The notes under the pieces: model-generated
What the model saw: only the letters and a program-made list of their open reading frames with translations
Databases searched by the model: none
What the model was told of the DNA's origin: nothing
Translations under genes and position numbers: made by a program
NCBI RefSeq assembly: GCF_023566055.1
Contig: NZ_JALIQP010000001.1
Span: forward strand, 1,200,059-1,264,058
Source: Halosolutus amylolyticus
Lineage (GTDB): Archaea; Halobacteriota; Halobacteria; Halobacteriales; Natrialbaceae
Length of the DNA stretch: 64,000 nt
Reading direction: 5' to 3'
In this document: positions 1 to 64,000 of the stretch, in pieces
Numbering within the stretch: the first letter of the stretch is position 1
Layout of the letters: the number at the start of each line of letters is the position of its first letter

Positions 1-473
1 GCATCAGCGAACGTGACGATATACGAATGGACCTCCTCTGCGAGGTCGTGCATCCCGAGTGCGAGGTCTCGTCCGGGCCGATCGATGTCATAATACATTC
101 GCGAGCGGTGCTCGGCTCGAAAGCGATCGATGCGGTCTGCAATGTTTTCGTCCGAAAAGACGCCCCGATTCTCGATGTCCCGAAAGACAGCACTGTGTTC
201 GTGATAGTCCGACGATTCAGCAGTCGTCATCTCGACGAGGTAAAACTGGAACGAGCGCTCGATGGCGTTGAACGAGAGTTCGACGATACTCACGTTGTTG
301 TTGGTGCCGTCACGGAGTTGACGGCATGTTCCTAACATCGCGCACGCTTTCCCCAGTTGTATGTCTGCGTCGTCCCGCTGCCACGACAGGGAGTCCTGCA
401 CGGGTCCGGTTTCGCCGTCTGCGAGCAGCCCTTCCACGCGATCGACGGCATTCACGACGTCGTCAAGCGCCAT
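1..473 (-). CDS. HEPN-domain protein of an MNT/HEPN pair (partial, C-terminus beyond window)
   Basis: Read leftward from the ATG at 473, 157 residues are visible and the frame is still open at base 1, so the C-terminus is missing. The protein is helical and carries a HEPN signature: R117, four residues, H122, then a Tyr pair at 127-128. The start overlaps the end of the nucleotidyltransferase gene by 11 bases, so the two are translationally coupled. In known MNT/HEPN systems the HEPN partner is an RNase toxin that the nucleotidyltransferase neutralises by AMPylating a Tyr near the motif. That role is inferred here. Some members of this fold are only substrate-binding subunits, so toxicity is not proven. 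Confidence 0.75.
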   Translation of the reverse strand, partial: MALDDVVNAVDRVEGLLADGETGPVQDSLSWQRDDADIQLGKACAMLGTCRQLRDGTNNNVSIVELSFNAIERSFQFYLVEMTTAESSDYHEHSAVFRDIENRGVFSDENIADRIDRFRAEHRSRMYYDIDRPGRDLALGMHDLAEEVHSYIVTFAD

Positions 474-1152
474 TCTCGAACACCTCCCCTTTCACGGCGT
501 CCAGCGCAGCGGACGTCCGTAGCGTGATCCCTTCGGTGAGAATATCCGAAATTCGATCGTGCTTCGGAGCGGAGTCTCGCGTTTCGACGACGATGTGGAA
601 CTCGTATCGATCGCCGTCGAAACGTTCGGATCCGATCTCTTTTTCGATTTCGTGGGCGGTTCGCTGGCCCGCCATCCGGTCGTCCGGGACCACGACGAAT
701 AGATCGATGTCGCTGGCCCGGTCGGCGCTACCTCGAGCGACACTCCCGAACAAAACCACGCCGATATCGGTACCGATGGCTTCGCCGAGTCGCACCATCG
801 CCGCTCGGATCGGTCGCTGAAATTCGGTCTGTGGGACCAGCGTAATGCGATCGTCCGGTTTGTACAGTTTCGCCGCGTTAATCTCGATCCGGTTCGATCG
901 CCCACCGCGATCTACCGTGATCAGCCCGACGTCCTCCAGAGCGGTTACAGCGCCGTTCACGTTCCCCATTCCCTTTCCAGTTAACCGATGGAGCTGGCGG
1001 TTACTGAACGCTCGATCAGGATTATCCGTTACTAGCCGGAGGATCTGAGCGGTCGCGTCGTGACGGAACAGATCGGGGTCGTTAACGGGAATTGGAAGAC
1101 AGACGTGTGCTCCATCGAGCTCCGGTCCCGTCTGAACAGTTTTCCTGTTCAT
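463..1152 (-). CDS. Winged-helix plus minimal nucleotidyltransferase (MNT), probable antitoxin
   Basis: 229 aa. Residues about 30-95 look like a MarR-type winged helix (a helix-turn-helix around SNRQLHRLTGKGMGNV, then a beta wing). Residues about 115-215 are a minimal nucleotidyltransferase: G136-S-V-A-R-G141 is followed by S147-D-I-D150, the metal-binding Asp pair of the pol-beta fold. MNT enzymes transfer nucleotides to the HEPN partner, and the pair is known as a type VII toxin-antitoxin system. The DNA-binding half suggests autoregulation, and a perfect palindrome overlaps the start codon. The downstream HEPN gene overlaps by 11 bases. Confidence 0.82.
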   Translation of the reverse strand: MNRKTVQTGPELDGAHVCLPIPVNDPDLFRHDATAQILRLVTDNPDRAFSNRQLHRLTGKGMGNVNGAVTALEDVGLITVDRGGRSNRIEINAAKLYKPDDRITLVPQTEFQRPIRAAMVRLGEAIGTDIGVVLFGSVARGSADRASDIDLFVVVPDDRMAGQRTAHEIEKEIGSERFDGDRYEFHIVVETRDSAPKHDRISDILTEGITLRTSAALDAVKGEVFENGA

Positions 1153-1158
1153 GAACAG
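1145..1158. promoter_or_regulatory. Palindrome over the MNT start codon (candidate autoregulatory operator)
   Basis: CTGTTCATGAACAG is a perfect 14-base palindrome that contains the MNT ATG (1150-1152). A further GAACAG lies at 1134-1139. A site covering the start would let the winged-helix protein block its own transcription or translation. Binding is inferred. Confidence 0.5.
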
Positions 1159-1485
1159 CTATACAGTTCGGCACGGTATAATATTTTCTAACTCCGTACG
1201 ACACGCGTAGAAAACTCCGGTGAGGTACTCGAGTACGCCTCGAACGGGTCGCTGTCGCTGACAGTCGAGATACTGTTCGCGTGCGTCGCGCCGGGCAAGG
1301 TCCCCGACGGGGTATCCACTCGGGTCGAATGTCGGGAGAGTACGGAACGGTACTGACGTCCCTCCACGACGGTAGTCGTGGACGTTCGCGTTGTAGCCAT
1401 GGAACGCGACGACGAACACGCCTTCGTCGCCGGCGGTACGATTCTCCGGGGAGGTTTCATCGGGCTGGCCGTCGTCGGGACGCGT
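1153..1485. other. Intergenic region between the MNT operon and the reductase
   Basis: 333 bases without a convincing gene. Apart from the MNT operator and TATA element at its left end I see no RNA gene, repeat or conserved protein. A rightward reading frame runs from 1378 into the reductase, but its first 36 codons precede the FAD-binding fold and do not resemble it. Confidence 0.5.
1175..1190 (-). promoter_or_regulatory. TATA-like promoter of the MNT/HEPN operon
   Basis: Read leftward, the AT-rich AAAATATTATA lies about 25-35 bases upstream of the ATG at 1152, the spacing expected for a leaderless haloarchaeal transcript. It stands out in an otherwise GC-rich region. Confidence 0.55.
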
Positions 1486-3018
1486 ATGGACGCTGGCACT
1501 GCGGAGTTCGACTTCCTCGTCGTCGGTTCGGGGTCCGGGCTCGACGTCGCGAACGCGGCTGCGAACCGCGGGCAGTCCGTCGCGGTCGTCGAGAAGGGGC
1601 CGCTCGGCGGCACCTGTCTCAACCGGGGCTGTATCCCCTCGAAGAAACTGCTGTACCACGCGGAGGTGATGGAGACCGTCGATCGAGCCGACGAGTTCGG
1701 CATCCACGTCGACGTGACCGACGTCGACTTCGCCGACATCGTTCGCGAGGTGAACGAGGACGTCTCCGGGAGCGCCGAGTCGATCCACCACGGGTTGCGC
1801 ACGTCGAACCGCCACACGCTGTTCGAGGGCCAGGCCGAGTTCGCCGACGATCGGACGATAGAGATCACGTCCGGTCTCGACGCGGGCAAGCGCGCCCGGG
1901 CCGACACCGTCCTCGTGGCCGCGGGGACGCGGCCGGCGATCCCGCCGATCGACGGCATCGAGTCCGTCGACTACCTCACCAGCCGGGAGGCGCTCCAGCT
2001 CGAGACACCGCCGGACCACCTCGTGATCGTCGGCGGCGGCTACATCGCGGCCGAACTGGCGCACTTCTTCGGAACGTTCGGCAGCGACGTGACGATCGTG
2101 GGCCGGCGTCGATCGTTCCTCCCGGAGGCCGACGACGAGGTCGCCGCCGCGTTCACCGAGCGATACGCCGATCGGTTCGCGATCCACACGGGGTACGAGG
2201 CCGTCGCAGCCGCGGAGTCGGGCGGCGAGGTAACCGTCGAGGCGCGCCCGTACCCACCCGCGTGGGACGATGCGGACGAGCGTGACGGCGTGACGGTGAC
2301 CGGCGACACCCTCTTAGTCGCGGCCGGCCGGCGGCCCAACTCGGACACGCTGAACCTGGCGGCGACGGGCGTCGAAACCGACGCGAACGGGTTCGTCGAG
2401 ACCGACGAGTACCTCCGGACGTCCGCCGACGGGATCTGGGCGCTCGGGGACATCGTCGGCGAGTACCTGCTGAAGCACAACGCGAACCACGAGGCCCGGG
2501 CCGTCGTCCGGAACCTGTTCGGCGACGACCCCGTGCCGGTCGACTACACCGCGATGCCCTTCGCCGTGTTCGCCTCCCCGGAGGTCGCCGGCGTCGGCGC
2601 CCGGGAGCAGGATCTCCGCGAGGCCGATCGCGCGTACGCCACGCGCACCTACCGCTACGAGGACACCGCCCGCGGGAATGCGATGAAGGTCGAGGGACTC
2701 GTCAAGGTGCTCGCCGAACCGGACGGCGAGATCCTCGGCTGTCACATCGTCGGGCCGGAGGCGTCGAACCTGATCGAGGAGGTCGTCGTCGCGATGAAGG
2801 CGGGCACGGGAACCGTCTGGGACATCCGCGAGTCGGTCCACATCCATCCCGCCCTCTCGGAGGTGGTCGATCGGGCCTTCGCCGGCCAGTTCACCCGCCG
2901 CGGCGACGGGCACGACCACCACGATCACGACCACAGCGACCACGACCACCACAACCACGGACACGACGGTCGCGGGCATAACGAGCACGACGAACACAGC
3001 CACGACGATCGCGAGTGA
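1486..3018 (+). CDS. MerA/Lpd-like FAD-dependent disulfide oxidoreductase with His-rich tail
   Basis: 510 aa. A Rossmann FAD motif (DFLVVGSGSG) is followed by the redox pair C44-x4-C49 (GGTCLNRGC), a second nucleotide motif (VIVGGGYIAAE), and the interface motif HIHPALSEVV. This is the layout of mercuric reductase, dihydrolipoyl dehydrogenase and glutathione-type reductases. The ATG at 1486 was chosen because it falls just before the FAD fold. No N-terminal heavy-metal-binding domain and no MerA C-terminal Cys pair is visible. Instead the last 40 or so residues are packed with His and Asp, suggesting metal binding. In haloarchaea this family includes the gamma-glutamylcysteine disulfide reductase, so that is an alternative substrate. 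The MerT-like small gene follows closely. Confidence 0.8.
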   Translation: MDAGTAEFDFLVVGSGSGLDVANAAANRGQSVAVVEKGPLGGTCLNRGCIPSKKLLYHAEVMETVDRADEFGIHVDVTDVDFADIVREVNEDVSGSAESIHHGLRTSNRHTLFEGQAEFADDRTIEITSGLDAGKRARADTVLVAAGTRPAIPPIDGIESVDYLTSREALQLETPPDHLVIVGGGYIAAELAHFFGTFGSDVTIVGRRRSFLPEADDEVAAAFTERYADRFAIHTGYEAVAAAESGGEVTVEARPYPPAWDDADERDGVTVTGDTLLVAAGRRPNSDTLNLAATGVETDANGFVETDEYLRTSADGIWALGDIVGEYLLKHNANHEARAVVRNLFGDDPVPVDYTAMPFAVFASPEVAGVGAREQDLREADRAYATRTYRYEDTARGNAMKVEGLVKVLAEPDGEILGCHIVGPEASNLIEEVVVAMKAGTGTVWDIRESVHIHPALSEVVDRAFAGQFTRRGDGHDHHDHDHSDHDHHNHGHDGRGHNEHDEHSHDDRE

Positions 3019-3105
3019 GCGGCCGCGAGCCACCAGTCCACAGCGTTGTCCGTTCGGGCAGACTGTTCACAAATCATATCAGCGGCGATCCCGTAGACCG
3101 GTACG

Positions 3106-3330
3106 ATGGATTCGGAGACGGCCTCTCGGCGATCGAAACTCGGTCTCGCGGGGCTGGCGAGCCTCTGTTGTGTCGGCCCCGGCACGGCCGCCGTCACGGG
3201 CGGCCTTACCGTCGGCGGACTGGGTGGCGGTCTCGCTCCGGTGGCGGTGACCGCCCTGGTGCTCGCCGTCGGTGCGATCGTCGTTCGCCGTCGGACCGGC
3301 TGTTCGACGTGCGAGTCCGGCGAATCGTAA
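3106..3330 (+). CDS. Small MerT-like two-segment membrane protein
   Basis: 74 aa. The first membrane segment contains LASLCCVGP, very like the Cys-Cys-x-x-Pro segment of MerT-type mercury transporters. A Gly-rich second hydrophobic segment follows, and the tail has C-S-T-C. It lies 87 bases after the MerA-like reductase on the same strand. MerT has three segments and is longer, so this would be a minimal relative. Transport or metal sequestration at the membrane is inferred from the Cys pairs and the neighbour. Confidence 0.6.
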   Translation: MDSETASRRSKLGLAGLASLCCVGPGTAAVTGGLTVGGLGGGLAPVAVTALVLAVGAIVVRRRTGCSTCESGES

Positions 3331-3334
3331 CTCC

Positions 3335-3601
3335 TCACTGGGTCAACGAGACGAGAACGAGTACCATCCCGCTCGAGACGACCGCAGCCTGGATGAGCCC
3401 CGCGGACAGGATCGACGTGCCGAAGACGACGTAGATGAGGCCTTCACAGATCGCCCCGGCACCGATGAACACGAACCCCGCCGAGACGTACAGCATCGGT
3501 TTGCGTCCGTTCCGTCGGTAGCCGTGAAAGGCCAGGTACGCGATGGCGAGGCTCAACGTGAGCGTGATCAGTTTCGCGAGAACGAACGGCGCCTCGATCA
3601 T
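3335..3601 (-). CDS. DUF7521-type small membrane protein
   Basis: 88 aa with three hydrophobic segments (from about residue 7, about 36 and about 62) and a short cytoplasmic RRNGRK loop. It matches the haloarchaeal DUF7521 type, which often sits beside HTH regulators. The ATG at 3601 overlaps the stop codon of the upstream regulator gene by four bases (ATGA), so the two are co-translated. Its function is unknown. It could be a membrane-bound sensor or partner for the regulator. It converges closely with the MerT-like gene. Confidence 0.7.
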   Translation of the reverse strand: MIEAPFVLAKLITLTLSLAIAYLAFHGYRRNGRKPMLYVSAGFVFIGAGAICEGLIYVVFGTSILSAGLIQAAVVSSGMVLVLVSLTQ

Positions 3602-3957
3602 CGCTCTCCTCGGATGTCGTCCCACAGCGACGTAAAGTTGTCCGCCAGTTCGTCGCGCGTCTCCATGGCCAGCGTCAGTTCGCCCTCGGAGAGGTCGAGG
3701 TGGAGTCCCTCGAGCACCGTCTCGAACTCGCTCCGGTGGGAGCCGTCCGGCCCGATCGATCGCCGTTCTTCGACGAGGTCGTGTTCCTGGAGCATCGAGA
3801 CGCGACGGTACACCGTCGCGAGGGAGGCGTCGCACGCATCGCTGAGATCCTTCGCGGTCATCGGCTCCCGGTCCGCCGCGACGAGAATCCGTCGCGCGTA
3901 GTCGTCGGCCAGCACCTGAAAGACCTCCGACGGGTTCGAGGTTCCCTCGCGTTGCAC
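3598..3957 (-). CDS. ArsR-like winged-helix transcriptional regulator
   Basis: 119 aa from a GTG at 3957. The core (SEVFQVLADDYARRIL, then AKDLSDACDASLATVYRRV as recognition helix, then a basic wing) is the haloarchaeal ArsR-like winged helix. An ATG at 4074 is in frame, but using it would place the 27-base palindrome at 3991-4017 inside the gene and overlap the divergent carbamoyltransferase start, so I prefer the GTG. It overlaps the DUF7521 gene by four bases. Lying next to the palindrome shared with two other divergent promoters, it is the best candidate regulator of that set (inference). Confidence 0.75.
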   Translation of the reverse strand: MQREGTSNPSEVFQVLADDYARRILVAADREPMTAKDLSDACDASLATVYRRVSMLQEHDLVEERRSIGPDGSHRSEFETVLEGLHLDLSEGELTLAMETRDELADNFTSLWDDIRGER

Positions 3958-3990
3958 GGGGACGACGACGACGTAATCGAACAAATAGGC

Positions 3991-4017
3991 GGCGATTTGC
4001 TGGGCCAGCAAATCGCC
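3991..4017. promoter_or_regulatory. 27-base palindrome P1 (shared operator), regulator/carbamoyltransferase
   Basis: Two perfect 13-base arms surround one central base. The core is CGATTTGCTG (3993-4002), GGC, CAGCAAATCG (4006-4015). It lies 35 bases from the regulator GTG and 57 from the carbamoyltransferase ATG, so it can act on both divergent genes. The same core recurs at 8234-8256 and 10928-10952. Confidence 0.75.
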
Positions 4018-4072
4018 ACTGTCATTTTGGGTGTCCCCGAAGTCAGTCACCAACGCGTTACTCTCACGAGAC

Positions 4073-5842
4073 ATGACCGACTATCTACTCGCATTTAAAC
4101 CCGCGATCGGGCTGTACGGCCAACACGATCCGAGCGCCGTGCTCTTCGAGGACGGCACGCCCGTCTTCGGCGTCGAGGAGGAGCGATACACGCGGGAGAA
4201 ACACGCGACGGAGACCTTCCCCGAGCGGGCGATCCGGGCCTGTCTCGACCACCGGGACCTGACCCTCTCGGACGTCGATCGCGTCCTGTTGCCCTACGAC
4301 CCGCAACTGCGCGGGAACCTCACCGCACACTATCTCACCGACGCGGTTCGAGCCCCCGGCCTCGCGCGAAAACTCTCCGCGCTGGAGGGGACCGTCGTCA
4401 CGGAAGCCCGCAGCCGGTTCGTCCCGACGCGCCAGATCGAGAACCGCCTCGCGTCGATCGGCACGCCGGTGCCGCCGATCGAGACGATCTCCCACCACCG
4501 CTGTCACGCGGCGAGCGCGTTCCACCCTTCCGGATTCGAGGAGGGGGTCGTTCTCACGGTCGACGCGAAAGGCGAGTACGACTCGACGGTCGTCTGGTAC
4601 GCCGACGAGGACGGACTGACACGCACACACACGTACGAACACCCCAACAGCCTCGGGCTCTTCTTCGCGATCGTCACGGAGTACCTCGGCTACCGGATGT
4701 TCAACGGCGAGGGGAAGGTGATGGGCCTGGCCCCCTACGGCGAGGACAACTCCGAGATCGAGGGCGTCCTGCGGGACCTGATCGACACCGGAGCGGACTA
4801 CGACGTCACCGAACTGACGAAGCGCTGGGGGACCGGCCACGGCGTCGAGTTGCTCGAGGACGCGTTCGGCCGCCCCCGCAACGAGACGCCCGGCGAGTTC
4901 GACCAGTGGGAAAAGGACCTGGCCCACACGGCCCAGAAGCTCCTGGAGGAGACGGTCGTCGCCATCGCGGAGTCGGCCGTCGAGCAACTGGGAACCGCGA
5001 ACGTTGCGCTCGCGGGCGGGGTGGCGCTCAACTGCAAGCTGAACCAGCGCGTTCGCGAATCGCCGGCCGTCGACGACGTCTTCGTCCAGCCAGTCGCCCA
5101 CGACGCGGGGCTCGCGCTCGGGGCGGGCTGGTCGCGACAGCGCCCCGCCGACGTCGATCGCCAGACCACCGTCTACCTCGGCCCCGAGTACGAGACCGAC
5201 GAGATCCGATCGACCCTCGAGACGAACAAACTCGCGTACGCGGAACCGGACGACGTAGCGCGCTACGTCGCCAAACGGCTCGCGGACGGCGACCTCGTCG
5301 GCTGGTTCCAGGGCCGCATGGAGATGGGGCCGCGCGCGCTCGGCGCGCGAAGCATCCTCGCCGATCCCCGCACCGCGGCGTCGCGCGATCGGGTCAACCG
5401 GTTCGTCAAACACCGCGAGGAGTGGCGTCCGTTCGCCCCGTCGATGCTCGAGTCGGCCGCCGCCGAGTACCTCGTCGACGGCGAACCGGCACCGTTCATG
5501 ATCGACGCGTTCGACGTCGATCCGGCGAAGACCGGGAACCTCGAGGCCGTCCTGCACCCGGCCGACGACTCGACGCGACCCCAGACCGTCCGCGAGGACC
5601 AGCACCCGCGCTACCACCGACTCATCTCCGAGTTCGCCGAGATCACCGGCGTCCCGGTCGTCCTCAACACCTCGTTCAACGACCACGCCGAACCGATCGT
5701 CCGGACGCCGACCCAGGCGATCAAGGACTTCTACGGCATGGGGCTCGACGTCCTCGTCCTCGAGGACCTCGTCCTCGAGAAGGACGCCCATGCCGTCGAG
5801 AAGGACGCCCGCGTCGTCGAGACGGACGCCCGTCCCGGGTGA
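4073..5842 (+). CDS. NodU/CmcH-family carbamoyltransferase
   Basis: 589 aa. The N-terminal half is a Kae1/ASKHA-like fold with metal-binding His residues in SHHRCHAASAF and the glycine-rich ALAGGVALNCKLNQ. The C-terminal half is the YrdC-like part, with WFQGRMEMGPRALGARSI and VLNTSFNDH. These enzymes move a carbamoyl group from carbamoyl phosphate, through a carbamoyl-adenylate, to a hydroxyl on a sugar, antibiotic or other small molecule. The substrate here is unknown: no glycosyltransferase or biosynthetic cluster is adjacent. The ATG at 4073 begins directly with the family start. The end has three degenerate EKDAxxVE repeats not typical of the family. Palindrome P1 lies upstream. Confidence 0.85.
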   Translation: MTDYLLAFKPAIGLYGQHDPSAVLFEDGTPVFGVEEERYTREKHATETFPERAIRACLDHRDLTLSDVDRVLLPYDPQLRGNLTAHYLTDAVRAPGLARKLSALEGTVVTEARSRFVPTRQIENRLASIGTPVPPIETISHHRCHAASAFHPSGFEEGVVLTVDAKGEYDSTVVWYADEDGLTRTHTYEHPNSLGLFFAIVTEYLGYRMFNGEGKVMGLAPYGEDNSEIEGVLRDLIDTGADYDVTELTKRWGTGHGVELLEDAFGRPRNETPGEFDQWEKDLAHTAQKLLEETVVAIAESAVEQLGTANVALAGGVALNCKLNQRVRESPAVDDVFVQPVAHDAGLALGAGWSRQRPADVDRQTTVYLGPEYETDEIRSTLETNKLAYAEPDDVARYVAKRLADGDLVGWFQGRMEMGPRALGARSILADPRTAASRDRVNRFVKHREEWRPFAPSMLESAAAEYLVDGEPAPFMIDAFDVDPAKTGNLEAVLHPADDSTRPQTVREDQHPRYHRLISEFAEITGVPVVLNTSFNDHAEPIVRTPTQAIKDFYGMGLDVLVLEDLVLEKDAHAVEKDARVVETDARPG

Positions 5843-5944
5843 TCGACGCGGCGTCCCGACCCGGTCGCGTCGCTCGCGCGCCGAGACCGCCCGATCGTAT
5901 CAGTATTGCACTGAAAGAACACTATTCGTTACGCACTCTCACCC

Positions 5945-6316
5945 TTACTGCGCCGCGTGCGTCTCGAGCAGGTCCACGAGCGTCTCCGCGCCCTGGAAGC
6001 CGTCGTCGAGGCGGGCGACCTCCTCGCCCTCTTTCAGGACGACGAGCGTCGGGACGCTCCGGACGTCGAACTCGCCGGCGAGATCCGGGACGAGACCGGC
6101 GTTTACCGTCGCCACGACGCCCGGCGCGCTTCGGGCGACGGTGCCGAGCACCGGTTCCATCGACGCGCAGATGCCACACCCCGACGTGACGAACTCGAGC
6201 AGTACGAGGTCGTGCTCCGCGAGCAGGTCGTCGTAGTCGGCGGCATCGTCTAGCTGGACGGGCTTCTGTGTCGTCTGTCCGTCGTCGATCGATCCCGAGC
6301 GTGCTGTGTCGGTCAT
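5945..6316 (-). CDS. Thioredoxin-fold protein with CGIC active site
   Basis: 123 aa. A thioredoxin fold carries C47-G-I-C50 after EFVTSG, and the cis-Pro is in VRSVPTLVV. There is no signal peptide, so it is cytoplasmic. The Trp that normally precedes the active site is replaced by Ser-Gly. The ATG at 6316 leaves a roughly 20-residue acidic N-terminal extension. It converges with the carbamoyltransferase and is divergent from the DUF2270 gene. A short inverted repeat lies 34 bases upstream of its start. Confidence 0.85.
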   Translation of the reverse strand: MTDTARSGSIDDGQTTQKPVQLDDAADYDDLLAEHDLVLLEFVTSGCGICASMEPVLGTVARSAPGVVATVNAGLVPDLAGEFDVRSVPTLVVLKEGEEVARLDDGFQGAETLVDLLETHAAQ

Positions 6317-6349
6317 TACCGGAGTAACGCGCCAGGAGCATTTGAATGT

Positions 6350-6366
6350 TTGCACAATCTGTGCAA
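6350..6366. promoter_or_regulatory. Inverted repeat TTGCACA-N3-TGTGCAA upstream of the thioredoxin gene
   Basis: Perfect seven-base arms with a three-base spacer lie in the divergent gap between the thioredoxin (start 6316) and DUF2270 (start 6456), 33 bases from the thioredoxin ATG. The position fits an operator overlapping the promoter. The binding protein is unknown. Confidence 0.45.
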
Positions 6367-6455
6367 TAACGGTGGCCGATCGGTCCCGTCCTCGCGCTGA
6401 CGGGTGTCGACGACCGGGCCGAGATTCTTCGTCTCGGCCGTCGAAGACCGGAGAC

Positions 6456-7211
6456 ATGACCGACCGCGCCGACGACGAGTCCGCGCAGGCCGATCCAGGA
6501 CGCGAGGTAGGCCACGACGAACCGGAACTGCCGTCGGTACTCGGCCACGCGTACCGCGGCGAACTCGATCGCGAGACGACCTGGCGGTCGAGACTCGATC
6601 AGACGACGACCTGGGCCGTAACGCTGATGGCCGCGATCCTCACGTGGGCGTTCTCGAGTACCGACAATCCACACTATATCGTCCTCGTCGGCGTCCTGAC
6701 TGTCGGGACGTTCCTCGTGATCGAGGCGCGACGGTACCGCGACTACGACGTCTACCGCTCTCGCGTGCGACTGTTCCAGCAGAACTTCCTCGCACCCACG
6801 CTCGATCCGGCCCGGAGCGTCGAACACGGGAACTGGCGGACCGAACTCGGGGACGACTACCGGCGACCGACCCTGAAGATCACGATGTTCGAGGCGATCG
6901 CGAATCGCTTGCGACGTATCTACTTCGCGCTCCTGACCGTGCTGTGTATCGCGTGGCTCTTTCGCGTCACCGCGTTCGCACGGGACGCGGGATTTCCTGC
7001 CACCGCCTCCGTTGGGGCCGTTCCCGGGATCGCCGTCGTGACCGTCGTCGGCGCGTTCTACGCCGCAATTCTCGCGAGCGCGAGGCCAAGGGGGAGTTCC
7101 ACGACACCGAGGCCGGCGACTGGAAGGAATCCGAGTGATCCCGGCCCGATCGCGCCGCACCCGGGCGATCACGCGGCGCAGGTCGGACACGATCGCCGGT
7201 GGCGCACGTAG
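6456..7211 (+). CDS. DUF2270 membrane protein, probably frameshifted near its 3' end
   Basis: 251 aa in the uninterrupted frame, from the ATG at 6456. An acidic N-terminus precedes two membrane segments (about residues 50-85), an Arg-rich cytoplasmic region (EARRYRDYDVYRSRVRLFQQ), then two more segments, the DUF2270 pattern. After about base 7080 this frame becomes Arg/Pro-rich and overlaps the convergent gene by 43 bases. The other rightward frame there reads REREAKGEFHDTEAGDWKES and stops at 7138, which looks like the authentic acidic tail. One base has probably been lost or gained near 7080. Function unknown. Confidence 0.7.
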   Translation: MTDRADDESAQADPGREVGHDEPELPSVLGHAYRGELDRETTWRSRLDQTTTWAVTLMAAILTWAFSSTDNPHYIVLVGVLTVGTFLVIEARRYRDYDVYRSRVRLFQQNFLAPTLDPARSVEHGNWRTELGDDYRRPTLKITMFEAIANRLRRIYFALLTVLCIAWLFRVTAFARDAGFPATASVGAVPGIAVVTVVGAFYAAILASARPRGSSTTPRPATGRNPSDPGPIAPHPGDHAAQVGHDRRWRT

Positions 7212-7648
7212 ATCAGCCCCGCCAGGATCGCGACGGAGACCGCGCCGAGAAGCGGCCGGAGCGGATCGAAGTACGTCATGAGCGCCGACGAACTGAACAG
7301 CGCGAGCAGGAAGACGTTACAGATCGGACAGCCGACCGCGAGGAATCCGCCGACCAGCCCGCCCAGTAGCAATCGATCCTCGCCGTCCGACTCGCCCCCG
7401 CTTTGGGGTTCGGGTTCGGCCACCTCGGTCGTCAGTCGCTGGGCCGTATAGACGCCCGCGAGCAGTGCCGTCAGCGTCAGGAACAGGTAGTCGGTCGGCG
7501 TCCGGGGCACCATCCGGACGTAGAGCGGGTTCGGGACGAGCCCGGTGACGAGTCCGAACAGCACGAACACGCCGACCGCGGCGGCCGCTCCCCACGCGAT
7601 CGCCCGCGGATCCGGGCCGATCGAGCGGACGAACTCGCTTCCCGTCAT
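7169..7648 (-). CDS. Membrane protein with Cys-Pro-Ile-Cys segment (redox or metal membrane pair, second gene)
   Basis: 159 aa with about four membrane segments. One contains VGCPICNVFLLALFSSSALM, and the C-terminus ends in RRSCPTCAA, so two C-P-x-C pairs are present. The ATG at 7648 overlaps the stop of the upstream membrane gene (ATGA). Cys pairs at a membrane face suggest thiol exchange, heme or metal handling, but I cannot name the family with confidence. It is the distal gene of an operon whose promoter carries palindrome P2. Confidence 0.7.
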   Translation of the reverse strand: MTGSEFVRSIGPDPRAIAWGAAAAVGVFVLFGLVTGLVPNPLYVRMVPRTPTDYLFLTLTALLAGVYTAQRLTTEVAEPEPQSGGESDGEDRLLLGGLVGGFLAVGCPICNVFLLALFSSSALMTYFDPLRPLLGAVSVAILAGLIYVRHRRSCPTCAA

Positions 7649-8193
7649 TCCGTCGCCTCCGGTGCGATCGCACAGCGTTCGGGGTGGCCCGCACGCCCCA
7701 GGAAGAACAGCAGGAGGGCGAGTCCGGCGATGCGAAGGAGCGCGCCGTCGTACGGGAGCGCGGCCAGCCCCCCGGCGAACCCGAGGAAGCCGAGGAGGCC
7801 GGCACCACAGCTCGCACAGCCGGACGCGAGGAGGCCAGGGACGACTCCCGACAGATCGGTCAGTCCCGTCGGGCCGACGAGTCGCAGTTGCGCGACGGCG
7901 TTGACGACCGCGACGCCGGTGAGGACGGCGTAGAGGACGATAATACCGAGCGACGAGAGCCCGTCGGTCCGGTAGATCGTCTCCGTCAGCGAGACGAGGA
8001 CGTAGTCGAACCAGTGGAGGCCGTCGCCGAGCATCTGGAGCGAGAACTCCGGCATCGTGCTGAGCACGAGGAGGACGTACGTGGCGAGCGTGACGGCCAC
8101 CAGCCCGATCGTCCCGCGCCAGGTCTCGAAGGGATACGAGACCGCCGCGGAGAGGTTCCGCAGGTAGCCCGAGATCGAGTCGCGAGAGCGCAT
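7645..8193 (-). CDS. Membrane protein with GCASC segment (redox or metal membrane pair, first gene)
   Basis: 182 aa with about five hydrophobic segments. The fourth begins at SGCASCGAGLLGFLGFAGG, placing a Cys-x-x-Cys at the membrane boundary, and one more Cys follows the last segment (GHPERC). It overlaps the next gene by four bases, giving a two-gene operon of paired Cys-motif membrane proteins. Start ATG at 8193, 40 bases from palindrome P2. The function is not known. The resemblance to membrane thiol-exchange proteins rests on the motif and on the DsbA-like protein of the same putative regulon. Confidence 0.7.
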   Translation of the reverse strand: MRSRDSISGYLRNLSAAVSYPFETWRGTIGLVAVTLATYVLLVLSTMPEFSLQMLGDGLHWFDYVLVSLTETIYRTDGLSSLGIIVLYAVLTGVAVVNAVAQLRLVGPTGLTDLSGVVPGLLASGCASCGAGLLGFLGFAGGLAALPYDGALLRIAGLALLLFFLGRAGHPERCAIAPEATE

Positions 8194-8233
8194 CTGCGTT
8201 CACTGACGGGCCGCCAGGTGAAAGGTCCGACTC

Positions 8234-8256
8234 CGATTTGCTGGGTCAGCAAATCG
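8234..8256. promoter_or_regulatory. Palindrome P2 (shared operator)
   Basis: CGATTTGCTG, spacer GGT, CAGCAAATCG: perfect ten-base arms. It sits between the Cys-motif membrane operon (start 8193, 40 bases away) and the Tat lipoprotein (start 8310, 53 bases away), nearly the same geometry as P1. Confidence 0.75.
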
Positions 8257-8309
8257 CGACGGCGTTTACCCACAGTATAGTGAACGTACTGGGAAGGCCT
8301 CCCCCGATA

Positions 8310-10211
8310 ATGGCAGACGAACGCGACGCGGACGACGACTCGTCTCGACGCCGACTGCTGGCCGCACTCGGCGCGGCATCGACGACGCTCGCGGGCTGTA
8401 CCGACGTGCTATCGGACGAGACGGGTGATGGGACTCCCGACGACGCGACGACCGGGGGAGGATCCGGAACCGGATCGAGCGACGGTGACGCGCGCTGGCC
8501 CGCGATCGAGGCGGGCGAGGTGCTCTCCGACTTCGAAACGCTCGAGGAGTGGACCGCGCGGACCGGCGAGCTATCGGCCGCGCCCGACGAGGCGCTGACC
8601 GGTTCGCAGGCGGCGGTCGTCGAGAGCGACGAGGGCACGGCCGGCATGGAGATCCGGTTCCCCGACGGGATCGACCTCCGGGACTGGGACACGTCGGTGG
8701 CGGTCAAGCCCGAGGCCGCCGATCGGGTCATCGTCGAATTCCTCGCGCCGACGCGGAGCGATCGGCTCTCGAGCATACGCGTGGTTCCGGACGAGTACGA
8801 CGGCTGGTTCCGGATGGACTGTGGCTACCAGCAGAAGCCGGGGAACGACCCGGATCTCTCGACCGTCACCGGCATCAACATCGTCGCGGACGGGCCCGAC
8901 GGCGGGCCGACGGGACTGCTGGTCGACGACCTCCGGCGCACCGAATCGGCCGACAACGGCGCGGCGATCCTCGCGTTCTACGGCGGGCACGATTCGCACT
9001 ACGACATCGCGGCGAAGATGCTCGCGGAACGCGGCTGGGCCGCGGCGGTGCCGGTCAGCCCCGATCGGATCGGCGCGGACGGCCGACTGGGGACGGACGA
9101 GTTGCGGGACCTCAGCGACCGCGGCTGGGACGTCTGTTCGCTCCCGCAGGTGTCGACACCCCTGCCCGATCAGCCCGCGGAGCGACAGCGGGAGGTCCTC
9201 GAAACCGCGCGGGACGCGCTCGCGAACCAGGGCTTCGAGGACGGCTCGCGACACCTGTTCGTGCCGGACGATCGGCTGGACGCGACGACCTACGACGTCG
9301 CCAGGGACGTCCACGAGTCGGTGTTCCTGTCGAGTGCCGGGACGACGGGCGTGCCGCCGACCGAGACGCACATGATCCCGTTCATCTGGGGACCGGCGCT
9401 TCACACCGGCGTTCGTCGCCACCTCAACATCTCCGACCAGTACGACCTGCTCACCGTGATCCGGATTCCGCGGATCGTCGACGCGGCGGACGTCGGCGTC
9501 GACGAGAACCGGATGTCGCTCGACGACTTCGGACTCCTCCTCGATCACATCGAGCATCGCGGTCTCGACGTCGTCACCCCTTCGGACCTCGTCGACGGGA
9601 CCCTGGACCTCGACGGCGACGAACCTGCGGTCGGGGACCGGCCGACCGGCACCGTTCTCGAGGCGGGCCAGTCCCACGTGTTCGAGGGAACCGGGTCGGG
9701 CGAGTCGCCGACGTTCGACCTCGACGAGGGGGTCCTCGTCGCGACCGTCTCCCGGGACGGCACGTCGGAACTCGCGGTCGACGTGACGAAACCCGGCGGC
9801 ATCGGCCGGAACGAGAACCTGCTGACCACCGCGAATTCGGCCGGGACGTCGATCATGGCCGTCGACGACGACACCTATCGGCTCGAGGTCGCGGCCGACG
9901 GCGCGTGGTCGATCGACCTCTCCCAGCCAGCGGTCCACGCCGACGACCTCGACGACCTCCCGTTCGAGGCCAGCGGGTCGGGATCGTCGTTCGCCGGGCC
10001 GCTGTGGACGGACGGCGACGTCAGGGTCGTGGCGACCCACGACGGCGACGGGACGTTCGTCGTCGACGGCTACGGCGCGGACGGCAGTCGAGAGATCCTC
10101 GTCCACCGGACCGGCGCGTTCGACAACTCCCGATCGTACAGGGCGGGCGGCCCGGTCTGGCTCAACGTCGAGGCCGACGGCGACTGGACGCTCCGCGTCA
10201 CCCACGTGTAG
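8310..10211 (+). CDS. Tat lipoprotein with polysaccharide-deacetylase-like domain
   Basis: 633 aa. The N-terminus SSRRRLLAALGAASTTLAGC is a twin-arginine signal with lipobox, so the protein is exported folded and lipid-anchored. An acidic Gly/Ser/Thr linker follows. Residues about 65-205 look like a beta-sandwich module, and about 210-440 resemble a NodB-type (beta/alpha) barrel (ILAFYGGHDSHYDIAAKMLAERGW, then an end motif around RGLDVVTPSDLV). The usual NodB catalytic Asp-Asp and His-x3-His set is not obvious, so activity is doubtful. The last 190 or so residues are beta-rich. An upstream in-frame TTG at 8238 lies inside P2, so I use the ATG at 8310. Confidence 0.72.
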   Translation: MADERDADDDSSRRRLLAALGAASTTLAGCTDVLSDETGDGTPDDATTGGGSGTGSSDGDARWPAIEAGEVLSDFETLEEWTARTGELSAAPDEALTGSQAAVVESDEGTAGMEIRFPDGIDLRDWDTSVAVKPEAADRVIVEFLAPTRSDRLSSIRVVPDEYDGWFRMDCGYQQKPGNDPDLSTVTGINIVADGPDGGPTGLLVDDLRRTESADNGAAILAFYGGHDSHYDIAAKMLAERGWAAAVPVSPDRIGADGRLGTDELRDLSDRGWDVCSLPQVSTPLPDQPAERQREVLETARDALANQGFEDGSRHLFVPDDRLDATTYDVARDVHESVFLSSAGTTGVPPTETHMIPFIWGPALHTGVRRHLNISDQYDLLTVIRIPRIVDAADVGVDENRMSLDDFGLLLDHIEHRGLDVVTPSDLVDGTLDLDGDEPAVGDRPTGTVLEAGQSHVFEGTGSGESPTFDLDEGVLVATVSRDGTSELAVDVTKPGGIGRNENLLTTANSAGTSIMAVDDDTYRLEVAADGAWSIDLSQPAVHADDLDDLPFEASGSGSSFAGPLWTDGDVRVVATHDGDGTFVVDGYGADGSREILVHRTGAFDNSRSYRAGGPVWLNVEADGDWTLRVTHV

Positions 10212-10271
10212 CGACGGACGATACCGGCGTCGATCGCGACTCACTCGTGGGCTGCGTCGAGTTCGGCGCTC

Positions 10272-10838
10272 TCAGGGACAGTCGCTCTCGTCGACCGATC
10301 GGGGTTCCGATCCCTGGTCGACTGCCCGCGTCGCGCCCGTCTCGAGGGCCACCAGCATCGCCCGACCGCCGTACTCGTGGGTCTGGTCGTGACCGCGAAC
10401 GACGACGCACGTCACGTCGTCGGGGATGTCGACGGTCTCCGATCGGGTGAACGGCTGGTCGGAGTGGGCGTGGAGGAGGTCGCGCCGACCGAGTCGCGTC
10501 CCGTCGAGGCGCTCGACCTGCCACCAGTTCGCGTAGCCGTCCTCGCCGTCGTCGTCGTGGTGGAGCGTCACGTCGAACGCGTACGCGCCGTCCTCGGCGT
10601 CGAATTCGACCCCGACGACGTTCGCCTCCCGGAGGTCGAGGTCGTCTGCCCCCTGCTCGGTGCCGTCGGACTCGGATCCGTCGCCCGAATCCGGGCCGTC
10701 GTTCTCGTCGGTACCGTTGTCCTCGTCGATCGATCCCGAGTCGTCGCTCCGGTCGCTGCAACCGGCCAGTGTGGCGATCGCGAGCGCACTCGCAGTGCTC
10801 CCGAGCAACCGGCGTCGGGCGAAGCCAGGTCCGGACAT
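10272..10838 (-). CDS. Small Tat lipoprotein, function unknown
   Basis: 188 aa from the ATG at 10838. FARRRLLGSTASALAIATLAGC is a twin-arginine signal with lipobox, and a very acidic linker (residues about 28-65) follows. The remaining domain is beta-rich, with HHDDDGEDGYANWWQVE and RGHDQTHEYGGRAML. Several His residues could bind metal, but I do not recognise the fold. It is divergent from the DsbA-like gene, with two copies of the shared palindrome between them. An in-frame ATG at 10895 lies within site P3 and was rejected as start. Confidence 0.7.
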   Translation of the reverse strand: MSGPGFARRRLLGSTASALAIATLAGCSDRSDDSGSIDEDNGTDENDGPDSGDGSESDGTEQGADDLDLREANVVGVEFDAEDGAYAFDVTLHHDDDGEDGYANWWQVERLDGTRLGRRDLLHAHSDQPFTRSETVDIPDDVTCVVVRGHDQTHEYGGRAMLVALETGATRAVDQGSEPRSVDESDCP

Positions 10839-10876
10839 GCGTCTTCGATCGGCCCCCGGGACTAAATCGTCCCCGG

Positions 10877-10899
10877 CGATTTGCCGGGTCAGCAACTGC
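10877..10899. promoter_or_regulatory. Degenerate palindrome P3
   Basis: CGATTTGCCG, spacer GGT, CAGCAACTGC: a weaker version of the shared palindrome, best in its left half. It lies 38 bases from the lipoprotein ATG at 10838, matching the position of P1 and P2 relative to leftward genes. P4 follows 28 bases later. Confidence 0.55.
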
Positions 10900-10927
10900 C
10901 GCCCGCCAGTGTGAGTCGCTTTGGGGA

Positions 10928-10952
10928 CCGATTTGCTGAGCCAGCAAATCGG
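10928..10952. promoter_or_regulatory. Palindrome P4 (shared operator)
   Basis: Perfect eleven-base arms CCGATTTGCTG and CAGCAAATCGG with spacer AGC. It lies 48 bases before the ATG of the DsbA-like gene. P3 and P4 are centred about 52 bases apart, roughly five helical turns. Confidence 0.75.
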
Positions 10953-11000
10953 CGATTCCGTTACGGTCCAGTGGCGTGAACGTCACCGCGAGCACAACTG

Positions 11001-11738
11001 ATGTCCTTCGACGAGCCTTCCCGTCGCGCCTTCCTCGCCGGGTCAGTCGTGGCGGTCGGCGCCGGCGGTGCGTACTATCTCACGCGATCCGACGAGTCTC
11101 ACGACGACGAGTCTCACGGCCTGTCGCCGGAGTTTCACGCGAGCGACGAGACGTCGACTCTCGGCGTCGAACTGGCCGGCAAACCGATCATGGGATCGCC
11201 GGAAGCCCCGATCGACCTCTACTACTGGACGGACTTCCAGTGTCCGTTCTGCGCGCAGTTCGAACGGGAGACGCTCCCCGACCTCGTCCGGGAGTACGTC
11301 GACCCGGGGCGGATTCGGGTCGTCTTCGTCACGGTTCCGTTCTTCGGCGGGGACTCGATGACCGCCGCGGTCGCCAGCAGGTGCGTGTGGGAGCAGGTTC
11401 AGGAGACCGAGCGCTCGGCGTACTGGAACTGGCACGCGGCGGTCTTCGACGAACAGGGCGAGAAGAACTCGGGCTGGGCCGCAGCCGACAACCTCGTCGA
11501 GTACACGCGATCGGTCTCCGGCGTCGACGCCGACGCGCTCGCGACCTGTCTCGACGAGCGTCGGTCGACGTACGAGGAGGAGATCGATGCGAACGCGGCG
11601 CAGGCCCGCTCGTTCGGCATCTCGGGAACGCCGGCGTTCCTCGCCTTCGACCCCGAGACCGAGGCGGGCGAGGCGCTCGCCGGCGCGCAACCGATCGATC
11701 GGTTCGAGGAGGCGATCGAGGCGGTCGAAGACGCGTGA
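11001..11738 (+). CDS. DsbA-like thiol:disulfide oxidoreductase, Tat-exported
   Basis: 245 aa. SRRAFLAGSVVAVGAGG at the N-terminus is a twin-arginine signal without a lipobox Cys, so the protein is probably secreted or anchored by its uncleaved signal. The thioredoxin fold with helical insertion has the active site C81-P-F-C84 (TDFQCPFCAQFE) and cis-Pro in GISGTPAF. It would form or shuffle disulfides in exported proteins. Two further Cys lie in the helical insert. A partner such as a DsbB/VKOR-type oxidase is not seen, but the Cys-motif membrane proteins at 7169-8193 share its promoter palindrome. Confidence 0.85.
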   Translation: MSFDEPSRRAFLAGSVVAVGAGGAYYLTRSDESHDDESHGLSPEFHASDETSTLGVELAGKPIMGSPEAPIDLYYWTDFQCPFCAQFERETLPDLVREYVDPGRIRVVFVTVPFFGGDSMTAAVASRCVWEQVQETERSAYWNWHAAVFDEQGEKNSGWAAADNLVEYTRSVSGVDADALATCLDERRSTYEEEIDANAAQARSFGISGTPAFLAFDPETEAGEALAGAQPIDRFEEAIEAVEDA

Positions 11739-11786
11739 CGCGGTGCACGATTTACGGTCGACCGGGTGGTAGCGACGAACGAGCCG

Positions 11787-12680
11787 ATGGTTCAGCAGAC
11801 GCCGATCTCGTTTTCGAGTAGCGGAACAACCTGTCGCGGCGCACTGTACGCACCGACCGGTGTCGACGAGCCGCCGATCGTCGTGCTGGCACACGGGTTC
11901 GGCGGTGAACGGACGTGGCGACTGCCGGCGTTCGCGCGTCGCTTCGCCGAACGCGACGTTGCGGCCCTCGTCTTCGACTATCGCACGTTCGGCGACAGCG
12001 ACGGGACGCCGCGAAACCTGATCAGCCCGCGGCGTCACCTCGAAGACTGGCGCGCTGCCGTCGCACACGTCCGTTCGCGCCCCGACGTCGACGGGAATCG
12101 GATCGCGCTCTGGGGGACGTCGTTCAGCGGGGGCCACGTCGTCGCGACCGCGGTTCGCGACCCCGATATCTCCGCGATCGTCGCCCAGGTACCGTTCACC
12201 GACGGACTCGCGACGACGGGTGCCCTGGTCCGGCGCGGCGGTGCGTCGTACGTCCGCGGAGCGATCGCCGGCGCGGCTCGCGACCTCGCGCGGGCGACAC
12301 TCGGGCGCGGCCCCTACTACGTCCCGATCGTCGGCGACCCCGACGCGTTCGCCGCCCTGAACACGCCGGACGCGAAGCCCGGATTCGAGTCGATCGTGCC
12401 GGACGACGCGACGTTTCGAAACGAGTGTCCCGGGCGCATCCTGGCGACCGTCCCGTCGTACCGACCGATCGCAGCAGCCGACGGCGTCTCCTGTCCGTCG
12501 TTCGTCGTCGAGGCGGCGCAAGATACCATCGTCCCGCCCTGGACCGTCGAACGACTCGCCTCGAAACTCGACGACGTCGAGCGACTCCGGTTGCCGGTCG
12601 GTCACTTCGACGTCTACCAGGGTGACGTGTTCGAACGGGTCGTCGACCGGCAGATCGCGTTCCTCGAGCGCCACCTGTGA
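11787..12680 (+). CDS. Alpha/beta hydrolase
   Basis: 297 aa. It shows the alpha/beta-hydrolase pattern: oxyanion region LAHGFGGER, nucleophile elbow GTSFSGGH, a late Asp in EAAQDTIVPP, and His in LPVGHFDVY. The family includes esterases and dienelactone-type hydrolases, and the substrate is unknown. The ATG at 11787 is preferred over the in-frame GTG at 11766 because the fold begins directly after it. It lies 48 bases after the DsbA-like gene on the same strand and may be co-transcribed. Confidence 0.82.
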   Translation: MVQQTPISFSSSGTTCRGALYAPTGVDEPPIVVLAHGFGGERTWRLPAFARRFAERDVAALVFDYRTFGDSDGTPRNLISPRRHLEDWRAAVAHVRSRPDVDGNRIALWGTSFSGGHVVATAVRDPDISAIVAQVPFTDGLATTGALVRRGGASYVRGAIAGAARDLARATLGRGPYYVPIVGDPDAFAALNTPDAKPGFESIVPDDATFRNECPGRILATVPSYRPIAAADGVSCPSFVVEAAQDTIVPPWTVERLASKLDDVERLRLPVGHFDVYQGDVFERVVDRQIAFLERHL

Positions 12681-12811
12681 CGGTCCGGACGCGGGCCCCG
12701 GCGTTCGTTCGTTCCCCTCGATCGGCGGCTCGCCAGACGGCAGTCGTCATGGCGAAGCGCCGGCTCCCGCCCGGCATTCCGACGCCCCCGAACTCGTTCG
12801 GCGGGCCCGCT

Positions 12812-12830
12812 TGCACTAGACAGCAGTGCA
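12812..12830. promoter_or_regulatory. Inverted repeat TGCACT-N7-AGTGCA upstream of DUF2243 gene
   Basis: Six-base perfect arms lie 30 bases before the ATG at 12861. Operator role inferred from position only. Confidence 0.3.
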
Positions 12831-12860
12831 CGCTTTTCCACGTACCCGCGATCGGCTAGC

Positions 12861-13403
12861 ATGGCTCAGCGAGCAGACACGTGGCTCGGCCTTCGCGAGC
12901 GGGCGAAACCGCTCGTTCGGGCGGGCATCGTCCTCGGAATCGGCCTGGGCGGCTTCTTCGACGGGATCGTGCTCCACCAGCTCCTGCAGTGGCACCACAT
13001 GCTGTCGGCCTGGACGGCGCCGACGTCCGTCGCCAGCCTGCGGCTGAACGTGCTTGCCGACGGGCTGTTCCACGTCGGGACGTATCTCTTCACGATCGCC
13101 GGGATCGCCCTGCTCGTCCGCGCCTGGCGGCGGCCGGCCGTTCCCCGGTCGGGGCGAACGCTCGTCGGATCGGTGATCGTCGGCTGGGGCGTGTTCAATC
13201 TGATCGAGGGGCTCGTGAATCACCACCTTCTCGGCATTCACCACGTCTGGCCGGCCGGGCCCGGGAGCGTCCTCCTCTGGGACGTCGCCTTCCTGCTGTC
13301 GGGCGTGGTGTTCGTCCTCGGGGGGTACGCCGTGATCCGCGGCGACGAGGCGGCCACACCGGCGTCTCGAGACGATCGCGCGACGGACGAACAGCTCACG
13401 TGA
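12861..13403 (+). CDS. DUF2243 membrane protein
   Basis: 180 aa with four membrane segments. The DUF2243 hallmarks are present: GGFFDGIVLHQLLQWHHML in the first segment, then a second His cluster LIEGLVNHHLLGIHHVW in the third. Conserved membrane His residues suggest metal or heme coordination, but the family function is unknown. Clean ATG at 12861. Confidence 0.82.
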   Translation: MAQRADTWLGLRERAKPLVRAGIVLGIGLGGFFDGIVLHQLLQWHHMLSAWTAPTSVASLRLNVLADGLFHVGTYLFTIAGIALLVRAWRRPAVPRSGRTLVGSVIVGWGVFNLIEGLVNHHLLGIHHVWPAGPGSVLLWDVAFLLSGVVFVLGGYAVIRGDEAATPASRDDRATDEQLT

Positions 13404-13500
13404 CGGCGACCCGTCTCGAGAACCGTCGTTCGTTTCGGAAGCGGACTCGATCGTGTTCGAAGAGTGCGACGGAGGACAGACGACGAAATCGACCGAGACG

Positions 13501-13851
13501 CTACTCGAGTCGGACGTCGCGCCGACGGGGGCACGACTCACCGCGGTTTTCGGCCGGATCGTAGTCGATGAGCCCCCAGTCGTCCATCCTGGGGAGGTGA
13601 ACGTGGTGGAGCGCGAGGGCGACGGACGCGACAGTCTTCCCATCGGTGTCGTCGATGCCGTTCTCGCGTGCGGCGATCCCCGCTGCCAGATCCGCGAGTT
13701 CGACCGGCCCGTCTCGCCCCGTGAGGACGTCGATCGTCATCCGTCGACGGCCCGTCTCGACCGACTGGTCGCGATCGATCACGCTCGGACCGGCCGTTCT
13801 TGCGGCCGTTCCCGTCCGTTCGCGTATGAATCGAGTCATCTCGGTGTACAC
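13501..13851 (-). CDS. DUF7344 winged-helix protein
   Basis: 116 aa. ALALHHVHLPRMDDWGLIDYD is the characteristic DUF7344 signature, which follows a helical HTH core. The N-terminal half is basic for a haloarchaeal protein. Probable DNA-binding regulator, divergent from the PAS/Bat sensor gene, which it may control. A second DUF7344 gene lies at 61058-61405. Confidence 0.72.
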   Translation of the reverse strand: MYTEMTRFIRERTGTAARTAGPSVIDRDQSVETGRRRMTIDVLTGRDGPVELADLAAGIAARENGIDDTDGKTVASVALALHHVHLPRMDDWGLIDYDPAENRGESCPRRRDVRLE

Positions 13852-13976
13852 TCCGACCGCATCGCGGCGGTCAGCGTAGTTCTCCCATAGAACCCGGATG
13901 CCCGTAAGCGTCGACTAACAGTACCCGGACGCAGTTCGAATCGCTGGTCGATGCGGTCGAGGAGTACGCGATCTTC

Positions 13977-16274
13977 ATGCTCGGCCCGGACGGTCACGTC
14001 CGGACCTGGAACGCCGGCGCGGAGCAGATCAAGGGCTACGCGGCCGACGACGTGCTCGGCGAACACGTCTCGACGTTTTACACCGATTCCGATCGGGAGG
14101 CCGGCGTCCCGCAGGCGAACCTCGCGGCCGCCGCCGACGAGGGATCGATCGAGGACGAGGGGTGGCGCGTGCGGGCGGACGGCTCCCGCTTCTGGGCGAC
14201 CGTCACCCTCACCGCCATCCGTGACGACGACGGCGACCTGCGGGGCTACGCGAAAGTGACGCGGGACATGACCGATCGGCGCGAGCGCGAGCGGGAGGTT
14301 CGTCGCGACCGCGACCTCCTCGACCGCGACCTCGAAAAGTACCAGAACCGCTACCGGACGCTCGTCGAGCACTTCCCCAACGGCGCCGTCGCCCTCGTCG
14401 ACCAGGACCTCAGATATATTACCTTCGGCGGCGCGCCGGAGGGAGAGACGGACGTGACGCGAGGTGATCTCGAGGGCGCTCCCCTTCGTGACGCACTGCC
14501 ACGGGAGATTGCGGAGGTCGTCGTCCCGCGCTACGAGGCCGCTCTGGACGGCGAAATGTCCGAGTTCGAGGACACGATCGACGACCGGGTCTACCAGTTC
14601 CATTTCATTCCGGTTCGAGACGACGACGGGAACGTCTTCGCTGCCATCGGGATGTCACAGGACATTACCGAACAGAAAGAGCGCGAGCGCAAACTCGAGG
14701 AGTCAGAGTACCGGTACCAGACGCTCGTGGATAATTTCCCGAACGGCATCGTCGCGTTGTTCGACGAGGATTTCCGCTACCTGATCGCGGGCGGAGAGCT
14801 TTACGAGGCGTTCGACGTCTCCCCGGACGACACGATAGGCAACACGCTATACGACCGCAGCACCGCCGAGGAGATCGAACTGCTCGAACCACACTACCGG
14901 GCCGCGTTGAACGGGGACACGCGATCGTTCGAGGTCGAGTACGCCGACCGGACGCTGCAGTTCTGGGTGGTTCCCGTGACCGACGAGAGCGGGGAGGTAT
15001 TCGCCGGCATGGCGATGTCCCAGGACGTTACCGAGCGAAAGAATCGCGAGCGGGAACTCGATCGCCAGCGCGAGCAACTCGCCGCCCTCAACGATCTCAA
15101 CGCAGTCGTCCGAAGCATTACCGACGAGGTCATCGCCCGGTCCACGCGCGAGGAGATCGAGCAGGTCGTCTGCGAGCACCTCGCCGCGGCGGAGTCGTAC
15201 CTGTTCGCCTGGATCGGCGACGTCGACGTCGCCTCGCAGACGGTGACGATGCGGGCCGAGGCCGGCGTGGAAGGGTACCTCGACGGGATCACCATCTCCG
15301 CAGACCCGGACGACGATCGAAGCAAGGGGCCCACGGGCCGGGCCATCCTGGAGCGCGAAATCCAGACCACACAGGACATTCGCGCCGATACCAGACACGA
15401 CCCCTGGCGGAGCCACATCGAGGAGTACGGCTTCCGCTCGTCGGCGGCCATCCCGATCGTCCACGAGGACACCGTCTACGGCGTGTTGAACGTCTACGCC
15501 GAGCGGCCGAACGCGTTCGAAGGACAGGAGCGAGCGGTGATCAGCCAGCTCGGGGAAGTGGTGGGACACGCCATCGCCGCCACCGAACGCAAGCGGGCGC
15601 TGATGAGCGACGAGGTCGTCGAACTCCAGTTTCGCATTCGCGACGTCTTCGGCGCGCTCGACGTCGGCGTTCCGACGACGGGGACGATCACGCTCGACCA
15701 CACGGTCCCCATCGAGGACGACGAGTACCTCGTCTACGGGAGCGCGACCCCGGACGCGGTCGACAGCGTCAGGGCACTCGTCGAGGCGCTCCCGCACTGG
15801 CTGGGCGTGACGTTCCGGACCGATCGCGGGAAACCGAAGTTCGAACTCCGCCTCTCCGAACCGCCGGTGCTGTCGACGGTCGCCTCGCTGGGCGGCTCCG
15901 TCGAGAACGTCGTCATCGAAGACGGCGACTATCGGATGACGCTCCACGTGGCCCCGGGGTCGGACGTCCGCAACCTTATCGACGCCGTGCAGAGCGCCTA
16001 TCCCGATGCGGAACTGCTGAAGCACCGTCAGATCACTCGGCACGATGATACGGCCGAACGCGTTCGACAGGTTCTGACGACCGATCTCACCGATCGCCAG
16101 CGGGCGACCCTCGAAGCCGCCTATCACGCGGGCTTCTTCGAGTGGCCTCGCGACGCCTCCGGCGAAGCCGTCGCCGAATCGCTCGATATCGCTTCGGCGA
16201 CGTTCCACCAGCACCTCCGGAAGGCCCAGCAGCGGGTGTTTCGATCGCTACTGTCGACGTCCGAGTCGACGTAG
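13977..16274 (+). CDS. PAS-PAS-PAS-GAF-Bat-HTH10 sensor/transcription factor (5' end uncertain)
   Basis: 765 aa from the first in-frame ATG. PAS 1 covers residues 1-95 (WNAGAEQIKGYAADDVLGEH), PAS 2 about 120-235, PAS 3 about 240-350, GAF about 385-535, a bacterio-opsin-activator domain about 545-690 and HTH_10 about 700-760 (LTDRQRATLEAAYHAGFFEW). It senses a small ligand or redox state and regulates transcription. The first PAS domain clearly begins upstream: FESLVDAVEEYAIF is encoded at 13935-13976 in the same frame, but no ATG or GTG precedes it before the stop at 13905. Either a CTG (13944) is used or a single base is extra near 13916, which would join it to the ATG at 13898. Confidence 0.82.
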   Translation: MLGPDGHVRTWNAGAEQIKGYAADDVLGEHVSTFYTDSDREAGVPQANLAAAADEGSIEDEGWRVRADGSRFWATVTLTAIRDDDGDLRGYAKVTRDMTDRREREREVRRDRDLLDRDLEKYQNRYRTLVEHFPNGAVALVDQDLRYITFGGAPEGETDVTRGDLEGAPLRDALPREIAEVVVPRYEAALDGEMSEFEDTIDDRVYQFHFIPVRDDDGNVFAAIGMSQDITEQKERERKLEESEYRYQTLVDNFPNGIVALFDEDFRYLIAGGELYEAFDVSPDDTIGNTLYDRSTAEEIELLEPHYRAALNGDTRSFEVEYADRTLQFWVVPVTDESGEVFAGMAMSQDVTERKNRERELDRQREQLAALNDLNAVVRSITDEVIARSTREEIEQVVCEHLAAAESYLFAWIGDVDVASQTVTMRAEAGVEGYLDGITISADPDDDRSKGPTGRAILEREIQTTQDIRADTRHDPWRSHIEEYGFRSSAAIPIVHEDTVYGVLNVYAERPNAFEGQERAVISQLGEVVGHAIAATERKRALMSDEVVELQFRIRDVFGALDVGVPTTGTITLDHTVPIEDDEYLVYGSATPDAVDSVRALVEALPHWLGVTFRTDRGKPKFELRLSEPPVLSTVASLGGSVENVVIEDGDYRMTLHVAPGSDVRNLIDAVQSAYPDAELLKHRQITRHDDTAERVRQVLTTDLTDRQRATLEAAYHAGFFEWPRDASGEAVAESLDIASATFHQHLRKAQQRVFRSLLSTSEST

Positions 16275-16461
16275 CCGGGCAGGGTCGCGGTATCGGGTGA
16301 CCGGACGGGGGCCGGGTCACGGTACCGGGCGATCGGACGCCACGAATCGGGTGCGGATTCCGCGTTCGATTCGCGTTCCACGGCACGAATCGGCGGTGCG
16401 TTTGCAAGGAGCGGAGCTATGCCCGTCCGTAGTCGAACTGTCTTGTGTAAGTGGCCCAATT

Positions 16462-17607
16462 ATGAACCAGATAGAACCGGCGCAACTCGCCGACATGCTC
16501 GACGCAGGCGAGTCGTTCACGCTCGTCGATACGCGACCGGAGGACAGCTACGAGGCGTGGCACGTTCCCGGCGCCGAAAACGTCCCGTACGGTCCCGACG
16601 ACGACCTCGACGAGGAGACACTGGACCAGGTGGACGAGGTGACGAACGGGAAGCCCGTCGTCGCGATCTGCGGCAAGGGGCTCACCTCGACCCCGTTCAG
16701 CTTCGAACTCGAGCAACACGGGTACGACGACGTCTCGGTCGTCAAGGGCGGGATGGAAGACTGGAGTACGGTGTACGAGGCCGTCCCGATCGACACCCGC
16801 AACGACGACCTCGTTATCGCGCAACTCCAGCGGCGCGCGAAGGGGTGTCTGGGGTACGTTGTCGGGTCGAAATCGGCCGCAAAAGCGGTCGTCGTCGACG
16901 CGACCCGACAGACGGACCAGTTCAAGATCGCCGCCGAAGAAGCCGGGCTGACGATCGAGCGCGTCCTCGACACGCACGTCCACGCCGACCACATCTCCGG
17001 CGGGCCGACGCTCGCGGAGACGCTCGGCGTCCCCTACCACCTCGGGGAGCGAGCCAGCGACCGCGACGTCGCCCACGAGTACGACCCGCTCGCCGACGGC
17101 GAGACGATCGAGGTGGGTGATGTCGAGATCGAGGCCCTGCACACGCCCGGTCACACGTCCGAGATGGTGAACTACCTCGTCGACGGCGAGGCGCTGCTGA
17201 CCGGCGACACGCTGTTCGTCGAGTCCGTCGGCCGGACGGAACTCCAGTTCGGCGACGAGGACGCGGCGACCGGCGCGGAACTGCTGTACGAGTCCCTCCA
17301 CGAGACGATCCTCGACCTCCCCGACGACGTGCGGATCCTCCCGGGCCACGTCTCGGTCGCAACGAACGGGCGGTACGAGGTCGGCTCCCCGGGCGACCCG
17401 ATCGCGGCCCGTCTCGGCGACCTCCGCGAGGACCTCGACCTGCTGGGAATGGACGAGGACGCGTTCGTCGATCGGCTCACCGACCAGACGCCCGAGAAGC
17501 CGCCGAACTACGAGCGCGTGATCGACCTCAACACGGGCCGAGACGACCTCGACGATCCGGACGAGGCGACGGAACTCGAACTCGGGCCGAACAACTGCGC
17601 CGCCTGA
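16462..17607 (+). CDS. Rhodanese plus metallo-beta-lactamase fold protein (persulfide dioxygenase-like)
   Basis: 381 aa. An N-terminal rhodanese domain (residues 1-105) has its active Cys in AICGKGLTS (C70). The C-terminal domain is a metallo-beta-lactamase fold with THVHADHISGG, TPGHTSEM, LTGDTLFVESVGR and LPGHV, the ETHE1-like pattern that binds a single iron and oxidises persulfide to sulfite. The rhodanese domain would hand over sulfane sulfur, so a sulfide/persulfide detoxifying role is likely (family knowledge). The ATG at 16462 was chosen, since the 55 preceding in-frame codons do not resemble either domain. Confidence 0.86.
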   Translation: MNQIEPAQLADMLDAGESFTLVDTRPEDSYEAWHVPGAENVPYGPDDDLDEETLDQVDEVTNGKPVVAICGKGLTSTPFSFELEQHGYDDVSVVKGGMEDWSTVYEAVPIDTRNDDLVIAQLQRRAKGCLGYVVGSKSAAKAVVVDATRQTDQFKIAAEEAGLTIERVLDTHVHADHISGGPTLAETLGVPYHLGERASDRDVAHEYDPLADGETIEVGDVEIEALHTPGHTSEMVNYLVDGEALLTGDTLFVESVGRTELQFGDEDAATGAELLYESLHETILDLPDDVRILPGHVSVATNGRYEVGSPGDPIAARLGDLREDLDLLGMDEDAFVDRLTDQTPEKPPNYERVIDLNTGRDDLDDPDEATELELGPNNCAA

Positions 17608-17805
17608 CGTCGCCGCAGCGTCGCGCGACGCCGTTCGGGCGCTGGGTTCGACCGTCGTCGATCGAGCGTGCGCTGACGGTCTGCGGCGACGACACTCGAG
17701 TCGGTAATTCCTACCGTTCAGGAATCCCGTAAACGGATTTGTCTCTCCTCGCCCGATCGTCTACTATGAGACGCTCTGTCGGCGGTGCGGAGGTGCCGTC
17801 CTGAC

Positions 17806-19314
17806 GTGTCTCCGAACGGTACGCGCCGCCGGTACCTCGCGGCGATCGGTGCCGGACTGACCGGCCCGCTCGCCGGCTGTCTCGATTTTGGCGGGGGAGA
17901 CGCGACCGCCGACTCGTTGCCGGCCCACTTCGACGATCGGGTCCCGGAACTGCTCGAGCACTACGACGTCCCGGGGGCGTGTATCGCCCTCGTGCAGGAC
18001 GGCGAGGTGACGTGGATCGGGGCCTACGGCGAGGCGGACCGCGAGGAGGGGCGCCCGACGACGACCGAGACCGTCTTCCGGGCCGCCTCGATCACGAAGT
18101 CGGTCACTGCGTGGGGAGTCCTGAACCTGGTCGAACGGGGCGAAATCGAACTGGACGATCCGATCGAGCGCCACGTCACGCGGTGGGAGCTCCCGGAGGC
18201 GGAGTTCGACACCGAGGCGGTTACGGTGCGGCGCTTGCTTTCCCATACGTCGGGCCTGCAGATGGGTTTGCCCGACGAGGAGCAACTGTACGCACCGGGC
18301 GAGGAGCGCCCCGCTCCCGAGGAGGTGCTCGACGGGGAAGGGCTGGAATCGGCCGCCCGGTTCGAACAGCCGCCCGGAACCGAGTTCAGCTACTCGAACG
18401 CCGGGTTCGTGCTCCTCGAGCTCCTGATCGAGGAGGTCTCCGGCCGCGAGTACGAGACGTACATGCAGGAGGAAATCCTCGAGCCCCTGGGGATGGACGA
18501 CGCCACGTTCACCTGGGACGAGGAGGTGGCGTCCACGATTGCAACCGGCTACATGCTAGATGGCGATCGTGGGCCGGTCTTCGTCGACCCGGTCAAGGCT
18601 CCTGGCGGGCTGTACGCGACGGCCGATGACCTCGCCCGCTTCGTGGCGGCCGCGACGACGGGCCCCGAAGGCGAATCGCAGGGCCGGGGCGTCATAGCGC
18701 CCGAGAGCGTCGCGGAGATCCACACCCCGGCCGTGGAGACGTCGGGCCTCTACGCCCTCGTCGCCGATGCCTACGGACTGGGGCACTTCGTCGAGACGCT
18801 CCCCGACGGACAGCGGGCCGTGTGGCACGGGGGCCAGCACACCGGCTGGCTCAGCCACTACCACTGCGTCCCGGAGACCGGCGACGGCATCGTCGTGCTC
18901 ACCAACAGCGAGCGGGCCCAGCGGTTCCTGTCCGACGTGGTCGGCGCGTGGGCCGAGGCGCGAGGTCTGTCCTCGGTGGCGATGAGCCGGACGTACTCGC
19001 GGTTCGCGACCGGCGCTCGGGTGATGGTGGGCGTCGCCGGCCTCGCGTCGGCTGGACTGGTCTGGCGACTCGGCCGCGGGCTCCGATCGGGCGATCGACG
19101 GTTCGAACCGTTCGCCCGCACGTCCGTCCGATCGCGCGCGGCACTGGGTGGCGTCGCGGTCCTGCTACTGGGACTCTGGTGGGGACTCGCGCGGGATATT
19201 CTGGTGCCGCTGTTGCCGGTCCTCACCGGCTGGCTGACCGTTGCGCTGTCGGCGCTTGCCTTGCTTGCGGTGCTGACCGTGCTGTTCCCGCACACGGGGG
19301 GTGACGAACAGTGA
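17806..19314 (+). CDS. Class C beta-lactamase-like serine hydrolase, lipoprotein with C-terminal membrane segments
   Basis: 502 aa from a GTG at 17806 (an in-frame GTG at 17785 only adds seven residues before the signal). TRRRYLAAIGAGLTGPLAGC is a Tat lipobox signal. The catalytic set is present: S-x-x-K in ASITKS, Y-x-N in YSNAG, H-G-G in WHGGQHTGW. About three hydrophobic segments close the protein, so it is anchored at both ends. Such proteins are esterases or peptidases. A beta-lactam role makes no sense in archaea, which lack murein. Its stop overlaps the next gene (GTGA). Confidence 0.83.
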   Translation: MSPNGTRRRYLAAIGAGLTGPLAGCLDFGGGDATADSLPAHFDDRVPELLEHYDVPGACIALVQDGEVTWIGAYGEADREEGRPTTTETVFRAASITKSVTAWGVLNLVERGEIELDDPIERHVTRWELPEAEFDTEAVTVRRLLSHTSGLQMGLPDEEQLYAPGEERPAPEEVLDGEGLESAARFEQPPGTEFSYSNAGFVLLELLIEEVSGREYETYMQEEILEPLGMDDATFTWDEEVASTIATGYMLDGDRGPVFVDPVKAPGGLYATADDLARFVAAATTGPEGESQGRGVIAPESVAEIHTPAVETSGLYALVADAYGLGHFVETLPDGQRAVWHGGQHTGWLSHYHCVPETGDGIVVLTNSERAQRFLSDVVGAWAEARGLSSVAMSRTYSRFATGARVMVGVAGLASAGLVWRLGRGLRSGDRRFEPFARTSVRSRAALGGVAVLLLGLWWGLARDILVPLLPVLTGWLTVALSALALLAVLTVLFPHTGGDEQ

Positions 19315-20090
19315 CGGACGACCCGACCCGCGAAGTGATGGGGATCAAACTATCGCCAGGAGCGACGAACTGTTACCTGCTCGAGGCCGATCGGGGGTAC
19401 CTGTTGATCGATACCGGGTACGAGTGGGAGTACCGGAGCTTCCTGGCGCAACTCGCGGACGCCGGCGTCGCCGTCGACGAGATCGAGTACCTGCTCTTGA
19501 CCCACCACCACGACGATCACGTCGGCTTCGCGAACGAACTGCTCGAGGGGGTGACCGTGATCGCACACGAAGCCGCGGAAGACCTGTTGCAGGCCGGTGA
19601 AAACGACAGATCCGGCGGCGGGCTACTGAACAGACGGGTGTACTATCTGGCGAAAGTGCGATCGTGGCTGACCCCCGAGTGGGACCTGACCTTCCCACCC
19701 GTCACGCTTCGTGACGACGATATGCTGGTCGACGGTGACGACGACCAACTGTTGCGCGAACTGGGAATCGACGGGACGATCCTCGAAACGCCGGGACACA
19801 CCCCGGACTCGATCTCCGTCCTCCTGGACGATGGCACGCTCTTCTGTGGCGACGCGGCGATGAGCAGGCCGCTCTGGGCCGGGATCAAGTATCACACGAT
19901 ATTCATCACTGACGTCGACCAGTACTACGAAAGCTGGCAGAAGATCCTCGGTAGCGGCGCCAAACGGGTCTATCCGGCACACGGCGATCCCTTCGACGTC
20001 GAGAGATTACGGGAGCACATGGGAGCGTACAGCGACGATTCGTTGATCGAGAGAGATCCGATCACCTCCAGGTACGCCGACTTTGGCTGA
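19311..20090 (+). CDS. Metallo-beta-lactamase fold hydrolase
   Basis: 259 aa. The metal-binding motif T-H-H-H-D-D-H (LLTHHHDDHVG) is followed by ETPGHTPDS, CGDAAM and YPAHGDP, so the dinuclear site is complete. It starts at a GTG inside the stop codon of the serine hydrolase gene, and the two are a translationally coupled pair. Substrate unknown. No signal peptide, so it is cytoplasmic. Confidence 0.83.
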   Translation: MTDDPTREVMGIKLSPGATNCYLLEADRGYLLIDTGYEWEYRSFLAQLADAGVAVDEIEYLLLTHHHDDHVGFANELLEGVTVIAHEAAEDLLQAGENDRSGGGLLNRRVYYLAKVRSWLTPEWDLTFPPVTLRDDDMLVDGDDDQLLRELGIDGTILETPGHTPDSISVLLDDGTLFCGDAAMSRPLWAGIKYHTIFITDVDQYYESWQKILGSGAKRVYPAHGDPFDVERLREHMGAYSDDSLIERDPITSRYADFG

Positions 20091-20315
20091 TTCGCGGGGC
20101 CATCGGATCGCCGCCCCTTCGTCTCGCAGCCGAGAGAACGATCTTGAAATTGGAATCAGTCTCGGTGGGAACGTTGCCGCCCAGGTGCTCACGATGGCCG
20201 GCGTGGACGGTGCGTTCCTCGCAATCCCCGTCGCCGACCCGTTCGAGACGATTCGCCGAGCGCCGATCGCGGGCGGTTCCGTTCGCTTTACCCATCGACC
20301 CCGCGTATTTGACGT

Positions 20316-22970
20316 ATGGAGACGCTCGAGCCGAAACACTTGGTACTCCCGTTAACGGGGGCGGCCACGGCGGACGCGACGCTTACGGGCGGGAAAGGGG
20401 CGAACCTCGCGCGACTGATCGATGCGGGACTGCCCGTTCCGGACGGCTTCTGCGTGACGACGGCCGTCTACGACCGCCTCGTTGCGGACGCGGAGATCGA
20501 AGCGCTGATCGCCGACCTCGAGGACGTGGATCCGACGGCGACCGGCCGACAGCGGGCGCTCGCTGGGGAGTTGCGGGATCGTCTCCGCGAGCGGCCGCTC
20601 CCCGCGGACGTCCGAGAGGCGATCGCCTCCGCGGTCGACGACGACGCGGTCTACGTCGCCAGATCGAGCGCGACCGCCGAGGACCTCCCGTCGGCCTCGT
20701 TCGCGGGCCAGCACGAGACGGAACTCGAACTCGAGGGACTCGAGGCGGTTCTCGACGCGATTTCCGCGTGCATGGCGAGCCTCTTCACCGATCGCGCGGT
20801 CGCCTACCGGGCGACCAACAACGTACCCCACGGCGACGTCTCGATGGCGGTCGTCGTCCAGCGGATGGTCGACGCGGACGCCTCGGGCGTGTTATTCACG
20901 GCCGACCCGACCTCCGGCAGGCGGACGGTCGCCTCGATCGACGCGGCCGCGGGACTGGGCGAGTCGGTTGTCTCGGGGACCGTGACGGCGGACAACGTCC
21001 GGGTCGACCGGGAGAGCGGTGAGATCCTCGAGTACCGCGTCGGTGACCGCGACGAGTCGAACGACGGTCGAAGCGGCGACTCTCAACGCGGGCGCGTCCT
21101 CTCGGACGAGCAGGTGACGACGCTCGTCTCCTACGCCGACGCGATCGAACGTCTCTTCGATACGCCCCAGGACGTCGAGTGGTCCGTCGCCGACGGTCGG
21201 CTGTGGGTGTTGCAGTCCCGGCCGATCACCACGCTGTTCCCGGTCCCGTCGCCACCACCGGATGACGACGCGTTGCACGTCTACTACAGCTTCAACCACC
21301 GACAGGGAATGACCGAGTCGATGCCGCCGCTGGTCGCCGACTACTGGCGACGGGTCACTGCCACGACGCTCGGACGGGTCGTCGGCTACGACCTGCCGAC
21401 CGGTCCGGTCTCTACGACGGCCGGCGGGATCGTCTACATGGACGTGACCCCGCTCGTCCGGTCCGATCGTCTCTCCGCCCGATTGTTCGCTTCCCTCGAG
21501 GAGGTCGACCGGGCGGCGATCCCCCCGCTCGAGGACGTTCGCGAGCGACGGGGCGACGAACTCGCCGACATCTCGCTACTCCGTGGCGTCTCGCCGACAC
21601 GAACGCTCTCGACTGCAGGACGGCTCCTCCCTGCCGTCGGACGGTCGATCCTGGCGATCGTTCGCGGGCTGGTGAGCAGGTCGTACGAGGGAGTGCCACG
21701 ACGGAGTCGCGAGTGGGCGGATCGGCTTGCAGAACGGCTGATACGCGGCGTTCGCGGCGGGGAAACGCACCGCGACCGCATCCGGATACTGCTCGAAACG
21801 TACGAGGAAATCGCCTTCGAGGGGGTGACGCAGGCGTTCAAGCTGTGGAACGTCTACGTTTATCGGGCCGCCCTGAAGCGACTCTGTCCCGGCGCAGACG
21901 AGGAGTTCGAGGCACTCGGACGAGGCCTCCGCGAGAACGTCACGACCGCGATGATGCTCGAGTTGGGCGACGTCACCGACGTGGCCCGCGACCGTCCCGC
22001 AGTCGAGCAAGCGCTCTCGGACGGGCGCGACCTCGAGGAGATTCGCGAGGTGGAGGGCGGCGAGGCGTTCGTGGCCGCGTTCGAGGACTTCCTCGACGAG
22101 TACGGATTCAGGGCACCCGCCGAAATCGAGTTCAGCCGACCGCGATACCGCGAGGATCCGTCGCCGTTGCTCGAGACCGTCAGGGCGTCGCTCGAGACGG
22201 GCGAGCGAGGCGACCATCGTCGACGCGTCGACCGGCTGGAAGCCGAGGCCGAGGCGGCGATCGAACGCCTCGAACGGAGGGCGGCCCAGGCCGCCTTCGG
22301 CTCGATCCGCCGGCGCCTGGTCCGCCCGTTCGCGGCGCGGTACCGGAGCTACCTCTCGATGCGGGAGACGCCGAAGTACGCCCTCTCGCAACTCCTCGAC
22401 GAGACGCGACACCAGGTGCTGGCGGCCGGCGAGTACCTCGAACGCGAGGGCGGCCTCGACGACGCGGCGGACGTCTGGCTGTACGACTTCGACGAGTTGC
22501 TGTCGGCGCTTGCGTCCCCGGCCGAGCCGATCGACGTCGACCTCGACGCCCGTCGGGCCGAGCACCGTCGCAATCGCCAGCTACGTGCCCCTCGCGTGAT
22601 CGCGAGCGACGGGGAGATCCCTCGGGGAGCGGCGGCCGACACCGACGTCGACGGGCTCGTCGGAACGCCGACGTCCGACGGGATCGCCGAGGGGGTCGCC
22701 CGCGTCGTCCACGATCCGGGCGACGCGGCGCTCGAACGCGGCGAGATCCTTGTCGCGCCACACACCGACCCCGGCTGGACGCCGCTGTTTCTCAACGCGG
22801 CCGGACTGGTGACCGACGTTGGCGGCGTGATGACTCACGGCTCGCTGGTCGCCCGCGAGTACGGCATCCCCTCGGTCGTCGCCGCCGAAGCGACTCGCGA
22901 GATCGACACCGGAGATCGGATCCGCGTCGACGGAATACGGGGGGTCGTCGAGTTCCTGGAAGACGGGTAG
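20316..22970 (+). CDS. PEP synthase-like / rifampin phosphotransferase-like enzyme
   Basis: 884 aa. The N-terminal PEP/pyruvate-dikinase ATP-binding domain (residues about 15-310) has GGKGANLARL and RSSATAEDLPSASFAGQ. The long middle region (about 320-740) is helical and lacks the PEP-binding barrel of PEP synthase. The C-terminal swivelling domain carries the phospho-His H841 in MTHGSLVAREYGIPSVV. This order and length match rifampin phosphotransferases (about 865 aa) rather than PEP synthase. The natural substrate in an archaeon is unknown, so it may phosphorylate another small molecule using the beta phosphate of ATP. Confidence 0.82.
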   Translation: METLEPKHLVLPLTGAATADATLTGGKGANLARLIDAGLPVPDGFCVTTAVYDRLVADAEIEALIADLEDVDPTATGRQRALAGELRDRLRERPLPADVREAIASAVDDDAVYVARSSATAEDLPSASFAGQHETELELEGLEAVLDAISACMASLFTDRAVAYRATNNVPHGDVSMAVVVQRMVDADASGVLFTADPTSGRRTVASIDAAAGLGESVVSGTVTADNVRVDRESGEILEYRVGDRDESNDGRSGDSQRGRVLSDEQVTTLVSYADAIERLFDTPQDVEWSVADGRLWVLQSRPITTLFPVPSPPPDDDALHVYYSFNHRQGMTESMPPLVADYWRRVTATTLGRVVGYDLPTGPVSTTAGGIVYMDVTPLVRSDRLSARLFASLEEVDRAAIPPLEDVRERRGDELADISLLRGVSPTRTLSTAGRLLPAVGRSILAIVRGLVSRSYEGVPRRSREWADRLAERLIRGVRGGETHRDRIRILLETYEEIAFEGVTQAFKLWNVYVYRAALKRLCPGADEEFEALGRGLRENVTTAMMLELGDVTDVARDRPAVEQALSDGRDLEEIREVEGGEAFVAAFEDFLDEYGFRAPAEIEFSRPRYREDPSPLLETVRASLETGERGDHRRRVDRLEAEAEAAIERLERRAAQAAFGSIRRRLVRPFAARYRSYLSMRETPKYALSQLLDETRHQVLAAGEYLEREGGLDDAADVWLYDFDELLSALASPAEPIDVDLDARRAEHRRNRQLRAPRVIASDGEIPRGAAADTDVDGLVGTPTSDGIAEGVARVVHDPGDAALERGEILVAPHTDPGWTPLFLNAAGLVTDVGGVMTHGSLVAREYGIPSVVAAEATREIDTGDRIRVDGIRGVVEFLEDG

Positions 22971-23077
22971 TACGCGGCGTGTTTCGTACTGCTCGCTGGA
23001 CGGTGGTGGTAGCCGAACGTTCTCCGTAATCGAGAATTATCCAGCAGGGATATACTCTCAGTCGACGTCTAGAACGT

Positions 23078-23527
23078 ATGAACACCGTACTCAAGATCGC
23101 GGGCAGTCTGCTCGTCGGCGTCCTCGGCTTTCTCGCGGTCGGCATCGGCGTGACCGAAGCGCTCGCCCCGTACGTCTGGCCGTCCGCGATGCTGGGACTT
23201 CCCGCCGGACTCGTGGTCGGAATCGCCCTGGCCCCGCTCACGTATCTGGGCGTCACCTACTGGGAGGAACGCGCTGCCGCGGGCCAGGTCACCGAGCGAA
23301 CGGCGCGACGCTTCTGGACGACAGTCGCGGCGATCGGCGGATTCGTCGGCGGTGGTGGACTCGCGATGGCAGTTCTCTGGACGCAGGCGGTCGGCCTCGC
23401 GACGGCGATGATATTCGGCGGGCTTCCCGTCGGGATCGTCACCGCTGTGCTGGCCGCGTATCTCGTCTCCCGTCGCGATTGGACGGGTCGCGCTTCCCCC
23501 AGTTCCCCGCCGACGAACTCGTCGTGA
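23078..23527 (+). CDS. Membrane protein, function unknown
   Basis: 149 aa with about four hydrophobic segments (from residues 7, 33, 82 and 107) rich in Gly, Ala and Val. A cytoplasmic loop, YWEERAAAGQVTERTARRFW, joins the second and third. I do not recognise the family. It has its own upstream AT-rich stretch (GGATATACTC at about 23048). Confidence 0.6.
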   Translation: MNTVLKIAGSLLVGVLGFLAVGIGVTEALAPYVWPSAMLGLPAGLVVGIALAPLTYLGVTYWEERAAAGQVTERTARRFWTTVAAIGGFVGGGGLAMAVLWTQAVGLATAMIFGGLPVGIVTAVLAAYLVSRRDWTGRASPSSPPTNSS

Positions 23528-23678
23528 CGCGCTCCCTTCTCGAAGACGACTTCCGTTGCGTCGCAAGGATGCGCAGCGATCGCCTGGTTTACTGAGGACG
23601 ATCGCTGGACGAAGCTTCGACCGAGCCGTCCGATCGAAACTGTTCACAGTTATGACAGTCGCGTTCACAGTATCCACC

Positions 23679-24605
23679 ATGACGACAGCCGTCGACGGTC
23701 GCAAAGTAGGCCTGTTTCTGGCGCTCGCGTTCGGCATCTCCTGGACCGGCGCGATCGGACTCTTTCTCGCCGGGATCGATCCGGCGTCGACGCTGGGGAC
23801 CGTCCTCGTCGTCGTCGTGTTCATGTGGGCGCCCGCCATCTCGGCGATCGTCGTCCAGCGACGCAACGGGGAATCCGTTCGGGCCGGCTGTGGGCTCGCC
23901 CGCGGTCGCCTTCGATGGGTCGCCCTGGCCTGGGTGGCCCCCATCGGACTCCTCGCGGCGACGATCGGCGTCGGACTCGCGATTCCGGGCGTCTCGCTGA
24001 CGACCGACTACGCCGCCTTCCTCGCCGATCTCGGCCTCACGGCCGAGCAGATCGAGGACTCGATCGCCGTCCTCGAGGGACTTCCGGTCCCCCCGATCGT
24101 GCTCTTCGTCGTGCAGGGTCTCGTGGCGGGGCTCACGATCAACGCGCTCGCCGCGCTGGGCGAGGAGTTGGGCTGGCGCGGACTGTTGCTCGCGGAACTC
24201 GCTCCCCTGGGATTCTGGCGGCTGTCGGCCGTCACGGGCGTCGTCTGGGGGATCTGGCACGCGCCGATAATCCTCCAGGGACACAACTTTCCGGCGGCAC
24301 CGATCGTCGGCGTGGCCGTGATGACCGTCTGGACCGTCGCCGCGTCGCCCGTGTTCACCTACCTGACCGTCCGCGCGCGATCGGTCCTCGCCGCCACGTT
24401 CTTTCACGGGACGTTTAACGCCGTGGGCTGGTTCTCCCTGCTCTATCTCACCGGCGCTGGCGAACTGCTGATCGCGCCCGTCGGCGTCGCCGGGATCGGC
24501 GCTGCGGTCCTCGCGACCGCCGCCTGCGTCGCTCACGATAGATACGTCGCCGCCGATCGGATCACGACCGGTGCGCCGCTCGCGCCGTGGACGCGCCGGG
24601 ACTGA
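23679..24605 (+). CDS. CPBP-family intramembrane metalloprotease
   Basis: 308 aa with about eight membrane segments. The CPBP (Abi/Rce1-like) motifs are present: GEELGWRGLLL with the catalytic Glu pair, WHAPII, and FFHGTFN for metal binding. It would cleave membrane peptides or act in prenylated-substrate-type processing. The substrate is unknown. The ATG at 23679 was chosen, with an alternative ATG at 23652. A second CPBP gene lies at 25786-26697. Confidence 0.8.
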   Translation: MTTAVDGRKVGLFLALAFGISWTGAIGLFLAGIDPASTLGTVLVVVVFMWAPAISAIVVQRRNGESVRAGCGLARGRLRWVALAWVAPIGLLAATIGVGLAIPGVSLTTDYAAFLADLGLTAEQIEDSIAVLEGLPVPPIVLFVVQGLVAGLTINALAALGEELGWRGLLLAELAPLGFWRLSAVTGVVWGIWHAPIILQGHNFPAAPIVGVAVMTVWTVAASPVFTYLTVRARSVLAATFFHGTFNAVGWFSLLYLTGAGELLIAPVGVAGIGAAVLATAACVAHDRYVAADRITTGAPLAPWTRRD

Positions 24606-24808
24606 GTCGATCGACCGTCGAGATCCCCGTGTCGGGGTGATCGATCAGGAGACCCTTGTCGTCGACGATTGGTTTCCAAACGTCGCTACTCGGCCGTCTC
24701 GTCGTCGGCTTCGAGCAGTTTCTGGTACCGGTTCCGGATCGTCGATCGAACTCCAGCGACACGGTGCGAGAGGTACCACTAACGGTGCTGGGTCCGTACG
24801 CGACGACG

Positions 24809-25720
24809 ATGAACGTTCACGAGGCAATCGACGTCGGTACGATCGCGCTCAGCGGGTTGCTCCTTCGGGACGCGAAATTCTTCGCACGAAGCCTGGAGTC
24901 ACCGCCGATCGTCGAGGTCGCGGCCGAATCGTCGGCCAGCGTCGACGCCAGCGACCTCTCTCGTGCCGGCGTGCACGACGTGACCGTGGAGACGCCGATC
25001 GGCGACTTCGAGGCCGCGTACATGCCCTGGCAGTGGCGCGGTCCCGACGATCCGACGCTCGTCTATCACCACGGGAGCGGCGAGCGACCGTTCGACTTCG
25101 GGAGAGTCAGTTCGAACTCGTTCCGGCGGCTGTTCGTCGCCGGTGATCGAGCCGTGCCGGCGAACGTCGTCGCCGTCCGGGCTCCGTTCCACGACGGATC
25201 GAGTCGGGCGTACGCCCGGGCGATGGGCGATCTCGCGAACTTCGTCGGGATGCTCGCCGCGTCGGCGGCACTCGTCGAGGCGCTCGCGGCGGCCGCGCGG
25301 GAGCGAACCGACGGTCCCGTCGTGGCCTCGGGGATCAGCCTCGGCGGCTGGGCAGTGAACCTCCACCGCGTCTGCTTCGAGTCCATCGATCGCTACGTGC
25401 CGATCTTCGCCGGCGCCGCGCTCGGGGACCTGTTCGTCTCGTCGATCTATCGGAAACTGGCGAGCGAGGCGGCCCGCAGGCGACCGGACCGGTTGCGGGA
25501 GGTGCTCGACTTCGAGGACCCGTTCGCGGCCGTCGACGCGGCCGACTGCGAGCCCCTGCTCGCGCGGTACGATCGGATCGTCGAGTTCGATCGGCAGCGG
25601 CCGAGCTACGCGGGACTGCCGCTCGCGGTCGTGGAGAAGGGGCACGTGACCGGATCGCTCGCGACGGCGGTCCTTCGCGAGCACGTACTGGGCGTGCTCG
25701 CCGGGGCCGATCTGCGGTGA
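24809..25720 (+). CDS. Alpha/beta-hydrolase-like protein
   Basis: 303 aa. The oxyanion-type motif LVYHHGSGERPFDFG and the nucleophile elbow ASGISLGGWAVN point to an alpha/beta hydrolase. A His in VEKGHVTGS near the end could complete the triad. An N-terminal region of about 70 residues precedes the fold. The ATG at 24809 was chosen because the 51 upstream in-frame codons are unlike the family. Substrate unknown. It converges with the second CPBP gene. Confidence 0.7.
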   Translation: MNVHEAIDVGTIALSGLLLRDAKFFARSLESPPIVEVAAESSASVDASDLSRAGVHDVTVETPIGDFEAAYMPWQWRGPDDPTLVYHHGSGERPFDFGRVSSNSFRRLFVAGDRAVPANVVAVRAPFHDGSSRAYARAMGDLANFVGMLAASAALVEALAAAARERTDGPVVASGISLGGWAVNLHRVCFESIDRYVPIFAGAALGDLFVSSIYRKLASEAARRRPDRLREVLDFEDPFAAVDAADCEPLLARYDRIVEFDRQRPSYAGLPLAVVEKGHVTGSLATAVLREHVLGVLAGADLR

Positions 25721-25785
25721 CCGAGACGCCTGCACCGACGGATCGACGACCCGTTCCACGGCGAACCCACCACTTCGGCGCCCGA

Positions 25786-26697
25786 TCAGTACGGCGGTCG
25801 CGGCCGATCGGCCCCCCGGCGGAGGTTCGCTGGCCCCCACCAGAGCAGGACGAGCAGAACGAGGGCCGTCGTGGCCACGGTCTGATAGCGATCCGCCGTC
25901 GGCGAAAGCTCGAGGAGTTGGCCGGTCGCGTTGCCGACGAAGTGAAACAGGATCGCGGCGAGGACGCTCCGGTTCGCGTTGTTGAACAGCCAGGTGTAGA
26001 GCACCGCGCCGATGATGACATTGAACGCGAACCACGTCGGGTCCGGCGCGAAGTCCCAGCTACTGTAGTAGCCGACCATCAGGAACAGCGGCGCGTGCCA
26101 CGCCGCCCACGCGAGGCCGAGGACGAGGCTGGCGGTCAGCGCGCTGAAACGCATCTGGAGCCGATCGAGCCAGTAGCCGCGCCAGCCGATCTCCTCGTGG
26201 AACGGGCCGAGCAGGAAGATCGCCGCCAGCGTTCCCGCGAGCGCGATCGGTTCGCCCAGCAGTTCCAGCAGGGGCGCCGCGCTCAGCGGCTGGCTCGTGC
26301 CGTCGACGACCATCGCGAGGCCGGCCCCGGTCAGCGCGAGCGCCGGCCAGAGCGCCACCATTACTGCGGCCCAGCGGCCGGGAATCAGCCGCACGTCGAC
26401 GAGTCGCCGCCACAGGTCCGCGAGGCCGGCCCGGCCGCCGATCTGCCAGGCCATGACGATCCCTCCGATCGTGACGCCGATCCCGCCGACGAGCAGGAAG
26501 ACGACCCCTGGAAACTGGAAGACGTGCCAGCCGGCGACGATCGGGACGCTCCACCAGAGCCACGTCCAGCCGTGGGAGAACAGCAGGAAGCCCCAGACGT
26601 CGAATCCGGGCCGGTTCTCGAGGGCGCTTCGGCGGGTCACGCGTCCCGTCCGCCGCGGTCGATCGCCGATCGACGGATCGCTCCCCCGTTGCGTCAT
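25786..26697 (-). CDS. CPBP-family intramembrane metalloprotease
   Basis: 303 aa with about eight membrane segments. Catalytic motif FHEEIGWRGYWL, then WHAPLFL and LFHFVGNATGQLL. The first 28 residues are Arg-rich and cytoplasmic. It is only distantly similar to the CPBP protein at 23679-24605, so this is not a recent duplication. Substrate unknown. Confidence 0.8.
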   Translation of the reverse strand: MTQRGSDPSIGDRPRRTGRVTRRSALENRPGFDVWGFLLFSHGWTWLWWSVPIVAGWHVFQFPGVVFLLVGGIGVTIGGIVMAWQIGGRAGLADLWRRLVDVRLIPGRWAAVMVALWPALALTGAGLAMVVDGTSQPLSAAPLLELLGEPIALAGTLAAIFLLGPFHEEIGWRGYWLDRLQMRFSALTASLVLGLAWAAWHAPLFLMVGYYSSWDFAPDPTWFAFNVIIGAVLYTWLFNNANRSVLAAILFHFVGNATGQLLELSPTADRYQTVATTALVLLVLLWWGPANLRRGADRPRPPY

Positions 26698-26829
26698 GCT
26701 ATCTCTCCCTTCGTCACAATCGGGTATCCCGATTGCGGCCGGTCGCGGTCCTCGATTCCGGTCGAGTCACGCCAGTATCGTCCAGGATCTCTCGGGAGCG
26801 TCGTTCGATGACGATTCAGGTGGCCCCGA

Positions 26830-27216
26830 TCAGAGACGGCCGAAGACCGCCTCGAACCGATCGCGGGCGTCCTCACCGATCGGTTCGACCGCCGGTGTCT
26901 CCGTGATACCGAGCAGGGTCTGGGGGTCGACGGCACTGACGACCACGTCGCCGTCGTCGCCCTCGTAGACGACGACGTTACACGGCAACAGGGTGCCGAG
27001 TTCGACGTCCGCCTCGAGACCCTCGTGGGCCAGTCCGGGGTTGCACGCGCCCAGGATTCGGTACTGCCGGAAGTCCTCGCCGAGTTTCTTCTCGAGCGTC
27101 GCCTGGACGTCGATGTCACAGAGCACGCCGAACCCCTCGTCTTCCAGTGCGTCGATCGTTTCGGTGACGACGTCGTCGAACTCGCCGGCGACCTGCTTGT
27201 TTAGAGTATAGGACAT
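26830..27216 (-). CDS. DUF302 protein
   Basis: 128 aa. The DUF302 pattern is clear: DEGFGVLCDIDVQATLEKKL, a conserved ILGACNPGLAHEGLE stretch with Cys, and GTLLPCNVVVYE. The ATG at 27216 (MSYTLNK) is preferred over one ten codons upstream. The family is a small beta-alpha fold of unknown role, often near redox or metal genes. The two Cys may be functional. Confidence 0.85.
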   Translation of the reverse strand: MSYTLNKQVAGEFDDVVTETIDALEDEGFGVLCDIDVQATLEKKLGEDFRQYRILGACNPGLAHEGLEADVELGTLLPCNVVVYEGDDGDVVVSAVDPQTLLGITETPAVEPIGEDARDRFEAVFGRL

Positions 27217-27393
27217 AGCGCACAATACAGGTGCGGGTGGAATCACTCTTTGGGTAGCGACAGCAAGTCGTTCGGGCCGTCGGTGCCGTCGAACTGCGAT
27301 CGAGCGATCGCCGGCGTCGAATTGCGATCGATCGGCCGCGATCGGCTTACCGAGGCCAAGGCCTTAGCCCCGTCACGGAAAACCTCCACCACG

Positions 27394-28026
27394 ATGCTCT
27401 CACGACACCCGTCTCGGCGGCTCCTCGGACTGCTGGGGCTCGTCGTCGCCGGAATCGCGTTCGCCCTCCACTGGCGACGGAATCCGTCCCCGTGTCCCTA
27501 CTCGCAACGGCGCTGGATCGATCTTCCGCGACCGGTGATCACGCGCTCTCGGGTACGCGACCTGCTCGGCCCGCGGCCGGGCGAGCGCGTCCTCGAGGTC
27601 GGCCCGGGAACGGGCTACTACACGCTCCCCGTCGCCCGATCGCTCGAACCGGACGGGACCCTCCACGCGGCCGACGTGCAGCCGGCGATGGTCGAACACC
27701 TGCAGACGCGACTGCAGGAGGCGAACCGTCGGAACGTCGAACCGGTCGGCGGGGACGCCCAGGCCCTCCCGTACGCCGACGACAGCTTCGAGGCCGCCTA
27801 CCTGGTGCTCGTTCTCGGCGAGATTCCCGACCAGGAGCGTGCGCTCGCCGAACTCCGCCGCGTCCTGAAACCCGGCGGTCGACTCGTCGTCGGCGAACTG
27901 CTCCCCGATCCGCACTTCGTCAGGGCCGGTCAGCTCCGGCGACGGGCCGAACGGCAGGGCTTTCGCTTCGAGGAGCGGGACGGAACGCCGATCGGCTACG
28001 TCGCGCGGTTGTCCGTCCCGGCGTAG
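27394..28026 (+). CDS. Class I SAM-dependent methyltransferase with N-terminal membrane segment
   Basis: 210 aa. A hydrophobic segment (residues about 8-25) is followed by the SAM-binding motif VLEVGPGTGYYTLPVA, then VGGDAQALPYADDSFE and LRRVLKPGGRLVVGE. This is a methyltransferase-11 type fold tethered to the membrane. The substrate could be a lipid or quinone (inference from the anchor). The ATG at 27394 was chosen. Confidence 0.8.
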   Translation: MLSRHPSRRLLGLLGLVVAGIAFALHWRRNPSPCPYSQRRWIDLPRPVITRSRVRDLLGPRPGERVLEVGPGTGYYTLPVARSLEPDGTLHAADVQPAMVEHLQTRLQEANRRNVEPVGGDAQALPYADDSFEAAYLVLVLGEIPDQERALAELRRVLKPGGRLVVGELLPDPHFVRAGQLRRRAERQGFRFEERDGTPIGYVARLSVPA

Positions 28027-28062
28027 TCGCGGTCGGCGTCCGAGGTCGCTCGCCTACCCAGA

Positions 28063-28623
28063 TCAGGTGAGGTTTTCGAGGACGCGATCGCCGAACGCGA
28101 GCACGAGGAGCGCGCCGACGAGGTTGAAGACGAGGTCGAGCGCGGTGTCCCGTTTCCCGTAGGAGACGAGCACCGGTTCGAGGCCGAGGCGATCGGCCGT
28201 GGCGTGGATGACGTACTCGACGACCTCCCAGAGGATTCCGGCGCAGACGACGACGGCGATGACCCGCGGCCGCGGATCGCGGTCGCGACGGCGGGACACG
28301 ACGTAGGTGAGACCGCCGAGCAGCGTCGCCGAGTGGGTGTGCGTGAGGTGGTCCCACCACCAGACGTCGTCGTACGGACCGAGCATCCCGGCGGCGTGGG
28401 TGACCATCGCGGTCTCCGCGTACACGCGCTGCCACGGGTGGAACTCGACGTCGTACCACCGTTCGACGAACCCGGGGAGGTACGTGGCGGCGAGCGAGAC
28501 GAGCGCGTTCACGATCGCTGCCGGGTCTCGCCGGCGACAGCCAGCGACGAATACGGCGAGGATCGAGCACCTGAGTCCGCGTTCGACCACCTGTGTCATC
28601 GATCTCAACACGATATCCGTCAC
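28063..28623 (-). CDS. Membrane protein, DUF2238-like
   Basis: 186 aa with about four hydrophobic segments. Conserved-looking polar residues in the membrane region include DVWWWDHLTHTHSATLLGG and LWEVVEYVIHA, reminiscent of the DUF2238/YjdF type with paired His, Asp and Glu. Function unknown. Start ATG at 28623. A nearer ATG at 28599 (MTQVVERG) is possible. Confidence 0.6.
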   Translation of the reverse strand: MTDIVLRSMTQVVERGLRCSILAVFVAGCRRRDPAAIVNALVSLAATYLPGFVERWYDVEFHPWQRVYAETAMVTHAAGMLGPYDDVWWWDHLTHTHSATLLGGLTYVVSRRRDRDPRPRVIAVVVCAGILWEVVEYVIHATADRLGLEPVLVSYGKRDTALDLVFNLVGALLVLAFGDRVLENLT

Positions 28624-28770
28624 AGGTAGCGATCAAAAATGAATCGATACCAGCGTCGTCCCGGCGACCCGACCCGCCGTCTCGACGATGGTGTTCGAGA
28701 CGCGCCCGCGGACAGGGGAAGTTCCCGTACTCCTGTCTCTGCCCGGTACGACGATCGCGCCGCCTCCACG

Positions 28771-28784
28771 GTATTGTACAATAC
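28771..28784. promoter_or_regulatory. Palindrome upstream of trxA-trxB
   Basis: GTATTGTACAATAC is a perfect 14-base palindrome, 41 bases before the trxA ATG and just upstream of the TATA-like CTTTAAAC (28794-28801). Its position fits an activator or repressor site for the thioredoxin operon. Confidence 0.5.
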
Positions 28785-28793
28785 ATACAAAAC

Positions 28794-28801
28794 CTTTAAA
28801 C
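28794..28801 (+). promoter_or_regulatory. TATA-like element of the trxA-trxB operon
   Basis: CTTTAAAC lies about 25-32 bases upstream of the ATG at 28826, the spacing of an archaeal TATA box on a nearly leaderless transcript. Confidence 0.55.
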
Positions 28802-28825
28802 GCTACCAGTTCGTACGGGGGAGTG

Positions 28826-29188
28826 ATGGCAACTGATGCACACTCCGGATCTTCCGATCTCCCGACCGACGAACCAGTCCACGTCGAGGGTGCGGACCAC
28901 CTCGACGGGATCGTCGCGGAGCACGACGTCGTGCTCGTCGACTTCTACGCGGACTGGTGCGGACCGTGCAAGATGCTCGAGCCGGTCATCGAGGGTCTCG
29001 CCGAGGAGACCGAGGCCGTGATGGCGAAGGTCGACGTCGACGCCAACCAGCAGCTCGCGGGTGCCTACGGCGTCCGCGGCGTCCCGACGCTCGTGCTCTT
29101 TGCGGACGGCGAACAGGTCGAACAGCACACCGGCGTCCTGCCGGCGGACCGCCTCCGGAACATGATCGAGGGATACACGAACGAATGA
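28826..29188 (+). CDS. trxA: Thioredoxin
   Basis: 120 aa. Classical active site W44-C45-G-P-C48 (DFYADWCGPCKMLEP) and cis-Pro in VRGVPTLVLF. An acidic N-terminal tail of about 20 residues precedes the fold. General cytoplasmic disulfide reductant. The ATG at 28826 follows the TATA-like element. The stop overlaps the trxB start by four bases (ATGA), so electron donor and acceptor are made together. Confidence 0.93.
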   Translation: MATDAHSGSSDLPTDEPVHVEGADHLDGIVAEHDVVLVDFYADWCGPCKMLEPVIEGLAEETEAVMAKVDVDANQQLAGAYGVRGVPTLVLFADGEQVEQHTGVLPADRLRNMIEGYTNE

Positions 29189-30228
29189 ATACGGACACAG
29201 ATCGTTCCACGACCGTTCACGACGTCGTGATCGTCGGCTCCGGCGTCGCCGGCCTCTCGGCCGCAGTCTACGCCGCCCGGGCCGACCTCGAGCCGATCGT
29301 GCTCGAAGGGCCGGAGCCCGGCGGCCAGCTGACGCTGACGACCGAGGTCGAGAACTACCTCGGGTTCCCCGAGGGTGTCGGCGGCATGGAACTGATCCAG
29401 AACGGGAAGGACCAGGCCGAACGCTTCGGCGCCGAGTTCGTCCACGGGACCGTCGAGGACGCGGCCCTCGACGAGCGGCCGTTCGAACTCGTGCTCTCGA
29501 ACGGCGATCGGCTCCGGACGCGCGCCCTGATCGTCGCGACCGGTGCGAGCGCCCGCTGGGTCGGGGCCGAGAACGAGGACGAACTGATGGGCTACGGCCT
29601 GTCGACGTGTGCGACCTGTGACGGCGCGTTCCACCGCGGCGACGACGTGCTCGTGATCGGCGGCGGCGACAGCGCGATGGAGGAGGCGCTCTTCCTCGCG
29701 AAGTTCGCCGACAGCGTCACGATCGTCCACCGGCGCGACGAACTGCGTGCGTCGGACATCATGGCCCAGCGCGCCCGTGAACACGAGACGATCGACTTCC
29801 GCTGGAACACCGAACTGCTCGAGATCCACGGCTCGCAGGAGGAGGGCGTCACCGGCGCGACGCTGGTGCGCCATCCCGAGGGCCACCCGAAGGACAAACT
29901 CGACGACGGTCTCGAGGTCGAGCGCGAGGAGGTCGACGTCGGCGGCATCTTCTACGGCGTCGGCCACGTCCCCAACACGGACTTCCTCGCGGACACGGCG
30001 ATCGATCGCGACGACGACGGCTACCTGCTGACCAGCGAGGGGATGACGACCGAGACCGCGGTCGAGGGCGTCTTCGGCGCGGGCGACGTGATGGACCCCA
30101 AGTACCGGCAGGCGATCACGGCCGCCGGGACCGGGAGTATGGCGGCGCTCGACGCCGAAACGTGGCTCGACGAGCGGGCCGCCGAGCGCGACGCGGCCCC
30201 CGTTGCCGAACTCGAGGCAGACGACTGA
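29185..30228 (+). CDS. trxB: Thioredoxin reductase
   Basis: 347 aa. FAD Rossmann motif VVIVGSGVAGLSA, redox centre C142-A-T-C145 (STCATCDGAFH), second dinucleotide motif VLVIGGGDSAMEEA with HRRDELRAS downstream (the NADPH-type basic residues), and C-terminal FGAGDVMDPKYRQ. It transfers electrons to the co-encoded thioredoxin. The C-terminal tail is acidic and longer than usual. The stop codon is the first part of repeat element R1. Confidence 0.92.
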   Translation: MNTDTDRSTTVHDVVIVGSGVAGLSAAVYAARADLEPIVLEGPEPGGQLTLTTEVENYLGFPEGVGGMELIQNGKDQAERFGAEFVHGTVEDAALDERPFELVLSNGDRLRTRALIVATGASARWVGAENEDELMGYGLSTCATCDGAFHRGDDVLVIGGGDSAMEEALFLAKFADSVTIVHRRDELRASDIMAQRAREHETIDFRWNTELLEIHGSQEEGVTGATLVRHPEGHPKDKLDDGLEVEREEVDVGGIFYGVGHVPNTDFLADTAIDRDDDGYLLTSEGMTTETAVEGVFGAGDVMDPKYRQAITAAGTGSMAALDAETWLDERAAERDAAPVAELEADD

Positions 30229-30309
30229 GGCGGATTGCTGTACCGATTTACCGGCGCAACCGCCGCCCGGATCGCGGTTGCGCCGGAAATGACTTACAGT
30301 AAACCGTAT
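30228..30309. repeat. 82-bp palindromic repeat R1
   Basis: In reverse orientation it matches R3 and R4 (57175 and 63374) at most positions. The core is GGCGCAACCGC, a short loop, GCGGTTGCGCC, flanked by imperfect arms ending in CCGTAT. The left terminal ATACGG is changed to AGGCGG. Its first base is the last base of the trxB stop codon. Confidence 0.8.
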
Positions 30310-30358
30310 GAGACGGCCGCGTCGATGCGATCGATCACCGCCGCTCCCGATCCCGTGA

Positions 30359-30432
30359 CTGCAGTTCTCTCCCGGCTCACGTCTGCAGTTCTCTCCCGGC
30401 TCACGTCTGCAGTTCTCTCTCCCAGCTCACAT
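30359..30432. repeat. 24-bp tandem repeat, three copies
   Basis: Units start at 30359, 30383 and 30407. The first two 24-base units (CTGCAGTTCTCTCCCGGCTC plus ACGT) are identical, and the third has two extra bases and a substitution. The stop codon of the leftward FMN-binding gene (30427-30429) lies inside the third unit. Confidence 0.8.
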
Positions 30433-30873
30433 CGGTTCTTTGCGCCCGTTGATCGAGTCAGGTACGAGCCGGAAGTCGTGGAACTCGACCTCCGATCGCG
30501 GCCGATCGAAGATTTCGACCGTCGGAATCGATACCGCCCACATTCCCTGGACGGCTCCGGACTCCTCCGGTAGCTCCGCCAGTTCTTCGAGGGATCCCGT
30601 GGTGACGACGCTTCGCCACCCGTCGTCGGTTTCGCCGTAGACGACGAACGAGACCGGGTTCTCGACGAATTCGTCTTTGTTGCTTCCCGGCGGGAACGAG
30701 AGCCGGAAGTAGAAGTGGCCGGCCTCCGGGAAGTAGCCGTACGAAACCGGCAACGAGGACGGCGGTTCGTCCACCGTCGTCGCGAACGAGAGGACGCCCG
30801 TTCCCCCGATTCCGAGGAACTCGTTTCGTTCGTCTTCGGGGAGTTGGACCCAGCGAAGCCCTTTCATGGTCAT
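30427..30873 (-). CDS. Pyridoxamine 5'-phosphate oxidase-like FMN split-barrel protein
   Basis: 148 aa. Residues 10-100 show the split-barrel pattern of general-stress flavin proteins (GGTGVLSFATTVDEPPSSLP, VSYGYFPEAGHFYFRL, then VSFVVYGE). It would bind FMN or F420. Whether it is an enzyme or a flavin-sequestering stress protein is open. The ATG at 30873 (MTMKGL) was chosen. A T-rich promoter lies just upstream. Paralogs are at 59035 and 63506. Confidence 0.8.
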   Translation of the reverse strand: MTMKGLRWVQLPEDERNEFLGIGGTGVLSFATTVDEPPSSLPVSYGYFPEAGHFYFRLSFPPGSNKDEFVENPVSFVVYGETDDGWRSVVTTGSLEELAELPEESGAVQGMWAVSIPTVEIFDRPRSEVEFHDFRLVPDSINGRKEPM

Positions 30874-30893
30874 GGTAGGTCGCCACAACCCGG

Positions 30894-30908
30894 ACGATAA
30901 AAAAAGTG
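30894..30908 (-). promoter_or_regulatory. TATA-like promoter of the FMN split-barrel gene
   Basis: Read leftward the sequence is GCACTTTTTTATCG, the only A/T run nearby, with its centre about 27 bases upstream of the ATG at 30873. Confidence 0.5.
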
Positions 30909-31042
30909 CAGGTATAGCTATCCGGAGTGTTCGCCGCGCGTGCCCGCCGGGACCGGTCGATTCGGATCGGACGCGGAGTCGCTCTTCTCACCGCGTCGGA
31001 CTGACGGTCGGTCTTTTGAGGATTCGATCCGTCCGTTCCGGT

Positions 31043-31480
31043 ATGACAAAGCACGTACTCGTCCCCCTGGACGGATCGGATCCGTCGTGGGCCGCGTTCG
31101 ATCACGCCCTCGAACAGTACGCCGGCGAGCAGATCTCCGTGTTACACGTCGTCGACCCCGCCGAAGGCGTCTACGCGGGCATGGACGGGGGGTACTACGA
31201 CGGCGCCGCGTTCGATCGAGCGCGCGAGCGCGGCGAGACCCTCTGTGAGCGGGCCCGCGATCGACTCGCGGAGACGGACGCCGTCTCGACGACGATCCTC
31301 GAGACGGCCGTCGAGACCGGGCGGCCGCGTCGGAAAATACTCGACTACGCCGACGAACACGACGTCGATCACATCGTCATGGGGAGCCACGGTCGGAAGG
31401 GCGTCTCGCGGGTCCTGCTGGGCAGCGTCGCGGAGACGGTCACCCGGCGGTCGCCGATGCCGGTGACGATCGTTCGCTAA
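31043..31480 (+). CDS. Universal stress protein, single domain
   Basis: 145 aa. Begins MTKHVLVPLDGSD and ends with the nucleotide-binding loop GSHGRKGVSRVLLGSVAE followed by PVTIVR, so it is predicted to bind ATP. It opens the Usp island, and the dual-domain Usp gene follows 173 bases later on the same strand. The ATG at 31043 is the first residue of the fold; the long in-frame region upstream is not Usp-like. Confidence 0.9.
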   Translation: MTKHVLVPLDGSDPSWAAFDHALEQYAGEQISVLHVVDPAEGVYAGMDGGYYDGAAFDRARERGETLCERARDRLAETDAVSTTILETAVETGRPRRKILDYADEHDVDHIVMGSHGRKGVSRVLLGSVAETVTRRSPMPVTIVR

Positions 31481-31653
31481 CGGACCCGATCGGTCGGCCA
31501 GGGCTGGCCGTCCCCTTCCTTGATGGCGATCCGCGGCGCTGTGCAGTCGCTGCGGGCCGGCCTCGGGCGGCCGCGGGGCTCCGCCTTTATGCGGATCGGC
31601 GTGGAAGTCGATCCGAGCGAGCACCGCTCGCCACCGGTACAGGTGGATTTCCC

Positions 31654-32541
31654 ATGCCACAGCACGTCCTCGTTCCGATCGACGGCTCGGATCACGGCTT
31701 CGCCGGACTGGAGTACAGCCTCGCGTCGTTCCCCGACGCCGAACTCGCCGCGCTGTACGTCGTCGATCCAGCGTCCGATCGCGACGCGACCGTCGGTGCC
31801 ACCGAGTCACCGCTCGACCGCGCCGAAACCCGCGGCGAGCAGGCGCTCGACCGTGCGACCGACCGCGCCGCCGAGCACGGCCGCGACCTCCAGACGTTCC
31901 TGCGGACCGGGTCGCCGCACACGGAGATCCTCGCGGTCGCCACCGAACGTGATACCGATCACATCGTCATGGGGAGCCACGGCCGATCGCCGCTCACCCA
32001 TCCGTTTCTCGGGCACGTCAGCGAAGCCGTCGTACGACGCGCGCCGGTCACGACGACGGTCGTTCACGAGACGACGGCATCCATAGACGAGCGCGACCTC
32101 CCCGGATCGATCCTGGTTCCGGTCGACGGGTCCGAGCAGGCCGAGGCCGCGCTCGCGTACGCCATCGAGACGTTCCCCGACGCGTCACACACCGCCTTCC
32201 ACGCCATGGACCTCCCGTTCGATCGCCCTCGCGAGGCGGTCGAGGGCACCTACCTCGAAGAGCTCCTGCACGACCACGAGGAGCGCGCCGAGGCGATCCT
32301 CGAGTCGGCGGCGGCGCTGGCCGACGAACTCGGCGCGACGATCGAGACCGAGACCGCGGCCGAGACGCCGTCGCGGGCGATCGTCGACTACGCCGACGCG
32401 AACGGGTACGACCAGATCGTCATGGGTGGCCACGGCCGATCGCTCGCGGCCCGGCTACTCACGGGATCGGTGGCGGAGCGGGTCGCGCGCCGATCGCCGC
32501 TGACGGTCACGCTGGTCCGGGGTGCCCCGGCCGCTGACTGA
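31654..32541 (+). CDS. Tandem universal stress protein (two Usp domains)
   Basis: 295 aa. Domain 1 spans about 1-140 and domain 2 about 150-290 (SILVPVDGSEQAEAALAYAI). Both have the loop: GSHGRSPLTHPFLGHVSE in the first, degenerate because His replaces the usual Ser/Thr after the last Gly, and GGHGRSLAARLLTGSVAE in the second. The paralog at 34946-35836 is closely similar along its whole length. Its 3' end overlaps the convergent methyltransferase by 87 bases. Confidence 0.9.
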   Translation: MPQHVLVPIDGSDHGFAGLEYSLASFPDAELAALYVVDPASDRDATVGATESPLDRAETRGEQALDRATDRAAEHGRDLQTFLRTGSPHTEILAVATERDTDHIVMGSHGRSPLTHPFLGHVSEAVVRRAPVTTTVVHETTASIDERDLPGSILVPVDGSEQAEAALAYAIETFPDASHTAFHAMDLPFDRPREAVEGTYLEELLHDHEERAEAILESAAALADELGATIETETAAETPSRAIVDYADANGYDQIVMGGHGRSLAARLLTGSVAERVARRSPLTVTLVRGAPAAD

Positions 32542-33276
32542 CGCCCGCGGGCGCGGCGTCCGCGTGACCGATCGCTCCCGCTCGTCGTCGCGATCCGACG
32601 CGGGTCGACACAGGACCACCTCGACCGGGACGCGCGAGACGCTCTCGTCCCGCGCGTCGACGATCCGGAACCCGGCCTCGCGAAGCGTATCGCGGACGTA
32701 GATCGGCCGACAGTCGACGTAGGTCGGGGCCAGGTCGTGGACCCGTTCGTAGAGCCACGTGACCGGCCCGGCCCCGCGGCGGGACAGGGAGACGACACAG
32801 AGCCGCCCCGCCGGGTCGAGGACGCGTCGCCACTCCGCGAGAACGGCGGGAATCTCCGGCGTGTCGAACAGTTCGAGGACGAAACTCGCGAACAGGGCGT
32901 CGAAGGCGTCGTCAGCGAACGGCATCGTCGTCGCGTCGCCCGTGACAACGACGCCGCGATCGAGTCCGGCCGCCGCGAGCGCCCGTCGCGACGCGCGACA
33001 CATCCCGTCCGCGAGATCGATCCCGACGGCGGTCCCGTCCGGACCGACGGCCCGTGCGATCGAAACGAGGGCGGTTCCGGTCCCCGCGCCGACGTCGAGG
33101 ACGCGCTCGCCCGGCGCGGCGTCGAGCAACTCGAGTCCCGCGGTCCGCGCCGGTGCCTCGAACGGGTCGGCGACCGCGTCGTACCAGCGGCTGAGCGCGC
33201 TGTACCACTCGCGGGCGGCCGCTTTCGACCGGGGCACGCGGGCGATCGGTCCCGGCGGTCCGCGCTGGGTACTCAC
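32455..33276 (-). CDS. Class I SAM-dependent methyltransferase with anomalous C-terminal tail
   Basis: 273 aa. The methyltransferase fold is clear: VLDVGAGTGTALVSIA, GIDLADGM, VVTGDATTMPFADDAFD and LAEWRRVLDPAGRLCVV. Similar proteins resemble ubiquinone/menaquinone-type methyltransferases, but the substrate is unknown. The final 50 or so residues turn Arg/Ser/Pro-rich and basic, unlike the rest, and the gene runs 87 bases into the opposite-strand Usp gene. The natural stop has probably been lost by mutation or frameshift. Confidence 0.75.
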   Translation of the reverse strand: MSTQRGPPGPIARVPRSKAAAREWYSALSRWYDAVADPFEAPARTAGLELLDAAPGERVLDVGAGTGTALVSIARAVGPDGTAVGIDLADGMCRASRRALAAAGLDRGVVVTGDATTMPFADDAFDALFASFVLELFDTPEIPAVLAEWRRVLDPAGRLCVVSLSRRGAGPVTWLYERVHDLAPTYVDCRPIYVRDTLREAGFRIVDARDESVSRVPVEVVLCRPASDRDDERERSVTRTPRPRASVSGRGTPDQRDRQRRSARDPLRHRSRE

Positions 33277-33286
33277 GCGGGACCGC

Positions 33287-33676
33287 TCACTCCGCGTCCG
33301 CCTCGATCAGTTCGAACAGCGGATCGAAGTCCTCGGGCAACTGGGCCTCGGCTTTCTCGACGTTCCCCGCCGGAACCACCTCGGCGACGAGGGCGACGAT
33401 CTGCTGGGCCTGGTAGTTGGCGTCCGCCCGATCGCCGCCCCCGCGCTCGGCGATGCGATCGAGGAACTCCTGGTAGTCGAAGCGCTGTCCGTGCTCGGCC
33501 TCGGTCAGGTAGCGATCGATCTCCATCGGGAGCGGGCTGGCGAGGTCCGTCGCCTCCCCCGACTGGAGTCGCTCGCCGAGCGTGGTCAGGACGGCCCGGG
33601 TTGCCCGGACGGCCTGCCCGAACTGCGCGTACTCGAGCCTGTGCTGTACCTGTCCGACGAAGTCTTTGTAGTTCAT
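33287..33676 (-). CDS. DUF2267 protein
   Basis: 129 aa. Starts MNYKDFVGQVQHRLE and continues with TRAVLTTLGERLQSGEATDL, LPMEIDRYL and GQRFDYQEFLDRI, the helical DUF2267 pattern. Function unknown, and the family often accompanies Usp and CBS proteins. The ATG at 33676 was chosen. It lies ten bases from the methyltransferase on the same strand and is divergent from a Usp gene. A paralog is at 50807. Confidence 0.85.
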   Translation of the reverse strand: MNYKDFVGQVQHRLEYAQFGQAVRATRAVLTTLGERLQSGEATDLASPLPMEIDRYLTEAEHGQRFDYQEFLDRIAERGGGDRADANYQAQQIVALVAEVVPAGNVEKAEAQLPEDFDPLFELIEADAE

Positions 33677-33795
33677 AGTGGGACCAGTAGTGGAACTGCT
33701 CGATCTCGGCGCGCGGGTCGCCCGGCCGATCACCCGGCCGGCCGCGCGGTCGATACGTGTCGGGTTTCCACGCCAGTCGAAATAAAGCTGGGCAC

Positions 33796-33812
33796 CACGG
33801 GACCGGCCCGTG
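33796..33812. promoter_or_regulatory. Inverted repeat CACGGG-N5-CCCGTG upstream of a Usp gene
   Basis: Six-base perfect arms lie 41 bases before the Usp ATG at 33854, in the gap shared with the divergent DUF2267 gene. Candidate regulator site only. Confidence 0.3.
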
Positions 33813-33853
33813 TGCGGATAGAACTTTGGGGCGACGGGACGTACGTCGACTCG

Positions 33854-34312
33854 ATGTCCCGCCAACTGCTCGTTCCCGTAGACGGGTCGCCCCTGTCGAA
33901 CAGGGCGCTGGAGCACGCCTTCGATGCGTACGACGATTCATCGGTCGTCGCGCTCCACGTGATCGATCCCGCGGATCCGGGATACAGTTCTCCGATCGAC
34001 GTCGACGTCATGACCGAACCGCCCCACGGCTCCGAGGCGTGGTACGAGCGCGCCGAGAAAGAGGAAGAACGGATCTTCGACGAGGCGCGCGACCTGGCGG
34101 CCGACCACGACGCCGATCTCTCGACCGAGTCCGCGATCGGCGACCCGGCGCGGGAGATCGTCGACTACACCGAGGATCACGACGTCGACGCGATCGTGAT
34201 GGGCAGTCACGGCCGATCGGGCCCGACGCGACTGTTGCTCGGCAGTACCGCCGAACTCGTCGTTAGCCGGGCGCCGGTCACCGTCACCGTCGTCCGCGAC
34301 GAGGTGGCGTGA
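33854..34312 (+). CDS. Universal stress protein, single domain
   Basis: 152 aa. Starts MSRQLLVPVDGSPLS. The nucleotide loop is GSHGRSGPTRLLLGSTAE, then APVTVTVVR, so ATP binding is predicted. A variable insert (MTEPPHGSEAWYERAEKEEE) after strand 2 is shared with the Usp proteins at 45033 and 56723, marking one subfamily. A longer in-frame reading frame begins far upstream, but the Usp fold starts at 33854. Confidence 0.9.
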   Translation: MSRQLLVPVDGSPLSNRALEHAFDAYDDSSVVALHVIDPADPGYSSPIDVDVMTEPPHGSEAWYERAEKEEERIFDEARDLAADHDADLSTESAIGDPAREIVDYTEDHDVDAIVMGSHGRSGPTRLLLGSTAELVVSRAPVTVTVVRDEVA

Positions 34313-34363
34313 CGACCGTCGAACTGGCGCGGCCGGTCGCCGATCGCCGTTCGAGCGCCGTCG

Positions 34364-34792
34364 CTACCGGACGACCGTCACCGGCACACTCGCGCGCCTG
34401 ACGACGAGTTCCGCGGTGCTGCCGAGTCGGAACTCGGCGGCGTTGGTCCGCCCGCGACTCCCCATGACGATCGCGTCGACGTCGTGGTCCTCGGCGTAGG
34501 CCACGATCGTCTGGGCCGGGGACCCGACCGCGGAGTCGGTCTCGATCGTCGCCCCACCCGTCTCGACGTCCGCGAGCGCCGCCTCGAAGAGGTCGTCCGC
34601 CTCGGCCTGCTGTTCGTCGAGCCACTCCTCGGTGAGCGGCGGCAACTGCGCTTCCTGGTCGGGGCTCACCTCGAACGGGTCGATCGCGTGAAAGAGGACG
34701 AGGCGCGCGTCGGTGAACGTCTCGATGGCGTACCGGAGTGCAGCCTGTGCGTGCGCCGAACCGTCGTGTGGGACGAGGATCGATCGGGACAT
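34364..34792 (-). CDS. Universal stress protein, single domain
   Basis: 142 aa from the ATG at 34792. Starts MSRSILVPHDGSAHAQAALR, and the loop is GSRGRTNAAEFRLGSTAELV. The insert PPLTEEWLDEQQAE replaces the usual short turn. It converges with the Usp gene ending at 34312 and is divergent from the tandem Usp gene at 34946, so the 153-base gap holds two promoters. Confidence 0.9.
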   Translation of the reverse strand: MSRSILVPHDGSAHAQAALRYAIETFTDARLVLFHAIDPFEVSPDQEAQLPPLTEEWLDEQQAEADDLFEAALADVETGGATIETDSAVGSPAQTIVAYAEDHDVDAIVMGSRGRTNAAEFRLGSTAELVVRRASVPVTVVR

Positions 34793-34945
34793 CTCCACTT
34801 TGTCGTTCGTCGGTGACGGTGGTAAATCCCGACGGTGCCGACCGCCGACGCGGAACGGAGCCTGCGCGGGCCGTGGGAGAGCCGTCTTTTTGTCGATCGT
34901 CGACGAACGATCGATCGGGCGGTCTCGATCGCCCGCTGGACATCC

Positions 34946-35836
34946 ATGCCACGACACGTTCTCGTTCCGATCGACGGTGCCGACCACTCCATCGGGGCCC
35001 TCGAGTACTGCTTCGCCTCGTTTCCGGACGCGTCGGTCACCGCGTTACACGTCGTCGAGCCGTCGCCCGACCGCTTCGTGGGGAGCGGCGAGTCCGACCC
35101 TGCGGCGGAACGCGCGGCGGCGCGTGGGGACCGGGTCCTCGAGCGGGCGACGGACCTGGCCGACGACCGCGGCCGCGAGATCGGGACGGCGACGCGGACC
35201 GGGCGGCCCCACACGGAGATCCTGTCGATGGCGTCCGAGTCGGACGTCGACCACGTCGTGATGGGGAGTCACGGCGAGTCGCCGGTCGCGGGACCGTTCC
35301 TCGGCCACGTCAGCGAGATCGTGGTGCGCCGATCGCCCGTCTCGACGACGATCGTCCCCGAACCGCCGACGGCGATCCGCGAGCGCGACCTTCCGGGTCG
35401 GATCCTCGTCCCGGTCGACGGCTCGGACCAGGCCGAGGCCGCGCTCGCGTACGCCGTCGAGACGTTCCCGGACGCCGCCCACACGCTCCTGAACGTGATC
35501 GATCTCCCGTTCGATCGCTCCCGCGTGGACACGACGGGTGGCTATCTCGAGAAGATTCGCACGGCACACGAGCGAAGCGCCGCGGAGATCCTCGAGTCGG
35601 CGACGGCGGTCGCCGGGGAGCGGGGCGGCGACGTCGAGACAGAGACCGCGTACGGACGCCCGGGGGCCGAGATCGTCGACTACGCCGACGCGAACGGGTA
35701 CGACCAGGTCGTCATGGGGAGTCACGGCCGATCGTTCCCGGCCCGGCTACTCACGGGGTCCGTGGCGGAACGGGTCGCACGCGACTCGCCTCGAACGGTG
35801 ACGCTGGTACGCGGCGAATACGGCGTGGGCCGATAG
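34946..35836 (+). CDS. Tandem universal stress protein (two Usp domains)
   Basis: 296 aa. It is closely related to the protein at 31654-32541 over both domains (for example DLPGRILVPVDGSDQAEA and YADANGYDQVVMGSHGRS), a recent duplication within 3.3 kb. The domain 1 loop GSHGESPVAGPFLGHVSE again has His in place of Ser/Thr, while the domain 2 loop GSHGRSFPARLLTGSVAE is complete. This suggests one active and one altered nucleotide site. Confidence 0.9.
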   Translation: MPRHVLVPIDGADHSIGALEYCFASFPDASVTALHVVEPSPDRFVGSGESDPAAERAAARGDRVLERATDLADDRGREIGTATRTGRPHTEILSMASESDVDHVVMGSHGESPVAGPFLGHVSEIVVRRSPVSTTIVPEPPTAIRERDLPGRILVPVDGSDQAEAALAYAVETFPDAAHTLLNVIDLPFDRSRVDTTGGYLEKIRTAHERSAAEILESATAVAGERGGDVETETAYGRPGAEIVDYADANGYDQVVMGSHGRSFPARLLTGSVAERVARDSPRTVTLVRGEYGVGR

Positions 35837-35905
35837 CTCCCGGACTGCCTCGCCTCGGGGTTCTCGACGCGGAGCGCGGTGAACGGATCCGTGCGTTCCG
35901 GCGCG

Positions 35906-36688
35906 TCACCACTCCATTCCACCGTTGATCCCGATGACCTGGCCGGTCATGTAGTCGGCGTAGTCGCCGGCGAGGAATCGCACCATCCCGACGACGTCTT
36001 CGGTGTCGGCGAACCGATCGAGCGGGATATCGTCCCGGATCTGCTCGCGGACGCGATCGGGAACCTTCTCGAGCATGTCGGTTTCGGTGAAGCCGGGCGC
36101 GACGCAGTTGGCCGTCGAGCCGTGTCTCGCGAGTTCGAGGGCGATCGTCCGAGTGAACGCGATGAGGCCGCCTTTCGACGTCGCGTAGTTCGCCTGCCCG
36201 TAGTTGCCCTGCTGGCCGACGACGCTCGAGATGTTGATGAGTCGCCCCTTGTCGGCCGTCTTGATGTCCTCGTAGAACGCCTTCGTACAGTTGAACGTCC
36301 CGTGGAGGTTGACCTCGATAACCCGCGTCCAGTCCTCGTAGGTCATGTTCTCGAACTTCCGGTCGATCGTGATCCCCGCGTTGTTGACGAGGACGTCGAT
36401 GTCGCCGAGTTCGGCGCGTACCTCGTCGGCCATCCGGGCGACATCGTCGGGGTCCGAGACGTCGGCACCCACGGCGATGGCCGTCTCGTCGTTCGCCCGA
36501 ATGTGCTCTGCCACCTCCCGGGCCTTCTCGTCGGAACTGCGGTAGTTCACCACGACGTCGGCGCCACAACGTGCGAACTCGAGGGCGATGTCCCGTCCGA
36601 TCCCGCGCGAGGAGCCGGTAACGAGACAGGTCCGATCGGCCAGTGGTCGTCGATCGAGCGGCTCCAGCCGCTGTACTGTTTCGGACAT
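35906..36688 (-). CDS. SDR-family 3-oxoacyl/acetoacetyl-CoA reductase-like protein
   Basis: 260 aa. NADP-binding TGSSRGIGRDIA, NNAGITIDRKFENMTYEDW, and the catalytic Ser-Tyr-Lys set in ISSVVGQQGNYGQANYATSK. MTGQVIGINGGMEW at the end is typical of FabG/PhaB. It probably reduces acetoacetyl-CoA or another 3-oxoacyl thioester, perhaps for polyhydroxyalkanoate, although no PHA synthase is in the window. The ATG at 36688 was chosen (an in-frame ATG lies five codons upstream). Confidence 0.83.
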   Translation of the reverse strand: MSETVQRLEPLDRRPLADRTCLVTGSSRGIGRDIALEFARCGADVVVNYRSSDEKAREVAEHIRANDETAIAVGADVSDPDDVARMADEVRAELGDIDVLVNNAGITIDRKFENMTYEDWTRVIEVNLHGTFNCTKAFYEDIKTADKGRLINISSVVGQQGNYGQANYATSKGGLIAFTRTIALELARHGSTANCVAPGFTETDMLEKVPDRVREQIRDDIPLDRFADTEDVVGMVRFLAGDYADYMTGQVIGINGGMEW

Positions 36689-36761
36689 ACAGCCGCACCT
36701 CATCGTCTAGCGTGTTAACTATGTTCCCTGTTCTCGTGTCTCATGCCTCGGGTGGACGCCG

Positions 36762-37490
36762 TCAGAACGCCGTCCACCCCCCGTCGACCGGGACGTTCGC
36801 CCCGGTGACGTACGACGCGTCGTCCGACGCGAGGAACGCGGCCACGGGCGCGATTTCCTCGGGCTGGCCGTGGCGATCCATCGGCGTCTTCTGCTCGAGG
36901 AAGCTGTAGAAGCGTTCGGACTCGAACAGGTCTTCCGTCATCGGCGTTTCGACGAACCCGGGACAGATGCTGTTGACCCGGACCCCCTGGTCGGCGTAGT
37001 CGATCGCCACCTGCTGTGTGAAGTTCACGACGCCGCCCTTCGCGGCGGAGTAGGACGCGGCCCCTTTCCCGCCGACGAGGCCGTAGATGGAGCCGAGGTT
37101 GATGATACAGCCGTCGGACGCTTTGAGGTGGGGCAGGGCGGCCTTGGTCCCGTGCATGACGCCGTCGAGGTTGGTCTCGACCACCGTCTCCCACTCTTCC
37201 AGATCCATCTCCTCGACCGACGTCTCGCTCGCGACGCCGGCGTTGTTCACCATGACGTCGAGTTCACCGTACTCCTCGACGGTCCCCTCGACGAGCGCCT
37301 CGACCTGGTCGTACTCGCGCACGTCACACCGTTCGAACCCGCAGTCGAGTTCGTCGGCCGCCGCCGCGCCCGTCTCCGCGTCGATGTCCGCGATCACGAC
37401 GGTCGCGCCCTCCTCGATAAATCGGTCGGCGATCGCCTTGCCGATCCCGACCGCGCCGCCGGTCACGATCGCGATGGTGTCTTCGAGCAT
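36762..37490 (-). CDS. SDR-family oxidoreductase (glucose/3-hydroxybutyrate dehydrogenase-like)
   Basis: 242 aa. NAD-binding TGGAVGIGKAIADRF, NNAGVA, catalytic LGSIYGLVGGKGAASYSAAK, and the C-terminal ASYVTGANVPVDGGW. An acidic ADIDAE at the end of strand 2 favours NAD over NADP. It lies 73 bases upstream of the second SDR on the same strand, and they could form a reduction/oxidation pair. Substrate not determinable. Confidence 0.82.
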   Translation of the reverse strand: MLEDTIAIVTGGAVGIGKAIADRFIEEGATVVIADIDAETGAAAADELDCGFERCDVREYDQVEALVEGTVEEYGELDVMVNNAGVASETSVEEMDLEEWETVVETNLDGVMHGTKAALPHLKASDGCIINLGSIYGLVGGKGAASYSAAKGGVVNFTQQVAIDYADQGVRVNSICPGFVETPMTEDLFESERFYSFLEQKTPMDRHGQPEEIAPVAAFLASDDASYVTGANVPVDGGWTAF

Positions 37491-37635
37491 GGTGGCCCCT
37501 GCCTACACCCACTACCGATAAAGTGGTCGTACCTGTCGCTCGTTCGATCTCTCCCGTTGGCCACCAGTCAGGCCGAGTGCCAGTCGCTGGGGGAATTAAG
37601 TCGCGTATCGTCGTAGGGGCGACGGCGACACACAC

Positions 37636-40398
37636 GTGTCACGAACTGAACAGTACGAACGGCCCAGGACCGAGTCCGCCGACGACTGGCACTCGCGCCC
37701 GATCGAGGACGTCTACGACGCGCTCGAGACGTCGGAACGGGGTCTCGATCCGGACGAGGCGCGTGCTCGTCTCGACCGCGTCGGGCCGAACGAGATCGAG
37801 GCCGCGGAGGGGATTTCGCCGCTCCGTATTCTTCTCGAGCAGTACTCCTCGGCGTTGATCTGGATCCTGATCGTCGCCGCGATCGTGATGGCGGCCGTCG
37901 GACACACGATCGACGCCGCGGTCATCGCCGGGATCGTCGTCTTCATCACGCTGTTCGGATTCCTCCAGGACTACCGGGCCGAACAGAGTATCCAGGCGCT
38001 CAAGGAGCTGTCGACGAGGTACGCGCTCGCGCGCCGCGGCGGCGAGAAGACCGAGATCGACGCCACGAAACTCGTCCCCGGGGACGTGATCTTCGTCGAG
38101 TCCGGCGACATCGTTCCCGCCGACGCCCGCATCGTCGAGGAATCGAACCTGAGCGTCGACGAGGCGGCGCTGACCGGGGAGAGCATGGCCGTCTCGAAGA
38201 CCGTCGGGACCGTCGCCGAGGACACGTCGCTCGCCGACCGCGGGAACACTCTCTACAAGGATACCGTCGTCGAGCGCGGCTCCGGAACCGCGGTCGTCGT
38301 CGAGACCGGTCCCGACTCCGAGATCGGGCAGATCGCGACCGCACTCGAGGAGGCCGAGGAGCGAGCGACGCCGTTCCAGGCCGAGATGGACCGGCTCGGC
38401 AAACTCATCGCCGCCGGCGTCGTGGGTATCGTCGCGATCATCGCGATCGCCGAACTCGTCGTCGGCGACACGCCGCCGCTGCAGGTCTTCCTGACGGCGG
38501 TCGGGATCGCAGTCTCGGCGGTTCCGGAGGGGCTCCCCGCGGTCGTCACGCTCTCGCTCGCGCTCGGGGCTCGCCGGATGGCCGACCGGAACGCGCTCGT
38601 TCGCCGGCTGCCGATCGTCGAGGCGCTCGGCTCGGTCGACGTCATCTGTACGGACAAGACGGGAACGCTCACCGAGGAGGAGATGACGGTCCAGCGGATC
38701 GTCGCCGATCGGGGGGTCTACGAGGTGACCGGCACCGGCTACGACACCGACGGCGAGTTCCGCCGGGACGGCGACCCCGTCGACACCGATCGCGTGGCCG
38801 ACGTGCTCCGCTGTGGGATGCTGTGTAACGACGTCGACGTCGGAACGCGGGAACGGGACGCGGAAGGAGACGACGGTGGTGGCGGCGACGGAGGTGTGCC
38901 TGCGGGCACCGGAGTCGATGGCGACCGGACCTATCTCGGGGATCCGACCGAGATCGCGCTGTTCGTCGCCGCACGGAAGGCCGGGTTCGATCGCGATCGA
39001 CTCGACGAGGCGTACCCCCGCATCGGCGAGGTCGACTTCACCTCGGCGCGCAAGCGGATGACGACGGTCCACCGAACGCCCGACGGGGGGACGGTCGCCT
39101 ACATGAAAGGGGCGCCCGAGACCGTCCTCGAACGCTGTGATCGCGAACTCGTCGACGGCGAAATCGTCCCTCTTACCGACGATCGGCGGGCGGAGATCGA
39201 GGCCCGGAACGAGTCGCTGGCGGCGGACGCGTTCCGCGTGATGGGCTTTGCCTCCCGGCCGGACGTCCCTCCCTCGCAGGCCGAGGCGCCGGACGAGACG
39301 ATCGAGCAGGGGATGGTCTTTCTCGGCCTGCAGGGCATGCTCGATCCGCCCCGGCCCGAGGTGCCGGACGCGATCGCGGCCTGTCTCGACGCCGGCATCG
39401 ACGTGGTGATGGTCACCGGCGACAACGCCGTGACGGCGCGGGCCGTCGGCGAGGCGATCGGCCTGCGATCGACGCGCGTGATCTCGGGTCCCGAACTCGA
39501 GGCGATGAACGACGAGGAACTGGCCGACGTCGTCGAGGAGGTCGACATCTTCGCGCGGACGTCGCCCGATCACAAGACGCGGATCCTCCAGACGTTACAG
39601 GCGAAGGGGCACACGGTGGCGATGACCGGCGACGGCGTCAACGACGCGCCAGCCGTAAAGAACGCGGACGTCGGCGTCGCGATGGGAATTCGCGGCACCG
39701 ACGTCACCGAGCAGTCGTCGGACATCGTCCTGCTCGACGACAACTTCGCGACGATCCGGGACGCGGTGAAAGGGGGCCGCCGTATCTTCGACAACGTCCG
39801 CAAGTTCGTCAACTTCCTGCTGTGCTGGAACGCCGGCGAGGTGACGCTGGTGTTCGCCGGATCGATGCTCGGCTTCGGCCTCGTGATCTCGCCGGTCCAG
39901 ATCCTCTGGATCAACGTCGTGACCGACGGGCTGCCCGCCCTGTCGATGGGCGTCGATCCGGCGACCGACGACGTCATGGACCGCGACCCCCGGCCGCCCG
40001 AGGAGGGCGTGATCACGGATCGAATCTCGATCTCGATCGTCGGCGTCGGAATCCTCATCGCGCTCACGATCCTGCCCCTGTACGCCCTCCACCGGGCCGA
40101 TACGGCCCTCGCCCGGACGATGGTCTTTACGTCGCTCGTCGTCTTCGAGATCGCCGGCATCCAGTCGGTCCGATGGCGATACGGGCACGGGCCGTTCTCC
40201 AATCGGTGGCTCGTGATCGGGGTCGCCACCGCGCTCGCCCTCCAGTTGGTGGTGCTGTACACGCCGATCGGGATCCTGTTCGACGTCGTTCCGCTCGGAC
40301 CGGGTCACTGGGCTCAGATCGGGATCGCGCTGGTCGCGTTCGGCGTCTTGCTGGCGCTCTTCGAGCGCGTCCTGGATCGGTACTACGATCGCTACTAA
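37636..40398 (+). CDS. P-type cation-transporting ATPase, Ca2+/IIA type
   Basis: 920 aa from a GTG. N-terminal cation-ATPase domain, actuator domain with TGES (about residue 180), the IIA ion-binding motif [12 protein letters not shown], phosphorylation site D340-K-T-G-T, ATP-binding MKGAPE, and hinge [18 protein letters not shown], then a six-segment C-terminal domain. The nearest functional class is Ca2+ or Ca/Mn efflux, comparable to CtpF of mycobacteria. A Gly-rich acidic insert sits at about residues 408-433. Located among Usp genes, it probably supports ion homeostasis in stress (inference). Confidence 0.88.
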
Positions 40399-40520
40399 GT
40401 CCCCATCGCGGACCCCGACGCGATCCGAACCCGGGCCGATCGATCGCCGCGTGGACCCGGACCTGTCACCCGCACTCACAGTCAAGGCAGGACCTTGCCC
40501 GCCCGGGACCTACGTCGACT

Positions 40521-40925
40521 ATGTTCCGCGTTCTGGTCCCGGTCGATGGCTCGTCGCAGGCGGCGGCCGCGCTCGAGGAGGCTCTCGAACTGTTTCCCGA
40601 CGCCGAGATCGTCGTCTTGCACGTGATACAGGTCACCCGGATCCCGTCGGATCCGGATGTCACGCCCTACGAACACGCGAGGGAGGAGGGGGAAGCGATC
40701 CTCGAGGACGCGGAGGCGATCGCTGCCGAACACGAGCGCAGTATCGACACCGCGCTCACCGAAGGGCACGCCGGACGAGCGATCGTCTCCTGTATCGACG
40801 AGTACGATGCCGACCACGTCGTGATGGGCAGTACTGGCCGCTCCGGCGTGACGAGAGTTCTGCTGGGAAGCGTCGCGGAAACGGTAACGCGACGGTCCCC
40901 CGTCTCGGTGACGATCGTTCGGTGA
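40521..40925 (+). CDS. Universal stress protein, single domain
   Basis: 134 aa. MFRVLVPVDGSSQAAAALEE opens the fold, and the loop is GSTGRSGVTRVLLGSVAE with Thr for the usual His. It lacks the long insert of the 33854-type proteins. The ATG at 40521 was chosen. It lies 122 bases after the P-type ATPase on the same strand and converges with the next Usp gene. Confidence 0.9.
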   Translation: MFRVLVPVDGSSQAAAALEEALELFPDAEIVVLHVIQVTRIPSDPDVTPYEHAREEGEAILEDAEAIAAEHERSIDTALTEGHAGRAIVSCIDEYDADHVVMGSTGRSGVTRVLLGSVAETVTRRSPVSVTIVR

Positions 40926-40952
40926 CGCACGCGCACACTGTCCGTCGCTCGC

Positions 40953-41363
40953 TCACCTGACGACCGTCACCGGGACCGGTGTCCGGCGGACGACCGTCTC
41001 GGCGACGCTTCCCAGGAGGACGCGCGAGGCACCGTCGCGGCCGTGGCTCCCCATCACGACGTGATCGATATCGTGTTCGTCGGCGTACCTGACGATCTCG
41101 CGCGACGGCCTGCCGGTGACCACCTCGGTCTCGATCGGTCCACCGTGCGCCCGCTCGTCGGCCAGTCGATCGAGCATCTCGCGCCGTCTCGCTCGCAGAT
41201 CGTCGTAGTCCGACCCCCGTTTTTCGAGGTGGATCTCCGGCGGGCCGCCCGAGAAGACGTGCAACAGCGTGATGGCGGCGTCGGGGTACTCCTCGAGGGC
41301 GTAGTCGAGCGCCCGCCCTGCCTGTTCGGAGCCGTCGATCGGGACGATGACGTGTTTCGGCAT
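40953..41363 (-). CDS. Universal stress protein, single domain
   Basis: 136 aa from the ATG at 41363. MPKHVIVPIDGSEQAGRALD, loop GSHGRDGASRVLLGSVAE, end PVPVTVVR. The insert FSGGPPEIHLEKRGSDY is unlike the other Usp proteins here. It lies downstream of the two antiporter genes on the same strand (68-base gap) and may be read with them. Confidence 0.9.
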   Translation of the reverse strand: MPKHVIVPIDGSEQAGRALDYALEEYPDAAITLLHVFSGGPPEIHLEKRGSDYDDLRARRREMLDRLADERAHGGPIETEVVTGRPSREIVRYADEHDIDHVVMGSHGRDGASRVLLGSVAETVVRRTPVPVTVVR

Positions 41364-41431
41364 CGCTGACCAGTATGTAGAGCACGTGCTCCGTATCCTC
41401 CTAATTCCTTCGCCGGGGTCCGCGACGCGGG

Positions 41432-43120
41432 TCAGCGCGTCGCCCGGAGTTCGTCCGCAGCCGTGTGATAGCCGTGAACGGACCGCTCGTCGAGTTCGGC
41501 CACGTGCCAGCGTCGGAGACTCTCGCGCGACCGGTCGCCTTCTATCAGCTCTTCGATATGTTCGACCAGTCGATCGGCGGCCAGTCGATCGGGGACGTTG
41601 ACGTACAGTGCGCCCCGGTCCAGCAGATCGAAGGCCCGCTCGGTCGACCGGGCGCGGAGAATCACGTCCGTCCCGTCCGCGAGCGAGAGCAGTCGATCGG
41701 AGAGGGACGTCGAGTCGACCGTCGACACGATCAGTCGAGCGTCCTCGAGGCTCGCCTTCTCTCGAGTGTACGGTTCCATCGCGTTCCCGAAGACGTAACC
41801 GGCACACTGGGCGTCCAGGGCCGTCAGGAGGGCCGGATCGTTCTCGATGACGACGTACGGACGGTCGACGTCCTCGCAGGTTTCGACGAGCCGCTGACCC
41901 TGTCTCCCGTATCCGACGATGACGACGTGGTCGGAGACGTCGTCGGGGACGGCGCTTCGTTCGTCGACCTTCTCGTGGTGGCTCGCGAGCAGCCCACGAT
42001 CGGTGAGCGTTCGGTAGACGCGCTCCGCGTGACGGTGACTGAGACTGGACGTGATCATCGTGAGCGCTGCCGTGAGAACGATGGCGTCGAACACCGACTG
42101 TCCCAGGATGCCGAGCAAGAGCGCCTCGATGGCGATGACGAGCGCGAACTCGCTGATCTGGTCGAGAGTGAGGCCGGTCAGCGTCGCCGATCGTGCCTCG
42201 TAGCCCGTGTGAATCAACAGGCCGATGGTGACCGCCGGTTTGACGACGACCGTCAGCACCACGAGGGTCGCCGCGACGATCACCGCGTCGGCCGTCGGCA
42301 CGGACACGAGGGCGCCGAGTGTAACGAAGAAGACCGCGGCGAAGAAGTCCGTGATGGACGCCAGCCCGTTGAGCACGCCGATGTGTTCGGCGGGTTCGTG
42401 ACGAACCGCGAGACCGGCGGCGAAGGCGCCGACGACGATCGAGACGCCGACGAGTTCCGCGGCAGTGAGGAACGCGACGAGCAACGCGACGACGCTGACG
42501 ATCATCACCTCGTCGGACTCGTCCGCGAGCACCCCGACGTACTCGAACAGGACCCGGTTGATCAGGACGCCAGTTCCGACGATCGCGACGCCGAACCCCA
42601 GTTTCGTCGCGATCGACGGGGCTGTTGCTGCCCCGACGCTCATCGTGAGGACGAAGACGATCGCCAGTACGTCGTGGACGAACTGGATCGACTCCGCCAG
42701 GCGACCGTGAACGAGGTTCTCCCGGACGTCCGGTTCGAGGAGGGACGTTCCGACGGTCGTCGAGGAGAGCGCGGCCGCGACACCGAGATACGTCGCCTGT
42801 TCGGCCGAGAGGCCGACGAGAACGCCCGTCGCGACGCCGATCGACCCGGTCACGACGACTTGCCCGATCGCCACGAGTTCGCTGTCGTCGAGCACGAACC
42901 GGATCGCGTCGAACTGGATACGTGCGCCGAACGCGAACACGAGCAACGCGATGCCGTATCGGGCGAGTTCGAGCGTGAGACGTTCCTCGATGACGGTCCC
43001 GGTGACGAGCCCCGCGAGGATGAGAAACGGGATGGTCGGCAGATCGAACCGGTTCGCGACGAGGAGAAACGCACCGCCGACGACGAAAATAACCGAGAGT
43101 GCGGTCACCAGTTCACTCAT
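41432..43120 (-). CDS. CPA2 monovalent cation:proton antiporter with TrkA-N domain
   Basis: 562 aa. About twelve membrane segments (residues 1-375) have the CPA2 signatures ALSSTTVG and VGAFAAGLAV. A TrkA-N/RCK nucleotide-binding domain follows (VVIVGYGRQGQRLVETCEDV). This is a KefB-like K+ or Na+ efflux system gated by NAD(H) or related ligands. Its start lies eight bases inside the upstream antiporter gene, so the two form a translationally coupled pair. Confidence 0.86.
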   Translation of the reverse strand: MSELVTALSVIFVVGGAFLLVANRFDLPTIPFLILAGLVTGTVIEERLTLELARYGIALLVFAFGARIQFDAIRFVLDDSELVAIGQVVVTGSIGVATGVLVGLSAEQATYLGVAAALSSTTVGTSLLEPDVRENLVHGRLAESIQFVHDVLAIVFVLTMSVGAATAPSIATKLGFGVAIVGTGVLINRVLFEYVGVLADESDEVMIVSVVALLVAFLTAAELVGVSIVVGAFAAGLAVRHEPAEHIGVLNGLASITDFFAAVFFVTLGALVSVPTADAVIVAATLVVLTVVVKPAVTIGLLIHTGYEARSATLTGLTLDQISEFALVIAIEALLLGILGQSVFDAIVLTAALTMITSSLSHRHAERVYRTLTDRGLLASHHEKVDERSAVPDDVSDHVVIVGYGRQGQRLVETCEDVDRPYVVIENDPALLTALDAQCAGYVFGNAMEPYTREKASLEDARLIVSTVDSTSLSDRLLSLADGTDVILRARSTERAFDLLDRGALYVNVPDRLAADRLVEHIEELIEGDRSRESLRRWHVAELDERSVHGYHTAADELRATR

Positions 43121-44837
43121 GGTCTCGTCGCTCCGGGTCGAGCGTCTCGGGGAACGGTTCGGAACGTCGTAATCGCGCGACGTCCGTCTCGATCGCCGCC
43201 TCGAACGCCTCGACGTCTTCGAAATACGCCTCGAGATAGGCCGCGAGCCGTTCGGCGGTGAGCTGGGTACTCATCACGACGTAGTGCGCCCCGCGGGCGT
43301 AGAGTTCGCGGGCGTCGTCCGCCCACTGTGCTTCGACGAACACCGTCGTCTCCTCACTAACCGCCCCGAGAAGCACCTCGTTCACGTCCCGTTCGGGGGT
43401 CGAGGAGAGCACGAAGTCGGCTCGCCCCAGCCCGGCCTCCTTCCGAATCTCCGTGTGACGGAAGTCACCGTAGATGACGTCGTAACCGGCCTCGTCCAGC
43501 GTCTCGACGTGATCGACCGTCCGGTCGATGATGACGACGTCGTCGTAGTACGCCTCGAGCGGTTCGAGGGCGCTTCGCGACAGTTCGTCGTAGCCGATGA
43601 CCACTGCGTGATTCCGGTACTCCGCTCGATCCATCTCGTGCTCGTCGCCGGTTTCCAGGCGACCGACGTGTGGGTGGAGGCGTTCGTAGAGCGCGTGACT
43701 GTACGCGATCGCGTAGACGGAGATGCTCATCGTGAGCAGGGCCACCAGACTGAGAAAGCCGAGGACTGGTGGCCCGATGACTCCCTCCGCGACCGCGACG
43801 GTGCCGACCACGAGCGCGAACTCGCTGACCTGAATCATGTTGGCACTGCCGAGAAACGCGGTTTCGAGGCTGAACCGCTGCCAGCGGATCAGGGAAAAAA
43901 ACACCCAAAACTTGGCCGAAATCAGAACCAGCGAGGCGACGACGGCTTCCCGCCAGTAGACGACCAGGTCGGCCGCCTCCAATCCCAGGCCGATCGAGAC
44001 GAAGAAGATCAGTATGAACAGATCCGTTATCGGTGTAATTCGATCCTGCAGTTCCGTGCTGTAGGGGAGCTGTGCGATGGCCAGACCGGCGAGGAACGCC
44101 CCCATCTCGATCGAGAGATCGAGTCGGTCGGCGACGAAGATGAACAGGAACGCCCAGCCGATGGCGATCAGGAAGAACACGTCTTCGTTGTCCGCGATAC
44201 GCCGGAACACCACGGGCAACAGGTAGCGAGACGCGGCGATCGCGGCGAGACCGATACCGGCGACCAGGGCGAGGACCGTAAGGAGGGTGGTCGCGACGTC
44301 GATCGCGCTGTCCGGGCGGCCGAACGCCAGTAGCGTGAGCAAGACGACGACCACGACGTCCTGGACGAGTAGCACGCCGACGTCGATCGTTCCCTGCGGC
44401 GAGGTCACCTCGTCCCTGTCGGACAGCATCTTGACGACGACTGCGGTAGAGCTGTACATCACGGCGAGTCCGATCAGCAACGACTCCCGGAACGAAAAGC
44501 CCACCAGTAGCGCAGTCCCGAGTCCGACGAGACAGACGAGTCCCATTTGCGGGACGGCAATCATGACGACCGGACGGAAGACGTGCCTGACGTCCTCGAT
44601 TCGCATCTTGACACCGAGCAGGAACAGCAGGAACGCGAGTCCGAGTTCCGACATCGTCTGCGTGAGTTCGCCGGGCGTACCGATGCCGAGGACGGCGGGT
44701 CCGAGCAGCAACCCCGTCAGGATGTAGGCGACGATGGTCGGCTGCTCTAGCTGTTTCGCGACGACGCTGGTGACGGCAGCGGCCACCAGAATGATGGTGA
44801 AATCCGCCGGGAGCGCTATCTCGGATGCCAGTGCCAT
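43113..44837 (-). CDS. CPA2 monovalent cation:proton antiporter with TrkA-N domain
   Basis: 574 aa from the ATG at 44837. An antiporter domain of about twelve segments (QPTIVAYILTGLLLGPAVLG, MYSSTAVVVKMLSDR, MGAFLAGLAIAQ) is followed by a TrkA-N domain (HAVVIGYDELSRSALEPLEA) whose Gly motif is degenerate (GYDELS instead of G-x-G-x-x-G). The partner antiporter keeps a full motif, so the two may differ in nucleotide response. First gene of the antiporter pair. Confidence 0.86.
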   Translation of the reverse strand: MALASEIALPADFTIILVAAAVTSVVAKQLEQPTIVAYILTGLLLGPAVLGIGTPGELTQTMSELGLAFLLFLLGVKMRIEDVRHVFRPVVMIAVPQMGLVCLVGLGTALLVGFSFRESLLIGLAVMYSSTAVVVKMLSDRDEVTSPQGTIDVGVLLVQDVVVVVLLTLLAFGRPDSAIDVATTLLTVLALVAGIGLAAIAASRYLLPVVFRRIADNEDVFFLIAIGWAFLFIFVADRLDLSIEMGAFLAGLAIAQLPYSTELQDRITPITDLFILIFFVSIGLGLEAADLVVYWREAVVASLVLISAKFWVFFSLIRWQRFSLETAFLGSANMIQVSEFALVVGTVAVAEGVIGPPVLGFLSLVALLTMSISVYAIAYSHALYERLHPHVGRLETGDEHEMDRAEYRNHAVVIGYDELSRSALEPLEAYYDDVVIIDRTVDHVETLDEAGYDVIYGDFRHTEIRKEAGLGRADFVLSSTPERDVNEVLLGAVSEETTVFVEAQWADDARELYARGAHYVVMSTQLTAERLAAYLEAYFEDVEAFEAAIETDVARLRRSEPFPETLDPERRDHE

Positions 44838-45032
44838 TGGCGCGGTAGCCCACACTACTGCTGGTCGCCGGTTAACGCTGTTGACGGGACGCTGACAGGG
44901 CGCGATCGACCCGTCTTGGGGGGCCTCGACCGGCAACGGCGAATCGGGTTCACGCTCCGGTGCACCCGTCGAACCGACGTTCGACTTGAGGCTGGAAGCT
45001 ACCTCTCGTGAACCGCGTCGCGGACGAGTCGT

Positions 45033-45497
45033 TCATCGCACGATCATCACCGGCACTGGTGCCCGTTTGACGACGGTTTCCGCGACGCTCCCCAGCAGGA
45101 ATCGCTCGGCCCCGGTGCGGCAGTGACTGCCCATCACGATGCGATCGACGTCGTGCTCCTCGGCGTACTCGAGGACGACGTCGGCCGGGTCGCCGAACTC
45201 GAGGACGGTCTCGACGTCGCGTTCGCCGGCGATCTCGCGAGCGTCGTCGAAGACTTCCTGTGCCTCGGCTTCGGATTTCTCCCGCCACTCACGCCAGTAC
45301 GCCGGCGAGACCGAGCCCGGCGGTGCCCCGTCGTCGAACGTCGGCCGCATGACGTCGATCAGACTGAGCCCGGATCCGATCGGGTCCATCACGTGAACGA
45401 CGACGACGTCGGCGTCCGGATAGTCGGTCAGCGCCGTCTCGAGCGCTTTCGTCGAGAGTGGTGACCCCTCCGTCGGAACGAGGACCGTCCGCGTCAT
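45033..45497 (-). CDS. Universal stress protein, single domain
   Basis: 154 aa from the ATG at 45497. MTRTVLVPTEGSPLSTKALE has Glu where most have Asp after the first strand. The loop is GSHCRTGAERFLLGSVAE with Cys in place of Gly. The insert ...PAYWREWREKSEAEAQ relates it to the 33854 and 56723 proteins. The TATA-like AAATATAG of its promoter is formed by the left end of repeat M1, 25-32 bases upstream. Confidence 0.9.
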   Translation of the reverse strand: MTRTVLVPTEGSPLSTKALETALTDYPDADVVVVHVMDPIGSGLSLIDVMRPTFDDGAPPGSVSPAYWREWREKSEAEAQEVFDDAREIAGERDVETVLEFGDPADVVLEYAEEHDVDRIVMGSHCRTGAERFLLGSVAETVVKRAPVPVMIVR

Positions 45498-45524
45498 ACG
45501 TCCCGTACGGGCCGTCGGTGCAAA

Positions 45525-45608
45525 TATAGTAGCCACTGAACGTTACTGCACACCTGATCACAGGACAGCTTTGCGATCAGTGTGTGAATCGTTTCAGTGG
45601 CTACTATA
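45525..45608. repeat. 84-bp palindromic repeat M1 (MITE-like)
   Basis: The ends are inverted repeats (TATAGTAGCCACTGAA and TTCAGTGGCTACTATA), with an inner palindrome CTGATC...GATCAG. It is nearly identical to M2 at 58945-59026. No coding capacity. The left end contributes an A/T-rich promoter element to the leftward Usp gene. Confidence 0.82.
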
Positions 45609-45731
45609 GCCGGGGGCGCGCACCCGATCGACGGCAGGGTATCTCCCCACTCACCGGCGTTCCCGCCCCGTGGGAACTGGCACGGGGTCTTCGATGATCC
45701 AGGGCGAACCATTCCATAGAGGGGATCGAAC

Positions 45732-45983
45732 GTGGTCGACTACTACGACAAGGTCATCGCCGGCATCGCGGGAAGCCTCCTCGGAGGCCTTCTCATCGGC
45801 GTCGTGGCCCCGATCGCGGTCCAGAGCGGACTGTTCCTCGGGACGCTCGCCGCGACGCTCCTGGTGTACGACGCCGTCTTCCGGAACCCGCCCGTGCCGG
45901 CGACGGATCCGCGGGTCGCGGCCGCGGCGATCGTCTGGCACGCGGTGCTGTTCTCCCTGGCGATCGCCGTTTTCGCCGGCTAG
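45732..45983 (+). CDS. Small membrane protein, function unknown
   Basis: 83 aa from a GTG at 45732. MVDYYDKVIAGIAGSLLGGLLIG begins the first of about three hydrophobic segments. The last two flank a short Pro-rich loop (NPPVPATDP). Small haloarchaeal proteins starting this way are common, but I do not know a function. It stands alone between the M1 repeat and the PAC2 gene. Confidence 0.65.
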   Translation: MVDYYDKVIAGIAGSLLGGLLIGVVAPIAVQSGLFLGTLAATLLVYDAVFRNPPVPATDPRVAAAAIVWHAVLFSLAIAVFAG

Positions 45984-46080
45984 TTGACGCGACTCTCGCT
46001 GAAACGGCCGATTCCCACCAGTCCGGCGGAGCGGGAACAGGGGATACAATCTTGGTCGTTACCGGTGTAGCTGATCACCG

Positions 46081-46845
46081 ATGGGAGATCAGACCCAATC
46101 CGCGTCGTTCGAACAGGTTACGGACGTCGACGCCGAGTCTCCGACGCTCGTCGAAGGGTTGCCCGGTCACGGGCTCGTCGCCTCGATCGCCGTCGATCAG
46201 ATCACGGACCAGCTGGGGCTCGAGCACGTCGGGAACGTCGCGTCCGACGAGTTCCCCGCAGTCGTGACGTTCGACGACGGGCTCGTCCACGACCTCGTCC
46301 GCGTCTACGGCGGCGCCGATCCGGCGGTACTGACCCTCGAGAGCGACCTCGCGCTCCCGCAGCGGTCGTTCGAACCCCTGGCCCGGTGTGTCCTCTCCGA
46401 CCTCGCAGACGAGTTCAGCCGTGCGATCTTCATCGCGGGCGCACCGGCCGAATCGGAGGAACAGATCGGCGACGTGACCGGCGTCGGGACCACCGAGGCG
46501 ATCAAGAATGACCTCGTCGACGCGGGCATTTCGGTGCCCGAAGAGCCGGGACTCGTCGGCGGCATCACCGGCGCGCTCGTCCGGGAGTGTTACCAGGCGG
46601 ACGTCCCGGCCGCACTGCTGATCGTTCGCTCCCACCCGTTCCTCCCGGATCCGAAGGCGGCGAAGGCGGTGATCGAAACCGCGCTCGAACCGCTCGTCGA
46701 CTTCGACGTCGACACGACGGCGCTCGACGAGCAGGCCGACGAGATCCAGCAGCGCATGCAACAGGTCGCACAGCAGTACCAGCAGGTGGCCGAAGAGCAA
46801 GGGGGCCAGCAACAGCAACAGGTCCAGACCGGAATGTTCCAGTGA
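46081..46845 (+). CDS. PAC2-family protein (proteasome assembly chaperone-like)
   Basis: 254 aa. The PAC2 pattern is present: LVEGLPGHGLVASIAVDQI, IFIAGAPAESEEQIGDVTGVGTT, and GLVGGITGALVRECYQADV. Archaeal PAC2 proteins resemble proteasome assembly chaperones, but their role is largely inferred. The Gln-rich C-terminal end (about 40 residues, QQRMQQVAQQYQQ) is a likely coiled coil. Confidence 0.83.
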   Translation: MGDQTQSASFEQVTDVDAESPTLVEGLPGHGLVASIAVDQITDQLGLEHVGNVASDEFPAVVTFDDGLVHDLVRVYGGADPAVLTLESDLALPQRSFEPLARCVLSDLADEFSRAIFIAGAPAESEEQIGDVTGVGTTEAIKNDLVDAGISVPEEPGLVGGITGALVRECYQADVPAALLIVRSHPFLPDPKAAKAVIETALEPLVDFDVDTTALDEQADEIQQRMQQVAQQYQQVAEEQGGQQQQQVQTGMFQ

Positions 46846-46914
46846 TCCGATCGTCACGTCCTGGGAGCCGCCTGCAACCTATATATCCCGTCCAGTGGTT
46901 GAATCGGCACGGCC

Positions 46915-47319
46915 ATGTACGACACGATCCTCGTGGCGACGGACGGGAGCGACTCGGCGAACCGCGCGGTCGATCACGCGATCGATCTCGCGTCCACGTT
47001 CGACGCCGATCTCCACGCGATATACGTCGTCGACACCCGGCGGTACGGCGGTTCGATGCTGGGGAACGCGGACGATGTCGTCGCCGACCTGGAAGACCGC
47101 GGTCGAGAACTCCTCGACGACGTCGCGGAACGCACGACCGTCGAGGTGACGTCGACGATCCGTGACGGTCGCCCACACGAGCAGATCGGGGCGTACGCCG
47201 ACGAGATCGACGCGGACCTGGTGGTGCTCGGCAACCGCGGTCTCGGTTCCGGCGGCGAGATCGGCAGCAACGCCGAACGGGTCGTCAGGTACGTCGATCG
47301 ACCGGTGATCACGGCGTGA
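46915..47319 (+). CDS. Universal stress protein, single domain
   Basis: 134 aa. MYDTILVATDGSDSANRAVD, loop GNRGLGSGGEIGSNAERV, in which the usual H-G-R segment is replaced. It is paired with the similar gene at 47432 on the same strand (112-base gap). A clear TATA-like CTATATATCC lies at 46878-46887, 27-36 bases before the ATG. Confidence 0.9.
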   Translation: MYDTILVATDGSDSANRAVDHAIDLASTFDADLHAIYVVDTRRYGGSMLGNADDVVADLEDRGRELLDDVAERTTVEVTSTIRDGRPHEQIGAYADEIDADLVVLGNRGLGSGGEIGSNAERVVRYVDRPVITA

Positions 47320-47431
47320 CCGGTGCCCGCGATCGGCTCCCCCTCGATCGTGGCGGATGGATCGAACCGCCGAGGGTCTGGCGCCCCGGCGTGAGTTATT
47401 TGACGGCGTTCGATGTGAATAACCCTGTTCG

Positions 47432-47851
47432 ATGTACGATACGATACTCGTCCCGACAGACGGCAGCGACCCGGCGAACCGAGCGGTAGAGCACGCACTG
47501 GAACTCGCGGACCGGTACGACGCCGACGTCCACGCGATGTACTGCGTCGAGACCCACCGCTACGGCGAACCGGCCCTGAGTAGCGCCGAAATCGTTCTCG
47601 ACAATCTCGAGGATCAGGGCGCGGCGATGCTCGAGGAACTGGCCGACCGCGCGGACAACGTCGGCATCGAGTGCACCTGGAACGTCTGCCACGGCCGACC
47701 CTGGGAGGAAGTCCACCGGAAGGGCGAGGAACTCGACGCCGACCTGATCGTGATCGGGTTCCAGGGCCAGAGCCACGATCGGACCGGGAAGATCGGCAGC
47801 GTCGCCGAACGCGTGGTTCGCAACGCCGATCGGCCGGTGTTGACCGCCTGA
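47432..47851 (+). CDS. Universal stress protein, single domain
   Basis: 139 aa. MYDTILVPTDGSDPANRAVE, loop GFQGQSHDRTGKIGSVAERV, with a longer loop than its neighbours. It is most similar to the preceding gene. GTTATT (47395-47400) and AATAAC (47418-47423) form an inverted pair just upstream, and the nine-base GTTCGATGT is repeated there. Confidence 0.9.
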   Translation: MYDTILVPTDGSDPANRAVEHALELADRYDADVHAMYCVETHRYGEPALSSAEIVLDNLEDQGAAMLEELADRADNVGIECTWNVCHGRPWEEVHRKGEELDADLIVIGFQGQSHDRTGKIGSVAERVVRNADRPVLTA

Positions 47852-48038
47852 GGCGACGTCCGGGGTTCGGACCGGTCCGAGAGCTTCGGGACCGGGTTGC
47901 GTCCGAGAGCGATTGGGTGGCGCGATCGACTTCTCAAAATACTAGAACATCAGCTCAGCCTCAAATTGATAACGTTTCCTGATAGTCAGTCAAAGGCTGT
48001 AAACACGTTATTAGTGCTGAGCCCTACGATTCATCTTG

Positions 48039-48524
48039 ATGACAGACTCCGACCGAATGTCGCGACGAACGATGCTGATGATCACCGGTGCAGCGGGCAT
48101 GACGGCGCTCGCCGGCTGTGGTGGCTCGGATAATGGGGATGGAAACGGTGGCGGCAACGGTGACGAAAACGGGGCCGCCGACGCGGACTGGGAGAGCGTC
48201 GAGGAGTTCTACTTCAACGGGCAGATCTCCCACTGGGGGGCCGAGGAACCGGCCTTCCTCGAGGGCGAGGAGAACCCGACGATCACGCTCATCGAGGGTC
48301 AGGAGTACACCTTCAGGTGGTACAACAACGACGGGGTCCAGCACAACATGGAGATCCGCAACGAGGACGACGACGTCGTCGAGGACTACCAGAGCGACGA
48401 CGTCAGCGAGGAGGGCGAGGAGGCGTCGATCGAAGGCGTCACCGCGACCCAGGAGATGGCGACGTACATCTGCCAGTACCACGAGACTACGCAAGTGGGT
48501 GACATCGAGGTCCAGTCCGAGTGA
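48039..48524 (+). CDS. Cupredoxin-like lipoprotein (halocyanin-type, altered axial ligand)
   Basis: 161 aa from the ATG at 48039. A Tat-type signal with lipobox (TALAGC, Cys27) is followed by an acidic Gly/Asn linker. The domain (about 50-160) is cupredoxin-like, with copper ligands H102 (VQHNMEI), C145 and H148 (YICQYH). At the usual Met position lies Q152-V-G rather than M-x-G, so the axial ligand may be Gln, as in stellacyanin, or absent. It would be a surface-anchored electron carrier or copper protein. An AT-rich stretch (47930-48010) precedes it. Confidence 0.78.
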   Translation: MTDSDRMSRRTMLMITGAAGMTALAGCGGSDNGDGNGGGNGDENGAADADWESVEEFYFNGQISHWGAEEPAFLEGEENPTITLIEGQEYTFRWYNNDGVQHNMEIRNEDDDVVEDYQSDDVSEEGEEASIEGVTATQEMATYICQYHETTQVGDIEVQSE

Positions 48525-48604
48525 CGACCACGGATCGACCTCGATCCGTACCGAATTTCCGGCGTCGATCGCTCCGGATGCACTGCGATCTTTTGTGAGC
48601 CCGC

Positions 48605-49519
48605 TTAGTCGTGGCTCATCGGGACACAGAGGACCGGCACGTCGGCGTTGCGGACGACGTTTTCCGTGACGCTCCCGAGGAGTTTCCGCTCGAGTCCGGA
48701 GCGACCGTGCGTTCCGATCGCGAGGAGATCGATCGCGTGCTCGTCGGCGTAGTTCAGGACCGCCCTGGCGGGCGGGCCGGTCGCGACGGTTCCCGTGACG
48801 CTGACGCCGGCCGCTCGCGCGCGATCGCGGACCGTTCCGAGCGCGTCCTCGCCCTCGCGCTCGAGTTTCGTCAGGATCGTTCCGGGCTCTGCGCTCCCCG
48901 TGAATCGGCTCGTATCGGCCGAATAGATCGTGTGGAGCATCGCGTCGAACGCGTCCGCGAGGGTGACTCCCCAGTCGACGGCGACCTCGGCGCCCTCGCT
49001 TCCGTCCGTCGGGAGGAGGACGTTCTCCGTGGTTTCGGTGGTCAGTTCGACGTCCCCCGCTTCGGGCGGGACCGCGAGCACCGGGACGGGAGCGGTTCGA
49101 AGTACATTTTCGGTGACGCTCCCGAGCACCACCCGTTCGAGTCCCGCTCGGCCTCTCGTCCCCATCGCGACGACGTCGATCCCGGCCGCGTCGACGGTGC
49201 TCTCGATGATCCGGAACGGTTTCCCACGTTCGACCGTCGTCGTAACCTCGAGATCCGGGTCCCGCTTTTCGGCCGCCCTCGCGACGGTTTCGACGGCCGT
49301 CTCGGCCTCGGCCTCGATCGCCGCTCGCGCCTCGTCGGTGTCGTCCTCGAAGATCCCGGAGACGCCCTCGACCTCCGAGGTGTCGACGACCGAGAGGACG
49401 TGAACGTCCGCTCCGGCCGCGACAGCCAGGTCGAGGCCGCGTTTCGCTCCCGCGAGCGCGCCGTCGCTCCCGTCGGTCGGCAACAGAACCGACTCGATCG
49501 CGTCGTCGATCGGTGGCAT
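48605..49519 (-). CDS. Tandem universal stress protein (two Usp domains)
   Basis: 304 aa from the ATG at 49519. Domain 1: SVLLPTDGSDGALAGAKRG, loop GTRGRAGLERVVLGSVTE. Domain 2: NVLLPTDGSEGAEVAVDWG, loop GTHGRSGLERKLLGSVTE. Both nucleotide loops are complete. This two-domain type differs from the 31654/34946 pair and is closer to the protein at 58071. It converges with the cupredoxin gene. Confidence 0.9.
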   Translation of the reverse strand: MPPIDDAIESVLLPTDGSDGALAGAKRGLDLAVAAGADVHVLSVVDTSEVEGVSGIFEDDTDEARAAIEAEAETAVETVARAAEKRDPDLEVTTTVERGKPFRIIESTVDAAGIDVVAMGTRGRAGLERVVLGSVTENVLRTAPVPVLAVPPEAGDVELTTETTENVLLPTDGSEGAEVAVDWGVTLADAFDAMLHTIYSADTSRFTGSAEPGTILTKLEREGEDALGTVRDRARAAGVSVTGTVATGPPARAVLNYADEHAIDLLAIGTHGRSGLERKLLGSVTENVVRNADVPVLCVPMSHD

Positions 49520-49959
49520 ACTCGACCCTTTCACTACCCCGCCGAATAACTGTCCGGGTACGTCTCGAGGGCCGGCACGTCCCTGGCGACCGCTCGAGCG
49601 TGCCACCGCCGATCGAGGCCGGGCCGATATTGGAACGGCCTCGTCGTCGTAGACGTACGTCGCCACTGCGGTGGGAAACCATCGATTGGCGAACCATTAC
49701 GGTCGCTCGATTTTCGACGGGCGGCCGCACCTGCACCACGGCAGACGTATTTAACTGATTTTACAACCGTATGTTCGTCATGGTTTTCGGAACAACCGAC
49801 GGTTTCCCTCGGCAAACAAGTGGTAATGTGACATGTTGGCGAGCTATCTATCGTGGGGTCCCGAGGTGTACGGGTTCGATCGACCCGGCTACTCGAGGCG
49901 CGGACGCCCGCACCGATCGTCCCCTCGAAGTTATTGTCCAGCGAATCGAACGGACGCGT
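49520..49959. other. Intergenic region of about 440 bases
   Basis: No convincing gene. An A/T-rich patch (GTATTTAAC at 49747-49755) resembles a rightward TATA element. It precedes an ATG at 49771 in frame with the next Usp-like gene, but the 63 extra residues are not Usp-like. I see no repeat or RNA gene. Confidence 0.45.
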
Positions 49960-50454
49960 ATGACCTTCGTCGTCCCGTTCGATGGATCGGAGCTCGCAGA
50001 GGCCGCCCTCGTCAGGGCCGTCGAGTACGCGTCAGTCCTCGACGAGGAAGTTGTGGCCGTCTCGGTCGTCCCGGAACGGAAGCGCTACGCGCGAGAAAAG
50101 GGCTGGATCGGGGAAGACGAGTCGTACGACGTCGACGCGGTCGTCGGACGCCTCCGCGACCAGGTCCAGGCGCTCGCGCCGGACGCGACGTTCGAGTACG
50201 AGCGAATTCGCGAGTTTCCCCCCGAATCGAAACTCGCCGGCCACATCGAACGGCTGGCCCTCGAGCACGACCCGAGCGTCGTCTTCCTCGGGAGCGACAA
50301 CGTCGGCCGGGTCGTGACCCCGCTGACGAGCGTCGGCGTCCACATCGCCGCGGACGAATCCTACGACGTGTTCGTCGTTCGCCAGCCCGAGCCACCGAAG
50401 GTCGACGCGATCGAGCCTCATCCCGAGTTCTACGGGCGGGAGGATTCGGCGTAG
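49960..50454 (+). CDS. Usp-like protein without nucleotide loop
   Basis: 164 aa. MTFVVPFDGSELAEAALVRA matches the Usp start, but the ATP loop region is GSDNVGRVVTPLTSVGVHIA, with no G-x2-G-x9-G-S/T. A long acidic insert follows strand 2. The protein at 57424 is its close paralog. Both are probably structural or regulatory Usp variants that do not bind ATP. Confidence 0.82.
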   Translation: MTFVVPFDGSELAEAALVRAVEYASVLDEEVVAVSVVPERKRYAREKGWIGEDESYDVDAVVGRLRDQVQALAPDATFEYERIREFPPESKLAGHIERLALEHDPSVVFLGSDNVGRVVTPLTSVGVHIAADESYDVFVVRQPEPPKVDAIEPHPEFYGREDSA

Positions 50455-50517
50455 CGATCGGCGGGTCCGGGGATCGATCGCTCTCGCGTCGGCGCTACTG
50501 GTCGATCGTTCGCGCGG

Positions 50518-50601
50518 TCAGCGGGCGATCGAGAGTCCCGCTGAGGTGGCGTCCGTCGCGGCGTCGCTCCCGTCGGTGGCGATGAGAACGTCCTCGTACA
50601 T
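50518..50601 (-). pseudogene. Remnant of a universal stress protein gene (27 codons)
   Basis: Read leftward from the ATG at 50601: MYEDVLIATDGSDAATDATS, then seven more residues and a TGA. This is exactly the first strand and helix of a Usp protein, and nothing Usp-like continues downstream in any frame. It therefore looks like the stump of a deleted or rearranged Usp gene, or a very short peptide. Confidence 0.65.
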
Positions 50602-50806
50602 ACCGGCCCGTACACCGACTACGGTCTTGGCTCTGTTGACAGCCGGGGCGCTGTTCGGATGCGACGCTCGGGTTTCGATCTCCGGCCTGCCGGTATCCAC
50701 CGCGAGTCGCCTGCGCTCCGGACTGCGGTCGATCGCTCCGGGGACGGTTCGCCCGCGAATCCGCGAGCGATTCCGGGGCGGAACCCGTCCACGAACCCGG
50801 TGAACG

Positions 50807-51307
50807 TCATTCCGGTCCGCCGTCCGTCGACTCCGGATCCGTCTCGCCCGTGGCCTCGGGTTGCGGGCCGCCCCCGGTCTGTGCCTCCTCGGCCGCTCCC
50901 CACCCGCCAGCGTCGACGACTTCGAAGAGTTTGCGCCAGTTCTCGTCGCCTTCACTCTCGGGGAGCTGATCGCGGAGTTGCTGGAAGTCGGACGGGGGAA
51001 CCGCGGTCTCGACGAGGTCGACGACGACCCGGGCGTGGTAGGCCGCCTCCGGCGGATCGACGCCCTCGATCTCGCTGACGCGTTCGACGAATTCCTGCCA
51101 GTCGAACCGCTGGCCGTGTTCCTGAACTGCACCGGTCAGGTACCACCTGATCTCGAGCGGGAGCGAGCCGGCGAGGTCGGCGGCGTTTCCCTCGGGGAGT
51201 CGCTGCCCCAGCGTCATGAGGGTCGCCCGGATCGCCCGCACTGTTCGGCCGGTGTCCGGAAGCTCGAGGCGGTGCTGAACCGTCCCGGTGAATTCGTCGA
51301 AATTCAT
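50807..51307 (-). CDS. DUF2267 protein
   Basis: 166 aa from the ATG at 51307. MNFDEFTGTVQHRLELPDTG, IRATLMTLGQRLPEGNAADL, LPLEIRWYL and GQRFDWQEFVERV match the DUF2267 protein at 33287. The last 30 or so residues are a low-complexity Gly/Glu/Thr tail. It follows the Usp remnant, as the other DUF2267 gene neighbours a Usp gene. Confidence 0.85.
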   Translation of the reverse strand: MNFDEFTGTVQHRLELPDTGRTVRAIRATLMTLGQRLPEGNAADLAGSLPLEIRWYLTGAVQEHGQRFDWQEFVERVSEIEGVDPPEAAYHARVVVDLVETAVPPSDFQQLRDQLPESEGDENWRKLFEVVDAGGWGAAEEAQTGGGPQPEATGETDPESTDGGPE

Positions 51308-51442
51308 ACCACGACGTTCGCGAACCAGCACCGTCAATCTAGGTGGTGGTCACGCCCTGCTTCGAGGGGCCACGCCCGTCGGGTCGGCGGCCGGCCGCGA
51401 TCGACGGGTGGATATCATTGAAACGGCGGCTGAACGGACTCC

Positions 51443-52093
51443 ATGACGCTCGTCGCCTTCGACTTCGACGACACGCTCGCCCAGTCCGACCCGGGTATCC
51501 TCCTCGGGAGAGAGTACGACGTTGCGAGCGAGACGCGTGGGCTCGTAGAGCAGGGGCTGCGTGACGAGATCGATTTCGAGACCAGCCTTCGAGGGCGCGT
51601 CTCGTTGCTCGAGGGGATGCCGGAACGCCGGGTCGAAACCGCGTTCGATCGGTGCCAGTTGCGTGACGGCGCCGCCGAGTTGATCGCGGATCTGCGACGA
51701 TCCGACGTGTCCGTGGCGATCGTCACGGGGAGTTTCGAACGGGGCGTCGAGGCGACGCTCGATCGAGCCGGGATCGCGGTCGACCACCTCGTCGCGAATC
51801 GACTCGTGCTGGAAAACGGGGCGCTGACGGGCGACGTCGAAGGCCCCGTGCTCGACGACAGGAAAGATCGGTCACTGGGCGAACTCGCCGTCGCCGAGGG
51901 GGAGGACCTCGACCGGACGATCGCGGTCGGTGGCGGGGCCACGGATCTCCCGATGCTCCGCGCTGCCGGGACCGCAGTCGGGTTCGATCCGGTGCCGCTC
52001 GTCGAACAGCACTGCGACGTCGTCGTACCGTCGATGCGAAAACTCCGGCTCTACTTCGACCAGCACGACATCGTCGACGCTGACGGGACCTGA
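51443..52093 (+). CDS. HAD-superfamily phosphatase (SerB-like)
   Basis: 216 aa. Motif I D-F-D-D-T (VAFDFDDTLAQSD), motif II Thr in VAIVTGSFERG, Lys in DDRKDRSLGELA, and a weakened motif IV (VGGGATDLPML, Gly for the usual Asp). A cap insert follows motif I as in phosphoserine phosphatases. It dephosphorylates an unknown small metabolite. Standalone on the + strand. Confidence 0.78.
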   Translation: MTLVAFDFDDTLAQSDPGILLGREYDVASETRGLVEQGLRDEIDFETSLRGRVSLLEGMPERRVETAFDRCQLRDGAAELIADLRRSDVSVAIVTGSFERGVEATLDRAGIAVDHLVANRLVLENGALTGDVEGPVLDDRKDRSLGELAVAEGEDLDRTIAVGGGATDLPMLRAAGTAVGFDPVPLVEQHCDVVVPSMRKLRLYFDQHDIVDADGT

Positions 52094-52167
52094 CGCGATC
52101 GTCGCCACTGTGCCACCCCGTGGTGGCTCCGGACCCGGTTCGCGAGCGGTACGCGGGATCGCGATCC

Positions 52168-52809
52168 CTATTTCACCGTCCGGGCGAACCAGTCGGCTGC
52201 CACGTCGGCGACTTCTTCGAGTTCGCCCTCCCCTTCGAAGAGGTGCCCTGCTCCCTCGACGACGTGCAGGTCCTTCTCACAGGAAAGCTGAGCTTTGGCC
52301 TCGCGGTTGAGTTCGAGCACCTGGGTATCGCCACCGCCGACGATGAACAGGGTCGGTGCCCGAACCTCGTCGAGGACGTCGGACGCCATGTCGACGCGGC
52401 CGCCGCGCGAGACGACGGCGTCGACGGCGTCCTGCAGGCGCGCCGCTGCCCGGAGCGCGGACGCCGCTCCTGTACTGGAGCCGAAGTACCCGACGGACGC
52501 GTCACGAGTGGCCTCGCGATCCCACAGCCACTCGGTAGCCGCGACGAGACGGTCTGTCAACAGCGGGATGTCGAAGCGATTGTCGCGGATCCGGTCTTCC
52601 TCCTCGGTGAGCAGGTCGAACAGCAGGGTCCCGAGTCCCCGATCGCGGATGACGTCGGCGACGAAGTTGTTACGAGGGCTCTTTCGGCTGGACCCGCTCC
52701 CGTGAGCGAAGACGACCACCCCCGGCGCGTCCGCCGGGATTTCGAGCATACCTTCGAGTGTCACGTCGTCGACCGGGATGGATACGAGGGTCTCCGATCG
52801 CGGTGCCAT
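52168..52809 (-). CDS. Dienelactone hydrolase-like alpha/beta hydrolase
   Basis: 213 aa from the ATG at 52809. VVFAHGSGSSRKSPRNNFVA, nucleophile elbow GYFGSSTGAASAL, Asp in VGGGDTQVLE, His in GAGHLFEGEGE. It lies back to back with the phosphoribosyltransferase at 52915. In many bacteria these two domains are one fused protein, so a joint role is likely, though the reaction is unknown. Confidence 0.82.
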   Translation of the reverse strand: MAPRSETLVSIPVDDVTLEGMLEIPADAPGVVVFAHGSGSSRKSPRNNFVADVIRDRGLGTLLFDLLTEEEDRIRDNRFDIPLLTDRLVAATEWLWDREATRDASVGYFGSSTGAASALRAAARLQDAVDAVVSRGGRVDMASDVLDEVRAPTLFIVGGGDTQVLELNREAKAQLSCEKDLHVVEGAGHLFEGEGELEEVADVAADWFARTVK

Positions 52810-52914
52810 ACTCGACCCGACACCGGCAGCGATCTTTATACAGGGGGGTCGTCCCCCGCGAGTATCCCACCTGTGTGTTATATGTACTCGCATTCCGTGA
52901 TTCAATCCGGGACG

Positions 52915-53553
52915 ATGGCAGAGACTCGCCGATTCAGCGACCGGACGGACGCGGGAGAGCAACTCGCGGACGAACTCCGCGAGCGGGGACTCGACGCGGA
53001 TATCGCGCTCGCCATCCCCCGGGGCGGCCTTCCGCTCGGCCGAGCGGTGGCCGACGCGCTCGACGTTCCGCTCGACGTCGTCGTCGCGAAGAAGATCGGT
53101 GCCCCGGGCAATCCGGAGTACGCCATCGGTGCCGTCGCGAGCGACGGGAGCGTCTGGCGGAACGAACAGGGCCTTCGCGGCTCGGGGGCCGACGAGGAGT
53201 ACTTCCAGCAACAGCGCGAGGAGGAAGCAGCGAACGCCCGTCGGAAGGCCGAGCGCTACCGCGGCGATCGATCGGAACCCGACCTGACCGACGAGACCGT
53301 GGTCGTCGTGGACGACGGCGTGGCGACGGGATCGACCGTCAGAGCCTGCCTCAGGAAGCTCAGCGAAACGGACGCCGATCGCATCGTGCTGGCAGTCCCC
53401 GTCGGCCCGCCGGAGACGATCGCGGAACTGGAGGACGAGGCCGACGAGGTCGTCTGTCTCGAGACGCCGCGCGGTTTCAGGGGCGTGGGGCAGTTCTACG
53501 AGCGGTTCGGACAGGTGACCGACGAGGAGGCGATGACGTATCTGGAGCGGTGA
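52915..53553 (+). CDS. Phosphoribosyltransferase-family protein
   Basis: 212 aa. The type I PRTase PRPP loop is VVVVDDGVATGSTVRA. Upstream features are IALAIPRGGLPLGRAVADAL and KKIGAPGNPEYAIGAV. The ATG at 52915 (MAETRRFSD) was chosen over the ATG at 52882. The substrate is unknown. Together with the divergent hydrolase it equals the two halves of the mycobacterial protein Rv0571c. Confidence 0.85.
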   Translation: MAETRRFSDRTDAGEQLADELRERGLDADIALAIPRGGLPLGRAVADALDVPLDVVVAKKIGAPGNPEYAIGAVASDGSVWRNEQGLRGSGADEEYFQQQREEEAANARRKAERYRGDRSEPDLTDETVVVVDDGVATGSTVRACLRKLSETDADRIVLAVPVGPPETIAELEDEADEVVCLETPRGFRGVGQFYERFGQVTDEEAMTYLER

Positions 53554-53704
53554 CCGGTGTGCGACCAGCGCCGTCGGTCGACTCTCCGAAACCGAGGCCG
53601 ATCACAACGATAACGACCGTCGGACACGTGTTCGTCGTACGGCGCACCGATGGCAGCGTCGTCCCGGCGGTATTGCAGTCCGATCGAGCGAACGCATACA
53701 AATC

Positions 53705-54922
53705 ATGGATATCGCTGACATCGTTTCGAAAGAGTACGTCGAATTCACCCCGGAGACGCCCGTCTCGAAGCTCGTCGGGACGTTCGCGGATTCCGACGTC
53801 AAGGGCGTCGTGGTCCGCGACGACGAGTTCGAGGGGGTCGTCACCAGGAGACAACTCGCCACGTCGCATCGCCAACCGAACGAAAAGCTCGGATCGCTCG
53901 TCTGGCACGTGCCCCGGCTCGCGCCGGACGAGGACGTCCGCAAGGTGGCACAGCTCATGATCGACAGCGATTCGCAGCTGCTCCCCGTGTTCGAGGGCCA
54001 GGAACTGGCCGGCGTCGTCACCGTCGACGCGATCCTCCGGAAGGTCGAGCCGTTCCTCGACGCGGCGACCGTTGCAGAAGCCCACTCCGCCGATCTCGTC
54101 TCGATCGAACCGGAGACCACCCTCGGCGACGCACTCAACGTCTTCCGGGAGAACCGCATCACGCACCTGCCGGTCGTCGAGGACAGCACGGCAGTCGGTA
54201 TCCTCAGTCTCTACGACGTGACCGGCATCACCGTCCGGGCCGAGGTACAGAGCCAGGGCGGCGACGCGGGCGGGACGGATCCGTTCGGGGGTGAAATATC
54301 CGACAGCACGGCTCGTGCACGCCGTGGCGGCTACGGGGCCCGGGACGGTGAGTCCGCGCGGATGCTCGACCTCCCGGTCCGGGACGTCATGGTTTCGCCG
54401 GTTCGCACGATCCACCCGGACGAGACGCTCGACGTCGCCGTCGCAGAGATGTTCGAGATCGACGCGTCGTCGCTGGTCGTCACCGAGAACGGCGCTCCTC
54501 ACGGCATCGTGACGAAGACGGACGTTCTCGACTCGCTCACCTGGGAGGCCGGCGGGAACCGCGGCGTCCAGGTCTACGGCACCGACCTGATCGACGACGT
54601 GACCTACGACGAAATCATCGCGAAAGTCGAGAAGTTCGACGACCGGGACCACGGGATGAACGTCCTCGACGCGAAGGTCCACCTTCACGAACACGACGAG
54701 ACGCGCCGCGGGAGACCGCTCCTGCTCGCTCGCGTCCGACTCCACACCGATCGGGGGCTGTTTATCGCCTCCGGGGAGGGGTACGGCGCGAGTCACGCGA
54801 TCAACGAGGCGAGCAAGGTGCTGGAGCGACAGATCCGCGACGAGAAGACCTACGGACGGACCAAGAAACCCCCGGACGAGGAGTTCTGGGAGAAACGCTT
54901 CGGCTGGCTGCTCGAGGAGTGA
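53705..54922 (+). CDS. Four-CBS protein with C-terminal HPF/RaiA-like domain
   Basis: 405 aa. Four CBS motifs follow in order: residues 1-55 (VVVRDDEFEGVVTRRQL), 60-115, 125-180 (ITHLPVVEDSTAVGILSL) and 225-280. The last 110 residues resemble ribosome hibernation factors: IIAKVEKFDD, then AKVHLHEHDETRRGRPLLLA and GLFIASGEGYGASHAINEA, then LERQIRDEK. CBS pairs sense adenosine nucleotides, and HPF binds 30S and stops translation. The fusion implies energy-gated ribosome hibernation (inference). A paralog is at 62166-63374. Confidence 0.82.
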   Translation: MDIADIVSKEYVEFTPETPVSKLVGTFADSDVKGVVVRDDEFEGVVTRRQLATSHRQPNEKLGSLVWHVPRLAPDEDVRKVAQLMIDSDSQLLPVFEGQELAGVVTVDAILRKVEPFLDAATVAEAHSADLVSIEPETTLGDALNVFRENRITHLPVVEDSTAVGILSLYDVTGITVRAEVQSQGGDAGGTDPFGGEISDSTARARRGGYGARDGESARMLDLPVRDVMVSPVRTIHPDETLDVAVAEMFEIDASSLVVTENGAPHGIVTKTDVLDSLTWEAGGNRGVQVYGTDLIDDVTYDEIIAKVEKFDDRDHGMNVLDAKVHLHEHDETRRGRPLLLARVRLHTDRGLFIASGEGYGASHAINEASKVLERQIRDEKTYGRTKKPPDEEFWEKRFGWLLEE

Positions 54923-54988
54923 GCGACCCGGCCACCGTGTCGTGGTCGTCGACGCTCTCGAGGTCGGGCGGGGACGGGCGTCGTGACG

Positions 54989-55438
54989 TCAGCGCACGAC
55001 GGTCACCGGAACGGTCGCCCGCTCGACCAGCGACTTCGCGACGCTGCCGAGCATCAGCCCGGCGCGCTCCGATCGGCCCTGGTGGCCGACGAAGATCGTG
55101 TCGAAACCCTCGACCTCCGCATAGTCGGCGATCACCGGAACCGGATCGCCGTAGAGGTGTTCGCTCTCGACGTCGTGGCCGCGTTCCGCGGCGAGTTCGA
55201 CCGCGTCGTCGAGGACGGCCTGGCCGCGCTGTTCGGCGTCTTCGACGCTTTCGATGATCAGTCGCTGGTCCGCGTCCGAGAGCGACGAGATCGGTTCGCT
55301 CCCGCCCTCGTCGTAGACGGTGGGGTCGACCGCGTGGACGACCGTGATCGATCCGCCCATCGCGTCCACGACGTCGGCGGCGTAGGCGAGGGCGTTCTCG
55401 GACGCTTCGGAACCGTCGACCGCTACGAGAGCCTTCAT
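54989..55438 (-). CDS. Universal stress protein, single domain
   Basis: 149 aa. MKALVAVDGSEASENALAYA, loop GHQGRSERAGLMLGSVAK, end VPVTVVR. It is more like bacterial Usp proteins than its neighbours and lacks the aromatic insert. It converges with the CBS-HPF gene. Start ATG at 55438. Confidence 0.9.
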   Translation of the reverse strand: MKALVAVDGSEASENALAYAADVVDAMGGSITVVHAVDPTVYDEGGSEPISSLSDADQRLIIESVEDAEQRGQAVLDDAVELAAERGHDVESEHLYGDPVPVIADYAEVEGFDTIFVGHQGRSERAGLMLGSVAKSLVERATVPVTVVR

Positions 55439-55516
55439 GCCCGTATCTTCGGTCCCGAGTCAGTTAAAACGAATCGTGAGGTCGAACTCCCTGCTCTACC
55501 GCAGGCGGGGCCCCGG

Positions 55517-55711
55517 TCACGTCTCCGGCCCGATACGCTTGACACGTCCCCGTGGACCGGACTCGAGCTTCACGAAGATTCCTTCGGGGTGGGTCCGTTC
55601 GTCGGTCAGGACGGCGCCGTCCTCCCCGACGACGCGGTCGCCGTTCTCCTGTTCGATCTCCACGGTCATCCCCTGGACGAGTTCGTCTCGGGTCGGAAGG
55701 TCCGCTGACAC
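55517..55711 (-). CDS. YwbE/DUF2196-family small protein
   Basis: 64 aa from a GTG at 55711. RDELVQGMTVEIEQENG, DERTHPEGIFVKLESG and GRVKRIGPE match the compact beta fold of YwbE (about 64 aa in Bacillus). The GTG start gives the family length; longer in-frame starts upstream are not family-like. It may bind nucleic acid (the fold resembles small RNA-binding barrels), but the function is unknown. Confidence 0.78.
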   Translation of the reverse strand: MSADLPTRDELVQGMTVEIEQENGDRVVGEDGAVLTDERTHPEGIFVKLESGPRGRVKRIGPET

Positions 55712-55874
55712 GTGTTCGACCGAACGGTGGCGAACCCCTTCGAGTGACGGCGTCGTTCCACTCGTTCGAACGCGTCCACGAAAACCGTGTCCAGTCGTCG
55801 ATCGATCGCATATGCCGGGTGGTACCGGTTCGCAGGAAACACATTTATCGTTTCGTCGCCTACGATCGGTCACA

Positions 55875-56480
55875 ATGATGGCGACGACGCACGCGCTCTG
55901 GGGGATGGTGCTCGCACTTCCCGTCCTCGCGATCGCCCCGGAACTCGCACCCGTCGCGTTCGTGGCGGGGTTCGTCGGCGGGCTGGCTCCCGATCTGGAC
56001 CTCTACACGGGCCACCGGAAGACGTTCCACTACCCCGTCTACGCGTCGATCGCGGCGGTGCCGGCGCTGGCAGCGGCGCTCCTCGCGCCGACGACGCTGA
56101 CGGTCGCACTCGGCGTGGGACTCGCCGCGGCGGCCCTCCACGCGGTGGCCGACGCCTTCGGCGGGGGCCTCGAGCTACGGCCCTGGGAAGGAACCTCCGA
56201 GCGGGCGGTCTACAGCCACTATCACGATCGATGGGTCCGCCCCCGTCGCTGGGTCCGTTACGACGGCGCTCCCGAAGACCTCGCGCTCGCCGGCGTCGCG
56301 GCGGCGCCGCTGGCAATGATCGGTACCGGGCCGATCACGACCGTCGTGCTCGCGTTCGTCACGGTGTCGGCCGTCTACGTCCTGTTGCGCAGGCACCTCG
56401 CCGGCGTCGCCGAGCGCCTCGTCCGGCTGGTTCCGGACTCGCTGACTCCCTATCTCCCCGCCCGATATCGGCGGGCCTGA
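55875..56480 (+). CDS. YdjM/DUF457-type membrane-bound metal-dependent hydrolase
   Basis: 201 aa. The first segment starts MMATTHALWGMVLAL. The metal-binding residues H-A (TTHALWG), LAPDLDLYTGHRKTFHY and LHAVADAFG are the DUF457 pattern. About five membrane segments. The ATG at 55875 was chosen, with 55878 also possible. Substrate unknown. Repeat R2 follows 20 bases after the stop. Confidence 0.8.
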   Translation: MMATTHALWGMVLALPVLAIAPELAPVAFVAGFVGGLAPDLDLYTGHRKTFHYPVYASIAAVPALAAALLAPTTLTVALGVGLAAAALHAVADAFGGGLELRPWEGTSERAVYSHYHDRWVRPRRWVRYDGAPEDLALAGVAAAPLAMIGTGPITTVVLAFVTVSAVYVLLRRHLAGVAERLVRLVPDSLTPYLPARYRRA

Positions 56481-56500
56481 CGCGGTCGCGACGCCGACTG

Positions 56501-56581
56501 ATACGGTCCCCTGTACCGAGTTCCCGGCGCACCAGCGATCCGTCTGCGGGTGCGCCAGAACTGACGGACAGTAGTCCGTAT
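56501..56581. repeat. 81-bp palindromic repeat R2 (diverged copy)
   Basis: The ends ATACGG and CCGTAT match R3 and R4. The central stem has changed to GGCGCACC...GGGTGCGCC, where R3 has GGCGCAACC...GGTTGCGCC: both arms changed together, so the stem is preserved. It lies between the DUF457 gene and a Usp gene. Confidence 0.75.
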
Positions 56582-56722
56582 GACCGACCGGGTGGGTCGC
56601 GTCCACGACTGATCGACGATCGGGACTGTCGGGCCCGAGGCCGCCAGCCTGACGCCGGCCGGTACTGCTCGGCAGTCGGGGCCGCCGCGGCCACTATGGC
56701 GCTCCGGAGTGAAGACTGGCGT

Positions 56723-57163
56723 ATGTCCAGCAGGATTCTCGTTCCGGTCGATGGCTCGCCGCTGTCCATGCGTGCGCTCCGGCACGCGTTGCGGACGTTT
56801 CCCGACGCGGAGATTACGGCCTACCACGTGGTCGACCTGTTCGAACCCGACACCGTCCCTGACGTCGAGTCGTCGTACGAACCGATGATCGGCTCGCCCG
56901 AGTGGTACAGCGTCGTCGACGACGCGACCGACCGGCTCTTCGCGGAGGTCGACGAGATCGCCGCGGACTACGATCGATCGGTCGCGACCGAGTCGGACAT
57001 CGGCGATCCGAAGCGACTCGTCGTCGAGTACGCCACGGAGGAAGACGTCGATCACGTCGTCGTCGGCTCTCACGGACGGATAGCCCCACAGCGATCGATC
57101 TACGGGAGCGTCACCGAGGCGGTCGTGCGCCGCGCACCGGTTCCGGTCACCGTCGTTCGGTGA
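56723..57163 (+). CDS. Universal stress protein, single domain
   Basis: 146 aa. MSSRILVPVDGSPLSMRALR, insert EPMIGSPEWYSVVDDATDRL, loop GSHGRIAPQRSIYGSVTE. Same subfamily as 33854 and 45033. The ATG at 56723 was chosen; an in-frame stretch upstream is not Usp-like. It is flanked by repeats R2 and R3. Confidence 0.9.
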   Translation: MSSRILVPVDGSPLSMRALRHALRTFPDAEITAYHVVDLFEPDTVPDVESSYEPMIGSPEWYSVVDDATDRLFAEVDEIAADYDRSVATESDIGDPKRLVVEYATEEDVDHVVVGSHGRIAPQRSIYGSVTEAVVRRAPVPVTVVR

Positions 57164-57174
57164 GGGCCCCTGTG

Positions 57175-57256
57175 ATACGGTTTACTGTACGTCAGTTCCG
57201 GCGCAACCGCGATCCGGGCGGCGGTTGCGCCGGTACATCGGTACAGCAATCCGTAT
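57175..57256. repeat. 82-bp palindromic repeat R3
   Basis: Runs from ATACGG to CCGTAT with the stem GGCGCAACCGC/GCGGTTGCGCC at the centre and outer imperfect arms containing CTGTAC and GTACAG. All 82 bases are identical to R4 at 63374-63455. It begins 11 bases after the Usp stop. Confidence 0.88.
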
Positions 57257-57423
57257 GAGTCGACGCTCGCACCGACTCGCCAGCCGTCCGTCGTCGGACC
57301 GCCGTCTCGACGATGGTGTTCTCGCCGCGATCCGTCTCTACCGTCCCCGTGAGACGTCTCCGTCGTTCTCTCACTGTGGGAGTCGTCCCCAAGGTTGTTC
57401 ACCCACAGGTACCAAGTGCTACC

Positions 57424-57912
57424 ATGGCGTTTCTCGTCCCCTTCGACGGGTCCTATCTGGCGGAGGCTGCACTGATGCGGGCGGCCGAGTACGGCGAGGC
57501 GCTCGACGAGGACGTGATCGCGCTCTCCGTCGTTCCCGACGACGAGTCGTACGCGATCGACGTCGGGTGGTACGAGCAGCGAGAAGACGACCCGTTCAGC
57601 GTTCAGTACGTCGCGGGCAAACTACGTGACGGCGTGGCCGACATCGCCCCCGAGGCCGCGTTCCGGCACGAGCGGATCGACACCGGGACGGCCGCCGCGA
57701 TCGCAGCCCGGATCACCGAGATCGCCGACGAGATTCGGCCGTCGGTCGTCTTCCTCGGCACGGAGAACGTCGGCGAGATCGCCCAGCCGGTGACCAGCGT
57801 CGCCGGCGGCGTCGCCGAAAACGCGACGTACGACGTCCACGTCGTCCGGTACTACGCACCGCCGTCCATTCCAGCGGTTGGACTCGAGGAGGGGTCGTAC
57901 ACGGAGGGGTGA
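57424..57912 (+). CDS. Usp-like protein without nucleotide loop
   Basis: 162 aa. MAFLVPFDGSYLAEAALMRA, then a long acidic insert (DVGWYEQREDDPFSVQYVAG). The loop position reads GTENVGEIAQPVTSVAGGVA, without the ATP signature. It is the close paralog of the protein at 49960. The ATG at 57424 starts the fold. Confidence 0.82.
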   Translation: MAFLVPFDGSYLAEAALMRAAEYGEALDEDVIALSVVPDDESYAIDVGWYEQREDDPFSVQYVAGKLRDGVADIAPEAAFRHERIDTGTAAAIAARITEIADEIRPSVVFLGTENVGEIAQPVTSVAGGVAENATYDVHVVRYYAPPSIPAVGLEEGSYTEG

Positions 57913-57923
57913 CCGAAGGGGCG

Positions 57924-58013
57924 GTCACGGCTCGCCGGGGATCGACTGCCGAGACGTCACGGCTCACCGAGGACCGACTGCCATGGCGGTCACGACTCAC
58001 CAGGGATCGACTG
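57924..58013. repeat. Degenerate 32-33-bp tandem repeat, about three copies
   Basis: Units beginning GTCACGGCTC or GTCACGACTC start at 57924, 57956 and 57989, each followed by an AGGGATCGACTG-like stretch. The third is shorter. It fills most of the gap between the two Usp genes. Confidence 0.6.
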
Positions 58014-58070
58014 GTCACGACCGATGAACGTACGAGTGGCTTGATGACCGTCCGGGTCGAACGAATCGGT

Positions 58071-58946
58071 ATGTTCAGCACCGTACTCGTCCCGACGGAC
58101 GGCAGCGCCGGCGCCGAAGCGACGATCGCCCACGCAACCGAACTGGCCGACGCCTACGGCGCGGCCGTCCACGCCCTCTCGGTCGTCGACACCGGTGTCG
58201 AACCGATCGGACTCGGGGCCGACGATCGCGAGTCGCTCTACGAGTCCTCCGAGCGACGGGGCCGCGAGGCGACGATCAGGATCACGAATCGGGCGGAAGA
58301 GCGCGACCTGCAGGCCGCACGGGACGTTCGCGAGGGCGTCCCCTACAGGGAGATCCTCGCGTACGTCGACGAGGTCGACGTCGACCTGATCGTCATGGGG
58401 ACCCACGGCCGGACCGGAGCCGATCGGGTTCGCCTGGGCAGTACCACCGAACGGGTGATCACGCGGGCGGACGTGCCGGTGCTGTCGGTTCGGCTGGCGG
58501 AAAGCGAGGAACCCGTGCCCGGGGACGGCGGCTACGATCGACTCGTGATTCCGACGGACGGGAGCGACGCCGCCGAACGCGCCGCGGAGGCGGCACTCGA
58601 CATCGCCGGGAAGTACGACGCTGACGTCCACGCCGTCTACGTGGTCGACTCGACGACGTACGACCTCGAGGACGCGCCCCGGAGTATCGTGGGGTTGCTC
58701 AAAGAGGGCGGACAGAATGCGACGGAGACGATCGCCGAGATGGCACGCGAGCGAGGTCTCGACGTGGGAACCGACGTCCGCCGCGGCGCTCCGGCCGAGG
58801 AACTGCTCGACTACGCCTCGGGTGTCGACGTCGACCTCGTCGCCATGGGCACGCGCGGGAGTGCGGTCGGTTCCGGCCGACTCCTCGGGAGCACGACGGC
58901 GCGCGTCGTCCGGCGATCGCCGATCCCCGTCCTGACGGTGAACTAA
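58071..58946 (+). CDS. Tandem universal stress protein (two Usp domains)
   Basis: 291 aa from the ATG at 58071. Domain 1: TVLVPTDGSAGAEATIAHAT, loop GTHGRTGADRVRLGSTTE. Domain 2: RLVIPTDGSDAAERAAEAAL, loop GTRGSAVGSGRLLGSTTA. Both loops keep Gly and Ser/Thr. It groups with the protein at 48605. Repeat M2 begins within its stop codon. Confidence 0.9.
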   Translation: MFSTVLVPTDGSAGAEATIAHATELADAYGAAVHALSVVDTGVEPIGLGADDRESLYESSERRGREATIRITNRAEERDLQAARDVREGVPYREILAYVDEVDVDLIVMGTHGRTGADRVRLGSTTERVITRADVPVLSVRLAESEEPVPGDGGYDRLVIPTDGSDAAERAAEAALDIAGKYDADVHAVYVVDSTTYDLEDAPRSIVGLLKEGGQNATETIAEMARERGLDVGTDVRRGAPAEELLDYASGVDVDLVAMGTRGSAVGSGRLLGSTTARVVRRSPIPVLTVN

Positions 58947-59026
58947 GTAGCCACTGAAAGTCACTGCACACCTGATCGCAGGACAGCTTCGCGATCAGTG
59001 TGTAAATCGTTTCAGTGGCTACTATA
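58945..59026. repeat. About 82-bp palindromic repeat M2 (MITE-like)
   Basis: Left end AGTAGCCACTGAAAG, right end TTTCAGTGGCTACTATA, inner arms CTGATCGC and GCGATCAG. It differs from M1 at only a few positions. Its left end overlaps the TAA of the Usp gene and its right end lies nine bases from the stop of the convergent FMN-binding gene, so it fills the whole gap. Confidence 0.82.
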
Positions 59027-59034
59027 GGGGCCCG

Positions 59035-59508
59035 CTACTCGTCCGGTTCGAGCGCCGGCGGGAGCCCCTGGTGTTTGATGCCGGTCCGATCGTCGATCCG
59101 GAACTCGTAGACGGCCACCTCGCCAGAGAGGGAGGCCGTTTCGAACAGGTCCGGGCGCCACACGTCGCCCATGATCTCCTCGAGGTCGTCCCACTCCGAC
59201 TCGGGGACGGCGGCGATCGATCCCGACAGGAGCACGCTCTGCCAGTTGTACATCGTGTCGACCGCGAAGACGAGGAAGCTCGCGGTGTCTGCCGCGTTGC
59301 TCATCGCTTCTTTCCGGCTCCCGGCCCCGAGGAGATACGTGAAATAGAGTCGGCGGTCCCCGTCGTACCCGAACGATAGCGGAAGGAGATACGGGCCGTC
59401 CTCCCCGGGGAGGCCGAGCACGCCCATCTTCCGGTTCGACAGGAAGTTTCGAATCTCGTCGTCGGTCATCTCGGCCAGGCCGTACTCCCGTAGTTCGTCG
59501 ACGGACAT
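59035..59508 (-). CDS. Pyridoxamine 5'-phosphate oxidase-like FMN split-barrel protein
   Basis: 157 aa from the ATG at 59508. MTDDEIRNFLSNRKMGVLGL, LPLSFGYDGDRRLYFTYLLG, FLVFAVDTMYNWQSVLLSGS: a split-barrel flavin- or F420-binding fold. Longer N-terminus than the two paralogs. It converges with a tandem Usp gene, separated only by repeat M2. Confidence 0.82.
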   Translation of the reverse strand: MSVDELREYGLAEMTDDEIRNFLSNRKMGVLGLPGEDGPYLLPLSFGYDGDRRLYFTYLLGAGSRKEAMSNAADTASFLVFAVDTMYNWQSVLLSGSIAAVPESEWDDLEEIMGDVWRPDLFETASLSGEVAVYEFRIDDRTGIKHQGLPPALEPDE

Positions 59509-59608
59509 ACTGTGACGGACTCCGGGCGGCACGAAAAAGCCTCACCCCGTCTGCGCTCGCCGAGGGCCGATCGGACACGCCTCCAACCCTGCTCCGAAAC
59601 CCGCGCGT

Positions 59609-60979
59609 CTACTCCGAAATCCGGGCTTCGAGCGTCGATCGCAGGTCGTCCGTCTCCGCCTGCAGCCCGTCGCTGATCCGGACGTCGTACGGGGCGGGAT
59701 CCTCGATTCGACGGTGTCGCTCCGGCAGTTTCCGACGCTTCTTACGGGCAGTTTCTCGGATTTCGTCGAGGCCCGGGATCTCGTAGACGCGATCGCCGTC
59801 CTCGATGACGGTGACCAGTTGCTCCTCGCCGGGTCCCGACTCGCCCCGGAGTCCGAGGACGTCGCCGGCGTACTCCCCGTCGGATTCGATCCGGCGGACG
59901 CTTTTCGCCCCGGGATAGGTCACCTTCCCTTTCGAGAGTTTCATCGTCGGCTGCATCTCGCCGTCGCGTTCGACCGCAACGAGTTTGTAGACCCCCTCGA
60001 CCTTGGGGGCGTCCGTACTCGTCACCAGGGCGGTCCCCGGTCCGAAGCCCGCGCCGACGCCGCCGCGATCGAAGAACTCGTGGATGGCGTACTCGTCCAT
60101 CCCGGAGGAGATGAACTGGTCGACCTCGGGGATCACCTCGTCGACGGCTTTCGAGAGCGCCGCGAGATCGCCCGAGTCGAGACGGACGCCGCGGAGATCC
60201 ACGTCCTTGCGTTCGGCGATCGCGTTTGCGACCTCCGCACCCCGAACGGTGTCGTAGGTGTCGATCAGGAGTACGCTCTCCGACCCGTACTCGTCGACGA
60301 ACGTCTCGAACGCGTCGCGTTCGTACTCGAAGCTCTGGACCCACGAGTGGGCCATCGTCCCCGAGACGGGGATCCCGAACGCCTCGCCCGCGGCGACGTT
60401 CGAGGTGGCGTCGAAGCCGCCGACGTACGCGGCCCGCGCGGCCTTCATCCCGGCGTCGGTGCCGTGGGCGCGTCGCGACCCGAAGTCGACCAGCCGCTGG
60501 CCGTCCCCCTCGCGATCGATCACGTCCCGCATCCGGCTGGCTTTCGTCGCGATCAGCGACTGGTAGCCGACCTGGTTGATCAGCGCGGTCTCGAGGAGCT
60601 GTGCCTCCTGGATGGGTGCCGTCACCTCGAGCAACGGCTCGTTCGGGAACACCGGCGTCCCTTCCGGCAGCGCGCGAATCTCGCCGGTGAACTCGAAGTC
60701 GGCCAGCCACGAGAGAAACGCCTCGTCGAAGTCCTGTTCGGCCAGGAACTCGAGGGCGCGATCGCCGAACGAGAGGGTCTCGACGTAATGGACGGCCTGT
60801 TCGAGTCCCGCGGCGATCATGTACCCCCGGTTCGGCGGCAGGTCGCGGACGAAGAGACTGAACGTCGCTCTCGGGATGTGGTCCTGTGCGTGGTAGGCCT
60901 GCATCATCCGCAGCTCGTAGAGGTCGGTAAACAGCGGGAGCGTCTCCTGGGTCAGGTAGCCGAAGCTGGTTTCGGACAT
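59609..60979 (-). CDS. pncB: Nicotinate phosphoribosyltransferase
   Basis: 456 aa. LFTDLYELRMMQAY at the start, VDFGSRRAHGTDAGMKAARA as substrate site, GTMAHSWVQSF, LIDTYDTVRGAEVA, and RLDSGDLAALSKAVDEV. It makes nicotinate mononucleotide from nicotinate and PRPP, the entry step of NAD salvage. The NAPRTase family is long and this length fits. In the stress island it could maintain the NAD pool, like PncB2 in mycobacterial dormancy (inference). Confidence 0.92.
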   Translation of the reverse strand: MSETSFGYLTQETLPLFTDLYELRMMQAYHAQDHIPRATFSLFVRDLPPNRGYMIAAGLEQAVHYVETLSFGDRALEFLAEQDFDEAFLSWLADFEFTGEIRALPEGTPVFPNEPLLEVTAPIQEAQLLETALINQVGYQSLIATKASRMRDVIDREGDGQRLVDFGSRRAHGTDAGMKAARAAYVGGFDATSNVAAGEAFGIPVSGTMAHSWVQSFEYERDAFETFVDEYGSESVLLIDTYDTVRGAEVANAIAERKDVDLRGVRLDSGDLAALSKAVDEVIPEVDQFISSGMDEYAIHEFFDRGGVGAGFGPGTALVTSTDAPKVEGVYKLVAVERDGEMQPTMKLSKGKVTYPGAKSVRRIESDGEYAGDVLGLRGESGPGEEQLVTVIEDGDRVYEIPGLDEIRETARKKRRKLPERHRRIEDPAPYDVRISDGLQAETDDLRSTLEARISE

Positions 60980-61057
60980 CGGATCACCTGCACGAACTAC
61001 GTGAATCGTGATAATTGTCGGTGTCTGTTCAACTCAACGCGGTGTGTCGCCCTGACG

Positions 61058-61405
61058 TCACGCGATTTCGACGGCATCAGTCGCGTCGAGAACGGCCGAA
61101 ACGAGATCGCACTCGTAGTAGCGGACCGTCTTGCGCTGCCGATCGTAGTCGACGATCTTTCCGTCCTCGAGCGACGGCAGGTGGACGTGGTGGAGTTCCG
61201 TCTTCCAGGTGGCTGTCTCGCGCCTGTCGGTCACGGTGGACAGGGTCGCTGCCAGGTTTTCAACTCTCATCTCGTTGTCGTCGTACCCGTCCAGTACGGC
61301 GACGATCGCTCGGCGCCGAGATTCCGCGAGCAATCGAAGGACGGCGTCCGCATCGCACGTACAGTGGACGGTGCCGTCGTCGTCGACGATCGAGCACTCA
61401 GTCAT
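61058..61405 (-). CDS. DUF7344 winged-helix protein
   Basis: 115 aa. LLAESRRRAIVAVLDGYDDN is the HTH start, and KTELHHVHLPSLEDGKIVDY is the DUF7344 signature. The first 17 residues include three Cys (C4, C15, C17), suggesting metal or redox sensing, which the copy at 13501 lacks. Probable regulator. Its position upstream of pncB on the same strand makes pncB a possible target. Confidence 0.75.
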   Translation of the reverse strand: MTECSIVDDDGTVHCTCDADAVLRLLAESRRRAIVAVLDGYDDNEMRVENLAATLSTVTDRRETATWKTELHHVHLPSLEDGKIVDYDRQRKTVRYYECDLVSAVLDATDAVEIA

Positions 61406-61608
61406 GGTTTTCGGTGGTTGAACTTCGATCGCGTGGCCTAAAGTAGGCGTACCGTCTTCCCACCGCGTGATAGATCGTCGATCGGTGAACCGTCAGGATT
61501 TTCGAACGGCGACGGGTCGACGGCGACAGTCGATGCCGGGGGCTCTCGGCGGGCGTCCCGCGGGCGAGCGCGGTCCGGATCGCCGGAATCGCCGGTGCCG
61601 GCGATCGA

Positions 61609-62022
61609 TCACCGGACGACCGTCACCGGAACCGACGCGCGGCGAACGACCTGTTCGGCGACGCTACCCAGCAGAACCCGCGAGACGCCCGACCGACCGT
61701 GACTGCCGAGGACGATCGTGTCGACGTCGGCGTCGTCGGCGAACTCGACGATCCCGCGGGCCGGCGACCCGACGATCGTCTCGGTCTCGATCGACGCGTC
61801 GTGGTCGGCGCGATCCTCGGCCATCTCGAACAGCTGTTCGGCCTGCTTCTCCGCCGCTTCGATCGCCAGCTGGAAGTTGTACGGTGCGTCGCCGCTGTAG
61901 GCCGATATCGACGGGTTGAGGACGTGCAACACCGTGATGTCGGCGTCGGGATACGTCTCGAGGGCGTGGTCGAGTGCCTTTCGTGCCGGGTCGGAGTCGT
62001 CGAGCGGGACGAGAACGTGCAT
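61609..62022 (-). CDS. Universal stress protein, single domain
   Basis: 137 aa from the ATG at 62022. MHVLVPLDDSDPARKALDHA has Asp-Asp-Ser where others have D-G-S. Loop GSHGRSGVSRVLLGSVAE. Divergent from the second CBS-HPF gene. Last Usp gene of the island. Confidence 0.9.
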   Translation of the reverse strand: MHVLVPLDDSDPARKALDHALETYPDADITVLHVLNPSISAYSGDAPYNFQLAIEAAEKQAEQLFEMAEDRADHDASIETETIVGSPARGIVEFADDADVDTIVLGSHGRSGVSRVLLGSVAEQVVRRASVPVTVVR

Positions 62023-62165
62023 AGCCGATCGTTCGACCGGTCGCCGTATATACCGCAGGGAACGTTCCCGATACGTGGACACTCGATCCGGCTGAACGTT
62101 TCGACAACTCTCCCTGCGTGGGAAGAGTCGACAGCAGGTATTCCGACGGGCCACAACAGTTACGT

Positions 62166-63374
62166 ATGAACGTACGCGAAATCGTCGCCGACGAGTTCGA
62201 GACGTACGACGAGTCGACGCCGCTGTCGAAACTCCGCGGCGCGTTCGAGGAGACCGGCCGGCAGACGCTGCTGATCACCAGCGACGGCGCGTTCGAGGGC
62301 GTCGTCACCCGGCGAGACGTCCTCTCGTCCCACCAGAAGACCTCCCGCAAGGCGTCCTCGCTCGCCCGCCCGGTCCCGACGATCGATCGCGACGAGGACG
62401 TCCGGGAGGCCGCACGGCTCATGATCGCCGGCGACACCAGGGCGCTCCCGGTGCTCGACGGCGAGGACCTCGCGGGCGTCGTTCGTGCGGACGACCTCCT
62501 GGAACTGGTCCAGCCGTACCTGTCGGTGCTCGCGGTCGACGACGTCGCGACGCGGGAGGTCGTCACCGTGGGCCCGGACGAGTCGCTGGGCGCGGTGCTC
62601 TCGACGTTCCGGACCGAACGCATCCAGCACCTGCCCGTCACCCAGTCCGGGACCGACGAGGTCGTCGGCATCGTGAGTCTCGCCGACGTCCTCGAGTTCG
62701 TCACCCGGGAACTCCAGCGCTCGCAGGGCGGCGATCCGGCGGCCCACATGGACGCCGCCTCCGGCGGCCACCACGGCGGTTTCGGCTCCCGGGAGGGCGA
62801 GAGCGACGACCTGCTCGGCCTGCCGGTGCGCAACGTGATGGTCGAGACCCTCGGGACCGCACGGGCGAGCGAAACCGTTGACGAGACGCTCGCGACGATG
62901 CTCGAGCACGGGGCCTCCTCCTCGATCGTCCTCGACGAGGCGGGCGCTCTCGACGGCATCGTCACGAAGACGGACCTGCTCGAGTCGCTGACCTGGACCG
63001 ACGAGGGACGGCTTCCCGTGCAGATCTACGGCGCGGACCTCCTGTCGGATCTCTCGCGATCGGCCCTGGCCGATCGGATCGAGGCGGTCGCGGAGAAGTA
63101 CGCGGAGATGCGCGTCCTCGAGGCCAGGGTCCACCTCCAGAAGCACACCGAGCAACTCCGGGGCGTTCCCCTGCTCCTGGCCCGGGTTCGGCTCTACACC
63201 GACAAGGGGCTGTTCGTTGCCTCCGGCGAGGGGTACGGCGACGGTCACGCCGTGTCGCTCGCGCTGAACGCGGTCGAACGCCAGATTCTCGAGGGGAAGA
63301 CCCACGCTTTGAGCGAGCGGACCGACGACGACGCGGACGTCGCCAAGATGTACGGCTGGTGGCTCAGCGAGTGA
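62166..63374 (+). CDS. Four-CBS protein with C-terminal HPF/RaiA-like domain
   Basis: 402 aa from the ATG at 62166. CBS modules lie at about 1-55 (LITSDGAFEGVVTRRDV), 60-115, 125-180 (IQHLPVTQSGTDEVVGIVSL) and 225-280. An HPF-like C-terminus (ARVHLQKHTEQLRGVPLLLA, GLFVASGEGYGDGHAVSLAL, ERQILEGK) follows. A His/Gly-rich linker (SGGHHGGFGSREGE) separates CBS 3 and 4. It is collinear with the protein at 53705, so the pair arose by duplication. Repeat R4 starts at the last base of its stop codon. Confidence 0.82.
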   Translation: MNVREIVADEFETYDESTPLSKLRGAFEETGRQTLLITSDGAFEGVVTRRDVLSSHQKTSRKASSLARPVPTIDRDEDVREAARLMIAGDTRALPVLDGEDLAGVVRADDLLELVQPYLSVLAVDDVATREVVTVGPDESLGAVLSTFRTERIQHLPVTQSGTDEVVGIVSLADVLEFVTRELQRSQGGDPAAHMDAASGGHHGGFGSREGESDDLLGLPVRNVMVETLGTARASETVDETLATMLEHGASSSIVLDEAGALDGIVTKTDLLESLTWTDEGRLPVQIYGADLLSDLSRSALADRIEAVAEKYAEMRVLEARVHLQKHTEQLRGVPLLLARVRLYTDKGLFVASGEGYGDGHAVSLALNAVERQILEGKTHALSERTDDDADVAKMYGWWLSE

Positions 63375-63455
63375 TACGGTTTACTGTACGTCAGTTCCGG
63401 CGCAACCGCGATCCGGGCGGCGGTTGCGCCGGTACATCGGTACAGCAATCCGTAT
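63374..63455. repeat. 82-bp palindromic repeat R4
   Basis: Identical over all 82 bases to R3, 6.2 kb away, and the flanking GTG and GAG are shared too. Its first base is the last base of the TGA of the CBS-HPF gene, exactly as R1 abuts trxB. Confidence 0.88.
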
Positions 63456-63505
63456 GAGGAGCGGCGACGCTCGATCCGGTCGGATGCGATCGCCTTCGGA
63501 CCCGT

Positions 63506-63949
63506 TCACTCGCCCGTTTTCCGGCCGGTGATCGACTCGATCTCCAGTTCGTAGATCTCGAGGTCGATCGCCTCGACGTCCTGGTCGAAGACGTACAGCC
63601 GGTGGAACGACTCGTTGAGCGTCGTCGCGTCGAAAGCGTCCCGTTCCGAGTCGTCGAGTTTCCGCAACGGGCCCCTGACGAGCACGCTCCAGCTATCCGT
63701 GCCCGAACCGTCGCTGTAGAGACTCAGGCAGGCGTCGGTCGTCGTCTCGACGTACGCCATCTTCGTACTCGACCCGTCGTCCGCCAGCCGGATATACAGC
63801 GACTCGCCGTCGTAGTGGTATCCAACCGGGATCGCGTAGGCGGACGAATCGTCCGCAAGTCCCAGAACTCCGACCTCTCCCGCTTCGAGGCGGCGATCGA
63901 CCTCGTCGGCCTCCATGCCGAACGTGTACACGTACTCGATTCTGTCCAT
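63506..63949 (-). CDS. Pyridoxamine 5'-phosphate oxidase-like FMN split-barrel protein
   Basis: 147 aa. Starts MDRIEYVYTFGMEADEVDRR; GEVGVLGLADDSSAYAIPVG and YHYDGESLYIRLADDG are the split-barrel strands. Third such protein in the window. Flavin or F420 binding expected, reaction unknown. Start ATG at 63949, only 51 bases from the window edge, so its upstream region is incomplete. Confidence 0.82.
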   Translation of the reverse strand: MDRIEYVYTFGMEADEVDRRLEAGEVGVLGLADDSSAYAIPVGYHYDGESLYIRLADDGSSTKMAYVETTTDACLSLYSDGSGTDSWSVLVRGPLRKLDDSERDAFDATTLNESFHRLYVFDQDVEAIDLEIYELEIESITGRKTGE

Positions 63950-64000
63950 GGTGAACGTACGGTCACGATACCTATGAAGCTCTCCCGCCGGCGTCGGGCG

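Follow-up and report, generated by a model that had tools for sequence, protein, structure and literature searches.

What links the genes around a palindrome that recurs in the genome of Halosolutus amylolyticus, and which protein reads it? In the window, that is, the whole 64,000-nucleotide stretch of DNA analysed here, the repeated element is 23 bases long and has the form CGATTTGCTG-N3-CAGCAAATCG. We consider it likely that this palindrome is the operator of an ArsR-type regulator encoded at 3598-3957, which would control a thiol/membrane gene set. The original prediction had called such a regulon undescribed, and the literature searched, to which most subscription papers did not belong, contained no description of it and no paper on its membrane partner DUF7521 or on the motif.

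A Palindrome Confined to Promoters

A scan of the genome places three perfect copies and one degenerate copy at exactly the positions first proposed:

3993..4015, operator 1, perfect palindrome, in the divergent gap between the regulator (HTH) and carbamoyltransferase genes
8234..8256, operator 2, perfect palindrome, in the divergent gap between memA and the gene for a deacetylase-like lipoprotein
10929..10951, operator 3, perfect palindrome, 49 bases 5' of the start of a DsbA-like gene
10877..10899, degenerate operator, differing at 4 of the 20 fixed bases, 38 bases from the start of a Tat lipoprotein gene

In the whole 4,594,540-base genome, the perfect palindrome has only these three copies, each in a divergent promoter, and it is absent from 100 dinucleotide shuffles, which rules out a chance origin. 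Since the perfect copies are found at these promoters only, the palindrome is not an element scattered over random coding positions. With up to 2 mismatches allowed, the core GATTTGC-N7-GCAAATC adds just two further sites genome-wide, namely the degenerate copy and a site 1.26 kb to the left of the window. The degenerate copy has a half-eroded counterpart at the equal position in L177, a genome of the same genus.

Conservation Across and Beyond the Family

The site proved to be strongly conserved in related genomes. Exact copies of the core occur in 36 of 125 family genomes, at 1-5 per genome and mostly clustered, and a reversed-pattern control gave 0. These statistics draw on neither a wider contig scan, whose listed matches included chance hits from unrelated bacteria, nor a scan of viral sequences. 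Upstream sites, defined as the palindrome with at most 4 mismatches, were surveyed at 79 family loci. They precede dsbA in 48/48 cases, the deacetylase-like lipoprotein gene in 19/19, the wHTH gene in 47/60 (with a gap of 35 in 45 of the 47), memA in 44/55 (gap of 40 in 36 of the 44), and the carbamoyltransferase gene in 30/39, and the site-to-gene distance is nearly fixed for all five targets. In the same survey, no such site was found upstream of MemB (0/53), DUF7521 (0/66), Trx (0/37), TauE-type c6 (0/29), or TrmB-type wHTH (0/27) genes, and the genes for Lpd, CcdA, TlpA, DUF2270, DUF2243, and an alpha/beta hydrolase have no site of their own. Regulation of the whole island is thus rejected, as nearly all neighbouring genes are without a site. 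Three matches were set aside: one at a TauE gene (c9, gap 9857) arose as an artefact of slicing where a locus ends, and two at the Tat lipoprotein gene (gaps 90 and 104) are the perfect sites on the DsbA side rather than its own degenerate site. The prediction of a shared operator and regulon is therefore upheld by a site that dozens of genomes keep at fixed spacing before the same set of genes and that is missing from almost every other gene in the island.

An HTH ortholog (at least 60%) is present in 57 of the 125 family genomes and a MemA ortholog (at least 69%) in 52, with both in 51; the HTH ortholog is found in 33 of the 36 genomes with exact sites. In one genome (G048), the HTH gene and a perfect carbamoyltransferase site are on different contigs (1 and 2, respectively). 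Nine more distant HTH-DUF7521 loci (42-49%), eight of them outside the family, keep the palindrome and share none of the window's other targets.

Several identical copies close together could also suggest a mobile or structural repeat (MITE-like) instead of an operator. This reading has next to no likelihood, given that the conserved promoter positions are mainly the palindrome and the TATA region, that the spacing to the start codons is fixed, and that the element is almost never found at other genes and varies in step with the regulator.

The Probable Regulator and Its DNA Specificity

Two genes to the left of operator 1 encode the candidate reader and its partner:

3598..3957, minus strand, ArsR-type winged-helix regulator (HTH_20), with a GTG start, Cys42, a recognition helix at 46-58, and Ala at residue 47
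3335..3601, minus strand, DUF7521, a small membrane protein of 88 aa, in a 4-base overlap with the HTH stop

The predicted pair of an ArsR-like regulator and DUF7521 was recovered with Pfam and NCBIfam, which identify an HTH_20 wHTH (PF12840, 38.1 bits, above the curated cut-off of 27) plus DUF7521. The structural model of the regulator (pLDDT 83.5) has an ArsR-type winged-helix fold, with 2p4w (Z 12.5), 2oqg (Z 12.1), and CzrA (Z 11.9) as its best structural matches. According to this model, residue 47 would be the second residue of the recognition helix, and Cys42 would end the helix before it.

Residue 47 covaries with base 4 of the half-site, Pro going with T and Ala/Ser/Thr with G. In a first set, Pro is paired with T in 68/68 half-sites and Ala/Ser/Thr with G in 129/144; in a second set, Pro is paired with T in 10/10 genes, and the dereplicated genes give 34/34 and 42/50, respectively. 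Expressed as motifs, DMSR-Ala-TVSRR goes with TTTGCTG and DMSR-Pro-TVSRR with GTTCTG; a Pro-type paralog is encoded on contig 8 (locus L354). The tree holds 4 switches of specificity, all concordant and 3 of them on starred branches, and a phylogenetic sign test gave p 0.25, 3-4 independent switches being too few for this test. In the mechanism that we propose, a dimer of the regulator would read the two half-sites CGATTTGCTG, and residue 47 would set the fourth base of TTTGCTG. Because of the site conservation, the co-travel of the palindrome with HTH-DUF7521, and the covariation of residue 47 with base 4, the protein at 3598-3957 is very probably the reader of the palindrome, and we infer direct binding. 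Its assignment as the regulon's own regulator, already part of the original prediction, is also supported by loci in other families, into which the palindrome follows HTH-DUF7521.

An alternative possibility is that another transcription factor reads the palindrome and that HTH-DUF7521 is merely one of its targets. Seven HTH orthologs have no operator at their own promoter, though their genomes or islands have sites elsewhere, and sites were kept while the HTH promoter lost its own in G029, G030, G048, G084, and G119. A different reader would account for neither the residue-base covariation nor the palindrome's presence in other families with no other shared target, and it appears very improbable.

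Promoter Layout and Direction of Control

From the operators to the start codons, the gaps are 35 (HTH), 40 (MemA), 49 (DsbA), 53 (deacetylase-like lipoprotein), and 57 (carbamoyltransferase). Together with the degenerate site, leftward gaps of 35/40/38 and rightward gaps of 49/53/57 agree with the 35-40 and 48-57 bases first reported. TATA-like elements follow the operators:

3982..3987, minus strand, TATA-like TATTTG of the HTH promoter, separated from operator 1 by 5 bases
4024..4029, plus strand, T-rich TATA-like element of the carbamoyltransferase promoter
8263..8269, plus strand, TATA-like CGTTTAC of the deacetylase-like lipoprotein promoter
10958..10966, plus strand, TATA-like region (CCGTTACGG) of the dsbA promoter

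Relatives that have lost the palindrome still keep the TATTTG of the HTH promoter. Because the operator lies between divergent genes in three places, just upstream of TATA-like elements, a single bound dimer could serve two promoters.

The operator is wholly upstream (5') of the TATA-like element, neither over nor beyond it, a position that suits an activator, and the core promoters of the targets look weak. This placement before apparently weak core promoters makes activation the most likely direction of control, and we favour it with some confidence. Classical ArsR proteins are repressors that leave the DNA upon metal or ligand binding or modification. A repressor dimer that blocks TFB/TBP at the adjacent promoters until modification of Cys42, or the binding of a metal or ligand, releases it is a less likely, though serious, alternative. 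The ArsR-type fold is consistent with it, as are structural matches that include SmtB/CzrA-like proteins and the redox repressors SqrR, BigR, YodB, and HypR, and nearest NCBIfam models (the autorepressor SdpR and ArsR/SmtB metalloregulators) that are both far below cut-off. The palindrome also stands at the regulator's own promoter, and a site just upstream of TATA can serve a repressor too. Besides the weak core promoters and the operator's position, the precedent of OxsR, a TrmB-type thiol regulator of Haloferax volcanii, argues for activation, as its motifs went with activation when 5' of BRE/TATA and with repression when downstream (PMC9426492).

Possible Signal and Membrane Partner

Every HTH that has a site (123/123) carries a Cys ahead of its recognition helix. 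This Cys is also present in 54/60 paralogs without a recognised site and is therefore a family trait, not proof of sensing. The invariant Cys nonetheless suggests a thiol signal, and we lean slightly toward oxidation, persulfidation, or metallation of Cys42 as the most likely one.

It is conceivable, if rather doubtful, that DUF7521 responds to the cell exterior by sequestering the regulator or setting it free, like SdpI, which sequesters the autorepressor SdpR at the membrane (PMC1626106). Three hydrophobic segments and an RR-bearing loop are found in DUF7521, its gene is adjacent to and overlaps the HTH gene, an adjacency seen in nearly all palindrome loci and in deep paralogs, and SdpR is the best NCBIfam match of the HTH. 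That match is sub-threshold, however, and DUF7521 matched no SdpI family in Pfam or NCBIfam. Just as tentatively, HTH-DUF7521 pairs may be haloarchaea-wide membrane-coupled thiol regulators in which residue 47 sets operator base 4 and DUF7521 signals the condition of the cell surface to an otherwise soluble one-cysteine regulator.

Putative Target Genes and Their Probable Function

The genes that the operators flank, and MemB, are as follows:

4073..5842, plus strand, carbamoyltransferase of NodU/CmcH type with both domains, putative regulon member
7169..7648, minus strand, membrane protein MemB, with invariant CPxC and CxxC, overlapping memA (operon)
7645..8193, minus strand, membrane protein MemA, with invariant GCxxCG and a C-terminal Cys, putative regulon member
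8310..10211, plus strand, deacetylase-like Tat lipoprotein, putative regulon member
10272..10838, minus strand, Tat lipoprotein with the degenerate operator, only in this genus among clustered loci
11001..11738, plus strand, DsbA-like thioredoxin-fold oxidoreductase with a Tat signal, putative regulon member

Pfam, NCBIfam, and signal sequences (RRxLL...AGC in both Tat lipoproteins) agree with the identities first given, namely a carbamoyltransferase, two CxxC membrane proteins, two Tat lipoproteins, and a DsbA-like protein. Pfam gave no confident family for either MemA or MemB; weak matches to MerT came from two MemB members. At a pLDDT of 70.6, the model of MemA is too weak for fold assignment, and it has no PDB match.

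The regulator would control itself and DUF7521, memA-memB, dsbA, the deacetylase-like lipoprotein, and the carbamoyltransferase, and, more weakly, the second Tat lipoprotein. Through a site beyond the left edge of the window, its control may extend to a SCO1-type lipoprotein and an MBL-rhodanese; SCO1/SenC heads an operon, and in 13 loci it is preceded by a degenerate site at a gap of 38. The regulon would serve a thiol-disulfide relay outside the cytoplasm, in which MemA and MemB, through their CxxC motifs, feed the DsbA-like protein, an electron flow that we infer. The gene content, with dsbA-memA-memB grouped across haloarchaea, a SCO1-led operon, and an MBL-rhodanese, supports the extracytoplasmic thiol/redox character originally predicted, and the carbamoyltransferase and deacetylase-like lipoprotein may have a role in the regulon. 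Nearby MBL-rhodanese, TauE, and YeeE-like genes raised the idea of sulfane-sulfur sensing, which was rejected, these genes being without a clear operator outside the window's genus. Lpd (1486-3018), which has no operator, belongs to the dihydrolipoyl dehydrogenase subfamily NF004946; its nearest solved chain is mycothione reductase, and NADPH-dependent reduction of bis-gamma-glutamylcystine is an activity that it may have. A MerT-like CC...CxxC protein is encoded at 3106-3330.

The CxxC proteins, SCO1 with its degenerate site, the multicopper oxidases nearby, and the MerT-like protein and MemB matches could instead point to a copper or mercury stress regulon in which Cys42 binds the metal. This is unlikely: a single invariant Cys makes no ArsR-type metal site, multicopper oxidase and MerT-like genes lack an operator at the family loci, and the operator genes proper are those for DsbA, CxxC membrane proteins, the deacetylase-like lipoprotein, and the carbamoyltransferase.

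To our knowledge, little is known of haloarchaeal disulfide relays outside the cytoplasm. The thiol reading points to an uncharacterised system of this kind (the DsbA-like protein, MemA, and MemB) conserved across haloarchaea and offers a first way into the function of DUF7521. Sequence alone provides, as one package, a regulator from an archaeon with its operator, probable targets, and specificity residue, and a DNA-recognition code and an undescribed control circuit are now directly testable.

Comparison With Known Systems

As in Dsb/CcdA relays, a DsbA-like protein is associated with membrane proteins whose hydrophobic segments contain CxxC, but MemA and MemB match no DsbB, VKOR, DsbD, or CcdA family in Pfam. 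With ArsR/SmtB regulators, including SqrR, BigR, YodB, and HypR, the protein at 3598-3957 shares the winged-helix fold (VIA-align Z about 10-12), an inverted-repeat operator, and a site at the regulator's own gene; the archaeal promoter position upstream of TATA and the membrane partner set it apart. It scores 27.6 bits against a cut-off of 55 with the ArsR/SmtB metalloregulator model NF033788 and lacks a multi-Cys/His metal site. SqrR/BigR persulfide sensors require two sensor cysteines, whereas here only Cys42 is conserved; the single invariant Cys therefore makes neither an SqrR/BigR-type dithiol nor an SmtB metal site. Like SdpR-SdpI of Bacillus subtilis, the system pairs an ArsR-type regulator, whose own promoter has a site, with a membrane protein encoded alongside it. 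However, the regulator scores 29.1 bits against a cut-off of 100 with the SdpR model NF033789, the searches run did not identify DUF7521 as an SdpI homolog, and the regulon would comprise thiol proteins rather than toxin immunity.

OxsR differs in class, the regulator here being of HTH_20/ArsR type (TrmB PF01978 gives 18.1 bits against a cut-off of 25.6), and the same islands separately encode OxsR-like TrmB proteins, whose genes lack the operator. The Cys here ends the helix preceding the recognition helix, DUF7521 is co-encoded, the targets are others, and the operator is TTTGCTG-N3-CAGCAAA in place of a CG-rich repeat. Despite these differences, both are small haloarchaeal winged-helix proteins with a conserved Cys, a palindromic motif 5' of TATA, and thiol-related targets.

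A Palindrome in Divergent Promoters

The palindrome CGATTTGCTG-N3-CAGCAAATCG occurs in three perfect copies at window positions 3993-4015, 8234-8256, and 10929-10951, and a degenerate copy is present as sequence at 10877-10899, just as the original prediction had claimed. The distances it gave to the start codons also agree with the measured gaps (bases between palindrome and start codon):

3598-3957 (-): HTH, ArsR-type winged-helix regulator; gap 35
4073-5842 (+): carbamoyltransferase; gap 57
7645-8193 (-): MemA, CxxC membrane protein; gap 40
8310-10211 (+): deacetylase-like lipoprotein; gap 53
10272-10838 (-): second Tat lipoprotein; gap 38, from the degenerate copy
11001-11738 (+): DsbA-like oxidoreductase; gap 49

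The palindrome had zero occurrences in shuffled window sequence, and a genome-wide scan, proposed earlier as a check, yielded no further perfect copy in the rest of the 4.59 Mb genome. Among 125 genomes of the family, the exact core (GATTTGC-N7-GCAAATC) is found in 36, with 1-5 copies each, mostly within 2-12 kb, and a reversed control pattern had no match in the same 125. Upstream sites with at most four mismatches were then counted in 79 homologous family regions, with other genes of the same islands as the control. HTH orthologs have such a site upstream in 47 of 60 cases (gap 35 in 45 of these), MemA in 44 of 55 (gap 40 in 36 of these), DsbA in 48/48, the deacetylase-like lipoprotein in 19/19, and the carbamoyltransferase in 30/39. 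No upstream site was found in these regions for MemB (0/53), DUF7521 (0/66), Trx (0/37), the TauE-type c6 (0/29), the TrmB-type winged-helix gene (0/27), or further island genes (0). The exceptions are the SCO1/SenC lipoprotein, with a more degenerate site at a gap of exactly 38 in 13 loci, and, in the source genome, the MBL-rhodanese gene:

Contig 1, ~1198802-1198824 (L213:3803), outside the window, 1.26 kb to its left: degenerate operator in the SCO1/SenC (gap 38) / MBL-rhodanese (gap 61) divergent gap

The Neighboring Regulator as Probable Reader

The neighboring HTH very probably reads the palindrome, as argued by co-occurrence, by loci with distantly related HTHs, and by covariation of protein and site. 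Orthologs of HTH (at least 60% identity) are present in 57 of 125 genomes and those of MemA (at least 69%) in 52, with both in 51, and an HTH ortholog was found in 33 of the 36 genomes with an exact site. Nine loci encode an HTH of 42-49% identity together with DUF7521: L200 within the family and L314, L318-L321, L324, L326, and L327 beyond it. The other window target genes are absent from them, and in all nine the palindrome lies upstream of HTH, followed by a TATA box.

In the structure model, the recognition helix has residue 47 in its second position. HTHs with Pro there have half-sites of the TTTTC type, and those with Ala, Ser, or Thr have TTTGC, the clearest contrast being DMSR-Ala-TVSRR with TTTGCTG versus DMSR-Pro-TVSRR with GTTCTG. 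In a first set, comprising the few loci that prompted the idea and 40 fetched later, T was found in 68/68 Pro half-sites and G in 129/144 Ala/Ser/Thr half-sites; in a second, picked by coordinates and blind to sequence, T was found in 10/10 Pro genes with a site. After dereplication, the counts are 34/34 (Pro with T) and 42/50 (Ala/Ser/Thr with G). Residue 47 switches four times on the tree, three of these on well-supported branches, and when independent pairs are sampled, the base almost always changes with it; a phylogenetic sign test gave p 0.25, being unable to reach significance because switch events are so few.

Paralogous regulators were also observed. Loci L301-L304 carry a paralogous HTH (54%), their own carbamoyltransferase, and a TTTTC-type operator, and may represent a second copy of the regulon with changed specificity. 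A same-genome paralog (46%; contig 8, 142522-142848) has Pro at position 47, a TTCTCTCGGCCAGAAAA site, and DUF7521 downstream.

Promoter Layout and Direction of Control

The HTH promoter has CCTATTTG ~5 bases past the palindrome and ~30 bases upstream of the start codon, a spacing we take to be leaderless-promoter geometry in haloarchaea. The HTH promoters of the L314 group have TTTATATA 7-9 bases beyond the palindrome, and the remaining target promoters have weaker T-rich elements at 6-10 bases. The palindrome is upstream of the TATA-like element, neither over it nor past it. With OxsR of haloarchaea, a motif position 5' of BRE/TATA accompanied activation and a 3' position repression (PMC9426492). 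By this precedent the regulator is probably an activator.

Target Genes and the Surrounding Island

The genes for DsbA, MemA, and MemB (7169-7648, -) are grouped in many haloarchaeal families, often adjoining HTH-DUF7521. A GCxxCG motif and a C-terminal Cys are invariant in MemA, as are CPxC and CxxC in MemB; a Pfam search gave no confident family for either, and the MemA AlphaFold model (pLDDT 70.6, too weak) gave no fold match. The carbamoyltransferase has both domains complete. The profile of lipoprotein 8310-10211 matches a chain named prokaryotic polysaccharide deacetylase (8qpg_TC) at positions 67-229 only, a partial length. The island also has SCO1, TlpA-like, multicopper oxidase, TauE, and MBL-rhodanese genes, a content that fits thiol, sulfur, or metal chemistry.

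Further genes deserve mention. TrmB-type winged-helix proteins reminiscent of OxsR (L179:16702-17163 and homologs; DMECEGLLECIHGL) adjoin the TauE and MBL-rhodanese genes in most islands, and their genes are without the palindrome. Window 1486-3018 encodes a disulfide reductase of a dihydrolipoyl dehydrogenase subfamily with a histidine-rich C-terminal tail; its nearest solved chain is mycothione reductase, and it is a candidate bis-gamma-glutamylcystine reductase. A MerT-like membrane protein of 74 residues (3106-3330), which bears CC and CxxC, had no match in Pfam or NCBIfam. At 463-1152 lies a nucleotidyltransferase whose N-terminal part is winged-helix-like, with an HVO_A0114 match below cut-off.

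A Possible Signal

Cys42, which in the model is the last residue of the helix preceding the recognition helix, is kept in 94 of 95 aligned HTHs. It is present in 123/123 HTHs with a recognized site and also in 54/60 without one, and is therefore a trait of the family. A thiol switch built on this one Cys is plausible and, by a narrow margin, preferred as the signal. The most interesting alternative is that DUF7521 might couple the regulator to the membrane, much as SdpI does SdpR (PMC1626106): this small protein with three hydrophobic segments is nearly always encoded by the next gene after HTH, here with a 4-base overlap.

Comparison With Known Systems

The regulator is of the ArsR type both by domain and by fold, yet it scores below the cut-offs of the ArsR metalloregulator models and of the SdpR model, and below the TrmB domain cut-off. 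Unlike SqrR and BigR, which carry a dithiol, it has none. The literature searched contained no paper on DUF7521 or the palindrome motif. In our rating, the system comprises a one-Cys regulator of the winged-helix type, a membrane partner, and an operator code that can be read.

Follow-up and report, generated by a model that had tools for sequence, protein, structure and literature searches.

Two genes in a 64,000-nucleotide stretch of the Halosolutus amylolyticus genome (contig NZ_JALIQP010000001.1; hereafter called the window) very probably encode haloarchaeal ribosome hibernation factors of the HibA type. They are accessory, long-loop paralogues which would plug and protect idle ribosomes, and a stress-linked use is suggested by the gene island that surrounds them (probability of this reading roughly 0.85). 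HibA proteins, published in 2026, are a family of hibernation factors for archaeal ribosomes in which four CBS domains are combined with an HPF-fold domain (PMC13324472). The fusion of CBS and HPF domains is already known from that work and therefore no discovery in itself. What is added is the haloarchaeal expansion of the family into several paralogues with a longer loop towards the peptidyl-transferase centre (PTC), an extra tail and, in some clades, a tie to stress islands; the main text of the HibA paper does not discuss several copies per genome.

Two HibA-type proteins in the window

The sequence-only reading of the window had described two diverged proteins about 8 kb apart, both with four CBS motifs and a C-terminal HPF-like domain. 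Both open reading frames could be confirmed; the proteins are 44% identical and their genes are separated by 7.2 kb.

53705 to 54922, + strand, 405 aa: copy 1, a HibA paralogue with four CBS domains, a long PTC loop (segment of about 52 residues), a C-terminal HPF-fold domain and a GW-containing tail
62166 to 63374, + strand, 402 aa: copy 2, a second HibA paralogue from a separate clade, with four CBS domains, a long loop with the motif GGFGSREG, a C-terminal HPF-fold domain and a YGWWL tail
63003 to 63371, + strand: HPF-fold domain of copy 2, the part modelled alone (AlphaFold, Foldseek, VIA-align)

The reading frame of copy 2 opens at a GTG (62118), its start was set at the ATG at 62166 by alignment with relatives, and it ends at 63374. 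Four stretches matching the CBS family of Pfam (PF00571) were found in each of the two proteins, with whole-protein E values of 2e-35 (copy 1) and 5e-38 (copy 2). The CBS part is highly acidic in both copies, with net charges of -25 and -27. High acidity is usual in proteins of halophiles.

Both copies are related to HibA from Pyrococcus abyssi (chain 9sr9_H), copy 1 in two stretches (E 3e-31) and copy 2 over residues 2-376 (E 2e-41). The PDB entry 9sr9 is the HibA-ATP model (PMC13324472), and further HibA entries are 9sra-9srf and 9t7h. The relationship to chain a of PDB entry 9l96 is closer still: copy 1 matches it over 404 residues with about 72% identity (E 8e-199), copy 2 along almost all of its sequence (E 7e-101), and the phmmer scores against this type of protein are 664 and 341 bits, respectively. 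The four N-terminal CBS domains, the C-terminal HPF fold, the long loop between CBS3 and CBS4 and the full-length sequence relationship that characterize HibA are thus found in both copies.

The C-terminal domain has the HPF fold

The HPF domain is barely visible to Pfam in copy 1 (PF02482, S30AE; E 4e-4, 21.5 bits, below the gathering cut-off of 23.7) and invisible in copy 2, where no match to PF02482 was obtained; a structural test was therefore made. From an alignment of ten sequences, AlphaFold modelled the last 123 residues of copy 2 with a mean pLDDT of 80. The model shows the order strand-helix-three strands-helix, which is that of HPF, and each of the first 26 Foldseek rows is an HPF, YfiA, RafH or pY protein. 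In VIA-align it superimposes on Escherichia coli HPF with a Z score of 11.6 and an rmsd of 2.4 over 88 residues, whereas dsRNA-binding domains score lower (Z about 7-8). This comparison with HPF had been named as a check by the sequence-only reading, with an unrelated fold as the outcome against it. Because Foldseek and VIA-align both match HPF, the HPF reading stands. In copy 1 the domain rests on the weak Pfam match together with the full-length match to HibA. The HPF-domain residues E329, R332, G333, R342, T345 and G358 are kept in essentially all of the 143 aligned sequences (rounded 100%), that of P. abyssi included.

The missing Pfam match and the long terminal branch of copy 2 in the tree (0.33) could also indicate that this copy is degenerate or repurposed and has lost its action on ribosomes, serving for instance as an adenylate sensor of the stress island. 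We regard this as very improbable, since its reading frame is full-length with high GC3, the conserved HPF residues and a confident HPF fold are retained, and the same architecture is kept throughout its clade, whose 17 sequences come from several families.

Core and accessory paralogues

A genome search revealed five HibA genes in H. amylolyticus, so that the two copies seen in the window, both correctly located, are an undercount. One of the five, at C4:245356, is of the core type, and the remaining four belong to an accessory group, which is present in many haloarchaea in addition to the core gene. Core HibA is nearly universal in the order, with one per genome: at E <= 1e-95 it was found in 281 of the 293 genomes.

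A tree was built from 143 sequences. Four groups in it have 100% SH-aLRT support each: core HibA, the clade of copy 2 (17 rows), the clade of copy 1 (41 rows, among them chain a of 9l96) and a further clade (44 rows) with the two other accessory copies of the genome. The window copies fall in separate, fully supported accessory clades and are therefore not the product of a recent tandem duplication; to call them duplicates, as had been done earlier, is misleading, as these clades are old.

Core and accessory proteins differ in their architecture. The PTC-loop segment comprises 38-52 residues in accessory proteins and 27 in all 31 core sequences compared, which come nearly all from Natrialbaceae. 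The GW-containing tail is present in 101 of 111 accessory sequences and in none of the 31 core sequences, and the loop motif GG[FYH]G[ASR][RK][ED]G is found in 93 of the 111 accessory sequences.

Some members of the 44-row clade are nearly identical across families, with end branches of about 0.01, which suggests horizontal transfer within this clade. One HibA copy of H. amylolyticus (L017, G000:C4:546607-547815) is nearly identical to copies in Haloterrigena sp. H1 and in Natronomonas gomsonensis; the latter belongs to another family, and for this copy the near-identity suggests a recent horizontal transfer. A HibA-like gene is present in 39 plasmid records at E <= 1e-60. Haloferax mediterranei, for instance, carries two accessory genes on the plasmids pHME505 and pHME132 (L208:12001-13221 and L210:8001-9209). 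Natronomonas sp. LN261 has an accessory gene directly beside a core gene, both on the same strand (L110:3083-5490). A viral origin was considered and dropped, as a single, not exhaustive pattern scan of viral contigs found no relative.

Ribosome binding of HibA and its relatives

In P. abyssi the 30S subunit accommodates the HPF domain of HibA in its mRNA/tRNA channel. The CBS module plugs the tRNA sites of the 50S subunit, where it adopts three positions, and the loop that links CBS3 to CBS4 is wrapped around the PTC (PMC13324472). Two archaeal insertions in the HPF domain are a further feature of HibA. HibA inhibits translation in vitro, and Thermococcus barophilus without HibA shows a reduction of stationary-phase 70S ribosomes by about 60% and delayed regrowth (PMC13324472).

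The homologue of copy 1, deposited as a CBS domain-containing protein and about 72% identical to it, is a chain in four PDB entries, 9l96, 9l98, 9l9c and 9l9v, which also contain haloarchaeal uL16. A search of the PDB, the 9l9x entries included, found neither haloarchaeal uS12 nor uS7. The copy 1-type protein is therefore seen on the large subunit only, and its small-subunit mode is borrowed from P. abyssi. A literature search did not find a paper describing the 9l9x structures. The protein in these entries shares loop, tail and clade with copy 1 and comes from another haloarchaeon; to copy 2, which belongs to another clade, it is more distant. Together with the architecture of P. abyssi HibA, the presence of this homologue in four haloarchaeal ribosome entries lends good support to the earlier assignment to ribosome hibernation, and ribosome binding and inhibition may be expected of both window proteins by analogy.

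The same entries, and a PTC-reaching loop that is 11-25 residues longer than that of core HibA, could mean that the long-loop accessory paralogues mainly bind and stabilise free 50S subunits and do not clamp 70S ribosomes. We consider this unlikely. The particles behind the 9l9x entries may be 70S ribosomes whose maps were focused on the large subunit, the HPF residues of P. abyssi HibA are kept in the accessory proteins, those of the window type included, which suggests small-subunit binding, and in P. abyssi the complexes of HibA with the 50S subunit have low stability (PMC13324472).

Gene neighbourhood

The HibA copies of the window lie among genes for universal stress proteins (Usp) and further genes of the island:

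50807 to 51337, - strand: DUF2267 protein
52915 to 53553 (start approximate), + strand: phosphoribosyltransferase-domain gene, directly upstream of copy 1
54989 to 55438, - strand: universal stress protein, adjoining copy 1
57313 to 58946, + strand: pair of genes for universal stress proteins in the interval between copy 1 and copy 2; the second of them encodes two domains
59035 to 59532, - strand: pyridoxamine-phosphate-oxidase-like (PNPOx-like) protein
59609 to 60979, - strand: nicotinate phosphoribosyltransferase
61609 to 62154, - strand: universal stress protein, adjoining copy 2
63506 to 63949, - strand: second pyridoxamine-phosphate-oxidase-like protein

Seventeen reading frames of the window match Usp, where about 1.3 would be expected from random haloarchaeal DNA. 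Genes within 5 kb of HibA were counted at loci of the different clades and at random stretches; the loci are related to each other, the p values ignore this kinship, and the random stretches are not genome-matched. With this reservation, 22 of the 35 loci from the copy 1 clade have a Usp gene, compared with 4 of the 21 core loci (p 0.0015). Phosphoribosyltransferase genes occur at 13 of the 35 copy 1-clade loci and at none of the 41 comparison loci, core or random (p 1e-5), DUF2267 genes at 15 of 35 and 1 of 41 (p 1e-5), and SagB-type dehydrogenases at 7/35 versus 0/41 (p 0.003). For PNPOx-like genes the clades of copy 1 and copy 2 were taken together (11 of 41 loci versus 0 of 41, p 2e-4). 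Hsp20 is not significant as an island marker (4/35 versus 1/41 loci, p 0.13), and the other accessory loci show no significant enrichment of Usp (11/38, p 0.24). A site-2 protease was dropped as a marker, as the seed had matched the CBS domains of HibA itself. The clades of both window copies sit in Usp-rich islands, whereas the core copies do not.

The stress-gene island of the window (30427-62154) is far larger than the HibA pair and contains many Usp reading frames. It also includes three genes for PNPOx-like proteins, one for a P-type cation ATPase at 37636-40398 and, at 41432-44936, two for Na+/H+ exchangers that carry TrkA_N domains. Elsewhere the window encodes a PAS/GAF/BAT/HTH_10 regulator (13977-16274) and a protein with PPDK_N and PEP-utilizers domains (20316-22970). 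At 52168-53553 the phosphoribosyltransferase gene (+ strand) and a dienelactone-hydrolase-like gene (- strand) are arranged head to head or overlap, the starts being approximate.

A plasmid of Natrinema caseinilyticum is annotated with a similar arrangement, in which roughly 6 kb separate two HibA genes and Usp, Hsp20 and phosphoribosyltransferase genes are present as well. The second HibA of this plasmid is closest to an outlying Natrinema sequence and not to copy 2. Next to it lies a gene with the annotation ribosomal stalk protein P1 (L211:16946-18681), and a stalk protein beside a hibernation factor on a plasmid is an odd pairing. A possible likeness between the island and the DosR dormancy regulon of mycobacteria was considered and nothing is claimed from it; a literature search on this likeness found nothing direct.

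Adenylate binding and nucleotide gating

In CBS3 and CBS4 the [S/T]xxD signature (D174, T267, D270) is kept in every aligned accessory and core row (111 and 31, respectively), and the window proteins are likely to bind adenylate at this site. HibA-CM of P. abyssi binds AMP with a Kd of 12 uM, ADP with 65 uM and ATP with 113 uM (PMC13324472). Both observations are consistent with the earlier proposal of a nucleotide-gated hibernation, in which AMP or ATP between CBS3 and CBS4 would switch ribosome binding and thus couple energy charge to hibernation. However, AMP or ATP left the binding classes of P. abyssi HibA in reconstituted complexes largely unchanged, natively bound HibA carried no nucleotide, and what the CBS module does is to bind the ribosome as a plug (PMC13324472). 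Occupying tRNA sites is the role shown for the HibA CBS module, and by analogy it would be that of the window proteins. In the window proteins the signature residues of the CBS3/CBS4 site are intact, which supports the proposal in part, and the switch itself has not found backing: control of ribosome binding by adenylate in the window proteins is possible but unsupported, because the CBS3/CBS4 residues are kept, yet AMP and ATP were without clear effect in P. abyssi. As an account of how the window proteins work we regard it as doubtful.

Proposed role of the accessory paralogues

We favour the reading of both copies as HibA-type plugs. The HPF-fold domain would occupy the mRNA/tRNA channel of the small subunit, the four-CBS module would fill the tRNA sites on the large subunit, and the long loop between CBS3 and CBS4 would reach the PTC, so that an idle ribosome would be kept inactive and protected. 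The location in Usp-rich islands suggests that the accessory paralogues are made under particular stresses, alongside a standard core HibA encoded elsewhere. Most likely, the window copies act as stress-specific extra hibernation factors.

More tentatively, and at somewhat less than even odds, haloarchaeal hibernation may have two tiers. Core HibA would serve ordinary starvation, while the accessory long-loop clade, which is partly plasmid-borne and provides up to four extra copies, would belong to a dormancy-type stress island with universal stress proteins, phosphoribosyltransferase, DUF2267 and PNPOx-like proteins; the paralogues could then lead to different inactive states, such as a protected free 50S subunit. 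This raises the question whether archaeal ribosome dormancy is tailored to the kind of stress. Core and accessory proteins offer a natural comparison for the roles of the PTC loop and the CBS module, which is possible in genetically tractable haloarchaea such as Hfx. mediterranei with its plasmid-borne accessory copies.

Comparison with known hibernation factors

The CBS module of copy 2 is closest, in a Foldseek search with the full-length model, to the archaeal ribosome-bound proteins SriA/B, SriD and Dri and to adenylate-binding archaeal and AMPK-gamma folds. The entries 9sr9 and 9l96 are absent among the best rows of this search, perhaps since the library ends in April 2026, and this absence is given no weight. 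Dri and SriA-D are hibernation factors made of a CBS module and resemble the window proteins in CBS fold and ribosome binding, but they lack an HPF domain. An identity with Dri or other standalone CBS-module factors (CM-1 to CM-5, Sri) is ruled out by the HPF-fold domain of both window proteins. A literature search on Sri proteins found no relevant paper.

Bacterial HPF/RaiA and mycobacterial RafH share the fold of the C-terminal domain and are without a CBS module. In contrast to the bacterial-type proteins (PF02482), the window sequences score below the S30AE cut-off of Pfam (copy 1) or do not match at all (copy 2). HVO_2384 of Haloferax volcanii (PMC12607858) is probably a core HibA and not of the accessory type of the window.

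Among the closest known systems is HibA of P. abyssi and T. barophilus, with which the window copies share the four CBS domains, the HPF/RaiA-fold domain, the long CBS3/CBS4 loop, the adenylate-site residues of CBS3 and CBS4 and the full-length match. They differ in a PTC-loop segment of 38-52 instead of 27 residues, an extra C-terminal tail ending in GW.L and a more acidic sequence, and the haloarchaeal type is further set apart by several paralogues per genome and by its stress-island neighbourhood.
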